A DNA stretch of 54,163 nt, taken from IMG/VR virus record IMGVR_UViG_3300047457_001050, positions 1 to 54,163 of that record. One strand, given 5' to 3'. Positions 1 through 54,163 of this stretch are shown here, piece by piece (within the stretch, counting starts at the first letter, position 1; each line of letters begins with the position of its first letter). The position numbers and the translations under genes are program-made. The notes beneath the pieces are model-generated. The model was not told the DNA's origin and did not search any database. It was given only the letters and a program-made list of their open reading frames with translations. The stretch comes from a virus.

Positions 1-758
1 TCATTTGGTCACTATGTCCAATTAAAATTCTAGGAGGTGGAAACCTCTATGTCAAGTTAAACGGACTTGATGAATTTTGCCAACGTGTTCTAGGATGGAA
101 AAATGCAGGGCCACACGCAGGAAGGTTAACAGAAAAGGATTATAATTTTGTAGCTCCTCTACTAGAAGCACAAGATTATCTAGATAAAGTAGAAATATGG
201 AACGGTCAGCAAGACGATTGGCCTATTTTGCTAGATCACTGGAAATTTCATATAGGGGAAAAGTGGCAGGGCAATCAAACAGAATGTTATGCGCTGGCTC
301 TGGGATGGGATATCAATGATCCGGAAATCAGCAAAAAGCTTAATCACGAATCATGGTTAACTCCAGTTGAGCCTTTGCATGTTCCAGGAAGATATATAGC
401 AGTTCACAGAGCCGAAAGATACAACTATAATGGTCAACCCAGCGAAGATTGGTATTCATATATAGATAGAGGTCTAGGTGATTTAGGATTTTTCTTAGGG
501 ACAGAACGTGAACATCAAGAATTTGAAAACATGTTTAAGATCAAAATCCATCATCAGAAAGTCACTGATCTATTAGAAATGGCGAGATATATTCAAGGAG
601 CCGAGCTAATGATCGCTAACCAAAGCGTTCATGTTTCTATTGCGATTGGTTTGGGTAAATCTTATAGATTGGAAATTAGAAAAGACTATGAACACACAGA
701 AACCAGAAAAGGTTACGGAGATAACTGGTTTCCTAGAATCAACGGTTACTATTTTTAA
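1..758 (+). CDS. GT-B glycosyltransferase-like protein (5' truncated by window edge)
   Basis: The reading frame is open from base 3 to the stop at 758, so the start lies outside the window; a TTG at 228 is only an internal codon. About 251 residues are visible. The C-terminal part resembles the nucleotide-sugar half of heptosyltransferase (GT9)-like GT-B enzymes: a short LGDLGFFLG strand, then an acidic helix, then ELMIANQSVHVSIAIGLGK, where these families have a G-x-D-S-x-x-x-H-x-A element. The usual Asp is replaced by Asn-Gln here. It is the first visible gene of a plus-strand sugar operon and ends 8 bases before the next start. It probably transfers a sugar onto a surface or virion glycan; donor and acceptor are unknown. 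Confidence 0.55.
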   Translation, partial: IWSLCPIKILGGGNLYVKLNGLDEFCQRVLGWKNAGPHAGRLTEKDYNFVAPLLEAQDYLDKVEIWNGQQDDWPILLDHWKFHIGEKWQGNQTECYALALGWDINDPEISKKLNHESWLTPVEPLHVPGRYIAVHRAERYNYNGQPSEDWYSYIDRGLGDLGFFLGTEREHQEFENMFKIKIHHQKVTDLLEMARYIQGAELMIANQSVHVSIAIGLGKSYRLEIRKDYEHTETRKGYGDNWFPRINGYYF

Positions 759-766
759 GGAAAAAA

Positions 767-1453
767 ATGTTTGCACTTTTTACCATGCATGACGAGAATT
801 ATGAGGCATTGGCCAAATATACTTGGGATCAAAATAAAGTAATTTACGCTAACCTACATGGTTACGGACATTTCAAAAAACCATTCACAGGGGCATTTGA
901 TAAAATTAGATTTACTAAAGAGCTCCTAGAAACTCATCCAGAGTATGAATGGTTTTGGTGGACAGGATGTGATTCTATGATCACTAATATGAGTATCAGG
1001 ATTGAAGACAGAGTTCTCAGTCAATATCATTTTATTATCTCAGTAGATGTTAATGGTATTAACAGTGATAGTTTCCTAATCAGAAATACTCCACAAGGTC
1101 GAGCCATTATTGATGATGTGCTTTCATATGAAGAAGAAGCAATGAAACATTGGGATCAAGACCAGCGAGGAATATGCCTGGCACTAGAACTGCCTTGGAC
1201 TGCTGATCCAACTTGGCCTCCACCTGGACCAATTGAGCTCAGTGACAAATATAAAGATATTGTCAAAATCGTTGCTCAAAAATACATGAACTCTTATAAT
1301 TATGACTTTTATAGGCAATATGCAGATCGCCGTGACAAGTCAGGTGTAAACGGAAATTGGAGTTACGGTGATTGGGTAATTCATTGGCCTGCTCTAACCT
1401 TAGAACAGCGTATTCAATGTTTTAATGCCTATCAACAATTTGTAATTAGATAA
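767..1453 (+). CDS. GT34-like (GMA12/MNN10-type) glycosyltransferase
   Basis: This 228-residue protein starts at ATG 767 behind an AAGGA ribosome site. It has a single-domain GT-A look: the motif WFWWTGCDSMITN near residues 65-77 fits the sugar-nucleotide and metal site (Cys-Asp-Ser) of the galactosyl/mannosyltransferase GMA12/MNN10 family. It is followed by DVNGINSDSFLIRNTPQGR, the typical 'N-x-G-x-F-x-x-R' stretch of that family. There is no signal peptide or membrane segment, so it should act in the cytoplasm. It sits between another glycosyltransferase and a deoxysugar dehydratase. Family recognition is by eye; the substrate is unknown. Confidence 0.6.
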   Translation: MFALFTMHDENYEALAKYTWDQNKVIYANLHGYGHFKKPFTGAFDKIRFTKELLETHPEYEWFWWTGCDSMITNMSIRIEDRVLSQYHFIISVDVNGINSDSFLIRNTPQGRAIIDDVLSYEEEAMKHWDQDQRGICLALELPWTADPTWPPPGPIELSDKYKDIVKIVAQKYMNSYNYDFYRQYADRRDKSGVNGNWSYGDWVIHWPALTLEQRIQCFNAYQQFVIR

Positions 1454-1456
1454 ATC

Positions 1457-2776
1457 ATGGAACATATTTTAAATCAAATTAAAACTTTTATTACAGATAA
1501 ACACGCCAATAAGGAGTGGGTAGCCGGGCGTGATTTTGTAAACTATGCAGGCCCTTATTTTGACCATAATGAATTTGTAGCAGCGGCTGAAAGTTTGCTC
1601 AATGGATGGTTGGTAATGGGCACGAAGTGTCTAAGTTTCGAACGTAAGTTTCCTAAACAATTTGGCAAACAATATGGTATAGTTACCAATTCTGGATCCA
1701 GCAGCAATTTGCTGATGATGGCCAGTTTGACCAGTAAACGTGGGTATAATCTACCCAAAGGAACAAAAGTTCTTATGCCCATTGCAGGGTTTCCAACTAC
1801 ATTAAATCCAACTCTACAGGTAGGTTTCCAGCCAGTCTTTGTAGACATTGAGCTTGATACTTTAAATTTAAATGTATCACAAGTTGAAGAAGTCTTGTTC
1901 AACAACCCAGACATTCGTGTTATTACATTTGCTCATGTATTAGGTAATCCTCCTAACATGGATAAATTAATGGAATTAGTTAAAAAATACGATCTATTAT
2001 TGTTAGAGGATTGCTGTGATGCACTCGGCTCAACTTACAAAGAAAAACCTCTTGGCTCATTTGGTATTATGGCTTCTTGTAGTTTCTATCCTGCTCATCA
2101 CATGACAATGGGTGAAGGAGGATATGTTGCCTGTAACACCTATGAGCAGGAAGTTATTCTTAGGTCACTTAGAGAATGGGGAAGAGGATGCTATTGTGTA
2201 GGTCCAGAAGCCAATAAACTCAAATGCGGAACTTGTGGGAAAAGATTCGACGAATGGATTCCGACCATGCCTGGAGAAATATTTGATCATAAGTATGTCT
2301 ATGATGAGATCGGCTACAACCTAAAACCGATTGAAGTTCAAGGTGCCATGGGCTTAGAGCAGTTAAAGAAACTAGATACTATTCATTCTCTACGTCGTCG
2401 TAATTATAGCTTGTTATTTGACATCTACAAAGATTATGAAGAATTCTTTATCTTACCTAAGGCTACAGAAGGTAGTGATCCTAGTTGGTTTGCTTTTCCA
2501 TTGACTATTAAACAAGGTGCTCCGTTTAGCCGTAATGATATTGTAGATTACCTAGAAGAAAATCTCATTCAAACCAGACCTTACTTTGCAGGTAATATCA
2601 TGCTTCAACCTGCTTATAGTCATATCATGGATCCGGAAATAGCTAAAAAGAATTATCCGATGGCGACTCTGGCCATGACTAACACCTTTTTCCATGGAAC
2701 TAGTCCAGTGATTACACCTGAGCAAATTAGTTATATCGGTGATAAGGTGAGAAGTTTTTTAAGTTTATATATCTAA
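1457..2776 (+). CDS. rfbH: RfbH-type CDP-4-keto-6-deoxyglucose 3-dehydratase (PMP/[2Fe-2S])
   Basis: This 439-residue protein of the DegT/DnrJ/EryC1/StrS fold is specifically of the RfbH/DdhC/AscC (E1) branch. Two features separate it from aminotransferases. The PLP-binding lysine is replaced by histidine (His215, within YPAHHMTMGEGG). The iron-sulfur cysteines are present: Cys187, Cys245 and Cys247 keep the C-x57-C-x-C spacing of E1, with further cysteines at 257 and 260. Family members use pyridoxamine phosphate and one-electron chemistry to remove the C3 hydroxyl of CDP-4-keto-6-deoxyglucose, giving 3,6-dideoxyhexoses. A partner reductase and the CDP-glucose-forming enzymes are not seen in the window. 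It heads the tightly packed sugar operon together with the ThDP enzyme at 4121. Confidence 0.88.
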   Translation: MEHILNQIKTFITDKHANKEWVAGRDFVNYAGPYFDHNEFVAAAESLLNGWLVMGTKCLSFERKFPKQFGKQYGIVTNSGSSSNLLMMASLTSKRGYNLPKGTKVLMPIAGFPTTLNPTLQVGFQPVFVDIELDTLNLNVSQVEEVLFNNPDIRVITFAHVLGNPPNMDKLMELVKKYDLLLLEDCCDALGSTYKEKPLGSFGIMASCSFYPAHHMTMGEGGYVACNTYEQEVILRSLREWGRGCYCVGPEANKLKCGTCGKRFDEWIPTMPGEIFDHKYVYDEIGYNLKPIEVQGAMGLEQLKKLDTIHSLRRRNYSLLFDIYKDYEEFFILPKATEGSDPSWFAFPLTIKQGAPFSRNDIVDYLEENLIQTRPYFAGNIMLQPAYSHIMDPEIAKKNYPMATLAMTNTFFHGTSPVITPEQISYIGDKVRSFLSLYI

Positions 2777-2786
2777 AAGGAATTTT

Positions 2787-3431
2787 ATGAAAGATCTTGT
2801 GTATCTAAATGAACACGGTTGGTATTGGCCAAAAGAAGATGCTCGTGGACAAGGAGGAGCATGGTTTGACCTAGCAGGTGAATTTGCAGAAACACCTGAA
2901 AAGATTGCAGCAGTTGTTAATCAGCATAGAGTAATTGTTCAGGCAGGAGCAAATTGCGGACTTTATGTAAAAAGATTTGCTAGATTGTTTAAACATGTTT
3001 ATACGTTTGAGCCAGATCCTGTTAACTTTTATTGTCTTAACCTCAATGTAACAGAGCCGAATGTTTACAAATATCAGGCAGCATTGGGTTTTCATAGAGA
3101 AAGGATCGCAGTGGGTAATCATATGCCATTCAATGTAGGAGCCAAACATGTAGAGCCAGGTGGAACTATTCCCACACTTAGGATAGATGATCTAGGATTA
3201 AATGAGTGTGATGTAATTCAGTTAGATGTTGAAGGATTTGAACTTCATGCTTTACATGGTGCTGAACAGACAATACGTGAATGTCGTCCTACTATAATAT
3301 TAGAATTTGGATGGGAGCACAGATATGGAGTTACTAAAGAAGACGTAGAGCTTTATTTGAAAGCATTAGATTATCACTTAGAAGGTCCACTGAAGGGTGC
3401 CCAAGCAGATTTAATCTATAGGCCAAATTAA
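2787..3431 (+). CDS. FkbM-family SAM-dependent methyltransferase
   Basis: This 214-residue protein starts at ATG 2787 after AAAGGA. The SAM-binding signature is visible as VQAGANCGLY (motif I, about residues 51-60), then YTFEPDPVNF (acidic motif II) and VIQLDVEGFELHALHGAE, the diagnostic FkbM 'D-x-E-G-x-E' stretch. It ends with PTIILEF, also typical. FkbM proteins O-methylate sugars or polyketides. Placed inside a nucleotide-sugar operon, a hydroxyl of the glycan made here is the likely target. It is soluble and has the normal length for the family's core domain. Confidence 0.85.
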   Translation: MKDLVYLNEHGWYWPKEDARGQGGAWFDLAGEFAETPEKIAAVVNQHRVIVQAGANCGLYVKRFARLFKHVYTFEPDPVNFYCLNLNVTEPNVYKYQAALGFHRERIAVGNHMPFNVGAKHVEPGGTIPTLRIDDLGLNECDVIQLDVEGFELHALHGAEQTIRECRPTIILEFGWEHRYGVTKEDVELYLKALDYHLEGPLKGAQADLIYRPN

Positions 3432-3432
3432 T

Positions 3433-4119
3433 ATGAATAATCATAATACTGTTATTGTTCGTAAGCCTTGGGGATATGAATATCTAGCCTATAAAAATGA
3501 TGTAATGAGTTTATGGCTATTGCATATTAACAAGGGTGAAAAGACTAGTATGCACTGCCATCCAACTAAAACTACTGGACTAATTATTGCAGGTGGTTGT
3601 GCAGAAATTAACTTTATATCAGATAGTAAGATACTTCGTGCTCCAAGTAAGCAAATGATAAGACGTGGATTATTTCATCAAACCTGCGCTCTTACTGATG
3701 TAGTGTTATTAGAAGCAGAAACACCGGTAGATAAAAATGACCTGGTAAGATTACAGGACAACTATGGGAGAACAAATCAAGGCTATGAAAGTCTAGAGTT
3801 TGAACTACCAAAAACTGAAAGTTGTATTTGGATCACTGATCCGGAAAATGATAATGTTGATAGATACGAAGTCGGTGACAGTATCTTATATGTGTTAAAC
3901 GCTACTGACGATGTGCTTGATGAATTCAACGACGATGATCTTGTTATGGTCCTAAAAGGTGGACTGATGAAAGATGTGAACAAGAGAGAGCATGATGTGG
4001 TCATTCCTGGAGATGTTGGGCTAGTAAAGGTAGTAAAAAGAGTAGCTAAGGAAATGGATGGTTTCAGACCGGAAACTGTCTTGATGTTTGTAAAAGAAAT
4101 CAAATATAATCAATGTTAA
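3433..4119 (+). CDS. Cupin-fold protein, sugar-isomerase-like
   Basis: This 228-residue protein begins one base after the previous stop, which implies coupled translation. The N-terminal half is a cupin: KPWGYEYL near residue 11 resembles the start of mannose-6-phosphate isomerase type II and DTDP-sugar cupins, and GEKTSMHCHPTKTTGLIIAGG carries the metal-binding His-x-His of cupin motif 1. A second His (about residue 82, GLFHQ) fits motif 2. The C-terminal half is acidic and unrecognised. By context it may epimerise or isomerise a sugar intermediate or bind a metal. It sits between FkbM and the ThDP enzyme. Confidence 0.6.
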   Translation: MNNHNTVIVRKPWGYEYLAYKNDVMSLWLLHINKGEKTSMHCHPTKTTGLIIAGGCAEINFISDSKILRAPSKQMIRRGLFHQTCALTDVVLLEAETPVDKNDLVRLQDNYGRTNQGYESLEFELPKTESCIWITDPENDNVDRYEVGDSILYVLNATDDVLDEFNDDDLVMVLKGGLMKDVNKREHDVVIPGDVGLVKVVKRVAKEMDGFRPETVLMFVKEIKYNQC

Positions 4120-4120
4120 T

Positions 4121-5914
4121 ATGAGAATATCAGACTATATTGCACAATTTTTTAAAGACAAAGGTGTTGATCTAGCCTTTGCTATAACAGGATCAGGAAG
4201 CATACGCTTGATTGAAAGTTTTGAACAAGCTGGCGTGTCTTATGTTTGCCCACATCAAGAGCAAGCAGGAATTATGTCTTCGTTAGTAAGAATGAGAGCT
4301 TCAGGTAACCCGGCGGTAATGATGGTAACAGGTGGCCCGGGAGCAAGTAATACTCTAATCGGTCTAGCAGATGCACACCTAGATAGTATGCCATTGTTTA
4401 TTCTAGCAGGTCAAGAAAACCTTGAATATGTTCATCCGGCCAACGAGATGCGTGGTAAAGGTGTTCAAGGACTCAACATGGTAGATATTACTAAAACTGT
4501 GACTAAATTCGGTTATTGTTTAACTGATCCTAAAGACATTAAATGGATGTTAGAAAAGGCATACCATCTTGCCTATTCAGGAAGACCAGGTCCTGTTTGG
4601 CTTGAGATTCCTCAAAATCTTCAACATGCTCAAATTAATCTAGATGAGTTAGTAGGGTTCACTCCAGATGCTGAACCTGATGTCGACTTATCAACTGTAG
4701 TTAATTCAGTTATTGATCTAATTAAACAAGCTGAAAGACCTTTACTTTGGATCGGACACGGTGTTAGAATTGCTAATGGAATTGAAGCATTAGAGCGTGT
4801 TCAGACTAAGATTAATATGCCTTCGTTAGTTTCATGGCAGGCAGCAGACATATTATGCGATGATGACTCGAACTTTGTAGGTCGTGCTGGAACATATGGT
4901 CAGAGATTTGCTAATCTAGCTCTACAAAATTGTGATCTTCTAATCACTGTAGGAACAAGATTGGCCTTGCCTCAACGAGGATTTAACGATCTTGCTTTTA
5001 GCAGGGCAAGTAAAAAAGTTATTGTTGATATTGATCCTATCGAGTTAAACAAATATAAGTTTAATGTGGATATTCCAGTATTAGCAGATGCAAGGAAATT
5101 TTTAGAAGCCTTGGATACAGCACTAACTGGAACTATAGACACTAGCTGGACAGCTTGGAGATCTAAAATATCTCATTGGCAGCAAAAGTATCCTATGGCA
5201 GTTGAACCAAAAAATTTGGATGAAGAAGGCATTAATAGCTATTGGTTTATTGAGCTACTAAGTAGATCGTTAGGCACAAATTGTAATATTATAACAGACA
5301 TGGGAACCGCTTTAACATGCACTCATGCTGCTATAAAATTGAAAAAGGGACAAAGATTAATTACTAGCACAGGCCTAGGCGAAATGGGATTCGGTCTTCC
5401 TGGTGCTATTGGTTCTGCACTTTGCTCTGATAAGACTAGACAAACAATTCTTATAGCAGGGGAGGGGAGTTTTATGATGAACCTTCAAGAGCTGCAAACC
5501 ATGATTGAGAACAATTTAAACATTAAAATATTCTTATTGAATAATAATGGATATCTTACAATCAAACACACACATAATGCAATCTATCAGAGTGCAGGTT
5601 CAGCAGGAGCATGTGGTCCTAAATCTGGAGTAACATTCCCTGATTTTAAAAAAATAGCCTCTGCATTTGGTCTTCAACATAGGATAAAAACAAATTCTAG
5701 GAACCTTGAATTCTTTATTAATCAAATTTTGAATACAGATGGACCTATATTTGCAGAAATTAAAATGCCAGAATTTCAAGAGCTAATTCCTAAGAGTGCA
5801 GTTAAGACCAGACCAGACGGCACAATGTATAGTAGTCCTCTAGAAGATCTATATCCTTTCTTAACTAAAGAAGAGCTTGAATCCGAAATGATAATTCCAC
5901 TAATGGAGAACTAG
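4121..5914 (+). CDS. ThDP-dependent acetolactate-synthase-like enzyme (YerE-like candidate)
   Basis: This 597-residue protein has all three domains of the acetohydroxyacid synthase family. The catalytic Glu is Glu47 (PHQEQAG). The Pyr domain has VTGGPGASNTL, the central domain has PLLWIGHGVRI, and the C-terminal PP domain has the ThDP/Mg motif GEGSF...NN at about residues 447-475 (LLNNNGY). Such enzymes decarboxylate a 2-keto acid and transfer the acyl unit. It is not in an ilv context. It shares an operon with an RfbH-type dehydratase, and in Yersinia YerE, a flavoenzyme of this family, adds an acetyl branch to the RfbH-derived 3,6-dideoxy-4-ketohexose. I infer a YerE-like role; a general decarboxylase or synthase remains possible. 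Confidence 0.8.
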   Translation: MRISDYIAQFFKDKGVDLAFAITGSGSIRLIESFEQAGVSYVCPHQEQAGIMSSLVRMRASGNPAVMMVTGGPGASNTLIGLADAHLDSMPLFILAGQENLEYVHPANEMRGKGVQGLNMVDITKTVTKFGYCLTDPKDIKWMLEKAYHLAYSGRPGPVWLEIPQNLQHAQINLDELVGFTPDAEPDVDLSTVVNSVIDLIKQAERPLLWIGHGVRIANGIEALERVQTKINMPSLVSWQAADILCDDDSNFVGRAGTYGQRFANLALQNCDLLITVGTRLALPQRGFNDLAFSRASKKVIVDIDPIELNKYKFNVDIPVLADARKFLEALDTALTGTIDTSWTAWRSKISHWQQKYPMAVEPKNLDEEGINSYWFIELLSRSLGTNCNIITDMGTALTCTHAAIKLKKGQRLITSTGLGEMGFGLPGAIGSALCSDKTRQTILIAGEGSFMMNLQELQTMIENNLNIKIFLLNNNGYLTIKHTHNAIYQSAGSAGACGPKSGVTFPDFKKIASAFGLQHRIKTNSRNLEFFINQILNTDGPIFAEIKMPEFQELIPKSAVKTRPDGTMYSSPLEDLYPFLTKEELESEMIIPLMEN

Positions 5915-5915
5915 G

Positions 5916-6662
5916 ATGACAAAAACAAAATTTGGGTTTTTTGTAAAATGCCCGTCTATGGAAATGATTGAAGCTATGGGCATAGCAGGTTGTGATTTTG
6001 CAGTAGTAGATATGGAGCATACACCTCTTAGTCCTAGAGACTTATATCCTTTACTATTAGCAGCAGAACGTAGAAATTTAGAAATGATTGTACGGATACC
6101 ACAAGGCAGTGAGCCGTACTTTAAATGGTGCAGAGACTTAAATGTCTCTGCAATTCAAGTGCCACATATTCAATCAGCTGCTGATGTTAATGCAGCCGTT
6201 AACTCTACAATGTTTGCACCTGTAGGTAATAGAGGTTTATGCAGATTTGTTCGAGCTAGTAACTTTTCTAGACTCAATAAAGATCAGTATCTCGAATATG
6301 CTAACTCGCATAATAAATTGATCTTGCAGTTAGAAGGAACTGAAGCTGTTAAAAATATCGATGAAATCATTTCGGCTATTCCTAGCAATGTTAGTTTATT
6401 TGTAGGTCCGTATGATCTAAGTCAAAGTATGGGTAAACCTGGTGAAATATGGGATCCAGAAGTTCAAAATGCAATGAATATGATTATAGATAAATGTCAA
6501 ACTGCTAGCATTCCTATCGGAACATTTACTGATACTATAGAAGGCCTACAAAAATGGCGTCAGCGAGGAATAGATTTTATTCAATATGCCTCCGATCTTA
6601 ATTTGTTTATAAATGCAGCAAGATCTTTAATATCATCATCCGGATATCCTATAGGTTACTAA
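5916..6662 (+). CDS. HpcH/HpaI-family aldolase
   Basis: This 248-residue protein begins two bases after the previous stop. Class II pyruvate aldolase features are visible: AGCDFAVVDMEHTPLS (the DxEH active-site element near residues 32-35), IVRIPQG (the substrate Arg), QVPHIQSAADV, LQLEGTEAV (metal-binding Glu) and FVGPYDLSQSMG (metal-binding Asp). The family reversibly cleaves 4-hydroxy-2-keto acids to pyruvate or a similar ketoacid plus an aldehyde. Next to a ThDP enzyme it could supply or consume a 2-keto acid, or build a carbon branch on a sugar. Length is normal. The physiological substrate is not deducible. Confidence 0.85.
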   Translation: MTKTKFGFFVKCPSMEMIEAMGIAGCDFAVVDMEHTPLSPRDLYPLLLAAERRNLEMIVRIPQGSEPYFKWCRDLNVSAIQVPHIQSAADVNAAVNSTMFAPVGNRGLCRFVRASNFSRLNKDQYLEYANSHNKLILQLEGTEAVKNIDEIISAIPSNVSLFVGPYDLSQSMGKPGEIWDPEVQNAMNMIIDKCQTASIPIGTFTDTIEGLQKWRQRGIDFIQYASDLNLFINAARSLISSSGYPIGY

Positions 6663-7613
6663 ATGAGCAAAGTTTTAATTACAGGCGCCAATGGATTCAT
6701 TGGACACTATCTTGTTGACGAATTTATCAAAGATCATCAAGTGGTATGTTTGCTTAGACCGAATACAAAAAATTTGATAAGGCTTGATCCTTATCAAGAT
6801 CGAATAAAAATAATCTATCACGACATAAGAGAGCCAGCAACTCATCTGGCTGATCAGTTGTTTGATACAGAGTTAATACTACATGCAGCAGGCAATGCTA
6901 GTGCTGAAAGCTCCATAAAAGATCCTTTAAGTGTTATCACTGATAATGTTATTGGAACTACAAATCTTTTAAATTTAGCTAGGTTGTTACCTCTAAAGCG
7001 ATTCTTTTATTATAGTGCAGGTGAGGTTTTTGGCCCAGTTAGCCCTAATTACGATTCAAAGGAAACTGACAGATATAATTCAGTCAGTCCTTATGCCGCC
7101 TCAAAAGCCAGCGGGGAGGAAATTTGTATTGCTTATTCAAGCACGTTCCATGTGCCTATTAGCATAACACACATAACGAATACATTTGGTCAACGATCGC
7201 AAAGTAATCGGTTTCCTGTTAGCACAATTAGAAAAGTCTTAGCCGGTGAACCACTGGTTATACATAAAGGACAAGATGGATCTATCAGTGGAAGACGGTG
7301 GTTCCATGCTCAGGATGTTGCTCTACATACACGTTTTATTTTAGATCATCAAAAAACACTTTGTGAAAAATGGAATAGTTCAGGATTAACTTACTACACA
7401 AATTTAGAATTCGCTAATCTTATTGCACTAGCACTAGATAAAGAATTAGTTTATAATTTTGACACTAATATTAGAGTTGGGAATGAACCCAAGTTTTCCC
7501 CAAGTCCTGCCAAATTAGTTGAACACGGCTGGCAGGAGCCGTTAAATATGTTTCAAAGAATACAAGAAACTGTTCATTGGTATACCGAAAATACCGAATG
7601 GTTAGCTTGTTAG
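6663..7613 (+). CDS. NAD-dependent epimerase/dehydratase (extended SDR)
   Basis: The 316-residue protein starts directly on the base after the preceding TAA. The Rossmann motif is ITGANGFIGHY (GxxGxxG, residues 6-16), followed by HAAGNAS. The catalytic Ser is in YYSAGEVFG and the Tyr-x3-Lys is in YAASKASGE. These define an extended short-chain dehydrogenase acting on nucleotide sugars. It could be the reductase that follows a YerE-type branching step or a C4 epimerase. Its stop lies only nine bases before the ATG of the next gene. Confidence 0.82.
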   Translation: MSKVLITGANGFIGHYLVDEFIKDHQVVCLLRPNTKNLIRLDPYQDRIKIIYHDIREPATHLADQLFDTELILHAAGNASAESSIKDPLSVITDNVIGTTNLLNLARLLPLKRFFYYSAGEVFGPVSPNYDSKETDRYNSVSPYAASKASGEEICIAYSSTFHVPISITHITNTFGQRSQSNRFPVSTIRKVLAGEPLVIHKGQDGSISGRRWFHAQDVALHTRFILDHQKTLCEKWNSSGLTYYTNLEFANLIALALDKELVYNFDTNIRVGNEPKFSPSPAKLVEHGWQEPLNMFQRIQETVHWYTENTEWLAC

Positions 7614-7621
7614 GAGATAAA

Positions 7622-8518
7622 ATGACTGTTTATGATTGCACACAATTTTTTCAAGAAAATGATGTATATGAAATTCGATTGAATCAGCATTGGGATTTTG
7701 TCGATAAATTTATTGTTGTAGAAGCTGGAGAAACACACACAGGTAGACCTAAGCCATTAAGATTTGATCATGAAAGATTTGCTCCATATAAAGAGAAATT
7801 ACATTATGTAAGCTTTGACAATTTTCAAGATGCTATTTACAAATATCCTTGGTTATTAGACAGTCATGCAACTCGTAATAGAGATAACACTGATACTGAT
7901 GATTGGATAAGAGATCTGTTTCAATTTAATTGGATTTATAAAACTCTTTTAGAATTAGATGCTAAAGACGACGATGTTGTAATTTTTAGCCCATGTGATG
8001 AAATTCTTAAAAAAGAAACAGTTGACACAGCTATCAGCTACTTCAATGATCCGAACTTTACCCATCCACAAGGCCTTCGACCTATTGTTTTTTGTGATAC
8101 ATTTCTTTATATCTACAAAATAAATCTACAACACAAATTAGACAATGGTGAATATGCTTGTAGCAGTATTACCCAATTTGCTAATTTTAAGAAATACTTA
8201 CCAGGAACATTAAGAGAATTGTATTTTCAAATAAGAACACATCCTAACATTAAAAATGCAGGATGGCACTTTAGTTCAATTGATAATACTAACGGTTATA
8301 TGTTGTTAGAGAAATATCGTAGTTGGGCACATTCTAAAGATGTGTTACCTAATCGTGATAAGACAAAATGGGAATTAGAAACTCCAGAAGAAGCTATAGA
8401 AAGAACGATGCAAGATTTTGGATTTATCTTCAATCCAATTCCAATCACATATGATACTCATCCTAAGTGGGTTGTAGATAATCAAGACAAATTACAAAGT
8501 ATTATCTACAAGGGATAA
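7622..8518 (+). CDS. GT17-like glycosyltransferase
   Basis: I place the start at ATG 7622 because AGGAGAT lies just upstream; the longer frame from 7577 overlaps the previous gene. The 298-residue product resembles family GT17 (beta-1,4-N-acetylglucosaminyltransferase-like): MTVYDCTQFFQENDVYEIR, then VDKFIVVEAGETHTGRPKP, then a GT-A acidic motif in VVIFSPCDEIL. It is cytoplasmic. It is one of three glycosyltransferases in this operon, so the operon probably assembles at least a short oligosaccharide. The acceptor (lipid, virion protein or surface glycan) is unknown. Confidence 0.72.
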   Translation: MTVYDCTQFFQENDVYEIRLNQHWDFVDKFIVVEAGETHTGRPKPLRFDHERFAPYKEKLHYVSFDNFQDAIYKYPWLLDSHATRNRDNTDTDDWIRDLFQFNWIYKTLLELDAKDDDVVIFSPCDEILKKETVDTAISYFNDPNFTHPQGLRPIVFCDTFLYIYKINLQHKLDNGEYACSSITQFANFKKYLPGTLRELYFQIRTHPNIKNAGWHFSSIDNTNGYMLLEKYRSWAHSKDVLPNRDKTKWELETPEEAIERTMQDFGFIFNPIPITYDTHPKWVVDNQDKLQSIIYKG

Positions 8519-8521
8519 TCT

Positions 8522-9463
8522 ATGAAGAAAATTGTCTATGTAACAGGATGTTTAGGGTTTATTGGATATCATGTTACTAAAAAATGTTTAGAAAAAGGTT
8601 GGTATGTTATTGGTGTAGATAAAATGACCTATGCCAGTAATCCCCAATTTTTACCAGAATTAGAATCATCTGATAATTTTAAATTTATTAAGAGCGACAT
8701 AAATGATCTCGATAGACTACTTGACTGTGACTATATTATTAACACTGCTGCCGAGACACATGTTGATAACAGTATTATGTCAAGTGATATCTTCCTTAAA
8801 AGTAACGTAAACGGTGTTCATCATTTACTAAGTTTGATTCAGCAAAAACGTAGATTCATAATGCCGACGTTATTACACTTTAGCACAGACGAAGTTTACG
8901 GTGATATAGAACAAGGGTTTCATGCAGAATCTGATTTATTGAAACCTAGCAATCCTTACAGTGCTACAAAGGCTGCTGCTGATATGTTAGTATTAGCTTG
9001 GGCAAGAACTTTTGACATTCCTTATGTTATCGTAAGACCTACAAACAATTACGGGATAGGGCAATATGTTGAAAAACTTATTCCTAAGAGCATTAAGCAT
9101 CTTACCATAGGTCGTAAAATTGATCTTCATGATAAAGGAACTCCTAGAAGAACATGGCTCCATGTTGACGATACAGCTCGTGCAGTTTTAACCATTATCG
9201 AATCTGGTGTAAAAAATGAAATTTATAATATATCAGGTAACTATGAAGAGTCAAATCTTACTGTAGTTAAGAAGATTTTGAAATTGTATGGAAATATAGG
9301 AAGCTATGAGCAGTATGTTCAAGATCTTAAAAGACCTGGGCAAGATGTTAGATATGCTATTTCCGATGAAAAATTAAAACAGCTAGGTTGGCAACCTCAT
9401 GCTGACTTTGATATTGAATTAGAACGTATAGTAGACTATTACAAAAATAATTTTATTTGGTAA
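8522..9463 (+). CDS. dTDP/CDP-glucose 4,6-dehydratase-like SDR
   Basis: This 313-residue protein has the RmlB-type signature. The NAD motif is VTGCLGFIGYH (residues 6-16), then NTAAETHVDNS. The active-site triad stretch is FSTDEVYGD, where Thr-Asp-Glu are the dehydratase residues, and the Tyr-x3-Lys is in YSATKAAAD. VRPTNNYGIGQ is also typical. It should make a 4-keto-6-deoxy nucleotide sugar, the substrate class used by RfbH at 1457. Whether it prefers dTDP or CDP cannot be told from sequence. It is the last gene of the sugar operon. Confidence 0.85.
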   Translation: MKKIVYVTGCLGFIGYHVTKKCLEKGWYVIGVDKMTYASNPQFLPELESSDNFKFIKSDINDLDRLLDCDYIINTAAETHVDNSIMSSDIFLKSNVNGVHHLLSLIQQKRRFIMPTLLHFSTDEVYGDIEQGFHAESDLLKPSNPYSATKAAADMLVLAWARTFDIPYVIVRPTNNYGIGQYVEKLIPKSIKHLTIGRKIDLHDKGTPRRTWLHVDDTARAVLTIIESGVKNEIYNISGNYEESNLTVVKKILKLYGNIGSYEQYVQDLKRPGQDVRYAISDEKLKQLGWQPHADFDIELERIVDYYKNNFIW

Positions 9464-9485
9464 TTAACCATGTAGATTACACTGT

Positions 9486-9519
9486 TCCCAATTAACACTA
9501 AATATAATTGTTATTGGGA
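9486..9519. promoter_or_regulatory. Inverted repeat in leader of the 9528 gene
   Basis: TCCCAAT at 9486-9492 pairs with ATTGGGA at 9513-9519, extended by AACA/TGTT after a one-base bulge, giving an 11-bp stem. The right arm borders the ribosome site (GGGAGCGG) of the gene at 9528. It may attenuate the sugar operon or mask that ribosome site. No T-run follows, so it is not a standard terminator. Confidence 0.4.
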
Positions 9520-9527
9520 GCGGTAAC

Positions 9528-9803
9528 ATGGATTTCTTTAAATTAGTAGCAGATGTTGGATTTCCTATAGCGGCTGCACTAGCTGCGGGCTACTTTGTTT
9601 TCCTTACACTAAAATTTATTCTAGATGGCGTCACATCTAGTGTCAATGGTATGGCTGGAATAATTAAAGGCCTTGATGCTAGAGTATCTACAATGAACCA
9701 TGATGTTCAACGTATTGATGTAAAGATCAGTCATGCGCTAGGCCTACAGCCTGATTATAATCGAATCAGTCGTGCTGAGCAGAGTGATCAAAGGAGAGAC
9801 TGA
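9528..9803 (+). CDS. Small membrane protein, holin-like (paralogue 1)
   Basis: This 91-residue protein starts behind GGGAGCGG. One hydrophobic segment lies near residues 8-33 (FPIAAALAAGYFVFLTLKFIL), followed by an amphipathic stretch with heptad spacing and a charged tail. The pattern matches its neighbour at 9898 (FPI...GYF.F..K.......G...L..R...........I), so the two look like paralogues. Layout and size resemble BhlA/UviB-type holins. With the following lipoprotein this may be a lysis module, but no endolysin adjoins it. Confidence 0.55.
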   Translation: MDFFKLVADVGFPIAAALAAGYFVFLTLKFILDGVTSSVNGMAGIIKGLDARVSTMNHDVQRIDVKISHALGLQPDYNRISRAEQSDQRRD

Positions 9804-9910
9804 TGACTCCGTTGGAACTTATACATGCCGCAGGAATAGGCATAGATGAAAACAAACACCCCGAACTATTTCGATATCTTATGGAATTACTGTATCAATG
9901 GAAAATATAG
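9803..9910 (+). CDS. 35-residue peptide between the holin-like genes
   Basis: ATG at 9803 overlaps the TGA of the upstream gene (ATGA) and AAAGGAGAG lies at the right distance before it. The frame ends at TAG 9908-9910, overlapping the next start (9898). The peptide begins MTPLELIHAAGIGIDENKHP and has no membrane segment. The ribosome site and double overlap suggest it is translated in a coupled chain. Function unknown. Confidence 0.5.
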   Translation: MTPLELIHAAGIGIDENKHPELFRYLMELLYQWKI

Positions 9911-10308
9911 CAGAACTTATAAACAAATATGGCTTTCCTATTGTCAGCGCCGCAGGTATGGGTTACTTTATTTTCTTTGTATGGAAATGGGTGACTACGG
10001 TTGTTAAGCCTGTGATTGGTCAAGCAAATGGAACGCTGATTGCTCTAATTGATCGTATTCGCATGTTGGATAATGACCTAATAAGATTGAATCAAAAAGT
10101 AGAAACAGTATTACAACTACGTGGAAAAACCATTGATAAAGAACGTATCATCGCCGAACAAGAAATTAACGTTGATCCATTTAAGAAGAAAAAAGAAGAA
10201 GATGCTGCTGCCAAGAAAGCCGCCGAAGAAGCAGACAAGCCCATAGGTGGTCCTAAAGGTCGTAAAGCCACAGCGCAGGAAATTAAAGACGCAGCCGGCG
10301 ATGAATAA
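9898..10308 (+). CDS. Membrane protein with coiled coil, holin-like (paralogue 2)
   Basis: This 136-residue protein has one membrane helix (about residues 12-35, ending FFVWKWV), a heptad-patterned helix to about residue 80, and a highly charged Lys/Glu/Ala-rich tail with PFKKKKEEDAAAKKAAEEA. Its first 80 residues align by pattern with the 9528 product. It may be a second holin or antiholin, or a scaffold for the nearby lipoprotein. The stop overlaps the start of the lipoprotein gene. Confidence 0.55.
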   Translation: MENIAELINKYGFPIVSAAGMGYFIFFVWKWVTTVVKPVIGQANGTLIALIDRIRMLDNDLIRLNQKVETVLQLRGKTIDKERIIAEQEINVDPFKKKKEEDAAAKKAAEEADKPIGGPKGRKATAQEIKDAAGDE

Positions 10309-10675
10309 GTTATTCTTAGGTCTAATATTTTTTTTAATAACAGGTTGCTCTACAATTCAATCAGGTGTTGACACTGTTAAGAAATATTGGCCTAGAGACC
10401 ATGATCCTGTGATGTTTGACAAGGTAGTTGAAATACATATAGCCATAGAAAACCTTAATTGTGAGCAACCTGATTATTCTGAACTTGTGCCAAAGGCAAT
10501 TAGACTGAGCAGATATGCTGAATTGCGCAATGATCCGCAGGCAGAAAATCTTAAAGGACTAGAGGCTCACATATTAAAACTTAGATCTAGCACAAACAAA
10601 ATCTTTTGTGAACTAGGTAAAAAGACAGCATTACAGAGACTTGACGTAGCAATTAACGCATGGAGAAAGCGATGA
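10301..10675 (+). CDS. Small lipoprotein (possible spanin-like)
   Basis: I use ATG 10301, which overlaps the previous stop by eight bases. From there the protein (124 residues) has a clear type II signal: a short basic start, a hydrophobic stretch and the lipobox ITGC with Cys16. An earlier frame start at 10247 would bury this signal. The mature part is mostly helical, with two more cysteines in NLNCEQPDYSEL and IFCELGKK. An outer-membrane lipoprotein next to holin-like proteins suggests an outer spanin, although it is long for Rz1-type proteins. Confidence 0.6.
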   Translation: MNKLFLGLIFFLITGCSTIQSGVDTVKKYWPRDHDPVMFDKVVEIHIAIENLNCEQPDYSELVPKAIRLSRYAELRNDPQAENLKGLEAHILKLRSSTNKIFCELGKKTALQRLDVAINAWRKR

Positions 10676-10869
10676 CAATGGGACACCCTTTAATACAAGA
10701 AATCAGCAATATAGAAGCAGCCTATCGTGGTGGGCAACTCAGTCTCGAAGAGCGTAATTATCTTTTACAGGAAATAAAAGAAGTTCGTGCTGCTCAAGAG
10801 TGTGCAGGCAATGAAGAAATGTTCAGGTATATAGTGCAAGCCGTACATATTGCGGCTAGCGTAGTTTGA
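10672..10869 (+). CDS. Conserved-looking small helical protein
   Basis: The start is ATG 10672, overlapping the preceding TGA as ATGA, with GGAGA upstream inside the previous gene; an ATG at 10660 is less well placed. The 65-residue product is helical and charged (LEERNYLLQEIKEVRAAQE) and ends in a short hydrophobic tail (VQAVHIAASVV). Its stop overlaps the desaturase start. Function unknown. Similar helical linkers occur in phage lysis and structural strings, so it is probably real. Confidence 0.55.
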   Translation: MTMGHPLIQEISNIEAAYRGGQLSLEERNYLLQEIKEVRAAQECAGNEEMFRYIVQAVHIAASVV

Positions 10870-11576
10870 TGTGGATGATCGTATGGACACTGATAGCCAC
10901 ACACATAACAATAATTTGCGTGACGCTATATCTACACAGGGGCATGGCACACCGTGGTATCGTGTTTCATCCCCTATTAAGCCACTTTATGAGGTTGTGG
11001 TTATGGCTGACTACTGGTATGGTTACAAAAGAGTGGATGGCAGTTCATCGTGCGCATCATAGATATAGCGACCAGCCAGGCGATCCGCATAGTCCTGTTG
11101 TTTTTGGCCGTTACAATATTCTCTTACGTGGCGTTAGATATTATCGTATGGCTCTTGAGGGAGGGATACTGGCCAAGACCTACGCTCCCGATGCGCCCTC
11201 TGATTGGATAGAACGAAAAATTTATTCCGAACTTCCATGGTTAGGAATTACTCTACTGCTAATTATAAATGTTTTATGTTTTTCATTGTGGGGAGTTTTA
11301 ATATGGTTAGTTCAAATGGCTTGGATACCATTTTGGGCAGCAGGCGTAATCAACGGTGTAGGACACTGGTTAGGATATAGAAATGGACGCACGGAAGATA
11401 ATAGTAGGAACATTTGTCCTTGGGGTATTGTTATTGGTGGAGAGGAGTTGCACAACAACCACCATCTTAACCCAGCGAGTGTTAAATTATCACGCAAATG
11501 GTTTGAAATAGACATAGGCTATATATACTTAAAGATGTTTGAGTTTTTACATTTGGCTAAGATTAGGGAGATATAA
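10869..11576 (+). CDS. Membrane fatty-acid desaturase (acyl-CoA/acyl-lipid type)
   Basis: ATG 10869 shares a base with the upstream TGA. The 235-residue protein has all three di-iron histidine boxes in the right order: HRGMAH (His23, His28), HRAHH (His60-64) and HNNHH (His195-199). There are hydrophobic segments before box 1, around residues 40-52 and at 122-168. This is the delta-9 desaturase layout, shorter than bacterial homologues of about 280-300 residues. It would insert a double bond into host acyl chains in the inner membrane, using ferredoxin or a similar donor. It may serve membrane fluidity or lysis, and may act with the lipid-remodelling genes at 18-19.5 kb. Confidence 0.88.
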   Translation: MWMIVWTLIATHITIICVTLYLHRGMAHRGIVFHPLLSHFMRLWLWLTTGMVTKEWMAVHRAHHRYSDQPGDPHSPVVFGRYNILLRGVRYYRMALEGGILAKTYAPDAPSDWIERKIYSELPWLGITLLLIINVLCFSLWGVLIWLVQMAWIPFWAAGVINGVGHWLGYRNGRTEDNSRNICPWGIVIGGEELHNNHHLNPASVKLSRKWFEIDIGYIYLKMFEFLHLAKIREI

Positions 11577-11577
11577 G

Positions 11578-12585
11578 GTGGCAATAAGAAGAATTGTTAG
11601 TGTTCATTTTAATGAAGATTATGACCAACTCAAAGATGAAATGTTTTATGATTCTGATACTAACACAATCATTATACCAGATGAAGGTGGTCTTAGAAAA
11701 ATCATTTCAGCGCCGTTAGAAGAAACAGTATCAGAGGCTGTTCCTGGTCCTAAAGGTGATCAAGGAGAACCAGGTCCTGCTGGTAGAGATGGAGTTGATG
11801 GACCTCAGGGACCTCAGGGAGAAAAAGGAGAACCTGGTAGAGATGGTATAGATGGAGCACCTGGACCTAAAGGTGATCAAGGAGAACCAGGTCCTGCTGG
11901 TAGAGATGGAGCACCTGGTCCTAAAGGTGAAAAGGGAGACCAAGGTATACAGGGCGTACAAGGTCCTGCTGGTCGAGATGGACTACAAGGACCAAAGGGA
12001 GATTCAGGACAAGATGGAACTCCTGGTCGAGATGGTGTAGGTATCTCTACCGCAACTATTACCAATGGTTTCCTTATTATTACTAAAACAGATGGAACTA
12101 CTGTTAATGCTGGAAGTGTTGCTACCACATCTACAAGTTCAACAACACGATCAAGTGGTCCTGTAATGGTAGGAGGTGCTCCTAATCCATTCGCTCCCGT
12201 TATAGTCTCAGCACCCCCAGGTTACAAGGCGGCTAACATTGATGACGGTGTTGAATTATCATTGGACACATTGGCTGTTCAGTTAGCCCCTAGTGGTAGT
12301 CGTAGTTTACAATTTAGAACAACTAGCGGAACCTTATCAGTAAACATCACAGGACAGATCTACTGGGCCAAAGGTGACTATACAGGAAATTGGAGTGCTA
12401 ATTATTGGAATGGAAACACATTAACTACAGCATGGCTACAACCATTTACATGGAGTTTTCCATGGCAGGGCGACATGGCCATATACAATGTTCAAGATAT
12501 GACCAATCGTAGATTTTATAGAATCACACTAAGTATAGGTGGTGGTTACAAAAAGAATACAATTATTATAGAGAGAATGGTCTAG
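11578..12585 (+). CDS. Collagen-like fibre protein
   Basis: I choose GTG 11578, one base after the desaturase stop, with AGGGAGAT upstream. The 335-residue protein has a 56-residue N-terminal domain that starts AIRRIVSVHFNEDYD. It then has about 33 uninterrupted Gly-X-Y triplets (residues 57-155, rich in GPKGDQGEPGPAGRD blocks), a Ser/Thr-rich linker and a C-terminal beta-rich domain with many Trp and Tyr (WAKGDYTGNWSANYWNGN). The collagen part should form a trimeric stalk. Such proteins are common as phage tail or capsid fibres. The N-terminus would anchor and the C-terminus could bind a receptor or glycan. The repeat DNA is also a recombination-prone tract. Confidence 0.85.
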   Translation: MAIRRIVSVHFNEDYDQLKDEMFYDSDTNTIIIPDEGGLRKIISAPLEETVSEAVPGPKGDQGEPGPAGRDGVDGPQGPQGEKGEPGRDGIDGAPGPKGDQGEPGPAGRDGAPGPKGEKGDQGIQGVQGPAGRDGLQGPKGDSGQDGTPGRDGVGISTATITNGFLIITKTDGTTVNAGSVATTSTSSTTRSSGPVMVGGAPNPFAPVIVSAPPGYKAANIDDGVELSLDTLAVQLAPSGSRSLQFRTTSGTLSVNITGQIYWAKGDYTGNWSANYWNGNTLTTAWLQPFTWSFPWQGDMAIYNVQDMTNRRFYRITLSIGGGYKKNTIIIERMV

Positions 12586-13814
12586 TAACCATAGTTCCCA
12601 GGGTCGTTCTTAAATTTAATTTCATCTAATAACGACTCTCCTTCTATCTTCCAATTGGTAAAATCAGTCTTGTTAATTGTATTCATTAACAGTTGAAGTT
12701 TGTTCTGCGCTGAAGGTTCAAACAGTCCTCTCAATACCCACAACCATAAAAACTGTTGATGTTTTTCACCAATCTTATTATAGTAGTCGCATAATTTTAA
12801 CATAGCAGGCTGACTCTTTCTACGAGCCATAGTGACTAACTGTTCTACAGCATCTGTGATTTCATTCTGACTACTATGAGGATCTTCCATAATTGTAGAA
12901 CTGTATTCCATTTGTGCTTCTGGATTGGTCTTTGCGGCCTGTTTTAAAAATTGTAATCCAAGGCTACGATGAACACCCAACGGTCCTTGTAGCAGTTTAT
13001 ATATTGTCATAGCACGATCGCTGTCTATGCCCTTACAGTATTCACTTAATATAGCAACTACCACATGACGAAGTTCTACAGGCACTAATTCCTTGCCGGA
13101 CATGTCTAATAGTTCATTAAGGCTTGGTCCACATTTTTTTGTTATACGCCACATCAACACACGAGTAGCAGGACCAAATTGTCGATCACGTTTGAGATTT
13201 TGTGCGTCCTGTAGAGATTTACCTACAGCAGGTTTATCATTAACCACACTCTTTATCAGTTCTTCTTTACTGTATTTTACACTTTCTTTATGAACTACAT
13301 TGGGATTCTTTTGAGCACCTTTGATCTTAACAGCATAAATTTTAATAGGGTCTTTGATATTTTTAAATGACTGTGGACCACGCCATTCTATTTCTAAATT
13401 AGATATTTTACCACTTACAGCATCGAAAACTTGGCTGCTAAAGCAAACACCACCGAGGTCAGCAGTGCTTTCTATACGAGCAGCAATGTTTACAGTGTCG
13501 CCCATGAGATTATCACCGTAGGCAAAAACCTCTCCCAGATGTAGTCCAATCCGCCAGCGCATGTCTATGTTTAATGACTGTATTTTATTTTGAATTTCGT
13601 AGGCACATTTTACAGCATCTGTGGCACTGGGAAATTCAGCGAGAACAGCATCTCCTGCTGTGTTAAAAATACGACCATTATATGTTTTAATAGAAGGGTC
13701 AATAATAGACCTACATTGATCTAATTTGCGCAGTGTTCCTTCTTCATCTGCGCCCATCATACGACTATAACCAATTACATCACTACATAATATTGTGGTT
13801 AGTTTTTTGTCCAT
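12582..13814 (-). CDS. Class III nucleotide cyclase with helical C-terminal region
   Basis: The 410-residue soluble protein has an N-terminal class III cyclase domain (1-170). Metal-binding Asp12 (CSDVIGYS) and Asp55 (NTAGDAVLAEF) are present, and Asn109/Arg113 (VNIAARIES) match the transition-state residues. The base-recognition pair is not standard: the usual Lys, four residues before Asp55, is Asn51, and the usual Asp/Thr, seven before Asn109, is Asn102. The product might therefore not be cAMP. Residues 230-400 look like helical repeats. The stop overlaps that of the convergent collagen gene, and AAGGTG precedes the start. It lies behind a second cyclase on the same strand. Confidence 0.85.
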   Translation of the reverse strand: MDKKLTTILCSDVIGYSRMMGADEEGTLRKLDQCRSIIDPSIKTYNGRIFNTAGDAVLAEFPSATDAVKCAYEIQNKIQSLNIDMRWRIGLHLGEVFAYGDNLMGDTVNIAARIESTADLGGVCFSSQVFDAVSGKISNLEIEWRGPQSFKNIKDPIKIYAVKIKGAQKNPNVVHKESVKYSKEELIKSVVNDKPAVGKSLQDAQNLKRDRQFGPATRVLMWRITKKCGPSLNELLDMSGKELVPVELRHVVVAILSEYCKGIDSDRAMTIYKLLQGPLGVHRSLGLQFLKQAAKTNPEAQMEYSSTIMEDPHSSQNEITDAVEQLVTMARRKSQPAMLKLCDYYNKIGEKHQQFLWLWVLRGLFEPSAQNKLQLLMNTINKTDFTNWKIEGESLLDEIKFKNDPGNYGY

Positions 13815-13941
13815 TTAACACCTTATGGGTTTGACTCCGTTTAAAGTTATACCTAGTTTCTGCCATTCGTCTGCGTTTCCTATCACAAAGTAGGGCCAGA
13901 ACCAATGTGTTACAAATATCTTTACATACGAATCTATAAGG

Positions 13942-15996
13942 CTACTTGCTAGTTGCTCTGAATACGCCGTCCCAATCTGATGGTAATCCTGCACTGGCCA
14001 TTTCATGAATGCGTTCGGTCCATAGTTCATAGTAGTGATCCATTTGTCCATCAAATTTTCCTTTAAGATTTTCTACTGCTTTCAGCGCCTTATTCCATTG
14101 TTGAGCACGATAGTAGGCCAACATTTCATCATGGCGTTCTTTATCTGCTAGCCATTGACTGATCTTACCTTCTTCTGGATTATAGAACACCGTATGAATG
14201 GTTACGCCTTCTTTTTTACCCTTCACTGCTATACAATCTAGTTCTAATGTAAAATATTGATTGTCTAGTCTTTGAGCAGTTTCTGGACCTAGCACAATTA
14301 GCACGCCATAGTTCTTGCTTTGTCCTTCTAAGCGGCTGGCCAAATTAACTGCGTCACCCAAACAAGTATAGTCAAAACGTTGCTCACTGCCCATATTGCC
14401 GACGACAACAACCCCAGTGTTAATACCAATACCCATACCAAAAGCAGGTGTTCCTTCCTTTGCGATTTCATCGTTAAACTCCTTGAGATTGCCTAACATT
14501 TCAAGGGCTGCTTTGACACTTTGACGACAATGCCAATTATCATCAATAGGGCTGTTCCAAAATGCCATTTGAGCATCACCGATATATTTGTCTAGTGTGC
14601 CGTGGTTTTCAAGAATACGCTTGGTCATGGCTGTCATATAACGGTTCATTATCTTAGTTAACCCTTGAACATCTTTGCCATAGTGTTCTGATATTGATGT
14701 AAAGCCACGCACATCTGTAAACATAATTGACAGTTCTTTTTCTTCACCGCCCAGTTTAAGTAGGCTAGGATCTTTGATCAGTTTGGCCACAAGATCCGGT
14801 GATAGGTAACTTTGAAATTGTTTGCGTATCTGTTGTTTCTGGAGGAATTCGCTTATAAATTTAACCGTATAAGCATGTAGTGCTACAAGAAGAATACTAA
14901 GGGTAGGCAAAGTAGCATCAATAAGCCACCTATAATTACTATACCCGTACATACTGCCTGCCACACATGAACCAGCAAGAATAATATAAAATCCGATACC
15001 GACATAGACCCACCTTGATAAAAAGATTAAAACGATGCCAAATACAGCAATGGCGCCTAATTCGGCGGCATCTGCCCAGTCGGGTCTCTGTATGTGACTC
15101 TGTGTAGTTAGTGTTCCTAGCACTGTGCCCTGTAAAAAGTGAGGCCATACCTCTCCTTTAGCAGTTGCCACAGGATTAGACAAGCCTGCTGCTGATAATC
15201 CCACAATAACAATCTCACCATTAAATGAATCCGGTAAAGTCATTAAACTATGTTCCTTAGGCGTTGCTGCCCAATCGATCCATATACGACCTAGAGGATC
15301 AGTAGGAATTTTTCCTATTTTTGGAACTCTTAATGCCTCTACACCTATGTCACCTATCTTTACTTGAACTTTAGGATCTTGTGCGGCTACTCTTAGAGTT
15401 TCTAATGCTAGAGCAGGGTGTAATTTACCTTGGCTGGCAATAACTAGAGGCATACGACGGACCACCCCGTCTATCTCAGGAAAGGTGTTTACAACGCCAT
15501 ATCCTGCGGCCTGTCCTGTTATTATGGCCACTGAACTGATTACGCCTGGATACTCTACAACTTTTCCCTGGGGATCTTGGCCAACGACCTGAGTATTAGG
15601 TGGTTGTGTGGCATTACGTTCTTTTGTATGTCCTAATACTGGAAGAACCACAGGGTGCGTTTTAAGATATTGTGCTAGTTCTTTATCTTCTTTAAACCTA
15701 TCTTGCTCAGGCATTAACACGTTAAAGACTACCAAACCTGCGTTTCTTTTGTAAAGTTCTTCAATTATTTCCTTATAGTCTCCTCTAGGAAAAGGCCATT
15801 GACCCATTTTCTCTAGAGTAGCCTCATCAATGTTTACTGTATGAACAGGAACATCTACTCGAGGTTGACTGGTTATAAGTTGATCAAAATACCGTAGTCT
15901 AACAGATTCTACAAAACTTGGATCAAAGAATCTTAATGCTATAACTGCTATAAGTGTGAGCAAGGCCCACCAAGGGTTAAGTATAATCTTTCTCAT
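13942..15996 (-). CDS. CHASE2-domain adenylate cyclase
   Basis: The 684-residue protein has an N-terminal membrane anchor (about 8-24), an extracytoplasmic CHASE2 sensor (about 30-305), three membrane helices (312-375) and a C-terminal class III cyclase. Catalytic residues are intact: metal Asp428 (FTDVRGFTS) and Asp474 (YIGDAQMAFW), adenine-recognising Lys470 with Thr544, and Asn551/Arg555 (VNLASRLEG). CHASE2 senses unknown periplasmic signals in bacteria. In this phage it should produce cAMP inside the host. An AATAAATA late-type promoter sits seven bases before the ATG. Such a full receptor cyclase is unusual in a phage. Confidence 0.92.
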   Translation of the reverse strand: MRKIILNPWWALLTLIAVIALRFFDPSFVESVRLRYFDQLITSQPRVDVPVHTVNIDEATLEKMGQWPFPRGDYKEIIEELYKRNAGLVVFNVLMPEQDRFKEDKELAQYLKTHPVVLPVLGHTKERNATQPPNTQVVGQDPQGKVVEYPGVISSVAIITGQAAGYGVVNTFPEIDGVVRRMPLVIASQGKLHPALALETLRVAAQDPKVQVKIGDIGVEALRVPKIGKIPTDPLGRIWIDWAATPKEHSLMTLPDSFNGEIVIVGLSAAGLSNPVATAKGEVWPHFLQGTVLGTLTTQSHIQRPDWADAAELGAIAVFGIVLIFLSRWVYVGIGFYIILAGSCVAGSMYGYSNYRWLIDATLPTLSILLVALHAYTVKFISEFLQKQQIRKQFQSYLSPDLVAKLIKDPSLLKLGGEEKELSIMFTDVRGFTSISEHYGKDVQGLTKIMNRYMTAMTKRILENHGTLDKYIGDAQMAFWNSPIDDNWHCRQSVKAALEMLGNLKEFNDEIAKEGTPAFGMGIGINTGVVVVGNMGSEQRFDYTCLGDAVNLASRLEGQSKNYGVLIVLGPETAQRLDNQYFTLELDCIAVKGKKEGVTIHTVFYNPEEGKISQWLADKERHDEMLAYYRAQQWNKALKAVENLKGKFDGQMDHYYELWTERIHEMASAGLPSDWDGVFRATSK

Positions 15997-16003
15997 GATA
16001 CTT

Positions 16004-16011
16004 TATTTATT
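16004..16011 (-). promoter_or_regulatory. T4-type late promoter (AATAAATA) before the CHASE2 cyclase
   Basis: The minus strand reads AATAAATA here, matching the T4 late consensus at seven of eight bases. Only seven bases separate it from the ATG at 15996, so transcription would start at or within the start codon. No ribosome site fits in between. Confidence 0.45.
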
Positions 16012-16026
16012 TGGTAAAAAAAGATC

Positions 16027-16055
16027 TTGACCTTGTATAATCGAGGTGCTATACT
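16027..16055 (+). promoter_or_regulatory. Sigma-70-type promoter
   Basis: TTGACC (16027-16032) and TATACT (16050-16055) are separated by 17 bases, a near-consensus host sigma-70 promoter. It points at the gene starting at 16102 and lies between divergent genes. It is the clearest host-type promoter in the window and suggests early expression. Confidence 0.7.
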
Positions 16056-16101
16056 TATTCTAACTGCTGAGAAGCAGTGTAAAAATCTAAGAGGAAATAA
16101 A

Positions 16102-16371
16102 ATGTTATATTCTATCAATGAAGGCACCAAAACTCACAAACTTTTCACCGCACTTAAGTCAGGTGAGAAACTAACTCCTGCGCAAGCAGAGAAGCGTTTT
16201 GGTATTAAGAACATTTCAGCAGAAGCAAGCCGCATCCGTCAGGCTGGATATGCTGTATATGCTAACAGCCGTAAAGCAGGCAATGGTGTTCAGGTCACTG
16301 AATATGTAATGAGCCAGCCCAGCCGTCGTTTGATTGCTGCCGGTTATCGTGCTCTACAACTTGGTCTGTAA
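16102..16371 (+). CDS. Small HTH (winged-helix-like) DNA-binding protein
   Basis: The start is ATG 16102 after GAGGAAATAAA; a TTG-start extension back to 16027 would run through the promoter. The 89-residue protein fits the HTH_39-type phage domain: THKLFTALKSGEKLTPAQAEKRFG, then ISAEASRIRQAGYAVYANSRK, a helix-turn-helix followed by a hairpin wing. It is basic. It is a single-gene unit with its own strong promoter and terminator, as expected of an abundant early regulator or DNA-organising protein. Which sites it binds is unknown. Confidence 0.7.
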   Translation: MLYSINEGTKTHKLFTALKSGEKLTPAQAEKRFGIKNISAEASRIRQAGYAVYANSRKAGNGVQVTEYVMSQPSRRLIAAGYRALQLGL

Positions 16372-16390
16372 TTAGATCCAGTCCAAACTA

Positions 16391-16414
16391 AAAGGCCCTT
16401 AGGGGCCTTTTTTT
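16391..16414 (+). terminator. Rho-independent terminator
   Basis: AAAGGCCC (16391-16398), loop TTAG, then GGGCCTTT (16403-16410) running into a seven-T tract (16408-16414). It closes the HTH gene. The TerC gene starts 33 bases further on. Confidence 0.88.
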
Positions 16415-16446
16415 ATTAAATAAAAAGATTTTGTATAGGACAATTT

Positions 16447-17163
16447 ATGGAAATACTATCATTTGAATTCTTATGGGCTTTACTAGCCATCATCTTAATA
16501 GACGTCGTATTAGGTGGTGAAAATGCCCTAGTCATTGCCATGGCTGCTAATAAGTTACCCGAAAATCTAAGAAAGCGAGCCATGATATGGGGAACATTTG
16601 GTGCTGTGGCAGTGAGGTTCGCCTGTGTGGCAGCACTTACATATTTGTTGATGATTCCCGGTCTTAGGTTTGTAGGTGGTCTTATGCTTATATGGATCGC
16701 ATGGCGTCTTACTACAGGCAATGATGATCACAGCGATGTTAAGGCTAGTGATACATTCTGGGGAGCAATGGCAACTATTGTTCTAGCAGATGCTGTGATG
16801 GGACTAGATAATGCGCTAGCCATTGCTGGTGCTGCTAATGGAAACTGGATCCTGATTATATTTGGACTTCTTGTCAGTGTTCCTATTATCTTGTTTGGTA
16901 GCACAATAGTAGCACGTATTATGGAACGTCATCCTGACACAATCTTTATCGGCGCATTCGTGTTATATGCTGTGGCCTTTAAGATGATCGTAGCAGAACC
17001 CTTTGTTGACCAGTTTATTGATCCATTACATGATTGGTCCGAAATGGGACTCCCTTGGGTTCTAGCAGTTGTTTTAACCTGTAAGCAATATTATAGAACA
17101 CGCATAAGGAAATCGAAAAATGAAACCAGTTCTACTTCAGACACTGATAGCAGCACGGAATAA
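16447..17163 (+). CDS. terC: TerC-family integral membrane protein
   Basis: This 238-residue protein has seven or so hydrophobic helices and the two signature acidic motifs of the TerC/YjbE/Alx family: DVVLGGENALVIAM (helix 1) and DAVMGLDNALAIAG (helix 4). These intramembrane acidic residues carry metal ions. Family members export manganese or act in tellurite resistance and metal delivery during secretion. The tail is polar (SKNETSSTSDTDSSTE). It follows the terminator of the HTH gene, with AGGA upstream of ATG. In a phage it might alter host metal balance or serve metalation of exported enzymes such as PhoX; that link is inference. Confidence 0.9.
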   Translation: MEILSFEFLWALLAIILIDVVLGGENALVIAMAANKLPENLRKRAMIWGTFGAVAVRFACVAALTYLLMIPGLRFVGGLMLIWIAWRLTTGNDDHSDVKASDTFWGAMATIVLADAVMGLDNALAIAGAANGNWILIIFGLLVSVPIILFGSTIVARIMERHPDTIFIGAFVLYAVAFKMIVAEPFVDQFIDPLHDWSEMGLPWVLAVVLTCKQYYRTRIRKSKNETSSTSDTDSSTE

Positions 17164-17287
17164 AAATACAACCAAGCCTGACTTTAAAGATATAGATCCT
17201 GTCCATGGTGGTCACAAGGACAGGTCAGGGTTTATTGTATTTTTAATATTGGTTGTTTCTGTTATCTTAGCATTAGGAATGAGTTAG
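17120..17287 (+). CDS. 55-residue C-tail-anchored membrane peptide
   Basis: ATG 17120 lies inside the end of terC with AAGGAAA upstream; the frame stops at TAG 17285-17287. Residues 1-35 are polar (KNTTKPDFKDIDPVHGGHKD) and 37-54 form a hydrophobic helix (GFIVFLILVVSVILALG). An inverted repeat CCTGTCC/GGACAGG (17198-17224) lies within it. Probably made with TerC. Function unknown. Confidence 0.5.
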   Translation: MKPVLLQTLIAARNKNTTKPDFKDIDPVHGGHKDRSGFIVFLILVVSVILALGMS

Positions 17288-17385
17288 TCTTTTCGCCTAC
17301 GCCGCCATACAATTATGTTAGGCACTACTATGGCGGCGGTAATGGCAAATACTGCTAAGACAAATAACCATAATTCTGTAGTCAT
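17284..17385 (-). CDS. 33-residue membrane peptide
   Basis: The ATG at 17385 overlaps the TGA of the upstream minus-strand gene (ATGA). The product is one hydrophobic helix (LWLFVLAVFAITAAIVVPNII) with a basic end (VWRRRRKD), so its C-terminus should face the cytoplasm. Its stop overlaps the stop of the convergent 55-residue peptide. The overlap supports translation. Function unknown. Confidence 0.45.
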   Translation of the reverse strand: MTTELWLFVLAVFAITAAIVVPNIIVWRRRRKD

Positions 17386-17597
17386 TCTAACTTCTCCCCA
17401 CAATGCGGACAGCGTTTAGTGTCCTTACGATGTTGATGTAGAACATCTTCCCATTCTTTTATTTCTTTTATAATCTTTTTCAGTGTTCTACGGCAACGGA
17501 TGGGTTTGTCTTTGTCTAATTCATCTTTAAGACGTTTTCTAAGTTGTCCTACTCGTTGTTCAAACACACCTAAAAATCCACCGGTTGATTCACTCAT
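17382..17597 (-). CDS. Small basic helical protein with C-terminal CxxC
   Basis: The 71-residue protein is a charged helix (VGQLRKRLKDELDKDK, then TLKKIIKEIKEWEDVLHQHRK) ending with TKRCPHCGEKLE, half of a zinc ribbon. With only two cysteines near the end plus Cys35, it might bind zinc as a dimer. It overlaps the end of the glycosyltransferase gene by eight bases and is thus the last part of the plcP-agt transcript. Function unknown. Confidence 0.55.
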   Translation of the reverse strand: MSESTGGFLGVFEQRVGQLRKRLKDELDKDKPIRCRRTLKKIIKEIKEWEDVLHQHRKDTKRCPHCGEKLE

Positions 17598-18595
17598 TAT
17601 ATGCCTCTATTAGATTGTCACGAAATATCGTCCAGGCAGCATCCCATGACCACCTTTGACTACCAAGTATAACATCGTTTCTATCTAATATCAAGCATTC
17701 TGTTATAGCCTGTTTGAGATTATCTCTCAAATATCCTGTCCGTCCATGATCAACAACATCTTGCGGTCCCTGGACAGGATATGCTGCCACTGGTGTGCCA
17801 CAGGCCATGGCTTCTATCATGACAATGCCAAATGTTTCCCAGCGTGAGGGAAATACAAATACATCAGCATTGGCATAGTAAGTGGCCAATTCATCACCAC
17901 GCTTAAATCCCACAAACTCTACATTGGGATACTTTTCTTCTAATTCTGCCCTATAAGGACCATCTCCCACCATGATTTTACGAGCACCGAAATAGTCCAA
18001 GGAACAAAAATCATCCAAGTTCTTTTCCTTGCTGACACGACTGACACAGACCAATACAACTTCTCCTGCTCGTTTTGTTCGTAGTTCAGGACGAAACACG
18101 GATCTATCTACACCACGAGTCCATGGTATGATATTACCACGTAGTCCTTTGCTCTCTAATTGACGGACCATTGATTCTGTGGTTGTCAATACTCGACCTG
18201 TATGTTTATGAAACCACTTTATGTAACGCCAAGTTATTGATTCAGGAATGCCAAGAAGGGTATATAGTCCTTCAGGGAACTTAGTGTGATAAGCAGTATT
18301 ATACCTAATATGATGTTTTGTAAGATATTTTCGAGCCCACAGACCCACAGGACCCTCCGTGGCGATATGGTAATAATCCGCACCGATCTCCTCAATCTTC
18401 TCGCCCATCTTCCTCGGAAGGGCAAGTTTGACTTCGTTATAGATAGGGCAATCAACATGGGCTGAAGTCCCCGGGAGTAATATAAACAAACTGATAACTG
18501 TCACGAAGCGCACACGCCTCAATATTCGAATATGTTGTAACGACGCCATTAATTTGATTTGGTAGGTTGTCTGTTATGATCAATATTTTTTTCAC
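17590..18595 (-). pseudogene. agt: Agt-like GT4 glycosyltransferase with an internal frameshift
   Basis: The enzyme is split between two frames. A GTG at 18595, behind GGAGGGCAGAT, opens a frame starting MKKILIITDNLPNQINGVV and reaching FVYITPGDFS, the exact N-terminal fold of MgtA/Agt-type GT4 enzymes. That frame stops near 18455. The next frame carries CPIYNEVKLAL and HIATEGPVGLWARKYL, then the GT4 donor motif with Glu-x7-Glu (WETFGIVMIEAMA). The span is 1,006 bases, one more than 335 codons, so a single +1 shift restores about 334 residues. It could be a sequencing error at CCCGGGG, a real mutation or programmed shifting. Agt glycosylates the diacylglycerol made by PlcP; plcP lies just upstream. 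Confidence 0.78.
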
Positions 18596-18755
18596 ATCTG
18601 CCCTCCACTCGAAACCAGGGAAACTTGACCCAGTAGTTCATGTTTTTAAGTGCCTGTTCGCAACTGGCCTGATCACGAAATTCTAATTGTATACGCCCAG
18701 GTATATCTGTAGCGTCATAGATATTAACCACTATGAGGAATAAGATCCACGTCAT
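18549..18755 (-). CDS. Small secreted or membrane-anchored protein between plcP and agt
   Basis: I start at ATG 18755, inside the end of plcP; an in-frame start at 18794 is possible. The 68-residue product begins with a hydrophobic stretch (TWILFLIVVNIY), then a short domain with two cysteines (FRDQASCEQALKNMNYW...VEGRC). This resembles small periplasmic phage proteins of unknown role. It overlaps plcP by 32 bases and the GTG start of agt by 47 bases, so all three should be co-translated. Confidence 0.5.
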   Translation of the reverse strand: MTWILFLIVVNIYDATDIPGRIQLEFRDQASCEQALKNMNYWVKFPWFRVEGRCEKNIDHNRQPTKSN

Positions 18756-19497
18756 CTCGGTCTCGAGTCCAGTAGATGATCTCCCAACGGCCATCTAAAT
18801 GCTCAACTAAGGCGGAACATGATTCCACCCAGTCACCATCATTCATATATACAACACCATTTATTTCTTTGATTTCTGCTTTGTGTATGTGTCCGCAGAT
18901 GACTCCGTCAAAACCACGCTTACGGCAATAGTCACTGAGATTACGCTCAAAATGAAAAACAAAATCCACAGCCCGTTTGACACGTTGTTTAAGATATTGA
19001 CTAAGACTCCAGTAACCGAATCCAAATCTATGCCTCCAGCGATTGAAGGCTGTATTGAATATGAGTAGTAGGTCATAGGCCTTGTCCCCTAAAAAACTGA
19101 TCCAAGGTGTCAGTCTTGCTATACCATCAAAAAGGTCACCATGGACCACTAAGTATTTACGCCCATCTATGCCCATATGATCTGCTTGGTTACAGATATG
19201 GATACGACCAAAGGCAATATTGTAGGGCATCATTGGTCTTAGAAATTCATCATGATTACCTGCCACATAGACCACTTCAGTGCCTCGTTTGGCATGTCCT
19301 AATATTCTACGCACTACATTTGAGTGACTTTGACGCCAGTGCCATTTGTTTTGTTGTATTTTCCATCCATCTATAATGTCACCAACCAGATATAATTTTT
19401 TGGCAGAATTATGCTTGAGAAAATTATTGAGCACATCGGCCTTACAGCCTTTTGACCCAAGGTGTATGTCTGAAATGAATATGGTTTGGTATTCCAT
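18724..19497 (-). CDS. plcP: PlcP-type phospholipase C (calcineurin-like phosphoesterase)
   Basis: The 257-residue metallophosphoesterase belongs to the LpxH-like COG2908 group. All metal motifs are present: SDIHLG (Asp10, His12), GDIIDGW (Asp40), GNHDE (Asn81, His82), VHGD (His119) and GHIHKAEI (His203, His205). Family-specific stretches YLVGDIIDGW, YWSLSQYLK, GFDGVICGHIH and NDGDWVESC read like PlcP of alpha-proteobacteria and marine heterotrophs. PlcP removes the phospho-head group from membrane phospholipids during phosphate starvation, leaving diacylglycerol. An Agt-like glycosyltransferase follows, as in bacterial plcP-agt operons. A Pho-box-like promoter lies upstream. A UDP-diacylglucosamine hydrolase role (LpxH) is the alternative, but context and sequence favour PlcP. 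Confidence 0.82.
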   Translation of the reverse strand: MEYQTIFISDIHLGSKGCKADVLNNFLKHNSAKKLYLVGDIIDGWKIQQNKWHWRQSHSNVVRRILGHAKRGTEVVYVAGNHDEFLRPMMPYNIAFGRIHICNQADHMGIDGRKYLVVHGDLFDGIARLTPWISFLGDKAYDLLLIFNTAFNRWRHRFGFGYWSLSQYLKQRVKRAVDFVFHFERNLSDYCRKRGFDGVICGHIHKAEIKEINGVVYMNDGDWVESCSALVEHLDGRWEIIYWTRDRDDVDLIPHSG

Positions 19498-19502
19498 AAT
19501 AT

Positions 19503-19536
19503 TATTTACGGAATAAATGTTAAAAAATTATTACAT
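19503..19536 (-). promoter_or_regulatory. Pho-box-like promoter of plcP
   Basis: On the minus strand ATGTAAT (19530-19536), AATT spacer and TTTTAAC (19519-19525) form a degenerate PhoB repeat pair. Ten bases on is TAAATA (19503-19508), a -10 candidate, the same geometry as the phoX promoter. The second half-site is poor. TAAATA is five bases from the ATG, so the message may be leaderless. Confidence 0.45.
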
Positions 19537-19573
19537 TTTAGTTAAAGTTTAGTCCAGGACAATATGATAGAAA

Positions 19574-19632
19574 TAGGGCCTCTTGGGCCCTACTGCTGGT
19601 TACGAGCATCCAGCACCACTCTATCGTGTGGT
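19574..19632. other. Three tandem hairpins in the gap between 19637 and plcP
   Basis: TAGGGCC/GGCCCTA (19574-19592, 5-base loop), GCTGG/CCAGC (19595-19614) and ACCAC/GTGGT (19615-19632) follow one another. They lie just after the minus-strand gene at 19637. None is followed by a T-run on the minus strand. They may stabilise the mRNA end or form a small structured RNA. Confidence 0.4.
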
Positions 19633-19636
19633 CGTT

Positions 19637-19867
19637 TTAGGCTGCGAAACGATAATCTGCTTTTTCTTCTACTGATAATTCTTTATGATCATCGTCACTA
19701 TTATTTTCTTCACTGATTTGTTCAATACGAACATTGACTTTTTCGTAGTTACTTAAAACATCTAATAGGTCCCTTACATGTGTAAGAACCTGTAATTGAT
19801 CTAGGCTATCATCATCTTCTAATTCAATACGGACATCTAGGTCCCAGGCACGCATCTCAAGTTTCAT
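19637..19867 (-). CDS. Acidic 76-residue protein with its own Pho box
   Basis: ATG 19867 follows AAGGAGCC. The protein is strongly acidic (IELEDDDSLDQLQ, EENNSDDDHKEL). It is predicted to have a beta-strand start (MKLEMRAWDLDVRIELED), a helix and a second strand (EKVNVRIEQI), perhaps a small ferredoxin-like fold. It lies between pstS and plcP, behind its own Pho-box-like promoter and a strong leader hairpin. I do not recognise the family. Its position suggests a phosphate-starvation role. Confidence 0.6.
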   Translation of the reverse strand: MKLEMRAWDLDVRIELEDDDSLDQLQVLTHVRDLLDVLSNYEKVNVRIEQISEENNSDDDHKELSVEEKADYRFAA

Positions 19868-19885
19868 TTTGTGGCTCCTTATGCT

Positions 19886-19916
19886 ATGAGAGGAAGGCTT
19901 ATGACCTTCCTCTCAT
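19886..19916. terminator. 12-bp perfect hairpin after pstS / leader of 19867 gene
   Basis: ATGAGAGGAAGG (19886-19897), loop CTTATGA, CCTTCCTCTCAT (19905-19916). No T-run follows. It could end or protect the pstS message, or act as a leader structure close to the ribosome site of the acidic gene. Confidence 0.5.
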
Positions 19917-19923
19917 ATTTACA

Positions 19924-19960
19924 ATTATCTGAGTATTTTATTTTTACAGATTTATTACAT
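19924..19960 (-). promoter_or_regulatory. Pho box and -10 for the 19867 gene
   Basis: On the minus strand ATGTAAT (19954-19960), spacer AAAT, CTGTAAA (19943-19949): two 7-base PhoB-type repeats with an 11-base period, matching CTGTCAT-n4-CTGTCAC in layout. GATAAT (19924-19929) follows as a possible -10. It begins at the pstS stop codon. Confidence 0.6.
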
Positions 19961-20970
19961 TAATGTTTGATCTGACTCCAAACACGACTGCGGATATCGG
20001 CCTGTAACTTGTCAGGTAAATGAACATAGTCAAGTTCTGCGCTTAACTTAGCACCGTTCTTAAATGCCCAATCAAAGAATTTAATAACTTCTTGGCTGGC
20101 CTTTTTATCAGCAGGTTCTTTATACATTATAATAAAACTTGCTGTGGTAACAGGCCAAGTATCCTTGCCGCCCTGATTTACAATACTCAAGCCCATTCCT
20201 GGAACTGAGAACCAATCTGCTCCCGCTGCGGCTGCTGCGAAAGTTGCGTCATCAGGGGCAACAAAGTTACCAGCCCGGTTTTGTAGCAACATGTAATTCA
20301 TTAAATTCTTCTTAACATAAGCATATTCAACATAACCTATGCTGCCTTTAATCCTATTTACATTGGCAGCAACACCTTCATTGCCTTTGCCGCCAACTGA
20401 ACTAGTAGCAGGCCATTTTACAGCAGCACCACGGCCCACACGCTTTTCCCACTCTGGGCTAACCACAGTCAAGTAGTCTGTCCAGTTGAATGTGGTTCCT
20501 GATCCATCAGCACGATGAACCACGGTGATATTCATGTCTGGTAACTTTTTACCTGGATTTAATGCTTGTAGTTTAGCATCATTCCATTTGGTAATGTTTC
20601 CCATAAACACTTCTGCCATAACAGGTCCTGTTATGCGAAGTTCACCTGGCTTGAACCCTTCAAGATTAACCACAGGCACTGTGCCACCTATGATAGCAGG
20701 GAATTGAACTTGACCCAATTTGTCAAGGTCTTCTCCTTTTACCGGAGCATCACTTGCTCCAAAGGCTACAGTTTTATTGTTGATTTGACGGATACCACCC
20801 GAACTACCAATGCTTTGATAGTTTAAGGTATTGCCTGTGGCTTTGTTATATGCTTCGGCCCATTTGGCATAGATAGGATATGGAAAAGTAGCACCAGCGC
20901 CGGTTATTTCTGCTGCTTGAACAGCCACAGAGAATAAAGCGGCCGCAGCAGCCATTAAAAATCGTTTCAT
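19960..20970 (-). CDS. pstS: PstS phosphate-binding protein
   Basis: This 336-residue periplasmic protein has a Sec signal peptide with cleavage after AVQA (about residue 19). Phosphate-binding stretches are clear: GAGATFPYPIYAKWAEAY, SIGSSGGIRQ, FGASDAPV and HRADGSGTTFNWTDYL. The length is normal and it is likely functional. PstS delivers phosphate to the host PstCAB transporter; no transporter genes are here, so the phage protein would feed the host's complex. It follows phoX and a Cys-rich peptide in one transcript (AAGGAAAAC before ATG). It reads like betaproteobacterial PstS, and its codon use is more G+C-rich than the sugar operon, which suggests capture from a host. Confidence 0.96.
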   Translation of the reverse strand: MKRFLMAAAAALFSVAVQAAEITGAGATFPYPIYAKWAEAYNKATGNTLNYQSIGSSGGIRQINNKTVAFGASDAPVKGEDLDKLGQVQFPAIIGGTVPVVNLEGFKPGELRITGPVMAEVFMGNITKWNDAKLQALNPGKKLPDMNITVVHRADGSGTTFNWTDYLTVVSPEWEKRVGRGAAVKWPATSSVGGKGNEGVAANVNRIKGSIGYVEYAYVKKNLMNYMLLQNRAGNFVAPDDATFAAAAAGADWFSVPGMGLSIVNQGGKDTWPVTTASFIIMYKEPADKKASQEVIKFFDWAFKNGAKLSAELDYVHLPDKLQADIRSRVWSQIKH

Positions 20971-21004
20971 TTAAGTTTTCCTTTTTAGTTTAATTAGATT
21001 GAGA

Positions 21005-21091
21005 TCAACAACGACAAGTAGTTTTACATTCGCAATAACACATACGAAGTTTTTCACATACCCAACACCAACATTGTTTTAGTTTTGTCAT
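21005..21091 (-). CDS. 28-residue Cys-rich (metallothionein-like) peptide
   Basis: ATG 21091 follows a perfect AAGGAG (minus strand) at optimal spacing, and the frame stops at TGA 21005-21007. Eight of 28 residues are Cys, at 7, 9, 12, 18, 20, 22, 26 and 28, giving CWCWVC, CYCEC and CRC motifs. Basic residues fill the gaps and there is no signal peptide. This resembles a minimal metallothionein. It lies between phoX and pstS in the same transcript, so it should be made under phosphate starvation. A role in binding zinc, iron or copper is inference. Confidence 0.6.
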   Translation of the reverse strand: MTKLKQCWCWVCEKLRMCYCECKTTCRC

Positions 21092-21113
21092 TGTTGATCT
21101 CCTTTGCGTTATT

Positions 21114-23321
21114 TTACACGCCTATTAGTCCGCCGTCAACTCTGGTGATTACCAAAGTTGCTGAACGAGGACGACCTGAGACACCATAGCCTTGATTAGC
21201 GGGCCATTGACTTTGTGGTGCAGATCCTTTCCAAAAATCAGTAGTAGTGTCTTCACCTGGATGTTGAACATTGACAAATATAGTTCTACCATCTGCGGAT
21301 TCGGCGATACCGGTGATTTCACAACCAGCAGGGCCAGTTAAAAATCTACGCAATTTGGTTTCCCCTAGTTCGGCACCCACGAATGTGGCCTGATCTTTAG
21401 TAGCACCGCTTAGACTATTTGTAATGGTACGAGCACCACCATCCCCAACTCGACCTGGGATAGCCACTAGCAGTTGATTATGAACTTCATCTGTATAAGC
21501 ACCGTCATCTGTCTGTATCCAGCACAGACCAGTAGCCTTGCTGAACCATAAACCATCTGGGCTACTAAACGAGTTCTTAGCAGTGAGTTTTGAAATGTTG
21601 CTGGCAGCATTGTCCTCTTCTGAACCAAATAAGAAGATGTCCCATTGAAATCCTGTAGCAGTCTCACGCCAACGAATAATATGTCCATTGGGATTGCCTG
21701 TGCGCTTGATGCCATCTGGATCAGCATAACTTCTCGGGTTAGCACCATCTGTGGTCATTGGAGTGCGATTGCTGGCTGAGTTGTTGGTTAAAGCAAAGTA
21801 GATTTCACCATTGGCAGGATTTACAGCACCCCACTCTGGACGATCCATCTTGGTAGCACCTACAGCATCAGCGGCTATGCGAGTGAATACAAATATTTCT
21901 GCTTGATTATTAAACTTGAATGTGGCATAGTTGGCAATAGCAGGATTTGTAATACTTAACTCAATCCATGTGCCGGTGCCATCAGCAGCAAACTTGGCCA
22001 CATACAATTTACCTTCATTGAGATATTTGTCGCCAGCGGCAATGCCACCGCCTTGATCAGCAGGATTCCAGGGTTGAGCGCTGACAAACTTGTAGATATA
22101 CTCATTGCGACTATCGCAGCCCATATAAAACACCACAGGCTTACCTGCTTCCAATTTGCCATATACCGCGGCTTCATGAGCGAAACGACCCATGGCCACA
22201 CGCTTGACAGGTTGTGCTCCGGGGTTTAGTGGATCAATCTCTACATTAAAACCAAATGTATGAGGTTCGTTGCGGAAGTCTTCCTGGGCGGTGCTACCAC
22301 GAGCACTGGTATCCCAACGACTAAAACGCATGCCAGTGTCGGGTAAATCAGTGGGGGTATGCCATCCTTGACTGGTGCTGGCTGTAGCACTAGCAGACAA
22401 TGGTTCTGCTGCTACGCCATAACGCTTGCGAGTTTGGATGAGTCTAGCATCTACTGGATTACTGCCTTTGGGCATATGAGTATATACCGCCCAGTTTTCT
22501 TCGCAGGTTAACATGGTTCCCCATGGTGTTATGCCTGTTCCACAGTTGTTTAGTGTGCCACGAGCGGTAGCACCAGTTGGATCAAACTTGGTAGACATTA
22601 AACCTTTAATGTTAGCCATTTCTGCGGCCGGTCCGCTGATTCGCACGGGAGTTTGTGCTGTAACCCTTCTATTTAATCCGCTATCTACCTTGTATGTCCA
22701 ACCTGTGCTACCCTTGTTGATCTCCACGAGACTGACACCGTGGTGATTGATTTCTTTCAAAACTTCTAGCCCGGGACGAACACCTAAATCCCACTGACCA
22801 AACTGATCAAACTTTTTCCCGTTTTGACCGTTGCTGGTCTGCCCGTTGGGATGAAAAAAGTGTGCGTCTGCTGAACTTTCGTGATTCATTGCTAATACAG
22901 CACGATTGGTCATTTGTGTAGTATATTTCCCATTGGCATCGATATGGAATAATTCCACACCATCGTGGTGATCGCCTACACGCTGACTCCAGTCATCGGT
23001 CTCTGTGCCTTTGTTTGAATAAGCAGGAATACTACTTACTAGTCTATCTCCTGTGCCATGTAGCACTGTGAATTGATAACCCGGGGGTAGTGTGACACGG
23101 TCTAGAGTATTCTTTGGAACTGCTTCGAAACTCAATGTGCTAGGCGTAGGTAATAGATCTTCATCGCTACTGGCACAACCTGCCAGTGTGGCTGCTGTAG
23201 CAGCCGTAAAAAAAGCCGAACTTCCTTTAAGGAAACTTCGGCGATTTGGGTTGCCTAACATCTCTTTAATCACATCACTGATATGTGGATTGTGAGATGT
23301 ATTCTCAGTCTCTGTAATCAT
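21114..23321 (-). CDS. phoX: PhoX-type alkaline phosphatase, Tat-exported
   Basis: The 735-residue protein is full length for PhoX (DUF839). A twin-arginine signal is present (NRRSFLKGSSAFF, Arg27-Arg28) together with a lipobox-like LAGC (Cys49), so it should be exported folded, possibly as a lipoprotein. Family stretches include the conserved LTCEENW with the iron-binding Cys, LAMNHESS, RFAHEAAVYGK and YMGCDSRNEYIYKF. PhoX uses Ca2+ and Fe3+ to release phosphate from many organic esters in the periplasm. A good Pho box precedes it, and a Cys-rich peptide and pstS follow. The gene is visibly more G+C-rich than neighbouring phage genes, which suggests bacterial origin. Confidence 0.95.
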   Translation of the reverse strand: MITETENTSHNPHISDVIKEMLGNPNRRSFLKGSSAFFTAATAATLAGCASSDEDLLPTPSTLSFEAVPKNTLDRVTLPPGYQFTVLHGTGDRLVSSIPAYSNKGTETDDWSQRVGDHHDGVELFHIDANGKYTTQMTNRAVLAMNHESSADAHFFHPNGQTSNGQNGKKFDQFGQWDLGVRPGLEVLKEINHHGVSLVEINKGSTGWTYKVDSGLNRRVTAQTPVRISGPAAEMANIKGLMSTKFDPTGATARGTLNNCGTGITPWGTMLTCEENWAVYTHMPKGSNPVDARLIQTRKRYGVAAEPLSASATASTSQGWHTPTDLPDTGMRFSRWDTSARGSTAQEDFRNEPHTFGFNVEIDPLNPGAQPVKRVAMGRFAHEAAVYGKLEAGKPVVFYMGCDSRNEYIYKFVSAQPWNPADQGGGIAAGDKYLNEGKLYVAKFAADGTGTWIELSITNPAIANYATFKFNNQAEIFVFTRIAADAVGATKMDRPEWGAVNPANGEIYFALTNNSASNRTPMTTDGANPRSYADPDGIKRTGNPNGHIIRWRETATGFQWDIFLFGSEEDNAASNISKLTAKNSFSSPDGLWFSKATGLCWIQTDDGAYTDEVHNQLLVAIPGRVGDGGARTITNSLSGATKDQATFVGAELGETKLRRFLTGPAGCEITGIAESADGRTIFVNVQHPGEDTTTDFWKGSAPQSQWPANQGYGVSGRPRSATLVITRVDGGLIGV

Positions 23322-23348
23322 CTGCTTTCTCCTATGTAAATGATTGTT

Positions 23349-23372
23349 GCTAATATTTACATTTATATTAGC
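23349..23372. promoter_or_regulatory. Palindrome overlapping the phoX -10
   Basis: GCTAATAT (23349-23356), loop TTACATTT, ATATTAGC (23365-23372): a perfect 8-bp inverted repeat covering the putative -10 (TAATAT, minus strand). It could be an operator or an mRNA 5' hairpin. Confidence 0.45.
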
Positions 23373-23398
23373 ATTTAATGATTACAGAATTATTACAA
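23365..23398 (-). promoter_or_regulatory. Pho box and -10 of phoX
   Basis: On the minus strand TTGTAAT (23392-23398), AATT, CTGTAAT (23381-23387): near-identical 7-base direct repeats separated by four bases, the PhoB box layout. TAATAT (23365-23370) lies ten bases downstream, as PhoB promoters require. It is the best Pho box in the window. Confidence 0.75.
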
Positions 23399-23686
23399 CT
23401 ATTTGTTTAATAAGGAATTTTTAAGATCAAGATACTCAGAAATAAAATTCATCTTGTCTGCTGTAGAAGGCATGTCCTGCCATTCTGCTTCTTTGACATT
23501 CTTAGTAACAAAGATTTCATAGTCGTGTCCGTTGCCCTTGTATAAGTTTACAGTTTGAAAACCTGCGGGGCTGTCTGCTGCTTGAATTAAGGCCTGTGCT
23601 AGTTCTTTTAATGCGGCACGTTCTCCCACTATGTAAGCGGGGTCTTTGACATCCTTACCTGTGTATATTTGTAGTCGTGATCTCAT
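23399..23686 (-). CDS. Uncharacterised 95-residue protein
   Basis: This soluble protein overlaps the end of the polymerase gene by four bases, so it is co-translated with it. It looks like an alpha/beta fold: RSRLQIYTGKDV, a helix (GERAALKELAQALIQAAD), FQTVNLYKGNGHDYEIFVTK and a helical end. I do not recognise a family. It may be a partner of the DnaE-like polymerase or unrelated. Confidence 0.6.
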   Translation of the reverse strand: MRSRLQIYTGKDVKDPAYIVGERAALKELAQALIQAADSPAGFQTVNLYKGNGHDYEIFVTKNVKEAEWQDMPSTADKMNFISEYLDLKNSLLNK

Positions 23687-25347
23687 ACTAATTCTTGTAG
23701 TTTGATTCTTTTATGTTTGTATACTGTAACATACTCTGTGTTATTTTTATACCCCAATTTGCCCGTTCCCCATATGATAGGATGATCGTGTAGGCTAACG
23801 GCATGAGGTAAGACCACATCTAGATAACGACCATTGCCTGTGCCCAGTGTGACAAATGTTATATACTCTTTGGGCTTTGATTTAAACACACGATAGTTTG
23901 CTACCAGACCACAGAACTCTACCTGCCCTGGCTTGCGAATTTCCTGGCACACAGGTATAAAACTCTTTGAACGCCAACGACCCATTTTCATTAGATCCTC
24001 AATCTCGCCACCTTGACCTATGGAAGGCACAGCACCTGCTAACTTTGCTTCTTGCCAATAGACCCAGCGAGCATATGATCCTTGACAGTGTTTTAGAGCA
24101 GCACGCCAGAACGCTTCTGGATTGTGTGCTTTCTGATAGGCCAGAGCCCAGATCAACCTTCCCAAGTTTATAGCATGAGCACGACACAGGCCAAAATGGC
24201 TAAGTTCTTTCAGTGCCATGAACACATCGTCCTTGCGTGGATGATCTCCTACTAGTTGTAGGAACTCGAACATCTTTTCTTCATTCTTCTTAGCAAAGGC
24301 ACGTCGCCACATGTCTGCGGTATAACTATCACAGCCCAGGATTTCTGATATAAGTTCTATAGCATCATCTTCAAACACTATGGTATCCTGAAAACCATCC
24401 TTTGACCAATCTTGAAAGAAACTAGCCTTACGACGACCTTGTGTGGCCACCGGACGAATTAGAGCAGTGGCCAAGGTGCAGTCACTCTTGCTCTTGGGAC
24501 GAATAGCACGAAACAGACGTTTCATAGCAGGGCTTTCACCCTGTGTTACACCCAGTATATCACCACGACATAGTAGTTCGCTGGTAGCCTCATCATGTTC
24601 GGGATAGTCGGACAATGAACGCTGTTCTATTTCCCATAGTTGACTCAATCCTCTGTTAGCAAGTATATCTATTTTAAAGTGTTCTAGGTCCTCAATTTCA
24701 TATTTGTCCAGTAGAATTTGATTCTCAGCATTGATTAGGCTTTTAGGCACTGAGCGATCGAATATTAAGATACCTCCACAGTGTTTAGAAATACAGCGTT
24801 TCTTACCTAGTAGTTTTTTAACTAACCTTTTAGCATCTTCGGCAAACTCGGGCACGACCTTATCAAGGTCAATATTACGAGGTAGTCTACCCTTAGCACC
24901 ATATCTCTTAGCGGCTTCACGTATGGCAGACTTTTCTTTATAGGTCACATAGTTTGACACACGAGCACTCTGTCCTGGCCATCTTTTGTATATCCTGTTC
25001 ATAACAGTTTCTTGTTGCCAATGAGGAAAGTCAAGATCTATGTCAGGTAAGTCATCACGTTTAGGATTCATAAAACGTGCTAGTGGTATTCGTTCCTTCA
25101 CAGGATCTACATCTGATATAGCCATTAGATAGCAGATCAGGCTTGAGCCTGCTGAACCTCTGGTTATGTGTGGAATGTCACGAGTTAGGTCCAGTATTTC
25201 CCTAACTCTGAGAAAGTGTTTGGCAAAACCTAGTTGTGCTATGAGTTCTAATTCTTCTGCTAGTCTTGTGTTATATTCTTCAGTATCGGGTATTTGCCTA
25301 GTAAATTTGGTGATGAGGTGTTCTAGTTCCCTGTATCTTGATTCCAT
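23683..25347 (-). CDS. Short PHP-less DnaE-like (family C) DNA polymerase
   Basis: The 554-residue protein covers only the palm/fingers core of a DNA polymerase III alpha subunit. The nucleotide-binding stretch TRGSAGSSLICYLMAISDVDP is followed by the catalytic PDIDLDF (Asp104, Asp106); the third catalytic Asp is Asp227 in KIDIL. The N-terminal PHP domain is absent, as is most of the region between palm and C-terminus. A helix-hairpin-helix-like region (GLCRAHAINLGRLIWALAYQKAHNPEAFW) and an OB-fold-like end are present. Typical DnaE is about 1,150 residues. All catalytic acids remain, so it may be an active, compact, perhaps error-prone polymerase, unlike the family B enzyme of T4. Confidence 0.85.
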   Translation of the reverse strand: MESRYRELEHLITKFTRQIPDTEEYNTRLAEELELIAQLGFAKHFLRVREILDLTRDIPHITRGSAGSSLICYLMAISDVDPVKERIPLARFMNPKRDDLPDIDLDFPHWQQETVMNRIYKRWPGQSARVSNYVTYKEKSAIREAAKRYGAKGRLPRNIDLDKVVPEFAEDAKRLVKKLLGKKRCISKHCGGILIFDRSVPKSLINAENQILLDKYEIEDLEHFKIDILANRGLSQLWEIEQRSLSDYPEHDEATSELLCRGDILGVTQGESPAMKRLFRAIRPKSKSDCTLATALIRPVATQGRRKASFFQDWSKDGFQDTIVFEDDAIELISEILGCDSYTADMWRRAFAKKNEEKMFEFLQLVGDHPRKDDVFMALKELSHFGLCRAHAINLGRLIWALAYQKAHNPEAFWRAALKHCQGSYARWVYWQEAKLAGAVPSIGQGGEIEDLMKMGRWRSKSFIPVCQEIRKPGQVEFCGLVANYRVFKSKPKEYITFVTLGTGNGRYLDVVLPHAVSLHDHPIIWGTGKLGYKNNTEYVTVYKHKRIKLQELV

Positions 25348-25407
25348 GTTGTGCCTTTATAGTTGCCATAATATGGAATATTTAATACCAAGATACAGGG
25401 ATTTGGT

Positions 25408-25782
25408 TTAATTTTGAAAACTTGCTTTCTGTGCGGCCTGTAGTCTCTCTTCATCAGTTAGTTCGTAACACTTGGGCAAGCGGTTAGGATCACGTAGTAG
25501 ATCGTATTCTGATCGTTTAGTATAAGTTTTTCTAAAGTGACGGAATACTAACCAAGTAGCAAATGCCATGCTAACTACTGCCACATGCCCAATTACATTA
25601 TATCCAATGAGATAAAGTTCTCCTGCCCACAAACTAAATGCCACTGCCCAAAAACTGGCCAGTAACACACTGGTGATATATTTGATCTGTGGTGGAGCAT
25701 CTTTTAGAGCATTACGATTGGGATCAAGTAGTGCTACAAAGGCACGATATACAGCGATGAGAAATTTAATAAGTCCAAACAT
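25408..25782 (-). CDS. Membrane protein with two central helices
   Basis: This 124-residue protein starts behind CAGGAGACAC. Two hydrophobic helices lie at about residues 35-58 (ITSVLLASFWAVAFSLWAGELY) and 62-80, with a weaker one at the start (FGLIKFLIAVYRAFVALL). The tail is charged (KTYTKRSEYDLLRDPNRLPK). I do not recognise it. It may be an inner-membrane phage protein affecting the host envelope. Confidence 0.55.
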   Translation of the reverse strand: MFGLIKFLIAVYRAFVALLDPNRNALKDAPPQIKYITSVLLASFWAVAFSLWAGELYLIGYNVIGHVAVVSMAFATWLVFRHFRKTYTKRSEYDLLRDPNRLPKCYELTDEERLQAAQKASFQN

Positions 25783-25804
25783 GGTCTGTGTCTCCTGTTA
25801 AAAA

Positions 25805-25963
25805 TTAAGATTCTTTGTCAGTCTTTTTACCGCAGAGATCTGGGTAAAATTGTTCATTACAGACATTGGTTACAGCATAGTGCTGGTCTTTGATAGCATA
25901 TAAACCAACGCCGATTAGAATAGGTAGCCCAAAGGCTACGAATGTAGCAATCACGAATTTCAT
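25805..25963 (-). CDS. 52-residue single-helix membrane protein
   Basis: I start at ATG 25963, preceded by AAGGACAC, rather than the longer frame from 25993. One hydrophobic segment (KFVIATFVAFGLPILIGVGLYAI, without a charged interruption) could be a membrane anchor or uncleaved signal. The remainder has two Cys (VTNVC, DLCGKK). Likely periplasmic. Function unknown. Confidence 0.5.
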   Translation of the reverse strand: MKFVIATFVAFGLPILIGVGLYAIKDQHYAVTNVCNEQFYPDLCGKKTDKES

Positions 25964-26039
25964 AGTGTGTCCTTGTGTATTTGTCCTATACAAACATAAT
26001 ACAATATTTATGAAATGAAATCAATGCTGAATGGAAAAT

Positions 26040-26339
26040 TTAATTATTTTTCCGTAAGAGGTCCTGGCTCAGTTGACTTTCTTCACCAGCGCCCAATATA
26101 CAGGCAGTCTTACCTTTAAATTCAATTATGGTCCAGCCTGTGGTTTCTTTATTATAAAAGATTGAGAATGTGTGATCCTTTTGATCAACGCCCATCCAAA
26201 AAGGTTTTTCCTTATAGTCCTTTCCAGTGAGAGCACCAATAACCTTTTCAGTATCAGCACACATAACTGCTTTATAGGCAGTTTGTTGCGCAAGGGCAGT
26301 GATTGGAAATGACAATAGTAGAAATAAAATTTTTTTCAT
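26040..26339 (-). CDS. Secreted (periplasmic) small protein
   Basis: The 99-residue protein has a clean Sec signal (KKILFLLLSFPITALAQQ, cut after ALA). The mature part resembles a small secreted protein seen in many T4-like marine phages: MCADTEKVIGAL, a Tyr/Trp-rich middle (PFWMGVDQKDHTFSIFYN) and two Cys (CADT, ACIL) that may form a disulfide. Its role in infection is unknown. Confidence 0.6.
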   Translation of the reverse strand: MKKILFLLLSFPITALAQQTAYKAVMCADTEKVIGALTGKDYKEKPFWMGVDQKDHTFSIFYNKETTGWTIIEFKGKTACILGAGEESQLSQDLLRKNN

Positions 26340-26356
26340 TTGGAAACTTAGTAAAC

Positions 26357-26429
26357 AGGATCCGTTTTGGGAGATCTACACGCTACACGTAGCGATTAAG
26401 AAGGCCAAATAGTTTGCTGTAAGGATCCT
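26357..26429. other. Structured intergenic region
   Basis: AGGATCC (26357-26363) and GGATCCT (26423-26429) could pair around 59 bases that include the hairpin CGCTA-CACG-TAGCG (26381-26394). The size resembles a tRNA, but there is no T-arm or anticodon arm. It might be a small RNA or chance. Confidence 0.25.
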
Positions 26430-26439
26430 ATGTTTGTAT

Positions 26440-26673
26440 TTAATGTTTTGTAGAGAAGTTGGCCAATAAAAGGTCACGGATCATTTCTAGTTCTTCATCC
26501 GAAGATACTATTATTTTTTCATCTAAATCAGTATCACCTTCCCAAATGTGTTTAGGAAGTCTTAGAAACAAGTAGATATCTTTCCAGGTTGTTGTAACAC
26601 CTTGACTATAGCATAATTCTATCACACGAAAGATCTGTAGACAAATTTCTTTGTGTAATTGATTGACGTTCAT
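26440..26673 (-). CDS. Small helical protein ending the curli operon
   Basis: ATG 26673 overlaps the TGA of the curlin-repeat gene (ATGA). The 77-residue product has no signal peptide and looks helical and acidic (HIWEGDTDLDEKIIVSSDEELE). It is co-transcribed with the curli-like genes. It resembles no curli component I know. Function unknown. Confidence 0.55.
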   Translation of the reverse strand: MNVNQLHKEICLQIFRVIELCYSQGVTTTWKDIYLFLRLPKHIWEGDTDLDEKIIVSSDEELEMIRDLLLANFSTKH

Positions 26674-28517
26674 GGTGACCCCTGTGTTACTGTAACAGAG
26701 CAACCACTTAGGTTAGCGCAGGCCTGTGTTATGTTATATTGTTGATTTATTGATCCTTGCTGTGTAAGATTCAATGTGCTTGCTCCACCAGCATTGGTCA
26801 AACTAATTGTAGCCTTATGACTGCCATTACCTGTCTGTGTAGCAGTAACAGTATGTCCACTACCTGCCAATACTAAATCCATATATTGCCCACCTGCTGC
26901 GGCCTGATTAACATTTACATTATTACTATTGCCTGTGATCGTAGCGTAGAAAGAATGATAGGTATTTTGTCCAAATCCTTGATTTACTGTAATAGTATTT
27001 GTATTACCAGTAACCTCAGTCTTATTATAGTGTCCAGAATTGACGCCACCTGCGTTGGCCTGTTTGAGTGTTATGGTATTTGTATTTCCTGTAACTTTGA
27101 GGTCAATAAAATGCCCGCCGCTTTCAATGCCATCTTTGCTGACTGTGGGCCAAGTTCCATTCCAGCCCTGCTGTAGAGTTATAGTATTGGCAGAACCATT
27201 GACATCAAATTCAATTAGATTCTTTCCACTACCCAGTCCATCACCTTGACGTATTCTAAGAGTATTATAATCGCCTATTAATTGAGCATCACCAATACCA
27301 CCACGACCCTGTATATAATTTGTAGTTCCTTCCTGTATAACGTCAACTTCTGCGTAACTACCACTTTGAGTAATATATAATTTGTTGCCTTGTGCCAATG
27401 CGGCCACACGAGCACGATCGGAATTTTTTTGATTAAGTTGTGAGGCAGTCTCTGTGCTTGAATACCAACTTGACCCACCGCCTGCTTCTTGACCTATGCT
27501 TTCACCGCCCAAGACCTGATAGGTTCCGTCGCCTTGTGGATCCCAGGCTATTTCAAAACTGGTAGGGCCACCTCCACTGTTATCTGTATAAAATTGAACA
27601 TAGAGTATTTCACCAGGTTTGGCTGTATATGAACCATAAGAGTAGGAACAGCAATCACCGTTAGTCACCTGTGTGCCATTGATATATAGCCTGTGTTTAT
27701 CATCCCATCCTGTTCTAAACCATATGGTCTTGCTGACACCATTCATAGCACCAGGCCAACGAATATATCCTGTAACCCAGGCATAAAATCCAGGACCAGT
27801 TCCTCCCTGACTCCAACTAGCATTTGATTGACTCCAACTGCCACTATTACAGCAGTCATACCACTGTATAAACCATCCACGATTTGATGTGCCTCTGGTA
27901 TAGGGATATAGGCTTGAGCCACTGGTCTGTGCTACATTATTAGTGGGCAAGGCTGGTGGTGCCGGACTGGTGACCATGGCCTGTGTGAGTGCTTGATACT
28001 GTGCTGTAGTAGCAGTGCCGCCGTGTGTCCAAGTTGAACTGGTAGTTGAGGTTGATGCCTGTAGATTGATGTAGTATCCATACCACGTGGTGTTATCCAC
28101 AAACATATACTGACGACCTTCGTTAGCACCATTTTCAAAGGCGATAAATCTACCATAAGGTATCATTACAGTATTAAGAGTATTGTTACTATTCCACAGT
28201 TCTAATTGTATAGGATTGCCTGGCATACTGCCGTTATTATAACTAAAACGCACAGTCATACCAGATGTAAAACTAACAAAGCCTGTGCCAGGTTTATACA
28301 ATTGGCTTGAGATTAGACCACTGACGGTGCAGGTTCCGCTTGATTGGGTGCAGGCTCCTACATTCCATTGACTGTCGAATACCTTGCCCACTGGCAGTTG
28401 TAGGTCAGTGACATCAGCACGAGCCGGAGTAGGCGTGAGTGCTACAAAAATTAAACCCAGGCACAATATAAGAACAAATATGCCAAATCCTGTTACCCAT
28501 TTATATCCGTATTTCAT
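26670..28517 (-). CDS. Large curlin-repeat adhesin with PA14-like domain
   Basis: The 615-residue secreted protein has an N-terminal hydrophobic signal (about 10-35, ending PTPARA). Next come a Trp/Gly/Ser-rich region with paired Cys (WYDCCNSGSW, NGDCCSYSY) and a PA14-like carbohydrate-binding stretch (WFRTGWDDKHRLYINGTQV). From about residue 370 there are curlin-type repeats: YITQSGSYAEVDVIQEG, VTGNTNTITLKQ, VTGNTNTITVNQ, ITGNSNNVNVNQ, LNLTQQGSINQQYNITQ. The regular Gln/Asn ladders are those of amyloid curlins. It probably is exported through the CsgG-like pore and displayed on the host cell. It is much larger than CsgA/CsgB, and the lectin-like part suggests adhesion. Confidence 0.8.
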   Translation of the reverse strand: MKYGYKWVTGFGIFVLILCLGLIFVALTPTPARADVTDLQLPVGKVFDSQWNVGACTQSSGTCTVSGLISSQLYKPGTGFVSFTSGMTVRFSYNNGSMPGNPIQLELWNSNNTLNTVMIPYGRFIAFENGANEGRQYMFVDNTTWYGYYINLQASTSTTSSTWTHGGTATTAQYQALTQAMVTSPAPPALPTNNVAQTSGSSLYPYTRGTSNRGWFIQWYDCCNSGSWSQSNASWSQGGTGPGFYAWVTGYIRWPGAMNGVSKTIWFRTGWDDKHRLYINGTQVTNGDCCSYSYGSYTAKPGEILYVQFYTDNSGGGPTSFEIAWDPQGDGTYQVLGGESIGQEAGGGSSWYSSTETASQLNQKNSDRARVAALAQGNKLYITQSGSYAEVDVIQEGTTNYIQGRGGIGDAQLIGDYNTLRIRQGDGLGSGKNLIEFDVNGSANTITLQQGWNGTWPTVSKDGIESGGHFIDLKVTGNTNTITLKQANAGGVNSGHYNKTEVTGNTNTITVNQGFGQNTYHSFYATITGNSNNVNVNQAAAGGQYMDLVLAGSGHTVTATQTGNGSHKATISLTNAGGASTLNLTQQGSINQQYNITQACANLSGCSVTVTQGSP

Positions 28518-29668
28518 CTGTATGTTTGATTGATAACAATCTGTCCTTGTGCTCGGCCACTGCTAAAGTTGTTGCTAATACTCATCATATCTTGTGTAAC
28601 GCTGACCTGAACCTGAGTATTCATTTGTAGTGAAACTTGTGCTACATTGCGGCCGTTCTGACTAACACTTTCTATGGCCCAACCTACCTGTTTAGTTTCT
28701 GATTTGTCTTTCCATATTTTACGAAGATATTCTGGATCTTCTGATTTTGTTTCTTCCTTGGCAGTTGATGCAGGAATTTCTTCTTTGACTTCAACTTGTG
28801 CTACTGTGGTTTTGGTGTCTGAAGCAGGGGCTTCTTGAGTCTTTTTAGCGTCTGCCGCCTGGTTACTTGCGACTTGTTCTGAGTTATCACCACCATCTTT
28901 GCTCTCTTCTTTGCTCTCTTTCTTTGAGTCATCTTTCTTCACTCCTGGAACACCTGCTTGTGCTGCTGCTGCTCTTGCTGCTGCTACTAGCGGAGCCCCA
29001 CTCATTGTGGGCGGCGGGCTTACTAATAGATTAGTGCCTACTGGCATGGCAAACAAATTCACTGTTAATGGCGGTGTAGGCGGTGCGCCTGCTGTTTCTA
29101 CCATGGTAGCCTGAAAGGGTCTATTCATACTGACCAAATTAGGTCCACTTTCTACATCAATGGCGCCACTGCCGCATATAGCACCTTTTACATTGGGTCC
29201 TGTATTATCCTCACAACTGGGCATTAAGATCACTGTAGATGCGCCAGTTTCATTTACTGCCATGACAAAGTCAGTGCCACGCACAGCGATTGCCGCAGTA
29301 GGTGTATTGATCTTAACAGCATTGGGATTAGCACCGGCTATGGCACCACTGACATAGCGCACAGCACCACTGGTGGCCTTTAGACCAAGTTTTCCTCCCT
29401 GAGCATTTTTAGGATCATAAACAAAATCATCAATAACCAAACTACTGTGTTCCGTGACTGATACTGTAGTATTGTCCTTAAAAGTAATTTTAACCTTGCC
29501 ATTCTTTGTTTCAATCTTATCATTAGTTTGAATCACCGTTCCCTTGGCTATTGTCACAGAATCTTTACCACGTTTTATTGTGCCACTGCCTGTGACCTCT
29601 GTAACTGAACCTATGTCTGCCCAGGCCGTGGTGGCGCAAAATAATAAACTTAAACAGAAATAACGCAC
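28514..29668 (-). CDS. Secreted FecR-domain protein
   Basis: The 384-residue protein has a Sec signal (CLSLLFCATTAWA) followed by a FecR domain: GSVTEVTGSGTIKRGKDSV, AKGTVIQTNDKIETKNGKVKI in two segments, DNTTVSVTEHSSLVIDDF and AAIAVRGTDFVMAV, all typical. The second half is low-complexity, Lys/Glu/Ala-rich (KKDDSKKESKEESKDGG), with a C-terminal beta region (VSLQMNTQVQVSV). There is no anti-sigma membrane helix, so it is the stand-alone periplasmic type found next to curli-like or CHASE2-cyclase genes. It overlaps the adhesin gene by four bases. It may chaperone or anchor the fibre. Confidence 0.85.
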   Translation of the reverse strand: MRYFCLSLLFCATTAWADIGSVTEVTGSGTIKRGKDSVTIAKGTVIQTNDKIETKNGKVKITFKDNTTVSVTEHSSLVIDDFVYDPKNAQGGKLGLKATSGAVRYVSGAIAGANPNAVKINTPTAAIAVRGTDFVMAVNETGASTVILMPSCEDNTGPNVKGAICGSGAIDVESGPNLVSMNRPFQATMVETAGAPPTPPLTVNLFAMPVGTNLLVSPPPTMSGAPLVAAARAAAAQAGVPGVKKDDSKKESKEESKDGGDNSEQVASNQAADAKKTQEAPASDTKTTVAQVEVKEEIPASTAKEETKSEDPEYLRKIWKDKSETKQVGWAIESVSQNGRNVAQVSLQMNTQVQVSVTQDMMSISNNFSSGRAQGQIVINQTYR

Positions 29669-29677
29669 GGCAACTCC

Positions 29678-30544
29678 TTATGGTGTTGTTCGTTGAATTA
29701 TATTCCAAACTCCACTGCTGCCCACTGTAGTGACCTTGACCACATTATCCTGTGTGCCTGATTGAGCAATATAGAATCTGTTGCTGGCTCCATTTACATC
29801 CAACCATATGCTGCTACCATAAGCACTGTTGCCTGTCTGGCTCAGGTTGAACACGTTGAAGTTACCTGCCACTGTGATAGTTTGGTTATGATTGTTGCCC
29901 ACTGCGTCAATATTGAACTCATTGCTATTACCACTGGTCACAGTGATTTGACTGTTTAGGTCATCACCTGTGCCACGAAACTGTATGGCATTGCTGTTAC
30001 CTGTAAATTTCCAATTTAGAACAGCATCCTTACAGCCTGTTAGAGCAGCACCTGCTGAACTTGATCCACTACCGCATAACACATCAGCAAAGTTACTGTT
30101 GCCCAACTGCTGAATAGTAACATCTACTCCCTGTGCTGCCACATCTGGGCTTATTGCCTTCATAGCAATAGTATTGTTATTGCCTACCTGATTTAATATA
30201 ATGTTATGATCGTCACCACGCAGATAGATAGCACTGTTTACTGTATATTGACGAACACCACCTGGGTTCAAACGATCTACAATACCTGTTATAATTTTGC
30301 TATAGGTAGAATCACTGCCAGCAGTGTTACCACTGCCTGTTTGTGTGATGCTGACGTTTGGACGTTCACCATCTTGGTCAATGAACACACGATTGGTAGC
30401 ACTCTGTGTCAGTGCTGTGGCAGTGCCTGCCATTACTCCAACTGTGGGATCAACGGGAGTTGTTGGGCTTGGTGCTGTTACTGTAGTCTGTGCTAGCACC
30501 GGAAATGCTGAGATCATCAACAGTGTTATTAGTGTTTTTTTCAT
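29678..30544 (-). CDS. Curlin-repeat fibre subunit (CsgA/CsgB-like)
   Basis: I start at ATG 30544, with GGAG upstream; an in-frame start at 30562 is possible. The 288-residue product has a Sec signal (KKTLITLLMISAFPVLAQ) and curlin repeats of the Q-x-G-x-x-N type: QTGSGNTA, NQVGNNNTIA, QQLGNSNFADV, DAVGNNHNQTITVAGN, SQTGNSAYG, QSGTQDNVV. Curlins polymerise into extracellular amyloid after passing CsgG. It is about twice the length of E. coli CsgA. It lies directly downstream of the CsgG-like gene. Confidence 0.82.
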   Translation of the reverse strand: MKKTLITLLMISAFPVLAQTTVTAPSPTTPVDPTVGVMAGTATALTQSATNRVFIDQDGERPNVSITQTGSGNTAGSDSTYSKIITGIVDRLNPGGVRQYTVNSAIYLRGDDHNIILNQVGNNNTIAMKAISPDVAAQGVDVTIQQLGNSNFADVLCGSGSSSAGAALTGCKDAVLNWKFTGNSNAIQFRGTGDDLNSQITVTSGNSNEFNIDAVGNNHNQTITVAGNFNVFNLSQTGNSAYGSSIWLDVNGASNRFYIAQSGTQDNVVKVTTVGSSGVWNIIQRTTP

Positions 30545-30561
30545 GTTCGCTCCGTCCTTCA

Positions 30562-31473
30562 TTAGTTTGTTTTAACTGGTTGTCCACTGGAGTCGACCAG
30601 TCCTTGATTGGGGGCTGATTCAGTAGACTGGGGGGTAGTTTTGGGCTTCGGTGTCTGAACCACGTCATGTTTGGCTTGCTCCTTGTATTTCCACAGTCCT
30701 TGGCGCTCACCTTGATTTATCAGTTCTATGACACCTGCTTCAATTGCTGAACGCATGGCATAATTGCCTGGCTCATTGAATGTTTGCCCTGTATCCAGTT
30801 CAAACGCACGAGTAGCGGTATTAAAGAATTTCAGTGCTGTGAGGCCTTCTGATGTGCTTAATAGGTTCTTTTCTATGGTCACACTGGTTAAGACTTCGCC
30901 AGTTTGAACACTGACTAATCTTAGACTGATAACCACTAGGTCTTGTGTGTATTGAGTATATGGTCCTATGCCCAACCAACGAGCACCTGTGCCCCCTGTT
31001 AGAGTATTTGAATTATAATCAATAATACCACCTTCTATGATCACACCTGCTAGAGTTAATGGTGGCAGCATTTTGGCCTTTTCACCATCGTAGATTTCTC
31101 TAGTCTGTTTGATCATTTGTCTTTCTTTAAGTAAGTTATCTAGGCCCACACGCTCGACCACTGTGAACCATTGACGATTGCCAACTTCACTTAGAGTTTT
31201 AATTAGATAATTTTCAGCGCCTTGAGTAACTGCTGATGAAAATAAACTCAATGTGTTACTGGGCTTACGTTGGCCTGTTAGATCTCTAAAGTTGTATACA
31301 GCCACAGTGATTGGAGGACCTGCTGGGGCTGGCACTTGATTTAACTCTTTCAGTATGTTTTGACTTACTTTGGGTTCGCTCGCTGCCTGCGCATCAACGA
31401 TTGGTCGTATAGCATTACAACCTCCTAATGCTATACTTGCTGCGATTATGCTTAATTTCAGTATGTTCTTCAT
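30562..31473 (-). CDS. csgG: CsgG-like curli secretion lipoprotein
   Basis: The 303-residue protein starts at ATG 31473, just after the CsgF stop. It has a lipoprotein signal with lipobox ALGGC (Cys19). The CsgG domain is well conserved: ITVAVYNFRDLTGQRKPS, TQGAENYLIKTLSEVG, WFTVVERVGLDNLLKERQMI, ARWLGIGPYTQYTQDLVVI and GEVLTSVTIEKNLLS. CsgG forms a nonameric outer-membrane pore that secretes curlin subunits. The C-terminal tail (residues 265-303) is Pro/Thr-rich and extra. CsgG alone is known in some marine phages; here it is next to CsgF and two curlin-like substrates. Confidence 0.92.
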   Translation of the reverse strand: MKNILKLSIIAASIALGGCNAIRPIVDAQAASEPKVSQNILKELNQVPAPAGPPITVAVYNFRDLTGQRKPSNTLSLFSSAVTQGAENYLIKTLSEVGNRQWFTVVERVGLDNLLKERQMIKQTREIYDGEKAKMLPPLTLAGVIIEGGIIDYNSNTLTGGTGARWLGIGPYTQYTQDLVVISLRLVSVQTGEVLTSVTIEKNLLSTSEGLTALKFFNTATRAFELDTGQTFNEPGNYAMRSAIEAGVIELINQGERQGLWKYKEQAKHDVVQTPKPKTTPQSTESAPNQGLVDSSGQPVKTN

Positions 31474-31474
31474 A

Positions 31475-31948
31475 TTAGAATCCAAAACTTGCTATTGGCA
31501 CACGCACAGTGGTCACGGTTCCTGCTTTATCTACCACTGTCAATGTTACATCTTTGTCTGTTTTTACCCAGGTAATGGTATTGCCATCTAATGAAAATAC
31601 ACCTGAGGTAGGATTGATACATCCTGCTATAGGCAAGCCGTCTGCACCATTACATTTATTTTGGAATAGATTGGTGCTGAGTTGACTGGCTAATTGAGCA
31701 TATACTTGACTGGTAAACAGGCTCATAAAGCGAGCCAATGGTGTATTCTGCGATTCTGCCAGCAATCTGGCCTCTTCAGATTTTTTCTGACTTTCTATGT
31801 TATCTTTACGTGCTTTCTCTATACTGTCAATAGTAAGAACATGGCTGCTCCAGTTTTGTCCGTTAAAACTAGGACTCTTAAACTGTTGGACTAGTTCAGC
31901 ATGAACGAGTGTTGGAATGAGAAGCAATACCAACGCAATTTTCTTCAT
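31475..31948 (-). CDS. csgF: CsgF-like curli assembly factor
   Basis: The 157-residue protein has a Sec signal (KKIALVLLLIPTLVHA) and then LVQQFKSPSFNG, which matches the mature CsgF N-terminus that plugs into the CsgG pore (F-R-N-P-x-F-G-G type). The middle (FTSQVYAQLASQLSTNLF) and the end (DVTLTVVDKAGTVTTVRVPIASFGF) also follow CsgF. CsgF couples secretion to nucleation at the cell surface. It is the first gene of the five-gene curli-like set, with AAGGAGCG before ATG and a GATAAATA element upstream. Confidence 0.85.
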   Translation of the reverse strand: MKKIALVLLLIPTLVHAELVQQFKSPSFNGQNWSSHVLTIDSIEKARKDNIESQKKSEEARLLAESQNTPLARFMSLFTSQVYAQLASQLSTNLFQNKCNGADGLPIAGCINPTSGVFSLDGNTITWVKTDKDVTLTVVDKAGTVTTVRVPIASFGF

Positions 31949-31992
31949 AGTCGCTCCTTAGTTATATATTATTTATCGGAGCGTTTAAGAAT

Positions 31993-32370
31993 TTAACTGC
32001 TTCTAACCATTATATACCAAATTATGAACAAGTAGCAAATATGATGTGCCATTTGATCTGCACCAAACTCTCGCCAGAATCTAGGTTTAGTCATGTCCTT
32101 AATACCATACTTTACTTTAACCCAATCTATGTGGTAGTGTGCTATACCTTCTAATATACTAATAGCAAGTATTTCAACTGGGGTAAGATAATGAAAGAAA
32201 CTAAAAATTACAAGAGCCACTATGCTCCATAGAATATGATCTAATGAGTGGCTTAAACCTATAGGATCACCATAAATTCCCTTTTTTACAGTTTGATCAT
32301 ATGTTTGAATAAAAAAGTCTGCATACCAGTGCTTGGCCTGTAGCAGAAACATTAATAGTAATATCTCCAT
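31993..32370 (-). CDS. DUF3307-type membrane protein
   Basis: The 125-residue protein has three or four hydrophobic helices and conserved His/Asp positions: QAKHWYADFFIQT, GLSHSLDHILW, IAHYHIDWVKVKYG and DQMAHHICYLF. These fit DUF3307, a family frequent in phages and bacteria and with no established function. The intramembrane His/Asp pattern suggests a metal site. An ACTAAATA late-type element lies five bases before ATG. Confidence 0.7.
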   Translation of the reverse strand: MEILLLMFLLQAKHWYADFFIQTYDQTVKKGIYGDPIGLSHSLDHILWSIVALVIFSFFHYLTPVEILAISILEGIAHYHIDWVKVKYGIKDMTKPRFWREFGADQMAHHICYLFIIWYIMVRSS

Positions 32371-32375
32371 ATAAC

Positions 32376-32383
32376 TATTTAGT
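32376..32383 (-). promoter_or_regulatory. Late-promoter-like ACTAAATA before the DUF3307 gene
   Basis: The element resembles the T4 late consensus (six of eight bases) and lies five bases upstream of the ATG at 32370, leaving no room for a ribosome site. Confidence 0.35.
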
Positions 32384-32394
32384 ATCTACTATAC

Positions 32395-33450
32395 TTAAGT
32401 GCTTATATTATTTTGTTGTGGTTCTTGACCCATAGGAATTTTACTACCTATCGGTTTATTGATATTTTGTATGCTTTTTGGTTCTTGAATTGGTTGTGTA
32501 GCCTGTTGGGATTGTTGTTTAATAACTGTCTCATACGCTTCATCTATAGATTTCCAAGCCCTACCGCCATTTGGGTAGGCTGTTACCCGAGCGAAACGTA
32601 TACCAAAATCATTTCGATCTTGACTAAACCGTACAGTCATAACTGGATCATATTGATCGCCGGGCGTATCACCATTACTCCAAGCATGAGATCCTTTTAT
32701 TGTGTAGCCTCCGCCCTCGGTTTTTTCTAATACAGGATGTCCCTGTAGCACTAGGTCTACATTACTGGGACCATTTTGACCACTCTGAAAATTCTTACCA
32801 AATACCACAGCATTTTTTAAATTTATACTGGTTATCATTTTACCATAAGTGGGCCCTCTTTGCATTTCTTGTCCTACAATGGTTTTAAGTTTTTGAACAA
32901 AATCTGCCACTTCTGGATCTCTTGCAAGATGACTTACTCCGCCCCACTGCCCAAAACCTTTAGGACTACTACCATCTTTTAGGCTGATCCATGCTACTTC
33001 AGTTCCGGATGGGTCTACTATGGCCGCATCTGCTTTAACTGTGCCCGGAACTTTTACAAGACCGGCTGCTTCTACTGTCCGCTTGCCAACTGTTAGCGGT
33101 ATGCTGGGTTGACCTTTTAGGCGTTCTTTTATAGCAGAGTCCAACGCTAAGATCTGACCTTCTTCTTTTTCAAGACGTCCACCCTGCGCTTCAGAAGGTT
33201 TAACCTGTATGGTAGCACCATCATACTTAATCATTTTACCATCGTCTGATATTTCAGCATCAGGAAATATCTGTTTTATATCTTGTATAACATTATATCT
33301 TTGATTGGCGGGAACTACTACCTTAGATGTAAAATTAGTTTTTTTAATGACATCATAACCTAAAGGTTCTAAGTATTGTATAATTTCATCAGAGTTCGTT
33401 TTTTCTGAAATAATAGTAATTGTTTCATAAATGAACTCATTTGATCTCAT
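32395..33450 (-). CDS. Phage protein with nuclease-like core
   Basis: The 351-residue protein starts with a phage-type leader (MRSNEFIYETITI). The central stretch KADAAIVDPSGTEVAWISLKDG, followed by GFGQWGGVSHLA, resembles the D...SLK core of restriction-endonuclease-like proteins in T4-like marine phages. GPSNVDLVLQG and WSNGDTPGDQYDPVMTVRF follow. The tail is Gln/Pro-rich and disordered. A perfect TATAAATA late promoter precedes it, so it is probably made late, perhaps as a virion or packaging-related nuclease. The fold assignment is tentative. Confidence 0.5.
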   Translation of the reverse strand: MRSNEFIYETITIISEKTNSDEIIQYLEPLGYDVIKKTNFTSKVVVPANQRYNVIQDIKQIFPDAEISDDGKMIKYDGATIQVKPSEAQGGRLEKEEGQILALDSAIKERLKGQPSIPLTVGKRTVEAAGLVKVPGTVKADAAIVDPSGTEVAWISLKDGSSPKGFGQWGGVSHLARDPEVADFVQKLKTIVGQEMQRGPTYGKMITSINLKNAVVFGKNFQSGQNGPSNVDLVLQGHPVLEKTEGGGYTIKGSHAWSNGDTPGDQYDPVMTVRFSQDRNDFGIRFARVTAYPNGGRAWKSIDEAYETVIKQQSQQATQPIQEPKSIQNINKPIGSKIPMGQEPQQNNIST

Positions 33451-33457
33451 AATTAGA

Positions 33458-33465
33458 TATTTATA
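33458..33465 (-). promoter_or_regulatory. T4 late promoter TATAAATA
   Basis: A perfect match to the T4 late promoter on the minus strand, seven bases before the ATG at 33450. Confidence 0.6.
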
Positions 33466-34129
33466 CAGTCTCAGGAAACAAAACTTCTTCTACAAATTTA
33501 TTGATAGTAGGTTCAGGAACCCCCATAGCGACCATGCTTTTTACCACTTGTGGATTTTGCTTTTGATAATGACAATAACGATTTTGTGCCATATGGAAAT
33601 CAGCACCACATGTTTGTGTAAGGCCTACATTTTCTAAATAGTATTTCAGTGAAACTTTGGCAAGATGGCAAAGCAAATCAATTTCGTTTTCTTCTCTTAT
33701 GTTGCCTGCTGCTACCATATTTGGACTGAATATTTGTTTCGCCCATTCAGGAAGATTTCTAGGTTTCGACCATGACAATGTTTCACTTGTTTCTTTAAAC
33801 CATTTTATCATCTCGTGGTTAGGATCACCTGCACTACTGAAATCGTGAAACGCACCTGTAATCTTATTCTTACCGCAGACTGCATCAAACCCCCAGATTG
33901 GGCTAGGATCATTGTAGTGAGGGAAAACAGTAGAATGAAGTATATAAATGCCGTGCGACTCTCTATTGTCTACTATTTCTATATGTGCTCTGCGAAATCT
34001 CAAACTTGAATAAAGAGCATTATACCAGGAATATTCATGTTCCTTATCAGTATACTTATCTCCAACCTGGTTAAATGCCTGTTCTATTTCTTGAGCTAGA
34101 TTAGCTATTTTGTTCCAAGTCTCTGTCAT
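33461..34129 (-). CDS. Ferredoxin-dependent bilin reductase (PcyA/PebS/PcyX-like)
   Basis: The 222-residue protein fits the FDBR family. The catalytic pair is recognisable: His65 and Asp82 (SPIWGFDAV) keep the 17-residue spacing of His88 and Asp105 in PcyA. SSLRFRRAHIEI, GIYILHSTVFPHYN and the Cys/His-rich end (ADFHMAQNRYCHYQ) also fit. The gene overlaps the haem oxygenase gene by 29 bases, as in phage ho-pebS and ho-pcyX pairs. It would reduce biliverdin to a coloured bilin with host ferredoxin. With no photosynthesis genes nearby, it resembles the PcyX type of phages thought to infect heterotrophs. The exact product is not predictable. Confidence 0.85.
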   Translation of the reverse strand: MTETWNKIANLAQEIEQAFNQVGDKYTDKEHEYSWYNALYSSLRFRRAHIEIVDNRESHGIYILHSTVFPHYNDPSPIWGFDAVCGKNKITGAFHDFSSAGDPNHEMIKWFKETSETLSWSKPRNLPEWAKQIFSPNMVAAGNIREENEIDLLCHLAKVSLKYYLENVGLTQTCGADFHMAQNRYCHYQKQNPQVVKSMVAMGVPEPTINKFVEEVLFPETV

Positions 34130-34658
34130 AAACTTTTAAGATTTTAATAGCGTAATCAAACGCTAAATTTGCTTCGTCTGCCATTTCATCTTTTAATAAT
34201 GATCTAATTTCAGACTTAAGAACGTCTGGATTTTCAAACTCTAAACCCGAGTTAGGTCCTGGCATAAGATTTTTAATAGCTTGTCCTCCATATAGGTCTC
34301 CTAAATGCCAAGTGTAGATATGAGCAATAAGCCTGTCTTTATTTTCAGGTGTCCCTAAATTTATATTAATATAGTCTACATATTCCCCTACTACTTCATT
34401 CATCATATCTTTAGGTTTATTACTACCTATACGTTTTCTATAATCCATCCTTATACGTTCATGGCAAAGAAAATCTGTATTATCTAAAAAAAGACCAAGC
34501 CTAAATGCCTGTGCCTCTAATGTATTATAAACAATCATTTTCTGGTAAAGAAAACTTGCATAAATTGCGGGGTCTAAAGTTCCCGCAAATATAGCCTTCA
34601 TGAATAAGGTATTTTCGGCTTCAGTGTGCTTGTCTGCTGTTAGTTCTTTTAATCCCAT
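34101..34658 (-). CDS. ho1: Haem oxygenase
   Basis: The 185-residue protein is a canonical biliverdin-forming haem oxygenase. The proximal His is His11 (TADKHTEAE), and the distal helix carries the GDLYGGQ motif (conserved Gly kink). The family positions FLYQKMIVYNTLEAQ and AHIYTWHLGD are also present. It opens haem to biliverdin, CO and iron. It should supply the bilin reductase encoded directly downstream. It follows clpS by one base, so clpS, ho1 and the reductase form one transcript. Confidence 0.93.
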   Translation of the reverse strand: MGLKELTADKHTEAENTLFMKAIFAGTLDPAIYASFLYQKMIVYNTLEAQAFRLGLFLDNTDFLCHERIRMDYRKRIGSNKPKDMMNEVVGEYVDYININLGTPENKDRLIAHIYTWHLGDLYGGQAIKNLMPGPNSGLEFENPDVLKSEIRSLLKDEMADEANLAFDYAIKILKVYDRDLEQNS

Positions 34659-34659
34659 A

Positions 34660-34965
34660 TTATTCCGCTTCTAGTTTTATTACTAATGGATATCCACTTG
34701 CTCGAGATACACTAGTCGATTCAATAAGCTTTTGTTCAGCAATTTCGTAAGTATAGATTCCTGCCACACCACTTCCTTCATTGTGTATTTTTAAAGTTAT
34801 TTCTGTGGCTACATTTTGAGGATGTCTAAAGATAGACATCAATAGGCTTATTACGAATTCAACCGGCGTTACATCATCATTTAGAAAAATGATTTTGTAT
34901 TTTTTCGGTAGCTTTACCTTGTCGTTGGTTTTCGTTGACTTTTCAACAACTACATCAGTGGTCAT
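34660..34965 (-). CDS. clpS: ClpS adaptor of ClpAP
   Basis: This 101-residue protein has the ClpS core: KYKIIFLNDDVTPVEFVISLLMSIF (in which the Asn-Asp-Asp contacts N-degrons), ATEITLKIHNEGSGVAGIYTYEIAE (the His of the N-end residue pocket) and the final VIKLEAE. The flexible N-terminus (VEKSTKTNDKVKLPK) that controls ClpA is also present. ClpS feeds N-end-rule substrates to ClpAP. A phage copy could redirect host proteolysis. A perfect TATAAATA lies five bases before the ATG. Confidence 0.93.
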   Translation of the reverse strand: MTTDVVVEKSTKTNDKVKLPKKYKIIFLNDDVTPVEFVISLLMSIFRHPQNVATEITLKIHNEGSGVAGIYTYEIAEQKLIESTSVSRASGYPLVIKLEAE

Positions 34966-34970
34966 AATTA

Positions 34971-34978
34971 TATTTATA
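34971..34978 (-). promoter_or_regulatory. T4 late promoter TATAAATA before clpS
   Basis: Perfect late-promoter match on the minus strand, five bases from the ATG at 34965, so the clpS message would be leaderless or nearly so. Confidence 0.6.
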
Positions 34979-34981
34979 GTT

Positions 34982-35001
34982 AAAGGGGGAGGTCCCCCTT
35001 T
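34982..35001. terminator. Hairpin after hsp20
   Basis: AAAGGGGG (34982-34989), loop AGGT, CCCCCTTT (34994-35001). It lies a few bases after the hsp20 stop. The T-run is long on the plus strand (T7) and only three on the minus strand, so for hsp20 it is a weak terminator or an mRNA-protecting hairpin. Confidence 0.6.
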
Positions 35002-35007
35002 TTTTAA

Positions 35008-35442
35008 CTATTCACCTTTAATGTTTACAGTTCTTGGTTTAAGTGTATCAGGAACAATGCGCTCTAAATAGATGGTCAATACACCATTTTTAATAGAAGC
35101 ATCACCTACTTCAATGTGTTCAGCTAGTGGCCATACACGAGTAAAATCTCTGGATGCCAGGCCTTTATGCAGATAAGATTCGCCCGGCCAGTCCATAGCC
35201 TCACGCTGACCTTTAACAATTAATTGATCGTTATCTACTTCTACTGTAATTTCCTTCTTCTCAAATCCTGTGACTGCTACTTCTAATTGATAAGTATTGT
35301 CACCTGTTTTTACAATATTATATGGAGGATAGTTGTTGTTTATTTGATTTTGAAAACGACGCTCAAAGTCATTAAACAATGTATCAAATCCTAAAAGGGC
35401 TCTATTAAGAGCATTAGTATCAAATCTAACAATTTGTGTCAT
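35008..35442 (-). CDS. hsp20: Hsp20 small heat-shock protein (IbpA-type)
   Basis: The 144-residue protein has an alpha-crystallin domain: YPPYNIVKTGDNTYQLEVAV in its first strands, then TVEVDNDQLIVKGQRE, YLHKGLASRDFTRVWPLAEH and IKNGVLTIYLER. It ends with a V-N-I tail motif for oligomer contacts. It resembles bacterial IbpA and the Hsp20 common in T4-like cyanophages. It holds unfolding proteins for DnaK, which is encoded just upstream on the same strand. Confidence 0.95.
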   Translation of the reverse strand: MTQIVRFDTNALNRALLGFDTLFNDFERRFQNQINNNYPPYNIVKTGDNTYQLEVAVTGFEKKEITVEVDNDQLIVKGQREAMDWPGESYLHKGLASRDFTRVWPLAEHIEVGDASIKNGVLTIYLERIVPDTLKPRTVNIKGE

Positions 35443-35507
35443 TTTATTTCTCCTTTAAAAAGTAAGATTTTTAGGGGCCCGAGTTAGGTACCCCTTGTTT
35501 ACCAAAA

Positions 35508-37409
35508 TTAGTTTTTAACTTCAGTAAATTCTGCATCAACAACAGTGTCATCCTTTTTGGCTTCTGATTTAGTTTCAGTTTCTTTCTTGGACTTTTCTTT
35601 TTCGTGCTTAAGATTAATAGCAGGCATAGCCGCAGTAACCAAATTCATAGTTTGTTCTTTGATTTTATCTGCATCATCCTGTGTCATTGCTTCTTCAAGT
35701 TTAGTAATTGCCTCTTTGATTTTATCACTATCTTCTTGTTTGAGTTCATCCTTAACTTCTTCAAGATCTTTTCGAACATTATGAATTTGTGATTCTGCAC
35801 CGTTCCTAGCATCAATCAAAGAACGTTGTTTTTTATCAGATTCAGCATTTTCCTCTGCTTCTTTAATCATTCGTTTTATTTCAGCATCAGAAAGTCCACT
35901 ACTAGATTTAATGGTAATATTACTCTCTTTATTTGTTTTCTTATCTTTAGCACTAACCTTGAGAATACCATTAGCATCAAGATCGAACGTGACTTCAATT
36001 TGAGGCATTCCTCGTGGTTGAGGATCGATTCCTGTAAGATTAAACTCTCCTAACAGCTTATTATAAGCAACTAATTCTCTTTCACCTTGGTATACCTTAA
36101 TAGTAACAGCAGGTTGATTATCTTCAGCTGTGCTAAAAGTTTCACTGGCCTTAGTAGGAATAGTTGTATTCTTTTGAATAACTTTAGCCATTACCCCTCC
36201 TTGTGTCTCAATTCCGAGACTTAACGGAGTGACATCTAATAGCAACACATCTTTTCTGTCACCTGCTAACACTGCGCCTTGAATAGCTGCACCAACCGCT
36301 ACTGCTTCGTCCGGATTAACATCACGTCGTGGTGCTTTGCCGAATAACTGCTCTACTGCTTGCTGAACCTTAGGCATACGTGTCATACCGCCTACAAGGA
36401 TCACCTCATCAATATCTGCTGCGGTTACACCTGCATCTTTCATTGCGGTGCGGCATGGTTCTATACTTCTTTTAATAAGCTCTTCTACTAGACTTTCTAA
36501 TTTTGCTCTAGTAATATTAATGTTTAAATGCTTTGGACCGGTCGCATCAGCAGTTACATAGGGAAGATTAACAGTAGTTTGACTGCTGTTACTCAACTCA
36601 ATCTTAGCTTTTTCAGCGGCTTCCTTTAAACGCTGAAGTGCCAAAACATCCTTAGTAAGATCTACACCTTGTTCTTTTTTGAACTCAGATACTAGATAGT
36701 CCATAATTCGTTGATCAAAATCCTCACCGCCTAAAAATGTATCACCGTTAGTGCTAAGAACTTCAATTTGTTTATCTCCATCAATATTAGCAATTTCAAT
36801 AATACTAACATCAAATGTTCCACCGCCTAGGTCGTATACTGCTACCTTACGATCTTTTTTATCTGCCTTATCTACTCCATATGCTAGAGCAGCCGCAGTA
36901 GGTTCGTTGATAATACGAAGAACTTCAAGTCCTGCGATACGACCTGCATCTTTGGTAGCCTGTCTCTGGCTATCATTAAAATAAGCTGGAACTGTTATAA
37001 CTGCCTGCGTAACTTCATGCCCGAGATAATCTTCTGCGGTCTTTTTCATTTTACGCAAAACTTCAGCTGAAATCTGCGGGGGAGCTAATTTTTCGTTATT
37101 TGCTTCGATCCAAGCATCACCATTATCAGCCTCCACAATTTTATAAGGCATAAGATCAATATCTTTTTGAACTGCTTCTTCTTTAAACTTACGACCAATC
37201 AGGCGTTTAGCAGCATAGATTGTGTTTTTTGGGTTAGTAACTGCTTGGCGTTTTGCTGATGCTCCGACAAGGATTTCTTCGCCGTAGGCAATGATACTAG
37301 GCGTAGTGCGAGCACCTTCTGAATTTTCAATTACTTTGGGATTTCCGTTTTCGATGACTGCAACGCAGCTATTGGTAGTACCGAGATCGATACCGATGAC
37401 TTTACTCAT
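35508..37409 (-). CDS. dnaK: DnaK (Hsp70) chaperone
   Basis: The 633-residue protein is a full-length Hsp70. The ATPase domain has [26 protein letters not shown] and [12 protein letters not shown]; the linker is [13 protein letters not shown]; the substrate domain and helical lid end in the disordered tail [14 protein letters not shown], typical of bacterial DnaK. No DnaJ or GrpE gene is visible, so it should use host co-chaperones. A complete DnaK in a phage is rare. With Hsp20 and ClpS it makes a proteostasis cluster. AAGGAGAAC precedes the ATG; an AGATAAATA element is about 70 bases upstream. Confidence 0.97.
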
Positions 37410-37512
37410 AATCTGTTCTCCTTAAAAAGTGAGTAATTTGGCTTATGCCTATATATCAGCCATTAGGTCTGATATAAATTTATTTATCTCTATTATATAC
37501 AACTTTTAAAAA

Positions 37513-37791
37513 TTAGTCATTAGCAACGTGGTCAGCTCTAGGTCCAACTTTATCCAAATATAATCGTTTGTATTCTTCTCTAGATTTAACAGGGTCATAA
37601 TCATTAACAATTTCTTCTTTGGCTATATCAAATAAAGGATGCATCATTTTAGATAGCAAACGTCTAGTCATGTCTTCTAAAACTATATCAACTTTTTCAC
37701 CTTGTGCTATTCTCTGCATGGCTACTCCATGTTCAAACATCCGAGCACGGTAGCACCATTCTTCATATAATTCTCCATTAGTAGGGTTCAT
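37513..37791 (-). CDS. Small phage protein resembling the GluTR dimerisation domain
   Basis: The 92-residue helical protein contains RARMFEHGVAMQRIAQGEKVD and then VLEDMTRRLLSKMMHPLFD. The latter resembles the C-terminal dimerisation helices of glutamyl-tRNA reductase (HemA: 'vle.ltrrl.nKllH.P'). The NADPH and catalytic domains are absent. It might bind host GluTR and influence haem synthesis, which would fit with the haem oxygenase nearby. The similarity is short and could be coincidental. It overlaps the next gene by four bases. Confidence 0.45.
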   Translation of the reverse strand: MNPTNGELYEEWCYRARMFEHGVAMQRIAQGEKVDIVLEDMTRRLLSKMMHPLFDIAKEEIVNDYDPVKSREEYKRLYLDKVGPRADHVAND

Positions 37792-37997
37792 TTATACCTC
37801 AAAGCAAAATAAGTAGCAAGTTTTTCATTGTAGAATATAAAGTTAGTATAGCGTCTTTCTTCACCTTCTAGTGAGATTTTAGCCTGGAAATGGGCAAAAT
37901 CAAAATCGATAGCCTGTTTATATCCCTTAGCTCGAAGTTCACGAACTATTTCTAAAGCTTCATCTGGCTTGATATCCCACAACCGTATAGCTATCAT
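37788..37997 (-). CDS. Small alpha/beta phage protein
   Basis: The 69-residue protein reads MIAIRLWDIKPDEALEIVRELRAKGYKQ in two parts, then IDFDFAHFQAKISLEGEE and FIFYNEKLATYFALRYK. The beta-alpha-beta pattern with aromatic C-terminus resembles small proteins common in T4-like marine phages. It overlaps both neighbours by four bases. Function unknown. Confidence 0.6.
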   Translation of the reverse strand: MIAIRLWDIKPDEALEIVRELRAKGYKQAIDFDFAHFQAKISLEGEERRYTNFIFYNEKLATYFALRYK

Positions 37998-38848
37998 ACA
38001 TCAATAGTAAAATTTGGATCCCATCCGCTATCCGGTTCATAACCTTCATATCCACGTGGATTACAAACAACTCTAGTAGAACCGATTACATAATCAAAAG
38101 TATCGTGTGTATGCCCATGTGTCCAAAGTTTAATTTGAGGATGGTCTAAAATAAATTCACTCAGATCACTGCGATACGCACCGTTAAGGTGCCAATCTTT
38201 TTCATACCTTGGTTTGGTGCTTAATAGACTAGGAGCATGATGTCCTACCACCACATATTTTTTATTTGGATCATTTTCTACAACTTGTTTGATATAGACT
38301 AAATTCTCACGATGACGTCCTAGTAATGTCAATGGTTTAAGTTTGCTATAGCCTTGACTGCTATCTCTGATCATTCTATAGTCATTCATACTTTGTTGAC
38401 AGATTTGAATGGTAAGGGGATCTCCCTTATTCATATTAGTCCAAAGAGTGCTTCCTACAAAGGTAACGTCTTCAATCTCTTTAGATTCCATTTCTAGGAA
38501 ATAAACATTAGGGTATACTGATGTTTCTTCTCTAAGCCAGGTGTAGGCATCAGGAAATTTGCCGTGATAGAATTCATGATTACCTGCAATGTAGATAACA
38601 TGTGGGAATTGAAAACTAACTCTTTTTAGAAAGTCTCTAAATTGTTGAGCTTTTTCTTGCCTACGTCCTAATCCCTGACCATGAGCAATCATTGATCGCT
38701 CAACGGCATTGGCAGGTTCGGGATGGTCGTGCAGGTCCTGTGCCACCATAATATCGCCACCAAGGATTAGAACATCAGCACCTTGTTCGTTAGTAATGTT
38801 GACGTCACTAAACTCAAGGTGTAGATCGCTAACCAACTGAATTTTCAT
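37994..38848 (-). CDS. Calcineurin-like metallophosphoesterase
   Basis: The 284-residue soluble enzyme shows all metallophosphoesterase motifs: SDLHLEF (Asp8, His10), GGDIMVA, GNHEFYHG, VGHHAPS and THGHTHD. It is not related in detail to the PlcP protein at 18724. In T4-like phages similar enzymes are frequent, with proposed roles in nucleotide or RNA-end metabolism. It overlaps the small gene at 37788 and abuts 38850. The substrate is unknown. Confidence 0.85.
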   Translation of the reverse strand: MKIQLVSDLHLEFSDVNITNEQGADVLILGGDIMVAQDLHDHPEPANAVERSMIAHGQGLGRRQEKAQQFRDFLKRVSFQFPHVIYIAGNHEFYHGKFPDAYTWLREETSVYPNVYFLEMESKEIEDVTFVGSTLWTNMNKGDPLTIQICQQSMNDYRMIRDSSQGYSKLKPLTLLGRHRENLVYIKQVVENDPNKKYVVVGHHAPSLLSTKPRYEKDWHLNGAYRSDLSEFILDHPQIKLWTHGHTHDTFDYVIGSTRVVCNPRGYEGYEPDSGWDPNFTIDV

Positions 38849-38849
38849 C

Positions 38850-39116
38850 TTACTTCCATTTTAAAACAAACCATTGATATTCCACATCTGTTGCCAAATA
38901 TATTTTTACATTGTATTGATCACAGATCCAAGCCCATTTAAGATCCTTACCGTGTTCCAAATATCGTATTGTATCTAACTCCGCACTAGGTCCCCAGGTT
39001 TTCCAACACCAATTTCTTACTTCAAAAAACTGATCCATTGAGATAGTCAAAAATCGAACATAATACTTAAATTGTATATGACCATTATGGCGACGATCTA
39101 ATTTACCTATTTTCAT
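38850..39116 (-). CDS. Aromatic-rich small phage protein
   Basis: I start at ATG 39116, which overlaps the exonuclease end by 14 bases; a start at 39179 would overlap more. The 88-residue protein is rich in Trp and Tyr (NWCWKTWGPSAEL, KWAWICDQYNVKIYLATD), with alternating strands and helices. I do not recognise it. It belongs to the same coupled string as the exonuclease and phosphoesterase. Confidence 0.5.
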   Translation of the reverse strand: MKIGKLDRRHNGHIQFKYYVRFLTISMDQFFEVRNWCWKTWGPSAELDTIRYLEHGKDLKWAWICDQYNVKIYLATDVEYQWFVLKWK

Positions 39117-39630
39117 GTAGTTTTCTATAAATGTTTTGAACACCCACGCTTTGTCTAATGGCATCTTGTAGAGCATCATGCTTGTTGCCTTTAGGCATCT
39201 CTGGGTCCCATCCTAGATCAAACAGAGTTCTTGTATCACGTAGTTGCCAATAATTCCAAGGAAGTGTTTTATTTAATTGCTTGTAGATGCTTTCTATAAT
39301 AACAAGATCAAAAGTAGCACCATGGCTCCAAAATGCTTGGCAACCCCAAGCAAATTTATGAAATTGATTTATAGCATCTATGAGTGGAATCCGATTTTCT
39401 GGACTAAATGCCTCCTCCATAATTTTAGGATCTTGTTTGGCCCACCAATCAATAGTGTTTGGGTCAATTTCTCTATTCAATTTATCTTGATCGTCAAGAT
39501 CGATTTTAAAATAAATTGAATCAGTATAACCTGTTTGATGAGGATCAAAATGCACAGCACCAAGACTTAATACTACAGCGTTCGGTGTTACTGCTAAGGT
39601 CTCCATATCAACCATTAAGTGTTTGGCCAT
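39103..39630 (-). CDS. dexA: DexA-like 3'-5' exonuclease (DEDD family)
   Basis: The 175-residue enzyme has the DEDD residues: Asp8/Glu10 (MVDMETLA), an Asp in WSHGATFDLVIIES, and His/Asp in KHDALQDAIRQ (the HxAxxD motif). It is like T4 DexA and related exoribonuclease-type domains. In T4, DexA degrades DNA from the 3' end and can also remove NAD caps from RNA. It starts next to the stop of the acidic gene at 39630. Confidence 0.88.
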   Translation of the reverse strand: MAKHLMVDMETLAVTPNAVVLSLGAVHFDPHQTGYTDSIYFKIDLDDQDKLNREIDPNTIDWWAKQDPKIMEEAFSPENRIPLIDAINQFHKFAWGCQAFWSHGATFDLVIIESIYKQLNKTLPWNYWQLRDTRTLFDLGWDPEMPKGNKHDALQDAIRQSVGVQNIYRKLHENR

Positions 39631-39881
39631 TAGTTGAGTTTCCGTTTATAAGTTTCAATATCTTCCGATTCAAGCTTTTCGAACATTTCGGTTAAAATTT
39701 GAGCCAATTCGGGGTCCTCTTCCGCCATACTTTCAAGATCAATTGGTCTACTATTTTCTAGTATCTCACCAGATTCTACACCTTTTTCGATTTCTTTGAT
39801 AAGGGCATCGAGTTCTTCTTGTGTGCCTTCGAAGCTATCAAAGGCACCTGGCATATAAGTGATTTTAAGTTTCTTGTTCAT
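39630..39881 (-). CDS. Acidic conserved phage protein
   Basis: The 83-residue acidic protein begins MNKKLKITYMPGAFDSFEG, then TQEELDALIKEIEKGVESGE and an acidic helix (EEDPELAQILTEMFEKLE). The 'MPGAFD-FEGTQEELD' start is familiar from marine T4-like phages. Role unknown; it might be a DNA-mimic or partner protein. It lies between bS21 and the exonuclease. Confidence 0.65.
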   Translation of the reverse strand: MNKKLKITYMPGAFDSFEGTQEELDALIKEIEKGVESGEILENSRPIDLESMAEEDPELAQILTEMFEKLESEDIETYKRKLN

Positions 39882-39912
39882 AGCCTAATTATAGCACGAA
39901 CAATGAAACAAG

Positions 39913-40149
39913 TCAATACATTTTCTTTGGAAGTTCTTGATTGCGTAGCTTTTTCAACCAACGAGCACGAGCGGCGCCTTTTTTTCGTTTTCGTTCAGTG
40001 GTTGGTTTTTCATAAAACATACGACTTCGAATTTCTTCAAGAACGCCCGAATCATCTACTCGTTGTTTGAATTTTTTCAGGGCTGTGTTAAAAGGCATGT
40101 CGCCACAAATGATTTTATTTCCTTGTATAGGAGATTTTGGTTTGCTCAT
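39913..40149 (-). CDS. rpsU: Ribosomal protein bS21
   Basis: The 78-residue protein is a clear bS21: FNTALKKFKQRVDDSGVLEEI, then RMFYEKPTTERKRKKGAARAR and WLKKL. The first 15 residues are an extra extension compared with E. coli S21. bS21 sits at the platform of the small subunit near the Shine-Dalgarno helix and exchanges between ribosomes. Phage copies may bias initiation towards phage messages. Confidence 0.95.
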   Translation of the reverse strand: MSKPKSPIQGNKIICGDMPFNTALKKFKQRVDDSGVLEEIRSRMFYEKPTTERKRKKGAARARWLKKLRNQELPKKMY

Positions 40150-40164
40150 ATTTCGTTCAAATGA

Positions 40165-40554
40165 TTATTTATTGAAAACTTCTTCTAAAAAGAAGTCAAT
40201 ATCTGGAACCTGATTGGCATTAATATATGAAAATATTCTAGCTGTTTGCTCATTATGAGTTTGTATATAAACATTTGGTCTTGAGGCTATGTATCCAGAA
40301 ATAGACTTTATAATGTAGCTGTCTGTATCTAGGTCTATAAAAGTATGATTTGCTCTTGCTACAGACCAAAGCAGCCACTCCATTTGATCTTCACCTGAAT
40401 AGAAGTAGACATTAAGGTCTTGGTCATAGGAAGAGTTAGAAAACCATTTGGTTATTTTTTCTTGGTCTTGTTCATTAACGCATATAAACAAAATACTTCT
40501 ATTATAATTTTCGTAATAGTCTGGAGGGGTAATTAAGGTAATTTTATTTTTCAT
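40165..40554 (-). CDS. Conserved phage protein of unknown function
   Basis: The 129-residue alpha/beta protein has strands such as KITLITPP, SILFICVNE, LNVYFYSGED and VYIQTHNE separated by helices, and ends in IDFFLEEVFNK. The Rossmann-like order could suit a receiver or nucleotide-binding fold, but no catalytic motif stands out. It overlaps the membrane protein gene upstream by 11 bases. It resembles unannotated proteins of T4-like marine phages. Confidence 0.6.
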   Translation of the reverse strand: MKNKITLITPPDYYENYNRSILFICVNEQDQEKITKWFSNSSYDQDLNVYFYSGEDQMEWLLWSVARANHTFIDLDTDSYIIKSISGYIASRPNVYIQTHNEQTARIFSYINANQVPDIDFFLEEVFNK

Positions 40555-41641
40555 TCAATCTCTTTTGAACATCATCTTTTACATCTTCTGGAACTTCTTT
40601 TATTGTAAGTTGACTACCCTTTATCATATTAGCATAATACTCTACTAGCATATCACCACCTTGCCTGAATTCACCTAAATTTACATTTGAACGTCTTTTA
40701 GATCTAGGATTAGCAGGGGCAGACCACGGGTCAACTGCTTCAAAATTACTTACCGGTTCTAAATCCTTTACCACTGGATTTTTGAGTTCTTCTCTTTCTG
40801 CATGTTGGAACGACTTTTCACTAGGAGTATCTTCTGATCTCTTAGTTAGAGTTTGTTCAATCTGTGTTTGATTTTTAAAATTTTGAAAACTTATCTGGCT
40901 GGCCAATAACAAGATTATGGCCAACGGATCGAACACTACAATTAAAACAATAATAACCCAGGTAACAGATTTTTCTAATACGGTTTGATCAGTTTCACCA
41001 TAGAAGAAGGCTGCTATATACTTAAGAGGACCTACCTCAGCCTCAACTTGCCTAACTTGCGCACGTATTGGTGCGGCCTCGTTAGTAAGTTCACTAAGTC
41101 TTTTCTGTTCGGTTTCAATTTCTTGGGAAATACGAGTGCGATCCCTTTGTTGACTTTTACGTAGAGCAATGGATTTATCCGCACCTTTTTCGTCCTGCGA
41201 TCGTGCCATAACTTGGTCCACTGCATCGTCCATTTGTTTAAGTTCGCGGCGCTTGGTTTCAATACTCTCTTTGGTAGTTTTAATTTTTTCATCATATATA
41301 GCTAACTGACTTAGAACTTCTCCGCCCACTAGGCTTTGGTCACTATGGGCTTTAGACAAAAATCCAAATATGCCCATACTGGTAATGACCATCAATAGTA
41401 TGATAGCAGAAATTAAGTATATTTTAACAGGTTTAGGACATATAGACCAATTCTGCTTTAGCCAAACTGTAGCAACTAGTTTACCTATTTCTAAAGCCAC
41501 ACCCATAATGATAATGGGAATAGCCGCGGCAGCAAAAATGGCAGTTAATCCAACAACCGAATAATAAACAGCAACAGCGGAAATTGCCAGTCCGCTTAAC
41601 AAGGCCAAGTAGGCTAATAGTATCTCATTGAATTTACTCAT
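40544..41641 (-). CDS. Multi-helix membrane protein with coiled coil
   Basis: The 365-residue protein has three or four N-terminal membrane helices (about 8-60 and 72-95), a long coiled coil (about 112-205, rich in Glu/Lys/Gln), another helix pair near 222-250 (VTWVIIVLIVVFDPLAIILLLA) and a cytoplasmic tail with DPWSAPANPRSKRRS. The DPLA-helix element is familiar from large T4-like marine phages. It may form a membrane complex during infection. An AATAAATA element lies five bases before the ATG. Confidence 0.65.
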   Translation of the reverse strand: MSKFNEILLAYLALLSGLAISAVAVYYSVVGLTAIFAAAAIPIIIMGVALEIGKLVATVWLKQNWSICPKPVKIYLISAIILLMVITSMGIFGFLSKAHSDQSLVGGEVLSQLAIYDEKIKTTKESIETKRRELKQMDDAVDQVMARSQDEKGADKSIALRKSQQRDRTRISQEIETEQKRLSELTNEAAPIRAQVRQVEAEVGPLKYIAAFFYGETDQTVLEKSVTWVIIVLIVVFDPLAIILLLASQISFQNFKNQTQIEQTLTKRSEDTPSEKSFQHAEREELKNPVVKDLEPVSNFEAVDPWSAPANPRSKRRSNVNLGEFRQGGDMLVEYYANMIKGSQLTIKEVPEDVKDDVQKRLNEK

Positions 41642-41646
41642 AGAGA

Positions 41647-41654
41647 TATTTATT
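41647..41654 (-). promoter_or_regulatory. Late promoter AATAAATA before the membrane protein gene
   Basis: Seven of eight bases match the T4 late consensus, five bases before the ATG at 41641. No ribosome site lies between. Confidence 0.45.
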
Positions 41655-41671
41655 AGCCTAGTTTGAGCAGA

Positions 41672-42064
41672 TTATCTACGCATAGTAGAGATTTCTTTAG
41701 CCTGTGCGTCACTAAATATAGGCACCGCATTGCTCTTATGCATAGTTCCTATGCCTACAATTTTGTCACCTGTATATACAGGAGGTGCTTTTTTCGAAGC
41801 ATTACCTAATCCACTATCTAAGCTTCTAATATGATCAGTAGTTGCTCTACCAGGGGGAGGCTTCAACGAATAAACAAAAGAAGCAGACTGGAGACCTTTT
41901 TTACGCTTAGACTCTTCGTGCTCAATTTGATAACGACTTTTTAAGTCTTGCCAATCTTTTTCAAGATCATCGTGTCTACGTTTATCTTCTGCTGAACGCC
42001 ATTTAAACTTACCTTTACGACGACCAGTAGTAGATAGCCACGGCCCTTCTAGGTGCATTGACAT
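41672..42064 (-). CDS. Conserved basic phage protein
   Basis: The 130-residue basic protein begins MSMHLEGPWLSTTGRRKGKF, then a charged helix (AEDKRRHDDLEKDWQDLK) and a linker with SLKPPPGRATTDHIRSLDSG. The end is short and basic. The opening resembles proteins of T4-like cyanophages and pelagiphages without known role. Probably virion-associated or nucleic-acid-binding. Confidence 0.6.
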   Translation of the reverse strand: MSMHLEGPWLSTTGRRKGKFKWRSAEDKRRHDDLEKDWQDLKSRYQIEHEESKRKKGLQSASFVYSLKPPPGRATTDHIRSLDSGLGNASKKAPPVYTGDKIVGIGTMHKSNAVPIFSDAQAKEISTMRR

Positions 42065-42082
42065 GGTAAATCCTAAAAAAGG

Positions 42083-42232
42083 TTATTCAGAAACTTGAGA
42101 ATAATTTAACACATTGCCTACACCAAATTGTGCTTCAGCAATCATTTTAGCTTCATAGTCATTGTTAGCCCAAACAAATGTGTTCACAGTTTGGAAAGCA
42201 TTAATACGAGCCCAAATCGCATACTTATACAT
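42083..42232 (-). CDS. 49-residue conserved-looking phage protein
   Basis: ATG 42232 follows AGGAGATGCT, and the frame runs to TAA at 42083-42085. The product starts MYKYAIWARINAFQTVN and continues TFVWANNDYEAKMIAEAQFG, a beta-alpha pattern seen in tiny T4-like phage proteins. The ribosome site is strong and the composition protein-like. It fills an otherwise empty gap. Function unknown. Confidence 0.65.
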   Translation of the reverse strand: MYKYAIWARINAFQTVNTFVWANNDYEAKMIAEAQFGVGNVLNYSQVSE

Positions 42233-42312
42233 AGCATCTCCTAGTTAATTTACAATACTTGTAGTATACTAAATCTCTACGGTTGTGTCAATGCTGTAGC
42301 TTAGATGCCACA

Positions 42313-43179
42313 TTATTTTAAGTTTTGAATTCGATAACATCCTACCCATGTAGGAGTGCTAGCAGGGGCTCCATTTGGATAACTTTTAGTAACATCACCG
42401 TCGTTTGGATTATTAGTTTTGGTAGCTGGACTTTGATTGCCACCTACGAAAGTATACTTACCATTATTAGCTGTGTAAACAAAGTTTACATGCCTATAAC
42501 TCCAAAAAGCAATATCCCCAGGTTGTGCCTGATCTTTAGGAACACTTACCGCCCCCCAGGCTGCAGGATTTTGAGTAATAGCGGCAGCTGAAGCAGTTTT
42601 TACAAATTTATTTCCAGATGACATAAGACAAAAATTAACAAAGCCCATACACCAAGCAGTTTGATCTGTATTCCAGGGACTTGCTGTTCCAAATCCTAAC
42701 TTTGACCATATTCCTGTTATGTTTGGATTACTAGCTGCACCGCCTTGCCCTGTTTCTCTCCAAAGACCACGATTAGCTTCTCCTAACACATTGGTTAGCA
42801 ATTGCACTAGTCCAGATGCTCCTATTGTGCTAGTAGATGTGCTAATGGTGCCTGTTGTTCCAGTTCCCGGGGTTACATCAACACCGTCCTCAGCAGGGCT
42901 ATAGTTTCCTTTCACCCCATCAGCTGATGCATTACCATTGTAAAAACTATTTGGTCCCGAGGGGTTACTTTGTTGTTGGGCAAGTAAACTATCTGTATTA
43001 CCTTTGGTAACAGTAACAACAGCAGGGTCAACTAAGGCACTAGCGCCATCTACATCTAGATTGGCAAATCCTGAGCTAGTTCCTGCTTTCAACCATAATG
43101 CGACTGGCACATTATTGATATAGACATCATTACTCTTAAAAACATCTTGTATTCTACCGTTACCTGGAATATAGGGCAT
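42313..43179 (-). CDS. PAAR-like / CHAP-domain tail lysin
   Basis: The 288-residue protein begins MPYIPGNGRIQDVFKSNDVY and INNVPVALWL, like PAAR-type spike-tip repeats of phage tails. A Gly/Ser/Thr linker (about 85-125) follows. The C-terminal domain is CHAP/NlpC-like: the Cys in DQTAWCMGFVNF and the His in FWSYRHVNFVY are the catalytic pair, with QPGDIAFW between. It should cleave peptidoglycan during DNA entry. It lies next to baseplate-like small proteins. Confidence 0.78.
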   Translation of the reverse strand: MPYIPGNGRIQDVFKSNDVYINNVPVALWLKAGTSSGFANLDVDGASALVDPAVVTVTKGNTDSLLAQQQSNPSGPNSFYNGNASADGVKGNYSPAEDGVDVTPGTGTTGTISTSTSTIGASGLVQLLTNVLGEANRGLWRETGQGGAASNPNITGIWSKLGFGTASPWNTDQTAWCMGFVNFCLMSSGNKFVKTASAAAITQNPAAWGAVSVPKDQAQPGDIAFWSYRHVNFVYTANNGKYTFVGGNQSPATKTNNPNDGDVTKSYPNGAPASTPTWVGCYRIQNLK

Positions 43180-43183
43180 ATTG

Positions 43184-43471
43184 TTATCCTAATGCAATCC
43201 CTGTTGTTCCTTGCATATATTGCTTGGCTGCTTCAGGCTTAGTAGGAACCATAACAAAGTAATGATTCTTTTTTAATGTGTATTCTTGTTTATTACTTAA
43301 GAACATCCAAGGAATCATTCCCAAACTACCTCCGCCCATTGTTAGGGCCAGTGGTCTATTAATTACTACTTCTTCTGCATTTTCACTTTCATACCTAGCA
43401 ATAATTTCATCGCCATTAATCAGTTTTATGCTTACAACATCACCTGGATTGAATGATTTATTAATTAACAT
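43184..43471 (-). CDS. Small Sm/Hfq-like beta-barrel phage protein
   Basis: The 95-residue protein has a pattern of five strands: PGDVVSIKLINGDEIIARYES, AEEVVINRPLALTM, LGMIPWMFLS and HYFVMVPTKPE. The KLINGDEI turn resembles Sm1 of Lsm proteins. Similar proteins are common near structural genes of T4-like marine phages. RNA binding or a virion role are both possible. Fold call is by pattern only. Confidence 0.5.
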   Translation of the reverse strand: MLINKSFNPGDVVSIKLINGDEIIARYESENAEEVVINRPLALTMGGGSLGMIPWMFLSNKQEYTLKKNHYFVMVPTKPEAAKQYMQGTTGIALG

Positions 43472-43473
43472 AA

Positions 43474-43959
43474 TTATTCTTCACCTATGAGCCTTTCTAA
43501 AGTTTTGTAATGATCGTAGGCTTTTTTCAAGGCTGCGAATTTTTCAAGTTTTTCTGGAGTCGGTTCTTGTAGTACCGCCAATCTATCTTCAATTTTTTTA
43601 AGCAGGTGTAGAATACTGTGTCCTTGAATTTTTACATCACCGTCAAACTCTGCATTACCTTTTACTGACAGTGAATTGTCTATTGTAGATCCACCACTTG
43701 TGATTGATGGCCAATTAAGACTATTCCAGGCAGGATTAGTTCCGTTAGTGCTGAGGACATAATTACCAGCAGCCGCATATTGACCTGCTCCCGATAAACC
43801 AGTTCCATAATTGTTTATAGATGTATCTATGCTGATAGTATCTAGGTTGAGATCGGCAAGATCCTTAATTTCTAATGTAGAAATTTGTTCAGTATCTAAT
43901 GCGGAAATCTGACTAGCCATATGATCACTATCCGCTGAAATAGAAAACTCTTTATCCAT
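43474..43959 (-). CDS. Phage structural protein
   Basis: The 161-residue protein has a Ser/Thr/Asn-rich first half (INNYGTGLSGAGQYAAAGNY) and the characteristic end DGDVKIQGHSILHLLKKIEDRL followed by EKLEKFAALKKAYDHYKTLE. That C-terminal module recurs in structural proteins of T4-like marine phages and probably anchors to the virion. It overlaps glutaredoxin by eight bases. Confidence 0.65.
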   Translation of the reverse strand: MDKEFSISADSDHMASQISALDTEQISTLEIKDLADLNLDTISIDTSINNYGTGLSGAGQYAAAGNYVLSTNGTNPAWNSLNWPSITSGGSTIDNSLSVKGNAEFDGDVKIQGHSILHLLKKIEDRLAVLQEPTPEKLEKFAALKKAYDHYKTLERLIGEE

Positions 43960-44188
43960 TCGCTACCTCTTTTAGATAGTCCTTCAATTCAGTAAATCCA
44001 CCTATTAATTGATCATCCAGAAAAATTTGTGGAACTGTTCTCGCCGTAGGAACTGCTTCTAGTAATTCTTCCTTGGTCCATCCATCACCGATTTTTCTTT
44101 CTTCGAATTGGATTCCTTTTTGTTTGAGTAAAGATTTGGCCTGATCACAATACGGACAGTGATATTTGCTCCAAACTATGGCTTTCAT
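43952..44188 (-). CDS. grx: Glutaredoxin
   Basis: The 78-residue protein has the CPYC active site (Cys11, Cys14), the cis-Pro loop TVPQIFLDD and GGFTEL for glutathione binding. It should reduce ribonucleotide reductase, encoded upstream on the same strand (nrdB, nrdA). It is linked by an ATGA overlap to a 57-residue protein. Typical of T4-like phages (NrdC role). Confidence 0.95.
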   Translation of the reverse strand: MKAIVWSKYHCPYCDQAKSLLKQKGIQFEERKIGDGWTKEELLEAVPTARTVPQIFLDDQLIGGFTELKDYLKEVANG

Positions 44189-44358
44189 TTTTCTTTCCTT
44201 TCAATTTCCACTAAGATAGATTCTCCTACTAATTCTTGCACAATATCTTCTAGATTAGCGTTAAAATCTTTGTTTAGAAAAGAGGTAGTGTCCTCTTCGT
44301 CATTTTTTATTAATTTACTTAATCTTAATATCACAATTTCCTCATGTATTTTGGCCAT
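44185..44358 (-). CDS. 57-residue phage protein between nrdB and glutaredoxin
   Basis: ATG 44358 opens MAKIHEEIVILRLSKLIKND; the TGA overlaps the glutaredoxin ATG. It continues with an acidic helix (LEDIVQELVGE) and a strand (SILVEIERKE). The ATGA overlap and lack of other genes in the gap support it. Similar tiny proteins accompany nrd genes in marine T4-like phages. Function unknown. Confidence 0.65.
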   Translation of the reverse strand: MAKIHEEIVILRLSKLIKNDEEDTTSFLNKDFNANLEDIVQELVGESILVEIERKEK

Positions 44359-44366
44359 ATAATATC

Positions 44367-45470
44367 CTATATCTCTGGCAATAGTTCATGCTCAACATGA
44401 TCACTCATTACACCAATGACATAATTAGTGCTTTCATTTTCCTGTAAAGCAGTCTGCTTTTTATTGATGTTAACGTGTTTGTTAAACCAAGGAATAGGAT
44501 TGGATTTAGGATGATCCTCTTTATATCTGATACCTATTTCTTTTAATCTTTCAAATGCAGTATAGTCTACGAAATCTTTTAATATTTGTGGATTAAGGCC
44601 AATAACCACTCCTTTGCTGAACAAATAGTCTGCCCATGTCTTTTCTTCTTTTATTACTGACACATACATACTATAGACTTCTTCTCTGGTAGAATCTACG
44701 ATTTCTGCAAATCGTGAGTCTTCTTTCTGAACTTGGTTAATGATCCACGCAGTCCACTCTGCATGTAGCAACTCATCTTGGAGAATTAGGCTAATAATAT
44801 TCCCATTACCAATAAAGATTCTATTTTCGACCATGGCCAGGCTAGTGGCAAAACTGACCATGAACCTTAGTGCTTCTAGTGCATAACTGGCATGCAGCGC
44901 CAACCAAATTGCCTTAACATGTTCTTTCTCGCTAACAAGCTCGGGGTTAACTTCTTTGATACTGTTTAGGCTGTGCAGTTTGTCATAGTATTCACCTACA
45001 CTAGATGCCATGTCTACAATTTCTTTAGTATCATGTATTGTGTTAAACGCATCTTTAGGAACACCGTATACATTTCGTATAATATGACTGTAGCTTTTAC
45101 TATGAATATTAGTTTCAAAGAAACTCCAATTATTAATAAGTGCTTCTAATTCAGGAATACTAACTACTGGAGCAAAAATTTGACTAGGAGCACGACCCTG
45201 GATGCTATCTAAAGCAGTTTGACGTAGAAGATTACTTGTAAAAATATGTCTAACAGCATCACTAGCCTCTTTAAAGTCAATTTTATCTTTTGTAAGAGTA
45301 ATTTCTTCAGGAACCCAAAAGAATCCTCGAGCCAGCTCTTCGAATTTTTGAATTTTTTGATATTTGACTTCTTCAAATCTCTGCACTGTAACAGGTCCTT
45401 CTGGATCTAAAAACATTTTTCTTTTTAGATAATTTGTCTGTTTCGAAATATCATATTGCAATTTACTCAT
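44367..45470 (-). CDS. nrdB: Ribonucleotide reductase small subunit (class Ia)
   Basis: I start at ATG 45470, overlapping the preceding stop; starts further upstream are less likely. The 367-residue protein keeps the di-iron ligands (FFETNIH with Glu and His; HASYALEALRF with Glu; QDELLHAEW with Glu and His) and the radical Tyr in SKSYSHII. It makes the tyrosyl radical for NrdA. It lies after nrdA and a 68-residue gene. Confidence 0.95.
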   Translation of the reverse strand: MSKLQYDISKQTNYLKRKMFLDPEGPVTVQRFEEVKYQKIQKFEELARGFFWVPEEITLTKDKIDFKEASDAVRHIFTSNLLRQTALDSIQGRAPSQIFAPVVSIPELEALINNWSFFETNIHSKSYSHIIRNVYGVPKDAFNTIHDTKEIVDMASSVGEYYDKLHSLNSIKEVNPELVSEKEHVKAIWLALHASYALEALRFMVSFATSLAMVENRIFIGNGNIISLILQDELLHAEWTAWIINQVQKEDSRFAEIVDSTREEVYSMYVSVIKEEKTWADYLFSKGVVIGLNPQILKDFVDYTAFERLKEIGIRYKEDHPKSNPIPWFNKHVNINKKQTALQENESTNYVIGVMSDHVEHELLPEI

Positions 45471-45669
45471 AATCTGTCTCTCCATATTGGTCATCATCAA
45501 ATTCAATCACTAGACCACCTTCGCTATCAATCCTTACTCTAGAAACATCAGGTTGCATTAGCTGTCCTAAAAGAAAAGGAACAGCTTCATCTTCAATTTC
45601 TATGTAATCATGAACACCGTAGTAGGCTAACCATTTTACTACTTGATCTTTTTTACTAGTGTCACTCAT
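45463..45669 (-). CDS. Small acidic protein between nrdA and nrdB
   Basis: ATG 45669 overlaps the nrdA stop (ATGA), and the stop overlaps the nrdB start, so translation is chained. The 68-residue acidic product begins MSDTSKKDQVVKWLAYYGVH and ends in FDDDQYGETDYE. It may assist the reductase or simply hitchhike in the operon. Not recognised. Confidence 0.6.
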   Translation of the reverse strand: MSDTSKKDQVVKWLAYYGVHDYIEIEDEAVPFLLGQLMQPDVSRVRIDSEGGLVIEFDDDQYGETDYE

Positions 45670-47978
45670 AAAACACAAGCCTCGCAGTCGGCTTCATCTA
45701 ATTCAATATTTTCAATAGTCTTAATTGTCGCTGTAGTAACTTCAGACTTTGCACCGATTTTGTTGATCAAGCTATAGTAAATGGTTTTAATACCCCATTT
45801 ATAAGCTAGCATTAGATTCTTAGCAATTAAGGTTCCAGGAACCTTGCCACCTTGAAAATAAGCAGGATTATAAAATGTATTGGTGCTAAGGCTTTGGTCG
45901 ATGTAGGCAGCTAGAACAGCGGCAGTTTTAAGATATCCTACACAATCTTTTTGATCCCACATTAACTCGTATTTGTTTTTTAATCGTTTGTATTCCGGAA
46001 CGACCTGAACAAACGATCCTGCTTTAGATTCTTTAACACTAATCAGTTCCATTGGCATTTCAATACCGTTGGTAGAATTTAAAACCACTGAGCTTGATTC
46101 TACAGGGGCTACAGCCATTAGTGTGCCGTTTCTAATACCATACTTTTTCATACGTTCACGTAGAGGTTCCCAATCTAGACTTGGAGTAAAATCAGTTAAT
46201 GTATCAACACCGCTGTTTCTTCTCTCCCAAGGAAATACACCTTTACCATAGTAGGTAAAAGACGAACGATTACATGCGCCACGTTCTTGTGCTAGTTCAA
46301 CACTGGTTTCTGTAAGATAAAAGGCCTGATGTTCCATCCAACGTTTTACTTCGGCAAGACTTTCCTTTTCCCCATATTTTAATCCTTTACGAGCATGCCA
46401 ATACGCAAGATTAGTAATACCTACTCCTAATGGTTCAAAATCATTGTTAGCTAATTTGCTTTGAACAGATAAAAAGTCTTGATAATTAAGTAGGTTACTC
46501 AATGAGCGAACCAATACCCTACAGGCCTTTCGCATATCTTGCGGATTGCGGAACGCACCCCAGTTAATCGACCCAAGTGTGCAAAGAGCAATTCGTCCTT
46601 CAGGATCTTCAATTCTCTGGAAAGGCTTCGTGGGTAGAAGTATCTCTTGGCATAGATTTGATTGATAAATGGGATCAGTGCTTGTATCAAAGGAACCTTG
46701 TTGGATGACGTTGTCAATATTGACAAGGTATATTCTACCAGTGTCAGTTCTCTCTTTAAGAATGCCATTTTTGAATATTTCATCCGCTGACAATACTTTT
46801 TTCTTTTTTGTTTTATCTTGCTCATAGCGTAGATAAAGCCTTTCAAACTCTTTAGTATTACGATAGAATGCTTCGTATAGATCAGGAACTTCATGAGGAT
46901 CGAACAAAGTGATCATTTCTTTGTTTTTATACCTACGCCAAAACATAGCACCTATAACCACGCTATAGTCCATTTGGCGAACACGAGTTTCTTCTGTTCC
47001 TTGATTATTCTTTAATACAATAAGATCTTCAAACTGATAATGCCAGATTGGAAATGTCACGGTGCAACTTGCATTACGAATACCACCTTGGCTGCAAGAC
47101 CTAAGATCTGAATACCATTTTTTCAAAAAAGGAATCATTCCTGTGTGTTTGATTTCACCATTGCGAATGGGGGCACCGAGTGGTCTGATACGACCAATCT
47201 CCAAACCAATGCCAGCACGTTTACTGGCATACTTGGCCATCATTTCTCCAGCAGCAAATATGCTATCAAGGGTATCGTCACTACTGATAAGAACGCAACT
47301 ACTAAACTGTTTAGTAGTAGTGCCAAGACCAGCAAGCACAGGAGTGGCAAGAGTAAAATGGCCATCTGATGCGCACTCATAGTAGTCCTTTACATACTTT
47401 AACCTTTTATCTTTTGGTTCTGCATGAAATGCTGTTGCAGCGGCCACAGCATATCTTACTTGAGGTGTTTCATATATTTGTCCGGTAGCACGATTTTGAA
47501 CTAGATACTTCTCGGATAATTGTGCAATAGCAGCATAGGTATAGTTTTCATCTTTGTCGTGATCGATGAAATATTCTATGGTATTCCAGTCTTCTTCACT
47601 ATACCAATCAAGTAGTTCGGGCGTATACATCCCTAATTCTACATTTTTCTTAATTATAGAATATAGCTTAGGAGGGTGATAATCACCGTAAACTTCTTTT
47701 CTCAGCATTGAAGTTTTTTGTCTACCTGCAACGTATTGATAATTTACGTTATTAATCTCAGGATTTTCTGTTTCGTCAATCAAGTTAACCATAGCCTTGA
47801 GCAATAGCTCGTCGATGGTTTTAGTAGTCATACCGTCATGGAGTTCTATTTGGGCCTTAATTTCAATCATGCTAGGGCTAACCCCATCAATTCCCCTACA
47901 TGCGTTCGCTACTTGTCTCTGTATTTTACTAATATCTAAGGGAACACGATTCCCATTCCTTTTGACCACTGTGATCAT
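45666..47978 (-). CDS. nrdA: Ribonucleotide reductase large subunit (class Ia)
   Basis: The 770-residue protein has the ATP-cone start (ITVVKRNGNRVPLDISKIQ), the active-site NLCQEILLP (Asn, Cys, Glu), cysteines in FSSCVLI and ALCTLGSINWG, the radical-transfer Tyr pair in KTIYYSL and the C-terminal DCEACVL redox pair. All catalytic residues are intact. It converts ribonucleotides to dNTP precursors with NrdB. A GTAAATA element lies about 25-30 bases upstream and GAGGTGAAG precedes the ATG. Confidence 0.97.
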   Translation of the reverse strand: MITVVKRNGNRVPLDISKIQRQVANACRGIDGVSPSMIEIKAQIELHDGMTTKTIDELLLKAMVNLIDETENPEINNVNYQYVAGRQKTSMLRKEVYGDYHPPKLYSIIKKNVELGMYTPELLDWYSEEDWNTIEYFIDHDKDENYTYAAIAQLSEKYLVQNRATGQIYETPQVRYAVAAATAFHAEPKDKRLKYVKDYYECASDGHFTLATPVLAGLGTTTKQFSSCVLISSDDTLDSIFAAGEMMAKYASKRAGIGLEIGRIRPLGAPIRNGEIKHTGMIPFLKKWYSDLRSCSQGGIRNASCTVTFPIWHYQFEDLIVLKNNQGTEETRVRQMDYSVVIGAMFWRRYKNKEMITLFDPHEVPDLYEAFYRNTKEFERLYLRYEQDKTKKKKVLSADEIFKNGILKERTDTGRIYLVNIDNVIQQGSFDTSTDPIYQSNLCQEILLPTKPFQRIEDPEGRIALCTLGSINWGAFRNPQDMRKACRVLVRSLSNLLNYQDFLSVQSKLANNDFEPLGVGITNLAYWHARKGLKYGEKESLAEVKRWMEHQAFYLTETSVELAQERGACNRSSFTYYGKGVFPWERRNSGVDTLTDFTPSLDWEPLRERMKKYGIRNGTLMAVAPVESSSVVLNSTNGIEMPMELISVKESKAGSFVQVVPEYKRLKNKYELMWDQKDCVGYLKTAAVLAAYIDQSLSTNTFYNPAYFQGGKVPGTLIAKNLMLAYKWGIKTIYYSLINKIGAKSEVTTATIKTIENIELDEADCEACVL

Positions 47979-48011
47979 AGGACTTCACCTCATTTTATTT
48001 GGATGAGATAT

Positions 48012-48446
48012 TTACCTCGGTGTGGTCAACTCTATTAAGTTTTCAACCTTAAACGAATCAGGCAGATTTTTTATGTCTACAGGCCCATTATCGCTATAGT
48101 TTATGACCCAGGAATTATCTACATATACTAGATTATACTCTCTTTGACTGCTAATGTCTACAGCAGTTTGAAGGAAAATATCAGATTCATTAAACCGTTT
48201 TGTAATTTTCAGTGTCCAACCTATCATTAAGGCCTTGGTAAAATCGTCATATTTGTTTTTGGCGATGATTTCCCAGGGACTAGGCCATGCATTTTGGTAG
48301 TAATGATCTATATACTGGTTATAGGGTATAAATGGAGCTTGATTCCAAAAATCCCACACTTCCTGTAATGGATTTGAGGATTTTTCTAATTTTCTTCTAA
48401 ATTCTAACCAAGTTTCTAATCTTTTTTCTACGGTTTCTTCAAACAT
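48012..48446 (-). CDS. Phage protein downstream of the tail fibre
   Basis: ATG 48446 overlaps the TGA of the fibre gene. The 144-residue product is rich in Trp and Tyr (VWDFWNQAPFIPYNQYIDHY, PSPWEIIAKNKYDDF), soluble and mixed alpha/beta. Its position suggests a fibre chaperone or tail component; similar proteins occur beside fibre genes in marine T4-like phages. Not further assignable. Confidence 0.55.
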   Translation of the reverse strand: MFEETVEKRLETWLEFRRKLEKSSNPLQEVWDFWNQAPFIPYNQYIDHYYQNAWPSPWEIIAKNKYDDFTKALMIGWTLKITKRFNESDIFLQTAVDISSQREYNLVYVDNSWVINYSDNGPVDIKNLPDSFKVENLIELTTPR

Positions 48447-50440
48447 CAAGTTAACATTATATTGGATTGGTATTCAACATATACTGGGGCACCAAATCCC
48501 CCAACCCTATTGATTGTAGTGCTAGTGCTTATACTGAAACTAGTTGCTGTAACAATATTTGTAGCCGCAGATGCTTGTAATGAAAGCCCTGTAATTCCAC
48601 CGCCGCCGTCAATACCTGTAACTGTTAGACTAACATTATTAGCTGGGCTAGTTGCAGTAAAAATTCCGGTGGTAAACCAATAACCCTCAATTCTAATATT
48701 ATCACCTACTTTATAATTTGATCCAGCTGTTGCTATTGAAACTGTATAAGTTCCTGCTGTTGCTACACCTGAATAGGCAGGAAAAGGATTATTATTTACA
48801 TTAAAGACAGCTCCTGTTCCTGTTGGATCTGGATTAGTAACTTTAAATTTTATATTTTTATTTGCACTGCTAATTTCAGGAACCCAATCAATTTCTCCAT
48901 CATTAGTCAGAAAATTGTAGTTATCGGACACTTGAGCAGTAGGATAAACTCCGCTGGGCACATAGATGTCTAAGTTACCTCTTCTATCTATATTAGTAGT
49001 TCCACCAACATTATAAACATGATATTTTACAGTTATATACTGTGCATTACCTGTAATAGGATAGATCAACACCGTTGAAGTAGTTCCTTGTGGAACAATT
49101 TTTGTTTTTACATTAGAATCTTGAATAACTGTGTGACCTGTGACATATGGTTCATATAAGTTATCTGCTATATCTGCAACTGCTAATTCATATTCAGTTC
49201 TATGAAAATAATCATTTTGGCTGATATTTCTTAAGGTTCCGAAATTGATAATAGCTGTGCTGCTTGCAGTGGTATTAAACCCAGTTCTATAATTACCTAC
49301 ATTCCAAAATTTATTATTCTGACTCACATGATTTGTTACAGTATTTGCAGTGTCAGAATAGGCGTAGATACCTTCACGATCGATTAGATCAAAATAGCTG
49401 TTTGAAATGGTTGCAAATAATGGTTCAGCACCTAATTCTTCAGATTTAAGAACTACACCTCTGTTTAATTGAATATAATGATTATTATTTAAAACAGTCG
49501 ATCTAGCATAAGATCCAACTTTTACTCCGTAATATAACCCATCAAATTGGCAGTTTTCTACGGTAACATGATCACTTCCTACTAACCCAACCCCTTTAAT
49601 TTCAACGCCAACGTAGCTTGATGTAGTTGTGGCTGTATTTCCTTCAAATCTTACATCTTTAACTGTAGAATGACTTGAGCAATCCAGCGCTATAAAACTC
49701 AATGTTGATGTGCCCGTATGAACTAGGCTCATCCTTTCTATAATTATATTATTTGATCCTGGACTAGTAATGTTAGGAAATTGGGCATAATCGTTAGTAG
49801 TTGATGTAGAACCTACTGTTTGAAAAAAGTGTTGATTTGATGAGCTTTGAATGAGCCTTGTGTTACCTATACCTTCACCTGCTATTTTAGCATAAGGAGG
49901 AAGATATAAAGTTTGGCTAATTTTATAATCTCCTGCTGGGATTACTAGTATTTTTTGAGAACCTGTAGTGGCTATGTTAAAATCAATATGCCTATCTCTT
50001 AAAAATAAGCTCAAAATTGCAGTTTGAATAGGTCCGGTATCGTCGTTTATTCCATCACCGGCTGCTCCGAAATCTCTTACGTTTACACTATCATCTAGTT
50101 TATTTTGAACAGATCTTTCCCATTCATCAGCGATAGCAGATGCAACATCTGGATAATTTGTTGAGCTAGTTGCTATACCAGTTCCATCTCTATAGGTATA
50201 AACCGAGGATGTATTTAGGCCTGTGAGATTAGAGCTTGATGAAAAGAAATTCCTAAGATCGTTCTCAGTTAATACTCTTATGTTGGCATCTCTTGCACCA
50301 CCGTCAACACGACGAAGACCGATATACAAACGTTCAGTATCAGATGCCCAACCGAACTCACCACTCTCAAGAATAGGAACGCCTGTTTGATTTTCCTGCC
50401 CGCGGCGAACTTGAATTCGACTAATCTCAACTACAGCCAT
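48446..50440 (-). CDS. Tail fibre/spike with pectate-lyase-type beta-helix
   Basis: The 664-residue protein starts with the phage tropism/hyaluronidase-type N-terminus MAVVEISRIQVRRGQENQTG, then PILESGEFGWASDTERLYIG, which attaches to the tail. From about residue 100 comes a right-handed beta-helix opened by SVNVRDFGAAGDGINDDTGPI (split by one residue from the typical motif of glycan-degrading spikes), with repeated short strands to about 420. The C-terminal part is beta-rich and Thr/Gly-rich. It should bind or cleave host surface glycan and thus set host range. A GATAAATA late element precedes it. Confidence 0.88.
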   Translation of the reverse strand: MAVVEISRIQVRRGQENQTGVPILESGEFGWASDTERLYIGLRRVDGGARDANIRVLTENDLRNFFSSSSNLTGLNTSSVYTYRDGTGIATSSTNYPDVASAIADEWERSVQNKLDDSVNVRDFGAAGDGINDDTGPIQTAILSLFLRDRHIDFNIATTGSQKILVIPAGDYKISQTLYLPPYAKIAGEGIGNTRLIQSSSNQHFFQTVGSTSTTNDYAQFPNITSPGSNNIIIERMSLVHTGTSTLSFIALDCSSHSTVKDVRFEGNTATTTSSYVGVEIKGVGLVGSDHVTVENCQFDGLYYGVKVGSYARSTVLNNNHYIQLNRGVVLKSEELGAEPLFATISNSYFDLIDREGIYAYSDTANTVTNHVSQNNKFWNVGNYRTGFNTTASSTAIINFGTLRNISQNDYFHRTEYELAVADIADNLYEPYVTGHTVIQDSNVKTKIVPQGTTSTVLIYPITGNAQYITVKYHVYNVGGTTNIDRRGNLDIYVPSGVYPTAQVSDNYNFLTNDGEIDWVPEISSANKNIKFKVTNPDPTGTGAVFNVNNNPFPAYSGVATAGTYTVSIATAGSNYKVGDNIRIEGYWFTTGIFTATSPANNVSLTVTGIDGGGGITGLSLQASAATNIVTATSFSISTSTTINRVGGFGAPVYVEYQSNIMLT

Positions 50441-50445
50441 AGAAA

Positions 50446-50469
50446 ATATCCCCTTATGGGATATTTATC
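50446..50469 (-). promoter_or_regulatory. Late promoter and leader hairpin of the tail fibre gene
   Basis: GATAAATA (50462-50469, minus strand) is a late-promoter match. It is followed by a 7-bp hairpin, ATATCCC/GGGATAT (50446-50464), with AGGGGA as ribosome site before the ATG at 50440. Unlike other late genes here, this one has a normal leader. Confidence 0.45.
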
Positions 50470-50483
50470 CAGCTAGTGGTTGT

Positions 50484-51173
50484 TTAAGTCCTGTAGTATT
50501 CTTCTACCTTATCAATCCAGCGTTTTTCCCAATAAAGGTATTCATCTGGCCACAGATCAAACTGTTGATATTGTAGATCTCTAGAACACATGAATACATG
50601 TCCTTCTTTAATATCGGTTCCATAAACTGCATTATGAGCCATAATATAAGCTACTAGTTGAATTTTATAATCATCTATCCAAGCTTCTTTTTTTAGTTTA
50701 TTTGTCTGTTTATGATCCATTACAGCAGGACTACCTTTAAAAACACCTACTAAATCTGTAGTTCCGCTATATAACCCGGGATAGTATAAGCTCTGCTCCA
50801 TAGCCCAAACTTCATCTACATGTTTTAGACCGTTTTCAATAATGACATCAGCCATCTTATTAGCTTGAACATGCACAGGGTTATTGCCTGGCTGTCTTTG
50901 AATTCCTGCAATAAATCTTTCCAAATTGCCATGCATGGCTGTGCCAATTCCAGCAGCCTCAGTAGTTATTTGCTGAGCCTTTTCGTGCCCTATTCTGTCA
51001 CGCCATTCATTTAGGGCTGTCATGTCCTTTGTTGAACTTAAGATAGTAGTAACACTGGGCAAGCGTTCGCCGTCTGGTGTAAGGTAAACTCTTTTACGAG
51101 TTACTGGATCATTAATTTGTTTACAGTTTTTATATTGAAATCGATCAACAAATGGTGGTGGAGTATAATTCAT
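50484..51173 (-). CDS. PD-(D/E)XK nuclease (Cas4/RecB-like)
   Basis: The 229-residue protein has the nuclease core: GIGTAMHGNLERFI (motif I His/Glu helix), YSGTTDLVGVF (Asp), AVMDHKQTNKLKK (D-x-K) and IQLVAYIMAHNAVYG (Gln/Tyr motif of RecB nucleases). The N-terminal PSVTTILSSTKD is typical of phage exonucleases of this group. Probably a DNA exonuclease in replication or recombination. It lies between virion genes. Confidence 0.82.
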   Translation of the reverse strand: MNYTPPPFVDRFQYKNCKQINDPVTRKRVYLTPDGERLPSVTTILSSTKDMTALNEWRDRIGHEKAQQITTEAAGIGTAMHGNLERFIAGIQRQPGNNPVHVQANKMADVIIENGLKHVDEVWAMEQSLYYPGLYSGTTDLVGVFKGSPAVMDHKQTNKLKKEAWIDDYKIQLVAYIMAHNAVYGTDIKEGHVFMCSRDLQYQQFDLWPDEYLYWEKRWIDKVEEYYRT

Positions 51174-51203
51174 CTAGTAATTATACTATTAAATTCTAAT
51201 TTG

Positions 51204-51563
51204 TCAAATTTTTGAGCCGTGAGCTGGACTTAAAGTTTTAGCATTACTACTAGCCATAGCATCTACACTAGGACCTCCAGATTTGGTCATGGCTTTTAGC
51301 TTTTCTGGATTTTTTAATAATACACCTCCACTATCGGAAATATCAAAGACATCTCCAGTGGGGTCAATCTTATCTTTAAACAATTTTAAAGTGTCAACAT
51401 CAGTGATGCTAAAGCCTAGATCACGAGCTATATCTTTTACCACAGCAAATGGTAATTCTTTTCCTGATCCAGACTTTTTAGATTGTCCTTGTCTTACTGA
51501 CAAAGCACTTCTTAAGGATCCTATGTCATAGCTAGGATCCTCTAAAAGCTCAACGATTTTCAT
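51204..51563 (-). CDS. Phage protein of unknown function
   Basis: The 119-residue protein begins MKIVELLEDPSYDIGSLRSA, a leader typical of T4-like virion-associated proteins, followed by a helical segment (LPFAVVKDIARDLGFSITD) and a Ser/Gly/Lys-rich tail. It overlaps the large gene upstream by four bases. Possibly a virion or assembly protein. Confidence 0.55.
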   Translation of the reverse strand: MKIVELLEDPSYDIGSLRSALSVRQGQSKKSGSGKELPFAVVKDIARDLGFSITDVDTLKLFKDKIDPTGDVFDISDSGGVLLKNPEKLKAMTKSGGPSVDAMASSNAKTLSPAHGSKI

Positions 51564-52999
51564 CTTGCTAGTTTGCTAATAATACTATGACTTTCTGCTA
51601 GCTTGCGAGCAAATTTACTTTCACGCATTTCACGTCCAGATGCTTCAGGACCTCCCGCAGCAGCATCACTGGCAGCAAACTCATCGCCAGGTTCGTTCAT
51701 CATGTCGGGTTCAGCTGCATCTAAACCCGGCTCAGGAGCAGTGTCCATTCCCATTGGTTCTGTGGGCATTTGCTCTCCTGCTAGAGCCGCTACAGCATTA
51801 CTAATGGCTTCACGCTGTTGTGTTAACATTTCTAATGTTTGACTTAGAGCAGGACCTACAGCATTTTTAAATGCTTCTGCCTCTGCTGGACCAAAATCAC
51901 TACGAATTTTATCTGCAAGTTCAATCATAGACTTTGTCTGATACTGCCCAACACGTTGCATCCATGATGTGTAATCATTTACAATATCACCAGCCGCTGT
52001 AATACTCTTGGCTTTTTCTTCTTCATTTTCACTGAGTAAGTATGCTAGGCTTTCATTTACCAAACGGACATTCTGCTTAAATTGGCTTTCTTTTAAACGT
52101 CCATCTTTTTCTGCTGATCTTAACATTGCGGCACGATCTGCGTAACTACTACGCTTGACATCTTTAGCAGCCTTCTTTTCACCTGGTGTAGGATCTTTTA
52201 CGTGCTTTAGTGGATCAAACTTTTTTCCATCATCCTTTCCTTCCATTGTGCCACACTCTTTTAAGCCATGTACTGGGCACTTTTTACCTTTAGGTGTATG
52301 GTTACACTTGTCCTCTGCGGCTTCTTTTACACCAGGCTCGTCCTGCTTGGCGCTCTGCGCTTTGCCTTTAACCAATTTGCCTTTAACCTGTGTAGCATGT
52401 AGTCTTGCTGCTTGATCACCTTGTTTGCCTTGATGGAAGCTGGTAAAAGGAACTTTACCCTCTGGTGGTTTAGCATCGTGTTCAGGATTGTCATAACCTT
52501 TGCCTTTTACACGAGCTTCTGCTGTTGCTTGATCTTTCTTCTTTCCACCCTTTTGATCTTTTCCAGTAGCACCGGCGATTACATCGCCTCTAGTAACTTT
52601 ATCAAAAGGGGGATAATTGTTGGCTAAGTTGCCATCATCGGTTCCTTTAGTTTTTTTAGTATGTTTAGGTGCTCTGACACCTTTTTTAGCTTCTGATAAT
52701 GCATCCAAAGCATCTAATTTATCTCTTAGTTTTTTGATGTCTTCACCTAACATTTCTTTAATCCTTGTGTTGAGCAATTGCAACATAGCTTTATCTTTTT
52801 GATATGATTCGTCTGTTAGCAATGCATTGATACCGGCCGACCCTTCTTTCTGAAAAACCCTTGTTCTTAATTTATTTCTAAAATCTTCAAGCTGTTCTCT
52901 ATTATAATCTTCAAGATTAATACTTAAGCCAAATGACTTTGATAAATTTTCCTGTAGAGTCTTACTGGTTAGTCTCTTATTAAATTCAGCAGTTTTCAT
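51560..52999 (-). CDS. Large charged virion-associated protein
   Basis: The 479-residue protein has a helical N-terminus (LNKRL-like start, about 1-105), a long Lys/Gly/Glu-rich disordered region (about 105-290) with a possible zinc-binding CNHTPKGKKCPVHGLKECG, a helical part (310-420) and an acidic Met/Pro/Ala-rich tail. The last residues (SKFARKLAESHSIISKLAR) are basic and helical. Architecture matches structural or scaffold-type proteins of T4-like marine phages. Function not fixed. An AATAAATA element is about 25 bases upstream. Confidence 0.55.
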   Translation of the reverse strand: MKTAEFNKRLTSKTLQENLSKSFGLSINLEDYNREQLEDFRNKLRTRVFQKEGSAGINALLTDESYQKDKAMLQLLNTRIKEMLGEDIKKLRDKLDALDALSEAKKGVRAPKHTKKTKGTDDGNLANNYPPFDKVTRGDVIAGATGKDQKGGKKKDQATAEARVKGKGYDNPEHDAKPPEGKVPFTSFHQGKQGDQAARLHATQVKGKLVKGKAQSAKQDEPGVKEAAEDKCNHTPKGKKCPVHGLKECGTMEGKDDGKKFDPLKHVKDPTPGEKKAAKDVKRSSYADRAAMLRSAEKDGRLKESQFKQNVRLVNESLAYLLSENEEEKAKSITAAGDIVNDYTSWMQRVGQYQTKSMIELADKIRSDFGPAEAEAFKNAVGPALSQTLEMLTQQREAISNAVAALAGEQMPTEPMGMDTAPEPGLDAAEPDMMNEPGDEFAASDAAAGGPEASGREMRESKFARKLAESHSIISKLAR

Positions 53000-53026
53000 A
53001 TTAAATCCAAAGAATTGATGTTTTAT

Positions 53027-53500
53027 TTATTCAATTTTTAATAGTTTTTCAAAACCTTGAACAATTTGTGTATGTAGTAGTTGCTTTCGAAGCCTTGCAG
53101 TATTAAACTTTTCTATAAAAATTTCTGCTTGATCGTAAAGTTTCTTTTTTCGATATTTCAAATATCTTTGTTTATATAATGTTTCATCAAAGCATAAATG
53201 ACCGTATTTACGATCTGCATTTAACACATCACGATCAGACCATAATCCCAGTGCCAACTTGTTAGCTAATATAGCCGCAGTATGTGGTAGATTGATGTTT
53301 TTTTCTATAGTAGTTTTATTACTATCTATAATTGAATAAAAACCCGAAGAATCTTTCACAATACTGAAATTCCCTACTCGCACTGATCCGTCAGTGTTAA
53401 GACTAGCAGGAACTAGTCCTTTCTTTCTTAGATCTTTTTTAACAGTTTTAGTTAGATCAGAAAAATCCTTAAAAATTTCATCTGAGGTTTTTCTAATCAT
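53027..53500 (-). CDS. Conserved phage protein of unknown function
   Basis: The 157-residue basic protein begins with a helix (SDEIFKDFSDLTKTVKKDL), a beta hairpin (VRVGNFSIVKDSSGFYSIID) and a helical, Lys/Arg-rich end (LYKQRYLKYRKKKLYDQAE). Such proteins are common near structural genes in T4-like marine phages. It overlaps the 53497 gene by four bases. Not recognised further. Confidence 0.6.
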   Translation of the reverse strand: MIRKTSDEIFKDFSDLTKTVKKDLRKKGLVPASLNTDGSVRVGNFSIVKDSSGFYSIIDSNKTTIEKNINLPHTAAILANKLALGLWSDRDVLNADRKYGHLCFDETLYKQRYLKYRKKKLYDQAEIFIEKFNTARLRKQLLHTQIVQGFEKLLKIE

Positions 53501-53733
53501 GGCGCCTTATTGAGAATCGTTACTATCAATCCAATAATACCTACTAGCACTGTGCCAGCAGTTCCTATCATAACTTTAATAGTATCGCCATGACTTTTTT
53601 CAATTGTAGATTGAAGTTTTCCAACCTTGTCCTCGATTGCACTAAGGCGTTTATCTAGAGCATCATATCTTTGAGCGCATAACTCAACATGTGCTTCAAG
53701 GTTCTCTTTTTCTATATCTGTTGCAACAGCCAC
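53497..53733 (-). CDS. Small coiled-coil protein with C-terminal membrane helix (XhlA-like)
   Basis: The 78-residue protein has a coiled-coil (YDALDKRLSAIEDKVGKL) and a C-terminal membrane helix (VMIGTAGTVLVGIIGLIVTIL). This layout matches haemolysin XhlA-type lysis helpers. A virion-located membrane protein is also possible. It is separate from the holin-like genes at 9.5-10.3 kb. Confidence 0.6.
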   Translation of the reverse strand: MAVATDIEKENLEAHVELCAQRYDALDKRLSAIEDKVGKLQSTIEKSHGDTIKVMIGTAGTVLVGIIGLIVTILNKAP

Positions 53734-53768
53734 TTGAGGTCTCCTGGTATAGAACTGCTTGATTGTGC

Positions 53769-54163
53769 CTAAATGGTGCCTTTGATTGCCTTGACGGTGG
53801 TATTTTTATTTTCTGGATCTTTTAAGTCAAAGATCGATTTAGAAATATTTATCGATTCAGTTAAATTTTGAATGATAGGAACTTCATGTAGATCATTAAC
53901 TAAACATCCTATCTCACTGATTCCGTCTGAATAAACTCCTGATCTATCAGGAGCAAATCTGAATGTCCACACGTTTTGTTTGCCCTTAAATTTAGTTCCA
54001 AAATTCATACCCTTAATGTCTTTAGTTTCCATAACAGGGTCAGTGTCATAGTTAATGATAGACCGTAATTCTATACACTGCTTTAATGTAACAAAATTAC
54101 GATACTGGTCATGCTCCTTAAGTTGACCGGATCTAGGTTTGGTTATTTTAGTATCAGTGATAT
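53769..54163 (-). CDS. Phage protein, 5' end outside the window
   Basis: The frame is open from the right edge down to the stop at 53769, so the ATG at 54032 is probably internal. About 131 residues are visible, including RSGQLKEHDQYRNFVTLKQ and NVWTFRFAPDRSGVYSDG. It is mixed alpha/beta with no signal or membrane segment. Similar unassigned proteins lie among structural genes in T4-like marine phages. Confidence 0.55.
   Translation of the reverse strand, partial: ITDTKITKPRSGQLKEHDQYRNFVTLKQCIELRSIINYDTDPVMETKDIKGMNFGTKFKGKQNVWTFRFAPDRSGVYSDGISEIGCLVNDLHEVPIIQNLTESINISKSIFDLKDPENKNTTVKAIKGTI

Follow-up and report, generated by a model that had tools for sequence, protein, structure and literature searches.

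We report a viral operon in which the gene of a JanthE-like (YerE-like) ThDP-dependent carboligase accompanies that of an RfbH-type dehydratase, and we consider it rather likely that the phage uses the encoded enzymes to make a nucleotide-activated 3,6-dideoxyhexose branched at C4. The ThDP carboligase has no described example among GenBank phages, while RfbH itself in Synechococcus phages and cellular pathways combining RfbH with a carboligase were already known. The window, namely the whole stretch of DNA analysed, is an IMG/VR virus record consisting of a 54,163-base fragment. Its profile matches include tail spike, virion structural, baseplate hub and exonuclease proteins, and it carries a phage-type ribonucleotide reductase with 61% identity to the counterpart of Xanthomonas phage X1. 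No terminase or T4-type capsid profile match was obtained in the window, such matches being present in a few relatives, and a virion structural protein of the window gave zero matches among GenBank phages.

The RfbH, methyltransferase, cupin, ThDP enzyme, aldolase and SDR1 genes form one run on the + strand with gaps of 0-10 bases. The RfbH, ThDP enzyme, SDR, aldolase and methyltransferase that a preliminary description had placed in one operon are all present at the positions it gave; the cupin lies in the same run and was absent from that description. Upstream of position 1457 the run comprises an open ORF cut by the contig end (3..758, +), which is glycosyltransferase-like by position alone, with a 32% similar ORF in the viral locus L030 and no match in Pfam or NCBIfam, and a GT34-like glycosyltransferase (767..1453, +; PF05637 65 bits, cut-off 23). 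Downstream of SDR1 it continues with a GT17-like glycosyltransferase (7577..8518, +; PF04724 52 bits, cut-off 26), the real start of which is probably at or beyond 7622 and a 43% relative of which adjoins RfbH in L030, followed by a second SDR, SDR2 (8522..9463, +), an operon member outside the span of the preliminary description. The viral contig L001, which begins about 110 bases further in than the cut left end of the window, carries this gene set in identical order. The comparison of both contigs gave dN/dS values of 0.004-0.076 for the eight genes from GT34 (0.008) through GT17, which indicates that they are under strong purifying selection.

RfbH (1457..2776, +) was identified as an RfbH/E1-type PMP- and [2Fe-2S]-dependent NDP-4-keto-6-deoxyglucose 3-dehydratase by a full-length match to the NCBIfam model NF011936 'RfbH' (438.4 bits, above the curated cut-off of 423), and its top PDB match is E1 (3bcx). 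The alignment confirmed the intact Fe-S cysteines and the lysine-to-histidine change noted previously: Cys193, Cys251, Cys253 and Cys261 of the [2Fe-2S] site and His220 at the PLP lysine site (E1 positions) are found in the window enzyme and in all sampled viral RfbH proteins. The replacement of this lysine by histidine implies the use of PMP by RfbH. The loop ahead of the last Fe-S cysteine is about five residues longer than in E1. The sampled viral RfbH proteins form a single clade with a support of 100/100.

SDR2 is an RmlB-like NDP-glucose 4,6-dehydratase, matching the dTDP-glucose dehydratase model TIGR01181 with 312.3 bits, under the curated cut-off of 365.1, and PDB 2hun with 256 bits. 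The catalytic STDEVYG (Thr-Asp-Glu) and YSATK (YxxxK) motifs are present, and copies with 56-72% identity occur in most of the RfbH-bearing viral contigs L025-L042. We recognised no RfbF, RfbG or E3 reductase gene in the operon, the left end of which is cut off, and RfbF (TIGR02623) gave no match over the cut-off in any of 29 viral records. TagD-like cytidylyltransferases (PF01467) adjoin PanB-type marine modules and appear elsewhere in some viral records; none was found in the window. Judged by sequence, the phage's own dehydratase would be of the dTDP type; the nucleotide carrier may be CDP or dTDP.

The ThDP enzyme (4121..5914, +) is a member of the JanthE-like (YerE-like) carboligases, as seen from its PDB matches, tree position, fold and pocket residues. 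The best PDB score corresponded to JanthE from Janthinobacterium sp. HH01 (8rph, with 8rpi and 8rpj as further entries) with 426 bits, compared with 233 bits for E. coli AHAS I and 207 bits for 5ahk of P. protegens, an enzyme that we take to be PpYerE and that is only distantly related. In the tree, which was built without Yersinia YerE, PpYerE (5ahk) and ErwE, so that 5ahk was compared by score alone, the window enzyme and JanthE share a clade with a support of 100/99, and the AHAS controls fall in a separate 100/100 clade. The predicted fold superimposes on JanthE with a Z score of 46.6 and 2.5 Å across 588 residues, AHAS being next at a Z score of 43.9. Four of the five JanthE pocket residues compared (V121, Y268, P293 and K567) are kept, and Y297 is replaced by F. 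The ThDP motif is GEG rather than GDG, in contrast to CDG in JanthE, and FAD is probably a further cofactor. With 36-43% identity to its cellular relatives, the enzyme lies on a long branch (1.28). The expected grouping with a YerE-like enzyme, and not with unrelated decarboxylases, was recovered through JanthE, a YerE-like aldehyde-ketone carboligase that couples 2-oxoacids to ketones. The nearest analogues are JanthE and ErwE and not YerE itself; the score against 5ahk is far below that against JanthE and also below that against AHAS I. JanthE takes ketones as acceptors and 4-hydroxy-2-oxovalerate as donor, the latter demonstrated with benzaldehyde, whereas the donors of ErwE are 4-hydroxy-2-oxoacids, pyruvate not being used (PMC12188165, PMC12247030). 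By analogy, the coupling of a 2-oxoacid to a ketone is probably the function of the window enzyme.

The gene directly 3' of the carboligase encodes an HpcH/HpaI class II pyruvate aldolase (5916..6662, +; PF03328 112 bits, cut-off 25), whose nearest relatives in the PDB belong to the sugar-acid and HpaI aldolase families and whose metal-site Glu and Asp and catalytic His/Arg, as judged by eye, line up with those of 4mf4 and 2vws. Since this aldolase adjoins the ThDP gene, a hydroxylated 2-oxoacid is favoured over pyruvate as the donor, and the aldolase is probably the supplier of a 4-hydroxy-2-oxoacid. An enzyme capable of forming this type of acid was found within 4.5 kb of the ThDP gene in 46 of 80 cellular and 28 of 33 viral loci, against 1 in the cellular and 0 in the viral loci for a control zone of comparable extent; the families counted were chosen from the neighbours of the same ThDP genes, and sugar clusters often contain the NeuB and HpcH types in any case. 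The viral partners on the donor side are PanB, NeuB-like or HpcH-type enzymes, and L001 was the sole match when the window's aldolase was sought in other viral contigs. In the JanthE clade itself, six of seven loci (L054, L059, L061, L063, L074 and L126) have, next to RfbH and the ThDP gene, genes for an aldolase and an acetaldehyde dehydrogenase. Where tested, these score over the respective cut-offs for 4-hydroxy-2-oxovalerate aldolase and for the acetylating type of acetaldehyde dehydrogenase. The physiological substrates of JanthE were called unidentified by its authors (PMC12188165), and the rule that a carboligase lies beside the enzyme making its 2-oxoacid leads to 4-hydroxy-2-oxovalerate as a guess for its physiological donor.

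The same evidence bears on a variant of the pathway in which plain pyruvate is the donor, the product resembles yersiniose A and the aldolase is used elsewhere, for example in obtaining pyruvate from sugar acids. Pyruvate is accepted by both JanthE and YpYerE (PMC12247030), RfbH shares the operon, and 34 of the 80 cellular ThDP loci have no recognised donor enzyme nearby; we nonetheless regard this variant as unlikely in view of the position of the aldolase directly 3' of the ThDP gene and of the recurrence of this pairing, or an equivalent one, in the 46 cellular and 28 viral loci. The preliminary description had proposed a branched 3,6-dideoxyhexose formed through RfbH and a YerE-like enzyme. 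This proposal is sustained by the intact RfbH and by the position of the ThDP enzyme with JanthE; yersiniose A, however, is not the likely product if the donor is a hydroxylated 2-oxoacid, as the adjacent aldolase suggests.

The remaining genes have putative places in the scheme. The FkbM-family methyltransferase (2787..3431, +; TIGR01444 68.6 bits, cut-off 37.7; PF05050) probably O-methylates the sugar. The first domain of the cupin (3433..4119, +) resembles the CapF, KdgF and phosphomannose isomerase cupins; its structure model (pLDDT 84) gave a VIA Z score of 13.9 over 97-105 residues, a fold match to a generic sugar-isomerase-like cupin, and sequence matches to the PDB were weak. In L053, L062 and L070 a relative of this cupin adjoins the ThDP gene, and in the cellular genomes L055, L056, L057, L067 and L086 such relatives occur as fusions with ThDP domains. 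SDR1 (6663..7613, +) is an extended SDR (PF01370 129 bits; TIGR01181 145 bits, cut-off 365) in which SAGEVFG replaces STDEVYG, so that the Thr-Asp of 4,6-dehydratases is missing while YxxxK is kept, and we propose it as a candidate reductase or epimerase acting after branching.

Among the 80 cellular loci, 49 have RfbH within 10 kb of the ThDP enzyme gene, as do all 33 viral loci. Of 20 cellular genomes examined in which no copy lies nearby, 11 contain RfbH over the cut-off elsewhere. These counts are relevant to a further alternative, in which the cupin-ThDP-HpcH-SDR1 and SDR2-RfbH blocks serve two different sugars and the ThDP acceptor is not the RfbH product. L053, the closest cellular relative of the window ThDP enzyme, shows the cupin-ThDP-HpcH order (38-39%, 43% and 44% identity, respectively) and has no RfbH over the cut-off in its genome; nor do most of the other cupin-linked genomes, among them L055, L056, L067, L070 and L109, and a different ketosugar may thus be the acceptor. 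Against this, RfbH belongs to the cluster in every further cellular JanthE-clade member recovered here (L054, L059, L061, L063, L064, L074 and L126), viral ThDP loci have it without exception, and in the window the block sits between RfbH and SDR2 in one operon, all of which makes two separate sugars improbable. We give hardly any credence to the reading that the ThDP enzyme has no connection with RfbH and is a host-type acetolactate synthase taken up to aid the synthesis of branched-chain amino acids. Although its top-scoring NCBIfam models are acetolactate synthases, it scores under every AHAS equivalog cut-off among the matches listed (328.8 bits against 538.35 for TIGR00118), lies outside the AHAS clade, shows the JanthE pocket residues and has neither a regulatory subunit nor other ilv genes in its operon.

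Returning to the branched 3,6-dideoxyhexose, we infer the following mechanism. SDR2 would convert host NDP-glucose into NDP-4-keto-6-deoxyglucose, from which RfbH, together with a host electron donor, would remove the 3-hydroxyl group leading to NDP-4-keto-3,6-dideoxyglucose. The HpcH/HpaI aldolase would condense pyruvate with a small aldehyde to give a 4-hydroxy-2-oxoacid, and the JanthE-like enzyme would decarboxylate this acid and transfer the hydroxyacyl unit onto the C4 ketone with formation of a tertiary alcohol. SDR1 may then reduce or epimerise the branched product and the FkbM enzyme may methylate it, before the GT34 and GT17 enzymes transfer the sugar, in which case a virion protein would be a likelier acceptor than the host O-antigen. 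A collagen-repeat tail-fibre-like protein encoded 3' of the operon (11539..12585, +; PHROG 5073 tail fiber, 105 bits) is a possible target of this glycosylation.

Similar chemistry is found in the yersiniose A (RfbH/E1, YerE and a reductase) and erwiniose (ErwE) pathways, in which RfbH-type deoxygenation is likewise followed by ThDP-dependent branching at C4; the use of 4-hydroxy-2-oxoacids by ErwE resembles the donor proposed for the phage, unlike the preference of YerE for pyruvate. The clusters of JanthE relatives from Duganella, Rugosibacter, Mucilaginibacter, Pedobacter and Akkermansiaceae all contain RfbH, as does the phage. These cellular clusters differ in having the CDP-glucose genes RfbF/RfbG where tested, instead of the RmlB-like dehydratase, and, in six of the seven loci, a 4-hydroxy-2-oxovalerate-type aldolase with acetaldehyde dehydrogenase instead of the HpcH/HpaI aldolase. 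Among phages, the hypervariable-region cassettes of cyano- and pelagimyophages (PMC7029224) place deoxysugar and glycosyltransferase genes beside tail-fibre genes, as in the window and also in L041; the portion of that paper considered here does not mention a carboligase or a branched sugar. The Synechococcus phages S-H68 and RN05-S share with the window RfbH (42%), 4,6-dehydratase, FkbM and GT17 genes and also have a cytidylyltransferase-like gene, whereas no ThDP carboligase occurs in the stretch of their sugar cluster examined. Thus, the earlier statement that no phage example had been described is borne out by GenBank phages as regards the ThDP enzyme and needs correction for RfbH, which is present in these isolated phages and annotated as such in one of them. 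The pair of RfbH and ThDP enzyme occurs in many uncultured viral contigs, and a literature search yielded no specific report of phage branched sugars or of RfbH as a phage auxiliary gene.

Cell envelopes are known to contain higher-carbon branched sugars that ThDP carboligases produce. Viruses were mentioned in a 2025 review only as a possible future source of such enzymes (PMC12247030). The single clade of viral RfbH, compared with the six virus/cell changes that the tree of the ThDP enzymes requires, implies that phages seem to retain the ketosugar core and to exchange the branching modules. The existence of related viruses with a shared core and differing side-chain enzymes suggests that viruses make and vary rare sugars coating themselves or their hosts. 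As a tentative extension, which we hold to be a serious possibility and not yet the expected case, aquatic phages may own a sugar-diversifying system consisting of an old SDR2 and RfbH core into which carboligase modules with their own donor enzyme (HpcH/HpaI aldolase, PanB or NeuB-like) have been plugged several times, giving a different branched sugar in each lineage for the virion or the host surface. If real, the phage pathway, which recurs in many aquatic viral contigs, would mean that phages share in making and spreading rare sugar chemistry. It would also provide enzymologists with carboligases whose donors can be predicted, and would be relevant to the ways in which phages evade competition for receptors or recognition by the host.

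The genes named in the preliminary description were all recovered where it had placed them, in a single tightly packed run on the + strand. RfbH (1457-2776, +) scores 438.4 bits against a curated RfbH cut-off of 423, has as its best PDB match the 3-dehydratase E1 of Yersinia pseudotuberculosis, and keeps the cofactor residues claimed for it, namely the four Fe-S cysteines and His220. Pfam upheld the family calls for FkbM (2787-3431, +), the ThDP enzyme (4121-5914, +), the HpcH/HpaI aldolase (5916-6662, +) and the extended SDR (6663-7613, +). Two genes had been missed: a cupin (3433-4119, +) between those for FkbM and the ThDP enzyme, and SDR2, an RmlB-like 4,6-dehydratase (8522-9463, +).

The ThDP enzyme is acetolactate-synthase-like according to NCBIfam, yet it falls well under the acetolactate synthase (AHAS) cut-offs. 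By sequence its best match among solved structures is JanthE (426 bits), ahead of AHAS I (233) and 5ahk (207). The AlphaFold2 model (mean pLDDT 86.8) also finds JanthE as best fold (Foldseek E 1.8e-55; VIA Z 46.6, 2.5 Å, 588 residues); since AHAS follows closely in second place (VIA Z 43.9), the fold alone is insufficient to settle the identity. IQ-TREE places the enzymes of the window and of L001, a viral contig with the same genes in the same order, in an 11-member JanthE clade (support 100/99) with AHAS as a clade apart (100/100), and FastTree is concordant. It is thus the tree that assigns the protein, as a putative YerE-like carboligase, to the JanthE group and not to AHAS. The residues which the authors of JanthE describe as catalytically important, V121, Y268, P293, Y297 and K567 (PMC12188165), correspond to V115, Y259, P284, F288 and K558 in the window. 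The ThDP motif, CDG in JanthE, is GEG in both the window and L001 and is therefore unlikely to be a sequencing error. Judged by sequence, the operon encodes members of the RfbH and YerE-like/JanthE-like families, with the enzyme activities predicted.

Among ThDP enzymes of the decarboxylase superfamily, only the YerE-like ones are known to join 2-oxoacids to isolated ketones. The donor of YerE is pyruvate and its acceptor CDP-4-keto-3,6-dideoxyglucose; ErwE does not take pyruvate, its preferred donors being 4-hydroxy-2-oxoacids; JanthE has a broad substrate range (PMC12247030), its physiological substrates being unidentified according to PMC12188165. To collect cellular relatives, we scanned genomes with the viral enzymes and JanthE in one alignment and kept the best 80 loci; donor-enzyme families were picked by clustering all ThDP neighbours within 4.5 kb. 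At this distance a DRE-TIM aldolase family occurs in 26 of the 80, ranking after SDRs, RfbH and glycosyltransferases. In the JanthE clade (L054, L059, L061, L063, L074, L126) the ThDP gene is accompanied by an acetaldehyde dehydrogenase and a DRE-TIM aldolase, a pair that in the members tested exceeds the cut-offs of TIGR03215 and TIGR03217 (4-hydroxy-2-oxovalerate aldolase); the CDP-glucose genes RfbF of L063 and RfbG of L054 are also above theirs. Further loci carry NeuB-like or HpcH/HpaI-type enzymes in place of the DRE-TIM aldolase. A donor-type enzyme lies within 4.5 kb in 46 of the 80 cellular loci versus 1 in a farther control zone of the same total span (656 vs 646 kb), and near the gene in 28 of 33 viral loci versus 0 far from it (279 vs 243 kb), counts in which the families were chosen from these same neighbourhoods, several of the viral loci nearly duplicate one another, and sugar clusters commonly contain NeuB and HpcH-type genes anyway. 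The viral partners are PanB (21), NeuB-like (3) and HpcH-type (3) enzymes and the HpcH/HpaI aldolase of L001, to which the window adds one. They differ in reaction, their common trait being that they make, or mechanistically could make, a hydroxylated 2-oxoacid. Because ThDP genes recurrently pair with enzymes of this type, we read the window aldolase as the probable donor supplier for the ThDP enzyme, and the yersiniose A predicted earlier becomes less likely than a sugar whose branch would come from a hydroxylated 2-oxoacid.

The cupin is likely to work together with the ThDP enzyme. Relatives of it are direct neighbours of the ThDP gene at three loci (L053, L062, L070) and form the N-terminal part of a fusion with a ThDP enzyme at five others (L055, L056, L057, L067, L086); its first domain resembles the cupins of CapF, KdgF and phosphomannose isomerase (Z ~13.9, 97-105 residues). 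The fusion hosts are Omnitrophota, Nitrospinaceae, Elusimicrobia, Pacearchaeota and Chloroflexi, and some of the fusion genes have DJ-1/PfpI and HAD genes as neighbours. A ketosugar other than the RfbH product could serve as acceptor, the strongest point being that these cupin-linked relatives occur mostly in genomes without RfbH above the cut-off. In 49 of the 80 cellular loci RfbH is no more than 10 kb away from the ThDP gene, and 11 of 20 examined genomes without one nearby have it above the cut-off elsewhere.

As to the nucleotide, SDR2 is of the dTDP type, yet under the cut-off of that family; RfbF above its cut-off was absent from every viral record searched, and the window operon has no recognisable RfbG- or E3-like gene. 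Either host CDP-glucose is used with an SDR2 of altered nucleotide, or the pathway is a dTDP-sugar one, or genes left of the contig end provide the missing steps. Pfam matches two glycosyltransferases of the operon, one GT34-type and one GT17-type. Since the operon shows no recognisable flippase, polymerase or Gtr-type gene, a target in the cytosol, for instance a tail fibre, is favoured; a collagen-repeat fibre-like protein (11539-12585, +) is a candidate, and virion and tail-fibre genes come after the cassette in the viral contig L041. We lean slightly towards the virion as destination of the sugar. The host surface is a less probable alternative; the authors of PMC7029224, writing on similar cassettes, favour modification of the host O-chain.

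The window, an IMG/VR virus record of 54,163 bases, has phage-type matches to tail spike, virion structural, baseplate hub and exonuclease proteins, and its ribonucleotide reductase is 54-61% identical to its nearest GenBank phage relatives, the top one from Xanthomonas phage X1. The terminase (phrog_2) and Gp23 profiles find no match in it, so that it represents a fragment. A curli-type operon (26670-31948, -) encodes CsgF, CsgG, a curlin-repeat protein, a FecR protein and a 615-aa secreted protein with curlin-like repeats seen by eye. Pelagimyophages and Melnitz carry csgGF, reportedly without csgA/csgB (PMC7029224, PMC9004378); the window, with a CsgG 44-49% identical to theirs, differs in having candidate fibre subunits. 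Elsewhere there are a heme oxygenase (PF01126) followed by ClpS-, Hsp20- and DnaK-like genes called by eye (34101-37409, -), the ClpS-Hsp20 pair being adjacent also in the 214-kb viral record G010 (38-39% identity); a CHASE2-guanylate cyclase protein and a second cyclase-like protein, by eye (12582-15996, -), unusual for a phage record; and host-like metabolic genes (10866-11576, 16447-17163, 19960-23321) for a fatty acid desaturase, a TerC-like protein (by eye; 63% relative in L035), a phosphate-binding PstS-like protein and a PhoX alkaline phosphatase.

In the viral contigs L002-L022 the ThDP relative always comes directly after RfbH; where the contig continues, PanB and an SDR come next, often with a TagD-like cytidylyltransferase. 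L025-L042 carry RfbH (59-83% identity), mostly with SDR2 (49-72%) and in many cases a ThDP enzyme (29-37%), 'marine' and 'freshwater' being our shorthand for the two sets and not taken from sample data. Isolated Synechococcus phages resemble the window in having RfbH and a dehydratase, but show no ThDP gene within the stretch compared. No JanthE-like ThDP gene was found in GenBank phages, where the best matches are AHAS-like and ~30% identical, several of them lying in bacterial contigs filed as phage. In the RfbH tree all 25 viral sequences, collected for their similarity to the window RfbH or their linkage with its ThDP gene and to that extent a biased sample, fall on one side of a 100/100 branch from 33 cellular ones; the latter include the best from 398 sampled Pseudomonadota genomes, the closest being 44% identical to the window. 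The viral ThDP enzymes require six switches between virus and cell, a number that the starred branches impose and that is also seen in the bootstraps. The operons of the window and L001 share 0.83-0.98 nucleotide identity along most of their length and far less in the 3' half of the ThDP gene (5057-5857; 0.71-0.83), as after an allele exchange, a mosaic consistent with carboligase exchange. The viral record G018, which has a terminase, has in common with the window RfbH (83%), SDR2 (68%) and the TerC-like gene (63%). In G010, RfbH and SDR2 are 80% and 70% alike while few further genes are common (at most 61%), and the core of SDR2 and RfbH therefore appears to move between dissimilar phages. 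Within these samples, the phylogenies indicate that this core stayed with phages and that carboligases passed between phages and cells on several occasions. The operon would represent a new phage-borne variant of an already known pathway type, in a pattern broader than that first described.

Follow-up and report, generated by a model that had tools for sequence, protein, structure and literature searches.

Curli clusters of phages and CHASE2 cyclases of bacteria

Genes for curli, which are sticky amyloid fibres, were first reported from phages in PMC7029224, and a phage curli (T8SS) cluster that includes genes for a FecR protein, an adenylate cyclase and a histidine kinase was described in 2022 (PMC9599517). 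In the podovirus version of this cluster the histidine kinase gene is located before csgF. An alphaproteobacterial origin was proposed for the cluster in PMC9599517, where FecR and the cyclase were reported not to occur within bacterial T8SS operons; a CHASE sensor is not named in the main text of that paper. Melnitz, a phage of OM43 bacteria, was said in the Melnitz study to lack the fibre genes csgA and csgB (PMC9004378).

In bacteria, CHASE2 cyclases of the Campylobacterota cluster with genes for FecR, a TPR protein and a phosphodiesterase (PMC9239204), and in Burkholderia a FecR gene is found beside a CHASE2 histidine kinase (PMC5192318). The CyaD1, CyaD2 and CyaK proteins of Sinorhizobium meliloti combine CHASE2 with a class III cyclase (PMC13001267, PMC5498481) and are driven via the outer-membrane protein NsrA (PMC13001267). 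A FecR-domain protein belongs to the same regulon. Loss of the S. meliloti FecR gene smc02177 leaves perception of the plant signal unaffected (PMC5498481), so linkage of FecR to a CHASE2 cyclase need not mean that FecR provides the input.

The locus considered here lies in a 54,163-base record classed as viral (IMGVR_UViG_3300047457_001050), the whole of which is referred to below as the window, and the window is from a virus of aquatic bacteria. A search with the structural protein encoded at 51560-52999, intended to place the phage in a family, returned 0 matches. The larger of two cyclases encoded in the window belongs to the same full-length family as the pelagiphage T8SS adenylate cyclases (HTVC008M YP_007517885, Melnitz QZI94833; PHROG 35576) and has the same neighbours, but it is only 38-39% identical to them and, unlike its counterparts in the pelagiphage clusters, it has a phosphate cassette between itself and the curli genes and a second cyclase behind it (Table 1). 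It shares the CHASE2-class III architecture with the S. meliloti proteins, for which no curli genes have been described and whose output runs through the CRP-type protein Clr, a receptor type that was not found in the phage records. A FecR partner is common to the window and the Campylobacterota cluster, but the latter includes a cAMP phosphodiesterase and the window has no convincing one.

Table 1. Cyclase and curli features of the window, with positions counted from its first base
Feature	Position	Strand	Basis
CsgF-like curli assembly protein	31475..31948	-	PF10614 3.1e-9
CsgG outer-membrane curli secretion pore	30562..31485	-	PF03783 1.2e-48
Curlin-repeat protein (CsgA/B-like)	29678..30562	-	PF07012 4.8e-5; three QxGxxN repeats
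FecR-domain protein with N-terminal signal-like sequence and C-terminal curlin-like strand	28514..29668	-	PF04773 1.1e-10
Second curlin-like large protein	26670..28517	-	Position, similarity to phage curlin-2 proteins, two QxGxxN repeats
Predicted CHASE2 receptor-type class III adenylate cyclase, 684 aa	13942..15996	-	Pfam, PHROG, model, catalytic residues
CHASE2 sensor domain, predicted periplasmic (residues ~26-305)	15082..15921	-	Pfam and model boundaries
Class III cyclase catalytic domain (residues ~418-604)	14185..14745	-	K470/T544 adenylate-type pair
C-terminal helical tail (residues ~606-684)	13945..14181	-	Model
Soluble class III cyclase, 410 aa, 127 nt downstream of the first	12582..13814	-	PF00211 E=1.9e-7
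Catalytic domain of second cyclase (N-terminal)	13320..13814	-	D12, D55, N109, R113; substrate positions N51, N102
Orphan helical C-terminal domain of second cyclase (residues 171-410)	12585..13304	-	

Two adjacent class III cyclases

The first-pass annotation had described two adjacent class III cyclases, a membrane CHASE2 sensor cyclase with intact catalytic residues followed by a soluble enzyme, and this description holds. Both open reading frames are present on the minus strand at the positions given in Table 1, Pfam domains are found in both products, and both genes are intact and under purifying selection. A scan for promoters and terminators around the cyclases gave hits that were not above the level in shuffled sequence. 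The end of the second cyclase gene is overlapped by 4 bases by a gene on the opposite strand (11539-12585), whose product is a collagen-repeat protein that is tail-fibre-like by PHROGs.

The first protein matches CHASE2 (PF05226, E=1e-37) and Guanylate_cyc (PF00211, E=1.4e-21) in Pfam and matches PHROG 35576 over its full length (1e-232), which places it in that family. A chance domain match is ruled out by the full-length relatives encoded in many contigs. An AlphaFold2 model of the protein (mean pLDDT 88, from a 35-row alignment) has a first transmembrane helix at residues 8-24, the CHASE2 domain at about 26-305, helices at 308-328, 330-355 and 362-394, a cyclase fold at 418-604 and a helical tail at 609-684. 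The model and the hydrophobic segments together give the topology of a CHASE2 receptor, with the CHASE2 domain between the first transmembrane helix and a C-terminal transmembrane bundle and with a cytoplasmic output domain; the large CHASE2 domain is predicted to be periplasmic. The cyclase part of the model can be superposed on the adenylate cyclases CyaB (Pseudomonas aeruginosa) and CyaC (Spirulina), which are among the nearest solved cyclases by sequence as well as by fold.

The residues expected of a class III adenylate cyclase are all present in the first protein, namely the metal ligands D428 and D474, the substrate-binding pair K470 and T544, and the transition-state residues N551 and R555. 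When the window protein and 82 phage relatives are compared, D428, D474, K470 and R555 are kept in 83 of 83 sequences, the position of T544 is occupied by Thr in 75, Asp in seven and Ser in one, and that of N551 by Asn in 76 and Ser in seven. The protein is therefore predicted, from its sequence and its model, to be a working receptor-type adenylate cyclase. Whole-gene dN/dS against the sister contigs is 0.06-0.10 for both cyclase genes, and within the first gene it is 0.04-0.05 for the CHASE2 domain versus 0.10-0.15 for the cyclase domain, all of these ratios being approximate given pairwise dS values close to or exceeding 1. Of the large parts of the first protein, the CHASE2 domain shows the strongest constraint, exceeding that on the catalytic domain, and the sensor is therefore not vestigial.

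Stand-alone proteins of 99-128 residues that are homologous to region 567-680 of the CHASE2 cyclase are encoded near csgF in 13 other loci (L017, L018, L020, L021, L023, L025, L029, L056, L065, L066, L077, L079 and L080). These additional cyclase-like open reading frames were considered as second cyclases and rejected, as they are tail-only proteins. The tail-only protein may regulate the cyclase or act as its partner.

The second cyclase has no transmembrane segment by hydropathy. It possesses the class III metal ligands and transition-state residues listed in Table 1 but not the canonical Lys/Asp substrate pair, which is replaced by N51 and N102. Asparagine at the lysine position occurs in nine of 20 bacterial relatives and also in the aligned Rv1900c (PDB 1ybt), which we take to be an active cyclase, and asparagine at the other position occurs in none of the 20. 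Identity of the catalytic domain to soluble cyclases encoded in proteobacterial genomes reaches 46-48%, and by sequence the enzyme appears to be of a proteobacterial (rhizobial) type. While its catalytic domain is like those of the rhizobial-type soluble class III cyclases and Rv1900c/LipJ, the enzyme differs from its rhizobial-type relatives in the asparagine at the second substrate position and in the orphan C-terminal domain. Neither Pfam nor the phage collection contains a match to the 240-residue C-terminal region. This region is the better conserved part, with 95% amino acid identity to contig L085 versus 87% for the catalytic domain and an approximate dN/dS of 0.04 versus 0.10 (0.06-0.08 for the whole gene against the sister contigs). 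A structure model of the second cyclase, built from a three-sequence alignment, has a pLDDT of 46 and is not interpretable. Given the Asn/Asn substrate residues and the orphan C-terminal domain, the product of this enzyme is not predictable.

The curli/FecR cassette, its spread and its origin

A feature of the window that was absent from the first-pass annotation is a curli/FecR cassette located about 11-16 kb upstream of the first cyclase. Genes for CsgF, CsgG, a curlin and FecR are in the conserved order on the strand of the cyclases and form, with the second curlin-like gene, a T8SS module at 26670-31948; the second curlin-like protein has no significant Pfam match. The gene adjoining csgF (31993-32370) has, by eye, the look of one for a small membrane protein. 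The cyclase does not directly follow the cassette, from which it is about 11 kb away in the window, so co-transcription of the two is not assured; cassette and cyclase are separated in the sister contigs L005 and L006 as well.

The intervening DNA encodes a partial homologue of DNA polymerase III alpha, PhoX, PstS, a metallophosphoesterase and a GT4 glycosyltransferase. The polymerase homologue is a 554-residue protein (23683-25347) with only parts of the alpha subunit, the NTPase and finger domains. The other genes constitute a phosphate-stress cassette (17590-23321) that includes the PhoX alkaline phosphatase. Its metallophosphoesterase, which lies beside the cyclases, resembles UDP-diacylglucosamine diphosphatases, and PlcP-type enzymes carry a similar annotation; by analogy with PlcP-Agt, the cassette could serve phage-encoded remodelling of phospholipids to glycolipids. 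A homologous phosphoesterase gene is near the cyclase in 17 other viral loci. Elsewhere in the window there are a full-length DnaK (Hsp70) gene (35508-37409; E 5e-259) and a bilin reductase-like gene of the PcyA/PebS type that adjoins a probable heme-oxygenase-like gene (33461-34658), with ClpS-like and Hsp20-like genes adjoining that pair. A bilin reductase-like gene of this type recurs beside the curli cassette in 12 sources.

It had been thought that sensor cyclases are unexpected in a phage, and a search of phage genomes for CHASE2 was proposed; the search shows the expectation to be wrong. In the phage collection, a full-length CHASE2 cyclase is found in Melnitz (four records) and the SAR11 phage HTVC008M (two records), and at least 598 stretches in IMG/VR encode relatives, the longest of these viral contigs measuring 383 kb. 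With PHROG 35576, the cultured phages and the published cluster (PMC9599517) also taken into account, the CHASE2 cyclase is a known kind of phage gene. The second cyclase is rare, its carriers in the viral collection being the window and two sister contigs from one metagenome. In the two Melnitz and HTVC008M records that were read, the cyclase directly follows CsgF, CsgG, curlin, FecR and a second curlin. Contrary to PMC9004378, Melnitz (MZ577097) encodes two curlin-repeat proteins, as well as a FecR protein and the cyclase, beside csgF and csgG.

Linkage between the cyclase and the curli genes is evident from both directions. In the 63 viral cyclase loci that extend 7 kb or more upstream, FecR is present in 59 and CsgG in 59 (45 of 47 after clustering at 90% identity). 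Reciprocally, scanning from viral csgG finds FecR in all 57 loci with at least 4 kb downstream and a CHASE2 cyclase in 36 of the 39 with at least 8 kb; two of the three loci without it are the sister contigs of the window, whose cyclase, like that of the window, lies at a greater distance. Across 50,697 phage records, CsgG, FecR and the full-length CHASE2 cyclase co-occur in the same six genomes, the exception being one 1.5-kb Salmonella record that has CsgG only. The phage FecR proteins end in a short strand resembling a curlin repeat in 64 of 66 cases versus 6% of shuffled ends, although these sequences are related and do not represent 64 independent cases. The Pfam curlin model does not match the FecR C terminus, and the motif is for this reason a lead drawn from the pattern count.

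A bacterial counterpart of the module is found in a Hyphomonas sp. TMED17 metagenome-assembled genome (MAG), where csgF, csgG, curlin, fecR and CHASE2 cyclase genes lie in the same order as in phages on a 705-kb contig with bacterial-looking genes, fecR and the cyclase gene overlapping. This cluster is an exception to the reported absence of FecR and cyclase from bacterial T8SS operons (PMC9599517), and within the Hyphomonas family the arrangement was found in one of 105 genomes at the threshold used. The Hyphomonas cyclase is 41% identical to that of the window but, unlike in the window, is encoded on a bacterial contig with a FecR that lacks the curlin-like end. In a quick tree it joins the viral sequences with full support, other alphaproteobacterial proteins fall outside and the window protein lies deep inside the viral part. 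The tree agrees with the origin proposed in PMC9599517, and the best reading is that these phages obtained the module from an alphaproteobacterium and have carried it for a long time. CHASE2 cyclases on five MAG contigs assigned to Rhodobacteraceae, Flavobacteriaceae, Pelagibacter and Pirellulales (L087, L093, L094, L097 and L101) fall among the viral ones, and these are probably phage contigs in bacterial bins. A survey of 40 genomes of Alphaproteobacteria gave 49 CHASE2 cyclase loci, of which 12 have a FecR domain within 10 kb where about one would be expected, a significance that is indicative only since the genomes are related and the contigs fragmented.

A proposed signalling arm of the curli module and competing explanations

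We consider it reasonably probable, at roughly 0.6, that the CHASE2 cyclase is the signalling arm of the phage-borne curli (T8SS)/FecR module, with cAMP as its output acting on host receptors. Upon infection, the CsgG/CsgF pore and the curlins would be made; FecR, ending in its curlin-like strand, would read the state of curlin in the periplasm and act on the CHASE2 domain; and the dimeric cyclase would then produce cAMP that acts through host receptors, presumably of the CRP type, to the benefit of the phage. In the lineage of the window, this pathway would operate with the phosphate-stress cassette between module and cyclase and the second, soluble cyclase behind. A rise in host cyclic nucleotides in response to a periplasmic cue, as had been suggested from the cyclases themselves, is the natural reading.

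No cNMP-binding domain (PF00027) was detected in 31 virus records, including the window, and the domain is present in one of eight genomes from the genus of a Pelagibacter MAG, so in SAR11-type hosts cAMP would lack its usual receptor. The single class III cyclase found in the Pelagibacter MAG coincides in position with the cyclase that adjoins the curli cassette of L094. Receptors may exist in the hosts of other relatives. Two candidates for a cAMP phosphodiesterase were rejected: the metallophosphoesterase beside the cyclases resembles UDP-diacylglucosamine diphosphatases and not CpdA, and a second metallophosphoesterase (37994-38848) scores 24.9 bits against the cAMP phosphodiesterase model, far below its cut-off of 225.

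It is also conceivable, if unlikely, that the cyclase is active and linked to FecR but senses envelope, iron or phosphate stress, the curli genes being fellow travellers from an acquired bacterial island. FecR does occur near bacterial CHASE2 cyclases outside curli clusters (PMC9239204) and beside a CHASE2 histidine kinase (PMC5192318), and the window cyclase is closer to PhoX, PstS, the metallophosphoesterase and the glycosyltransferase than to the curli genes. Phosphate genes are near the cyclase in a minority of sources only, however (PhoX in 5 of 87, PstS in 7 of 87), and the order of curli genes, FecR and cyclase has been kept over the long term across very divergent viruses. A separate proposal, which we regard as speculative, is an amyloid-secretion checkpoint in which the curlin-like end of FecR reports curli export to the CHASE2 cyclase and the second cyclase, gained in this lineage and altered in its substrate residues, makes a different cyclic nucleotide.

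There is little to recommend the idea that phage cyclic nucleotides act against or around host defence, in the manner of Pycsar interference, with a non-adenine product of the second cyclase. PADLOC PycC models match both cyclases and the second has non-canonical Asn/Asn substrate positions. The residues reported for pyrimidine cyclases are Y50/D94/R97, F60/K104/F109 and F100/R142/Q144 (PMC11224242). The PycC matches can be accounted for by the class III fold that these enzymes have in common, the canonical adenylate-type enzyme gives the stronger match, and the window record encodes no cNMP-binding-domain receptor of the PycTM or PycTIR type. That the cyclases are decayed passengers without function is very improbable: the missing phage receptor is the sole point in its favour, against the low dN/dS of both genes and catalytic residues in the first protein that are invariant or conservatively changed. 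Misassembly of a host segment into a phage contig, which the first-pass annotation had raised against its own reading and which the bacterial-type neighbours PhoX, PstS, DnaK and TerC might suggest, is effectively excluded, because two further contigs share the block and its arrangement at 81-90% nucleotide identity, relatives are found on long viral contigs and in cultured phages, the protein nests in the viral clade and the record is classed as viral.

New in the present analysis are the recognition of the cyclase as a CHASE2 protein and the linkage statistics from both sides, together with the split arrangement, the curlin-like end of FecR, the tail-only protein encoded near csgF in other loci and the rare second cyclase. 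The widespread adenylate cyclase of the phage curli cluster, which was published but left unexplained, is thereby placed among CHASE2 receptors and linked to FecR in phages as well as in bacteria. The arrangement extends well past the named pelagiphages and can be rearranged, as well as extended by a second cyclase. If the checkpoint proposal were true, there would be a two-signal circuit in the infected cell. For the signalling-arm reading that we favour, the question of why phages of curli-less hosts carry curli genes becomes a testable signalling hypothesis.

What the first reader, a model, noticed from the sequence alone, without database searches (positions are those of the whole stretch)
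26670..31948. Curli-like secretion system with its own substrates in a phage
CsgF, CsgG, a curlin-repeat protein, a FecR protein and a large curlin-repeat adhesin are encoded in order in a compact operon. CsgG-like genes are known in marine phages, but a CsgF plus two putative amyloid substrates makes an almost complete export and nucleation system. It lacks CsgE and CsgD. It might coat infected cells with amyloid to aggregate hosts, block superinfection or trap new virions.
Basis: partly seen in the sequence, partly recalled or inferred. Interest (0 to 1): 0.88.

Follow-up and report, generated by a model that had tools for sequence, protein, structure and literature searches.

The report
Late phage curli operon with sugar-binding adhesin
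This phage carries a near-complete set of genes for making and exporting curli-type protein fibres, a module already reported in other aquatic phages, and the sequence adds that it looks switched on late in infection and ends in a fibre protein with an interchangeable, probably sugar-binding head.

Summary
The five genes are real and lie exactly at 31948-26670 (minus strand): CsgF, CsgG, a curlin-repeat protein (CurA), a FecR-domain protein and a 615-aa curlin-repeat protein (CurB). All are under purifying selection. The module is not new. Wittmers et al. 2022 (PMC9599517) described CsgF-CsgG-CsgA/B-FecR-CsgA/B-adenylate cyclase in pelagiphages, and Melnitz and HTVC008M carry it. I found the five-gene order in 65 of 67 viral loci not cut by a contig end.

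Four points go beyond those papers. (1) A T4-type late-promoter core stands just upstream of csgF in 37 of 62 distinct phages (7.6 expected), which argues against an early superinfection block. (2) CurB's C-terminus is a curlin solenoid, but its N-terminus is swapped between phages as PA14-, GLEYA- or F5/8-type sugar-binding domains; the window's copy is PA14-like with the DD signature. (3) The 'FecR' is a secreted protein without the anti-sigma part, so probably an anchor or periplasmic partner rather than an iron regulator. (4) FecR and the CHASE2 cyclase were beside none of 74 bacterial curli clusters, so the combination looks phage-specific. Best reading: late-made, sugar-targeted adhesive fibres on the infected cell. 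Fibre formation and function are untested.

The parts
31475..31948 (-). csgF (157 aa): signal peptide, then the CsgG-binding-type N-terminal segment ELVQQFKSPSFNGQNWSSHVLT
   Evidence: Pfam CsgF 3.1e-9; F23, P26 and F28 invariant in 24 phages; aligns with E. coli FQFRNPNFGGN in 6l7a (weak, whole-profile E 0.11)
30562..31485 (-). csgG (307 aa): outer-membrane lipoprotein pore, lipobox LGGC
   Evidence: Pfam 1.2e-48; PDB 6lqh E 6e-48; invariant Cys23 and TGQRKPS..FSSAVTQ pore region
29678..30562 (-). curA (294 aa): first curlin-repeat protein, signal peptide
   Evidence: Curlin_rpt 4.8e-5; repeat score z=6.7
28514..29668 (-). FecR-domain protein (384 aa): signal peptide, FecR domain ~20-190, disordered linker ~206-309, C-terminal beta domain ~315-381
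   Evidence: Pfam FecR 1.1e-10; AF2 model; fold matches PupR 6ovk Z 15 and adhesin anchoring domain 5ix9 Z 10.9
26670..28517 (-). curB (615 aa): variable N-terminal domains plus C-terminal curlin solenoid
   Evidence: family A1; AF2 model
27483..27878 (-). PA14-like domain of CurB (~residues 214-345)
   Evidence: Foldseek to MpAFP PA14 5j6y/6x7z, probability 1.00, 22% identity, but E only 0.04; Z 6-8 to other beta-sandwich domains
27675..27704 (-). DDKHRLYING: PA14-type DD Ca/sugar signature of CurB (residues 272-281)
   Evidence: shuffle probability 1.5e-4; similar motif in L002, L003, L004, L006, L020; DcisD role from PMC8092209
26673..27455 (-). Curlin solenoid of CurB (residues 355-615)
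   Evidence: repeat score z=6.3, spacing mostly 23-29 aa; beta-solenoid model
31970..31976 (-). ATAAATA, T4-type late-promoter core, 28 nt upstream of csgF
   Evidence: NATAAATA/TATAAATA late promoter per PMC2984593
13942..15996 (-). CHASE2-adenylate cyclase (684 aa), module member displaced ~10.7 kb from curB
   Evidence: CHASE2 1e-37, Guanylate_cyc 1.4e-21; metal-binding Asp motifs FTDVRG and IGDAQMAF present
16004..16010 (-). ATAAATA late-promoter core, 14 nt upstream of the cyclase
12582..13814 (-). Second nucleotide cyclase (410 aa)
   Evidence: Guanylate_cyc 1.9e-7
9528..9803 (+). Small single-TM protein 1 of the module (phrog_18771)
   Evidence: partner co-occurrence
9898..10308 (+). 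Small single-TM protein 2 (phrog_18771; weak holin match 0.0011); probably what was called 'HK' in earlier work
   Evidence: present in 13 of 13 curli phage records; only Melnitz and HTVC008M among 50,697 phage records

Best explanation
A phage-encoded curli-type (type VIII) export and fibre module. Late in infection a T4-type late promoter drives csgF-csgG-curA-fecR-curB. CsgG (lipoprotein) forms the outer-membrane pore with the CsgF N-terminus in its barrel. CurA is exported through it and polymerises. CurB, a curlin solenoid carrying a swappable sugar-binding head (PA14-like here), joins the fibre and gives it a target: glycans on neighbouring host cells, on particles or on the cell's own envelope. 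The secreted FecR-domain protein, whose N-terminus resembles an adhesin anchoring domain, acts in the periplasm or at the membrane as anchor, plug or sensor partner of the CHASE2-cyclase. The net effect is adhesive fibres on the infected cell around lysis, which keep new hosts close to the burst ('sibling capture', proposed earlier by others). Shown by sequence or model: the gene set, export signals, purifying selection, late-promoter motif, modular head and the conserved CsgF motif. Inferred: export, amyloid formation, FecR role, sugar binding and benefit to the phage.
For: Family matches. Five-gene order in 65 of 67 uncut viral loci. Purifying selection. Late-promoter core upstream of csgF in 37/62 distinct csgF versus 7.6 by shuffling (maximum 18 in 500 rounds), 0/59 upstream of csgG; in the window 12 of 26 minus-strand sites lie 5-60 nt before a start, p=8e-9. 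CurB heads: Pfam F5/8 type C in 9/50, PA14 in 5/50, GLEYA in 3/50; L003 and L004 are 99% identical in CsgG but 24% in the CurB head; DD signature and PA14 fold match. CsgF motif conserved. FecR architecture and folds.
Against: No fibre, export or sugar binding has been shown. CsgE, which gates secretion in E. coli, is missing. Folded, Cys-containing CurB heads may not pass a CsgG pore. Melnitz cultures, which carry the same module, showed no visible clumping (PMC9004378). Many marine podophage-type CurB are short (260-268 aa), leaving little room for a head domain. The PA14 assignment of the window copy rests on fold similarity and a short motif; Pfam does not call it. The late motif is a consensus match, not a mapped start site.
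Confidence: 0.5

Rival explanations
1. Superinfection exclusion: the fibres coat the infected cell and block adsorption of other phages.
For: Proposed by Wittmers et al.; the proteins should be surface-exposed; a variable head could mask a phage-specific receptor (inference).
Against: Late-promoter placement is late for exclusion, which in T4 is early (general knowledge); fibres are porous coats.
Confidence: 0.15
2. Pore without fibres: CsgG(F) is a late lysis or envelope-permeability device (pinholin- or secretin-like), as proposed for Melnitz; the two small holin-like membrane proteins and the cyclase fit a lysis-timing cassette.
For: Buchholz et al. 2022; small TM pair with weak holin similarity, present in 13/13 records; late promoter.
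Against: Two curlin-repeat genes, CsgF and FecR are conserved and under purifying selection, which a bare pore would not need; that paper stated csgA/csgB are absent, yet the Melnitz GenBank record annotates two curlin-repeat proteins in the operon.
Confidence: 0.15
3. Uptake pore: ungated CsgG lets large nutrients or iron complexes in, regulated by FecR.
For: Suggested by Zaragoza-Solas 2020 and Wittmers 2022; without CsgE the E. coli pore is ungated (PMC4551309); P-acquisition genes nearby.
Against: Does not explain curlin genes or swappable heads; FecR here has no anti-sigma part or TM helix; late timing is poor for nutrition.
Confidence: 0.08
4. Virion fibres: CurA and CurB are structural or receptor-binding parts of the particle.
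For: Late promoter; swappable sugar-binding heads resemble tail-fibre evolution.
Against: N-terminal export signals and a dedicated outer-membrane exporter in the same operon; no PHROG tail or virion match.
Confidence: 0.07

Closest known systems
Pelagiphage T8SS module of Wittmers et al. 2022 (PMC9599517); Melnitz (MZ577097) and HTVC008M (KC465899) loci
   Same: Same genes in the same order: two small proteins, CsgF, CsgG, curlin, FecR, curlin, CHASE2-cyclase
   Different: In the window the cyclase and the small TM pair lie 10-20 kb away behind inserted genes (PstS, PhoX-like, DNA polymerase, glycosyltransferase); CurB is 615 aa with a PA14-like head; late-promoter core before csgF. CsgG identity 44-49%
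Bacterial curli systems (E. coli csgBAC/csgDEFG; Alpha- and Gammaproteobacteria, Bacteroidetes, Nitrospirota)
   Same: CsgF, CsgG and curlin-repeat substrates
   Different: No CsgE; FecR and CHASE2-cyclase found in none of 71 + 3 bacterial csg clusters examined; CsgG constriction loop lacks the E. coli Tyr51/Asn55 equivalents but keeps Phe56 (alignment; numbering from general knowledge)
RTX adhesin MpAFP/MpIBP of Marinomonas primoryensis
   Same: PA14 sugar-binding domain fold and DD signature; N-terminal anchoring-domain fold
   Different: There one giant type I-secreted protein; here split over a FecR-domain protein and a curlin-repeat protein beside a CsgG pore
FecR/PupR anti-sigma regulators
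   Same: Periplasmic FecR domain fold, Z 15 to PupR
   Different: No N-terminal anti-sigma domain, no TM helix; has a signal peptide and a separate C-terminal beta domain

Membership tests
Type VIII secretion (curli) system | CsgG outer-membrane lipoprotein pore | tested here: met
Type VIII secretion (curli) system | CsgF with N-terminal CsgG-binding segment | tested here: met
   Pfam CsgF over cut-off; motif invariant in 24 phages; residue-level match to the E. coli segment weak
Type VIII secretion (curli) system | Curlin-repeat substrates encoded with the exporter | tested here: met
Type VIII secretion (curli) system | CsgE specificity factor (present in many, not all, systems) | tested here: not met
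   0 of 13 records, E. coli control positive. Not treated as obligatory: PMC7029224 reports that curli form without CsgE at lower yield
Type VIII secretion (curli) system | CsgD regulator | not tested
   Not searched; reported as typically lacking outside Gammaproteobacteria
Type VIII secretion (curli) system | Secreted protein forms amyloid fibres | not testable with these tools
   needs expression, ThT/Congo red, EM
Phage T8SS module (Wittmers 2022) | Gene order CsgF-CsgG-curlin-FecR-curlin | tested here: met
Phage T8SS module (Wittmers 2022) | Adenylate cyclase in the cluster | tested here: inconclusive
   Homologue present but ~10.7 kb away; within 100 nt of curB in 31 of 53 relatives
Phage T8SS module (Wittmers 2022) | Histidine kinase before csgF | tested here: not met
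   The genes before csgF in Melnitz/HTVC008M and their window homologues are ~90-136 aa TM proteins; no kinase domain in Pfam for the window copies. That these are the published 'HK' is an inference
FecR sigma regulators | N-terminal anti-sigma domain and TM helix before the FecR domain | tested here: not met
   Only FecR (and a weak hit over the signal peptide) in Pfam; the only helix before the domain is residues 2-10
PA14 sugar-binding domain (CurB head) | PA14 fold with DD motif | tested here: inconclusive
   Fold match and DD motif but no Pfam call for the window copy; some relatives are called
T4-type late transcription unit | TATAAATA/NATAAATA core at promoter distance | tested here: met
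T4-type late transcription unit | gp33/gp55 late factors in the same phage | tested here: inconclusive
   Melnitz gp33 matches HTVC008M only, not the window or its partial relatives; gp55 not searched

The most novel reading that the evidence does not exclude
A phage-specific secreted adhesion device: late-made amyloid fibres with recombination-swapped lectin-type heads (PA14, GLEYA, F5/8) that bind the next host's or a particle's sugars, anchored by a FecR-type protein coupled to a CHASE2 cyclase. The phage would build an extracellular capture net with glycan-specific targeting.
Probability: 0.35. Interest if true: 0.85.

Novelty: new variant of a known kind. Interest (0 to 1): 0.5.

Why it matters
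If the fibres form, lytic phages reshape the surface of the infected cell for adhesion just before lysis, which would change how encounter rates and aggregate formation are viewed in dilute waters. The swappable head and late timing turn three competing published ideas (capture, exclusion, lysis pore) into distinguishable predictions: which glycans bind, when the operon is made, and whether csgG removal changes aggregation or lysis. The FecR-regulator and 'histidine kinase' labels now in the literature would need correction.

Tried and rejected
FecR C-terminus as a curlin repeat: significant only in some relatives (L037, L039, L041, L046, L047), not in the window (p 0.47); profile comparison with CurB only 36% probability, so not claimed. 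Seven genome-scan loci with phage-type CsgF (FecR in five, cyclase in three, several cut by contig ends) look like phage contigs in MAGs. FecR homologues in bacteria are often parts of large proteins and sometimes sit near a cyclase (7 of 59 loci, ~1.5 kb flanks), so the FecR-cyclase pair may predate its link to csg. CsgF-CsgG complex modelling was not possible (single chains only). Host assignment was not resolved (RNR best hit, 61% to Xanthomonas phage X1 is not decisive). gp33 search in relatives negative. Literature searches found no later experimental work on phage curli, within open-access papers only.
Full report
WHAT IS THERE. The window is a virus record of 54163 bases, GC ~38%, with T4-like traits. 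On the minus strand, 31948 to 26670, five overlapping or abutting genes encode CsgF (157 aa), CsgG (307 aa), a curlin-repeat protein (CurA, 294 aa), a FecR-domain protein (384 aa) and a long curlin-repeat protein (CurB, 615 aa). The weakest assignment, CurB, has no Pfam hit by itself. Its 50-member family has Curlin_rpt hits in 34 members, matches the solved curlin-repeat protein 8c50 at 3.5e-24, and the window's C-terminal 261 residues score 6.3 s.d. above shuffles for curlin repeats with mostly 23-29 residue spacing, while the N-terminal half scores like shuffles. dN/dS against three close relatives is 0.05-0.17 for all five genes.

THE MODULE IS KNOWN AND CONSERVED. A scan of viral contigs gave 78 CsgG loci. 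The order CsgF-CsgG-CurA-FecR-CurB is complete in 65 of 67 loci not cut by a contig end; only L076 and L078 lack CurB. Melnitz and HTVC008M have the same genes followed by a CHASE2-cyclase. Wittmers et al. 2022 described this cluster in podo- and myo-type pelagiphages; Zaragoza-Solas 2020 and Buchholz 2022 described parts of it. Buchholz et al. wrote that csgA/csgB are missing in Melnitz, but the GenBank record annotates two curlin-repeat proteins in the operon. Among 50,697 phage records the same six records (Melnitz x4, HTVC008M x2) hold CsgG, FecR, the CHASE2-cyclase and the small TM proteins; CsgG additionally hits a 1.5-kb 'Salmonella phage' record and the cyclase domain alone hits two Acinetobacter records.

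WHAT IS DIFFERENT HERE. In the window and its closest relatives the cyclase (13942-15996 here) is separated from the operon, ~10.7 kb downstream of curB in the window, and two small TM proteins (9528-10308), which directly precede csgF in Melnitz and HTVC008M, lie beyond it on the other strand. In 31 of 53 relatives the cyclase starts within 100 nt of curB. The inserted block includes PstS, a PhoX-like protein, a DNA polymerase III-type gene and a glycosyltransferase. Homologues of the small TM proteins occur in 13 of 13 curli-bearing records, have no kinase domain and have a weak holin match. They are probably the 'histidine kinase' of the 2022 paper, which lists HK among the short or diverged proteins; this identification is my inference.

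TIMING. The T4-type late-promoter core is TATAAATA, NATAAATA in cyanophages (PMC2984593). ATAAATA stands 28 nt upstream of csgF (31976) and 14 nt upstream of the cyclase (16010). In the window 12 of 26 minus-strand TAAATA sites fall 5-60 nt upstream of a gene start, against 5.9% of positions (p=8e-9). Over distinct csgF genes, 37 of 62 have the core within 80 nt upstream, mostly at -24 to -40; shuffles give 7.6 on average and at most 18; upstream of csgG it is 0 of 59. It is absent from many marine podophage-type loci, as expected if those use another polymerase system, and from the 80 nt before Melnitz csgF. The operon is therefore probably late in the T4-like carriers. gp33 was not found in the partial relatives with the one query tried, and gp55 was not searched.

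THE ADHESIN HEAD. CurB lengths run from 207 to 764 aa, and the difference lies mainly in the N-terminus. Pfam finds F5/8 type C in 9, PA14 in 5 and GLEYA in 3 of 50 members. Over 78 pairs of relatives, mean identity falls from 0.73 (CsgG) and 0.57 (FecR) to 0.43 (CurB C-terminus) and 0.21 (CurB N-terminus). L003 and L004 share 99% of CsgG but 24% of the head, which indicates domain replacement. The window head's ~214-345 stretch matches the PA14 sugar-binding domain of the Marinomonas adhesin with Foldseek probability 1.00 but E only 0.04, and keeps DDKHRLYING at 272, the consecutive Asp pair that coordinates Ca2+ and sugar in PA14 lectins (PMC8092209). Marine podophage-type CurB are about 260 aa with little room for a head.

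FecR IS PROBABLY NOT A REGULATOR. It has a signal peptide, one FecR domain, a disordered charged linker and a C-terminal beta domain. The anti-sigma domain and TM helix of FecR/PupR regulators are missing. The fold matches the PupR periplasmic domain (Z 15) and, for residues 16-111, the cell-surface anchoring domain of the Marinomonas adhesin (5ix9, Z 10.9, 25% identity). Many bacterial FecR-domain matches lie in long reading frames. I infer an anchoring, plugging or sensing role at the envelope with the CHASE2 domain. A shared fold does not prove function.

EXPORT. CsgG keeps the lipobox and the pore region. CsgF keeps F-x-x-P-x-F next to its signal cleavage site, invariant in 24 phages, which aligns with E. 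coli FRNPNF, the part seen inside the CsgG barrel in the solved complexes (general knowledge). That is indirect support for docking; the complex was not modelled. CsgE is absent in all 13 records searched; without it the E. coli pore is ungated. How folded, Cys-containing heads would pass the pore is unexplained.

BACTERIAL COMPARISON. Of 78 best CsgG loci from bacterial genomes, 71 are ordinary csg clusters without FecR or CHASE2-cyclase in the flank; seven carry phage-type CsgF and look like phage contigs in MAGs. Three alphaproteobacterial clusters also lack them.

VERDICT. Real, conserved and selected; known in kind. New here are the late timing, the swappable sugar-binding head, the corrected reading of FecR and 'HK', and the split layout of the window's clade.

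Noticed in passing
window 33461-34658: Ferredoxin-dependent bilin reductase (Pfam 4.3e-17) next to a heme oxygenase (1.6e-15): a bilin-making pair just upstream of the curli operon, with a similar pair by eye beside csgF in L086.
   Followed up: partly
window 19960-23321: Phosphate-binding PstS homologue (phrog_5385, 1e-66) and a PhoX-like protein by eye, inserted between the curli operon and its cyclase.
   Followed up: no
window 34660-37409: ClpS-like, Hsp20-like and full-length DnaK-like (phrog_22485, 1.8e-279) genes in a row; Hsp20- and ClpS-like genes also precede csgF in L086.
   Followed up: no
window 1457-9463: Surface-sugar gene cluster: aminotransferase, two nucleotide-sugar epimerases, ThDP-type enzyme, methyltransferase.
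   Followed up: no
window 11539-12585: Collagen-like (GXY-repeat) tail-fibre-type protein.
   Followed up: no
window 23399-25347: DNA polymerase III alpha-like gene (phrog_405, 2.8e-59) of only 554 aa followed by a 95-aa frame; possibly split or partial.
   Followed up: no
L022, L026, L075 and similar: CsgG variants of ~385-414 aa with a Pro-rich linker and an SH3-like C-terminal extension (by eye).
   Followed up: no
L086-L090, L116, L130: Phage-type curli operon contigs filed in MAGs of Pirellulales, Rhodobacteraceae, Pelagibacter, Flavobacteriaceae, Saprospirales and Maricaulis: likely misbinned phages.
   Followed up: partly
L085 (OR851715.1): A 1.5-kb record named Salmonella phage S.Kent 1-2-1 carries an E. 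coli-like csgG and looks like bacterial contamination.
   Followed up: no
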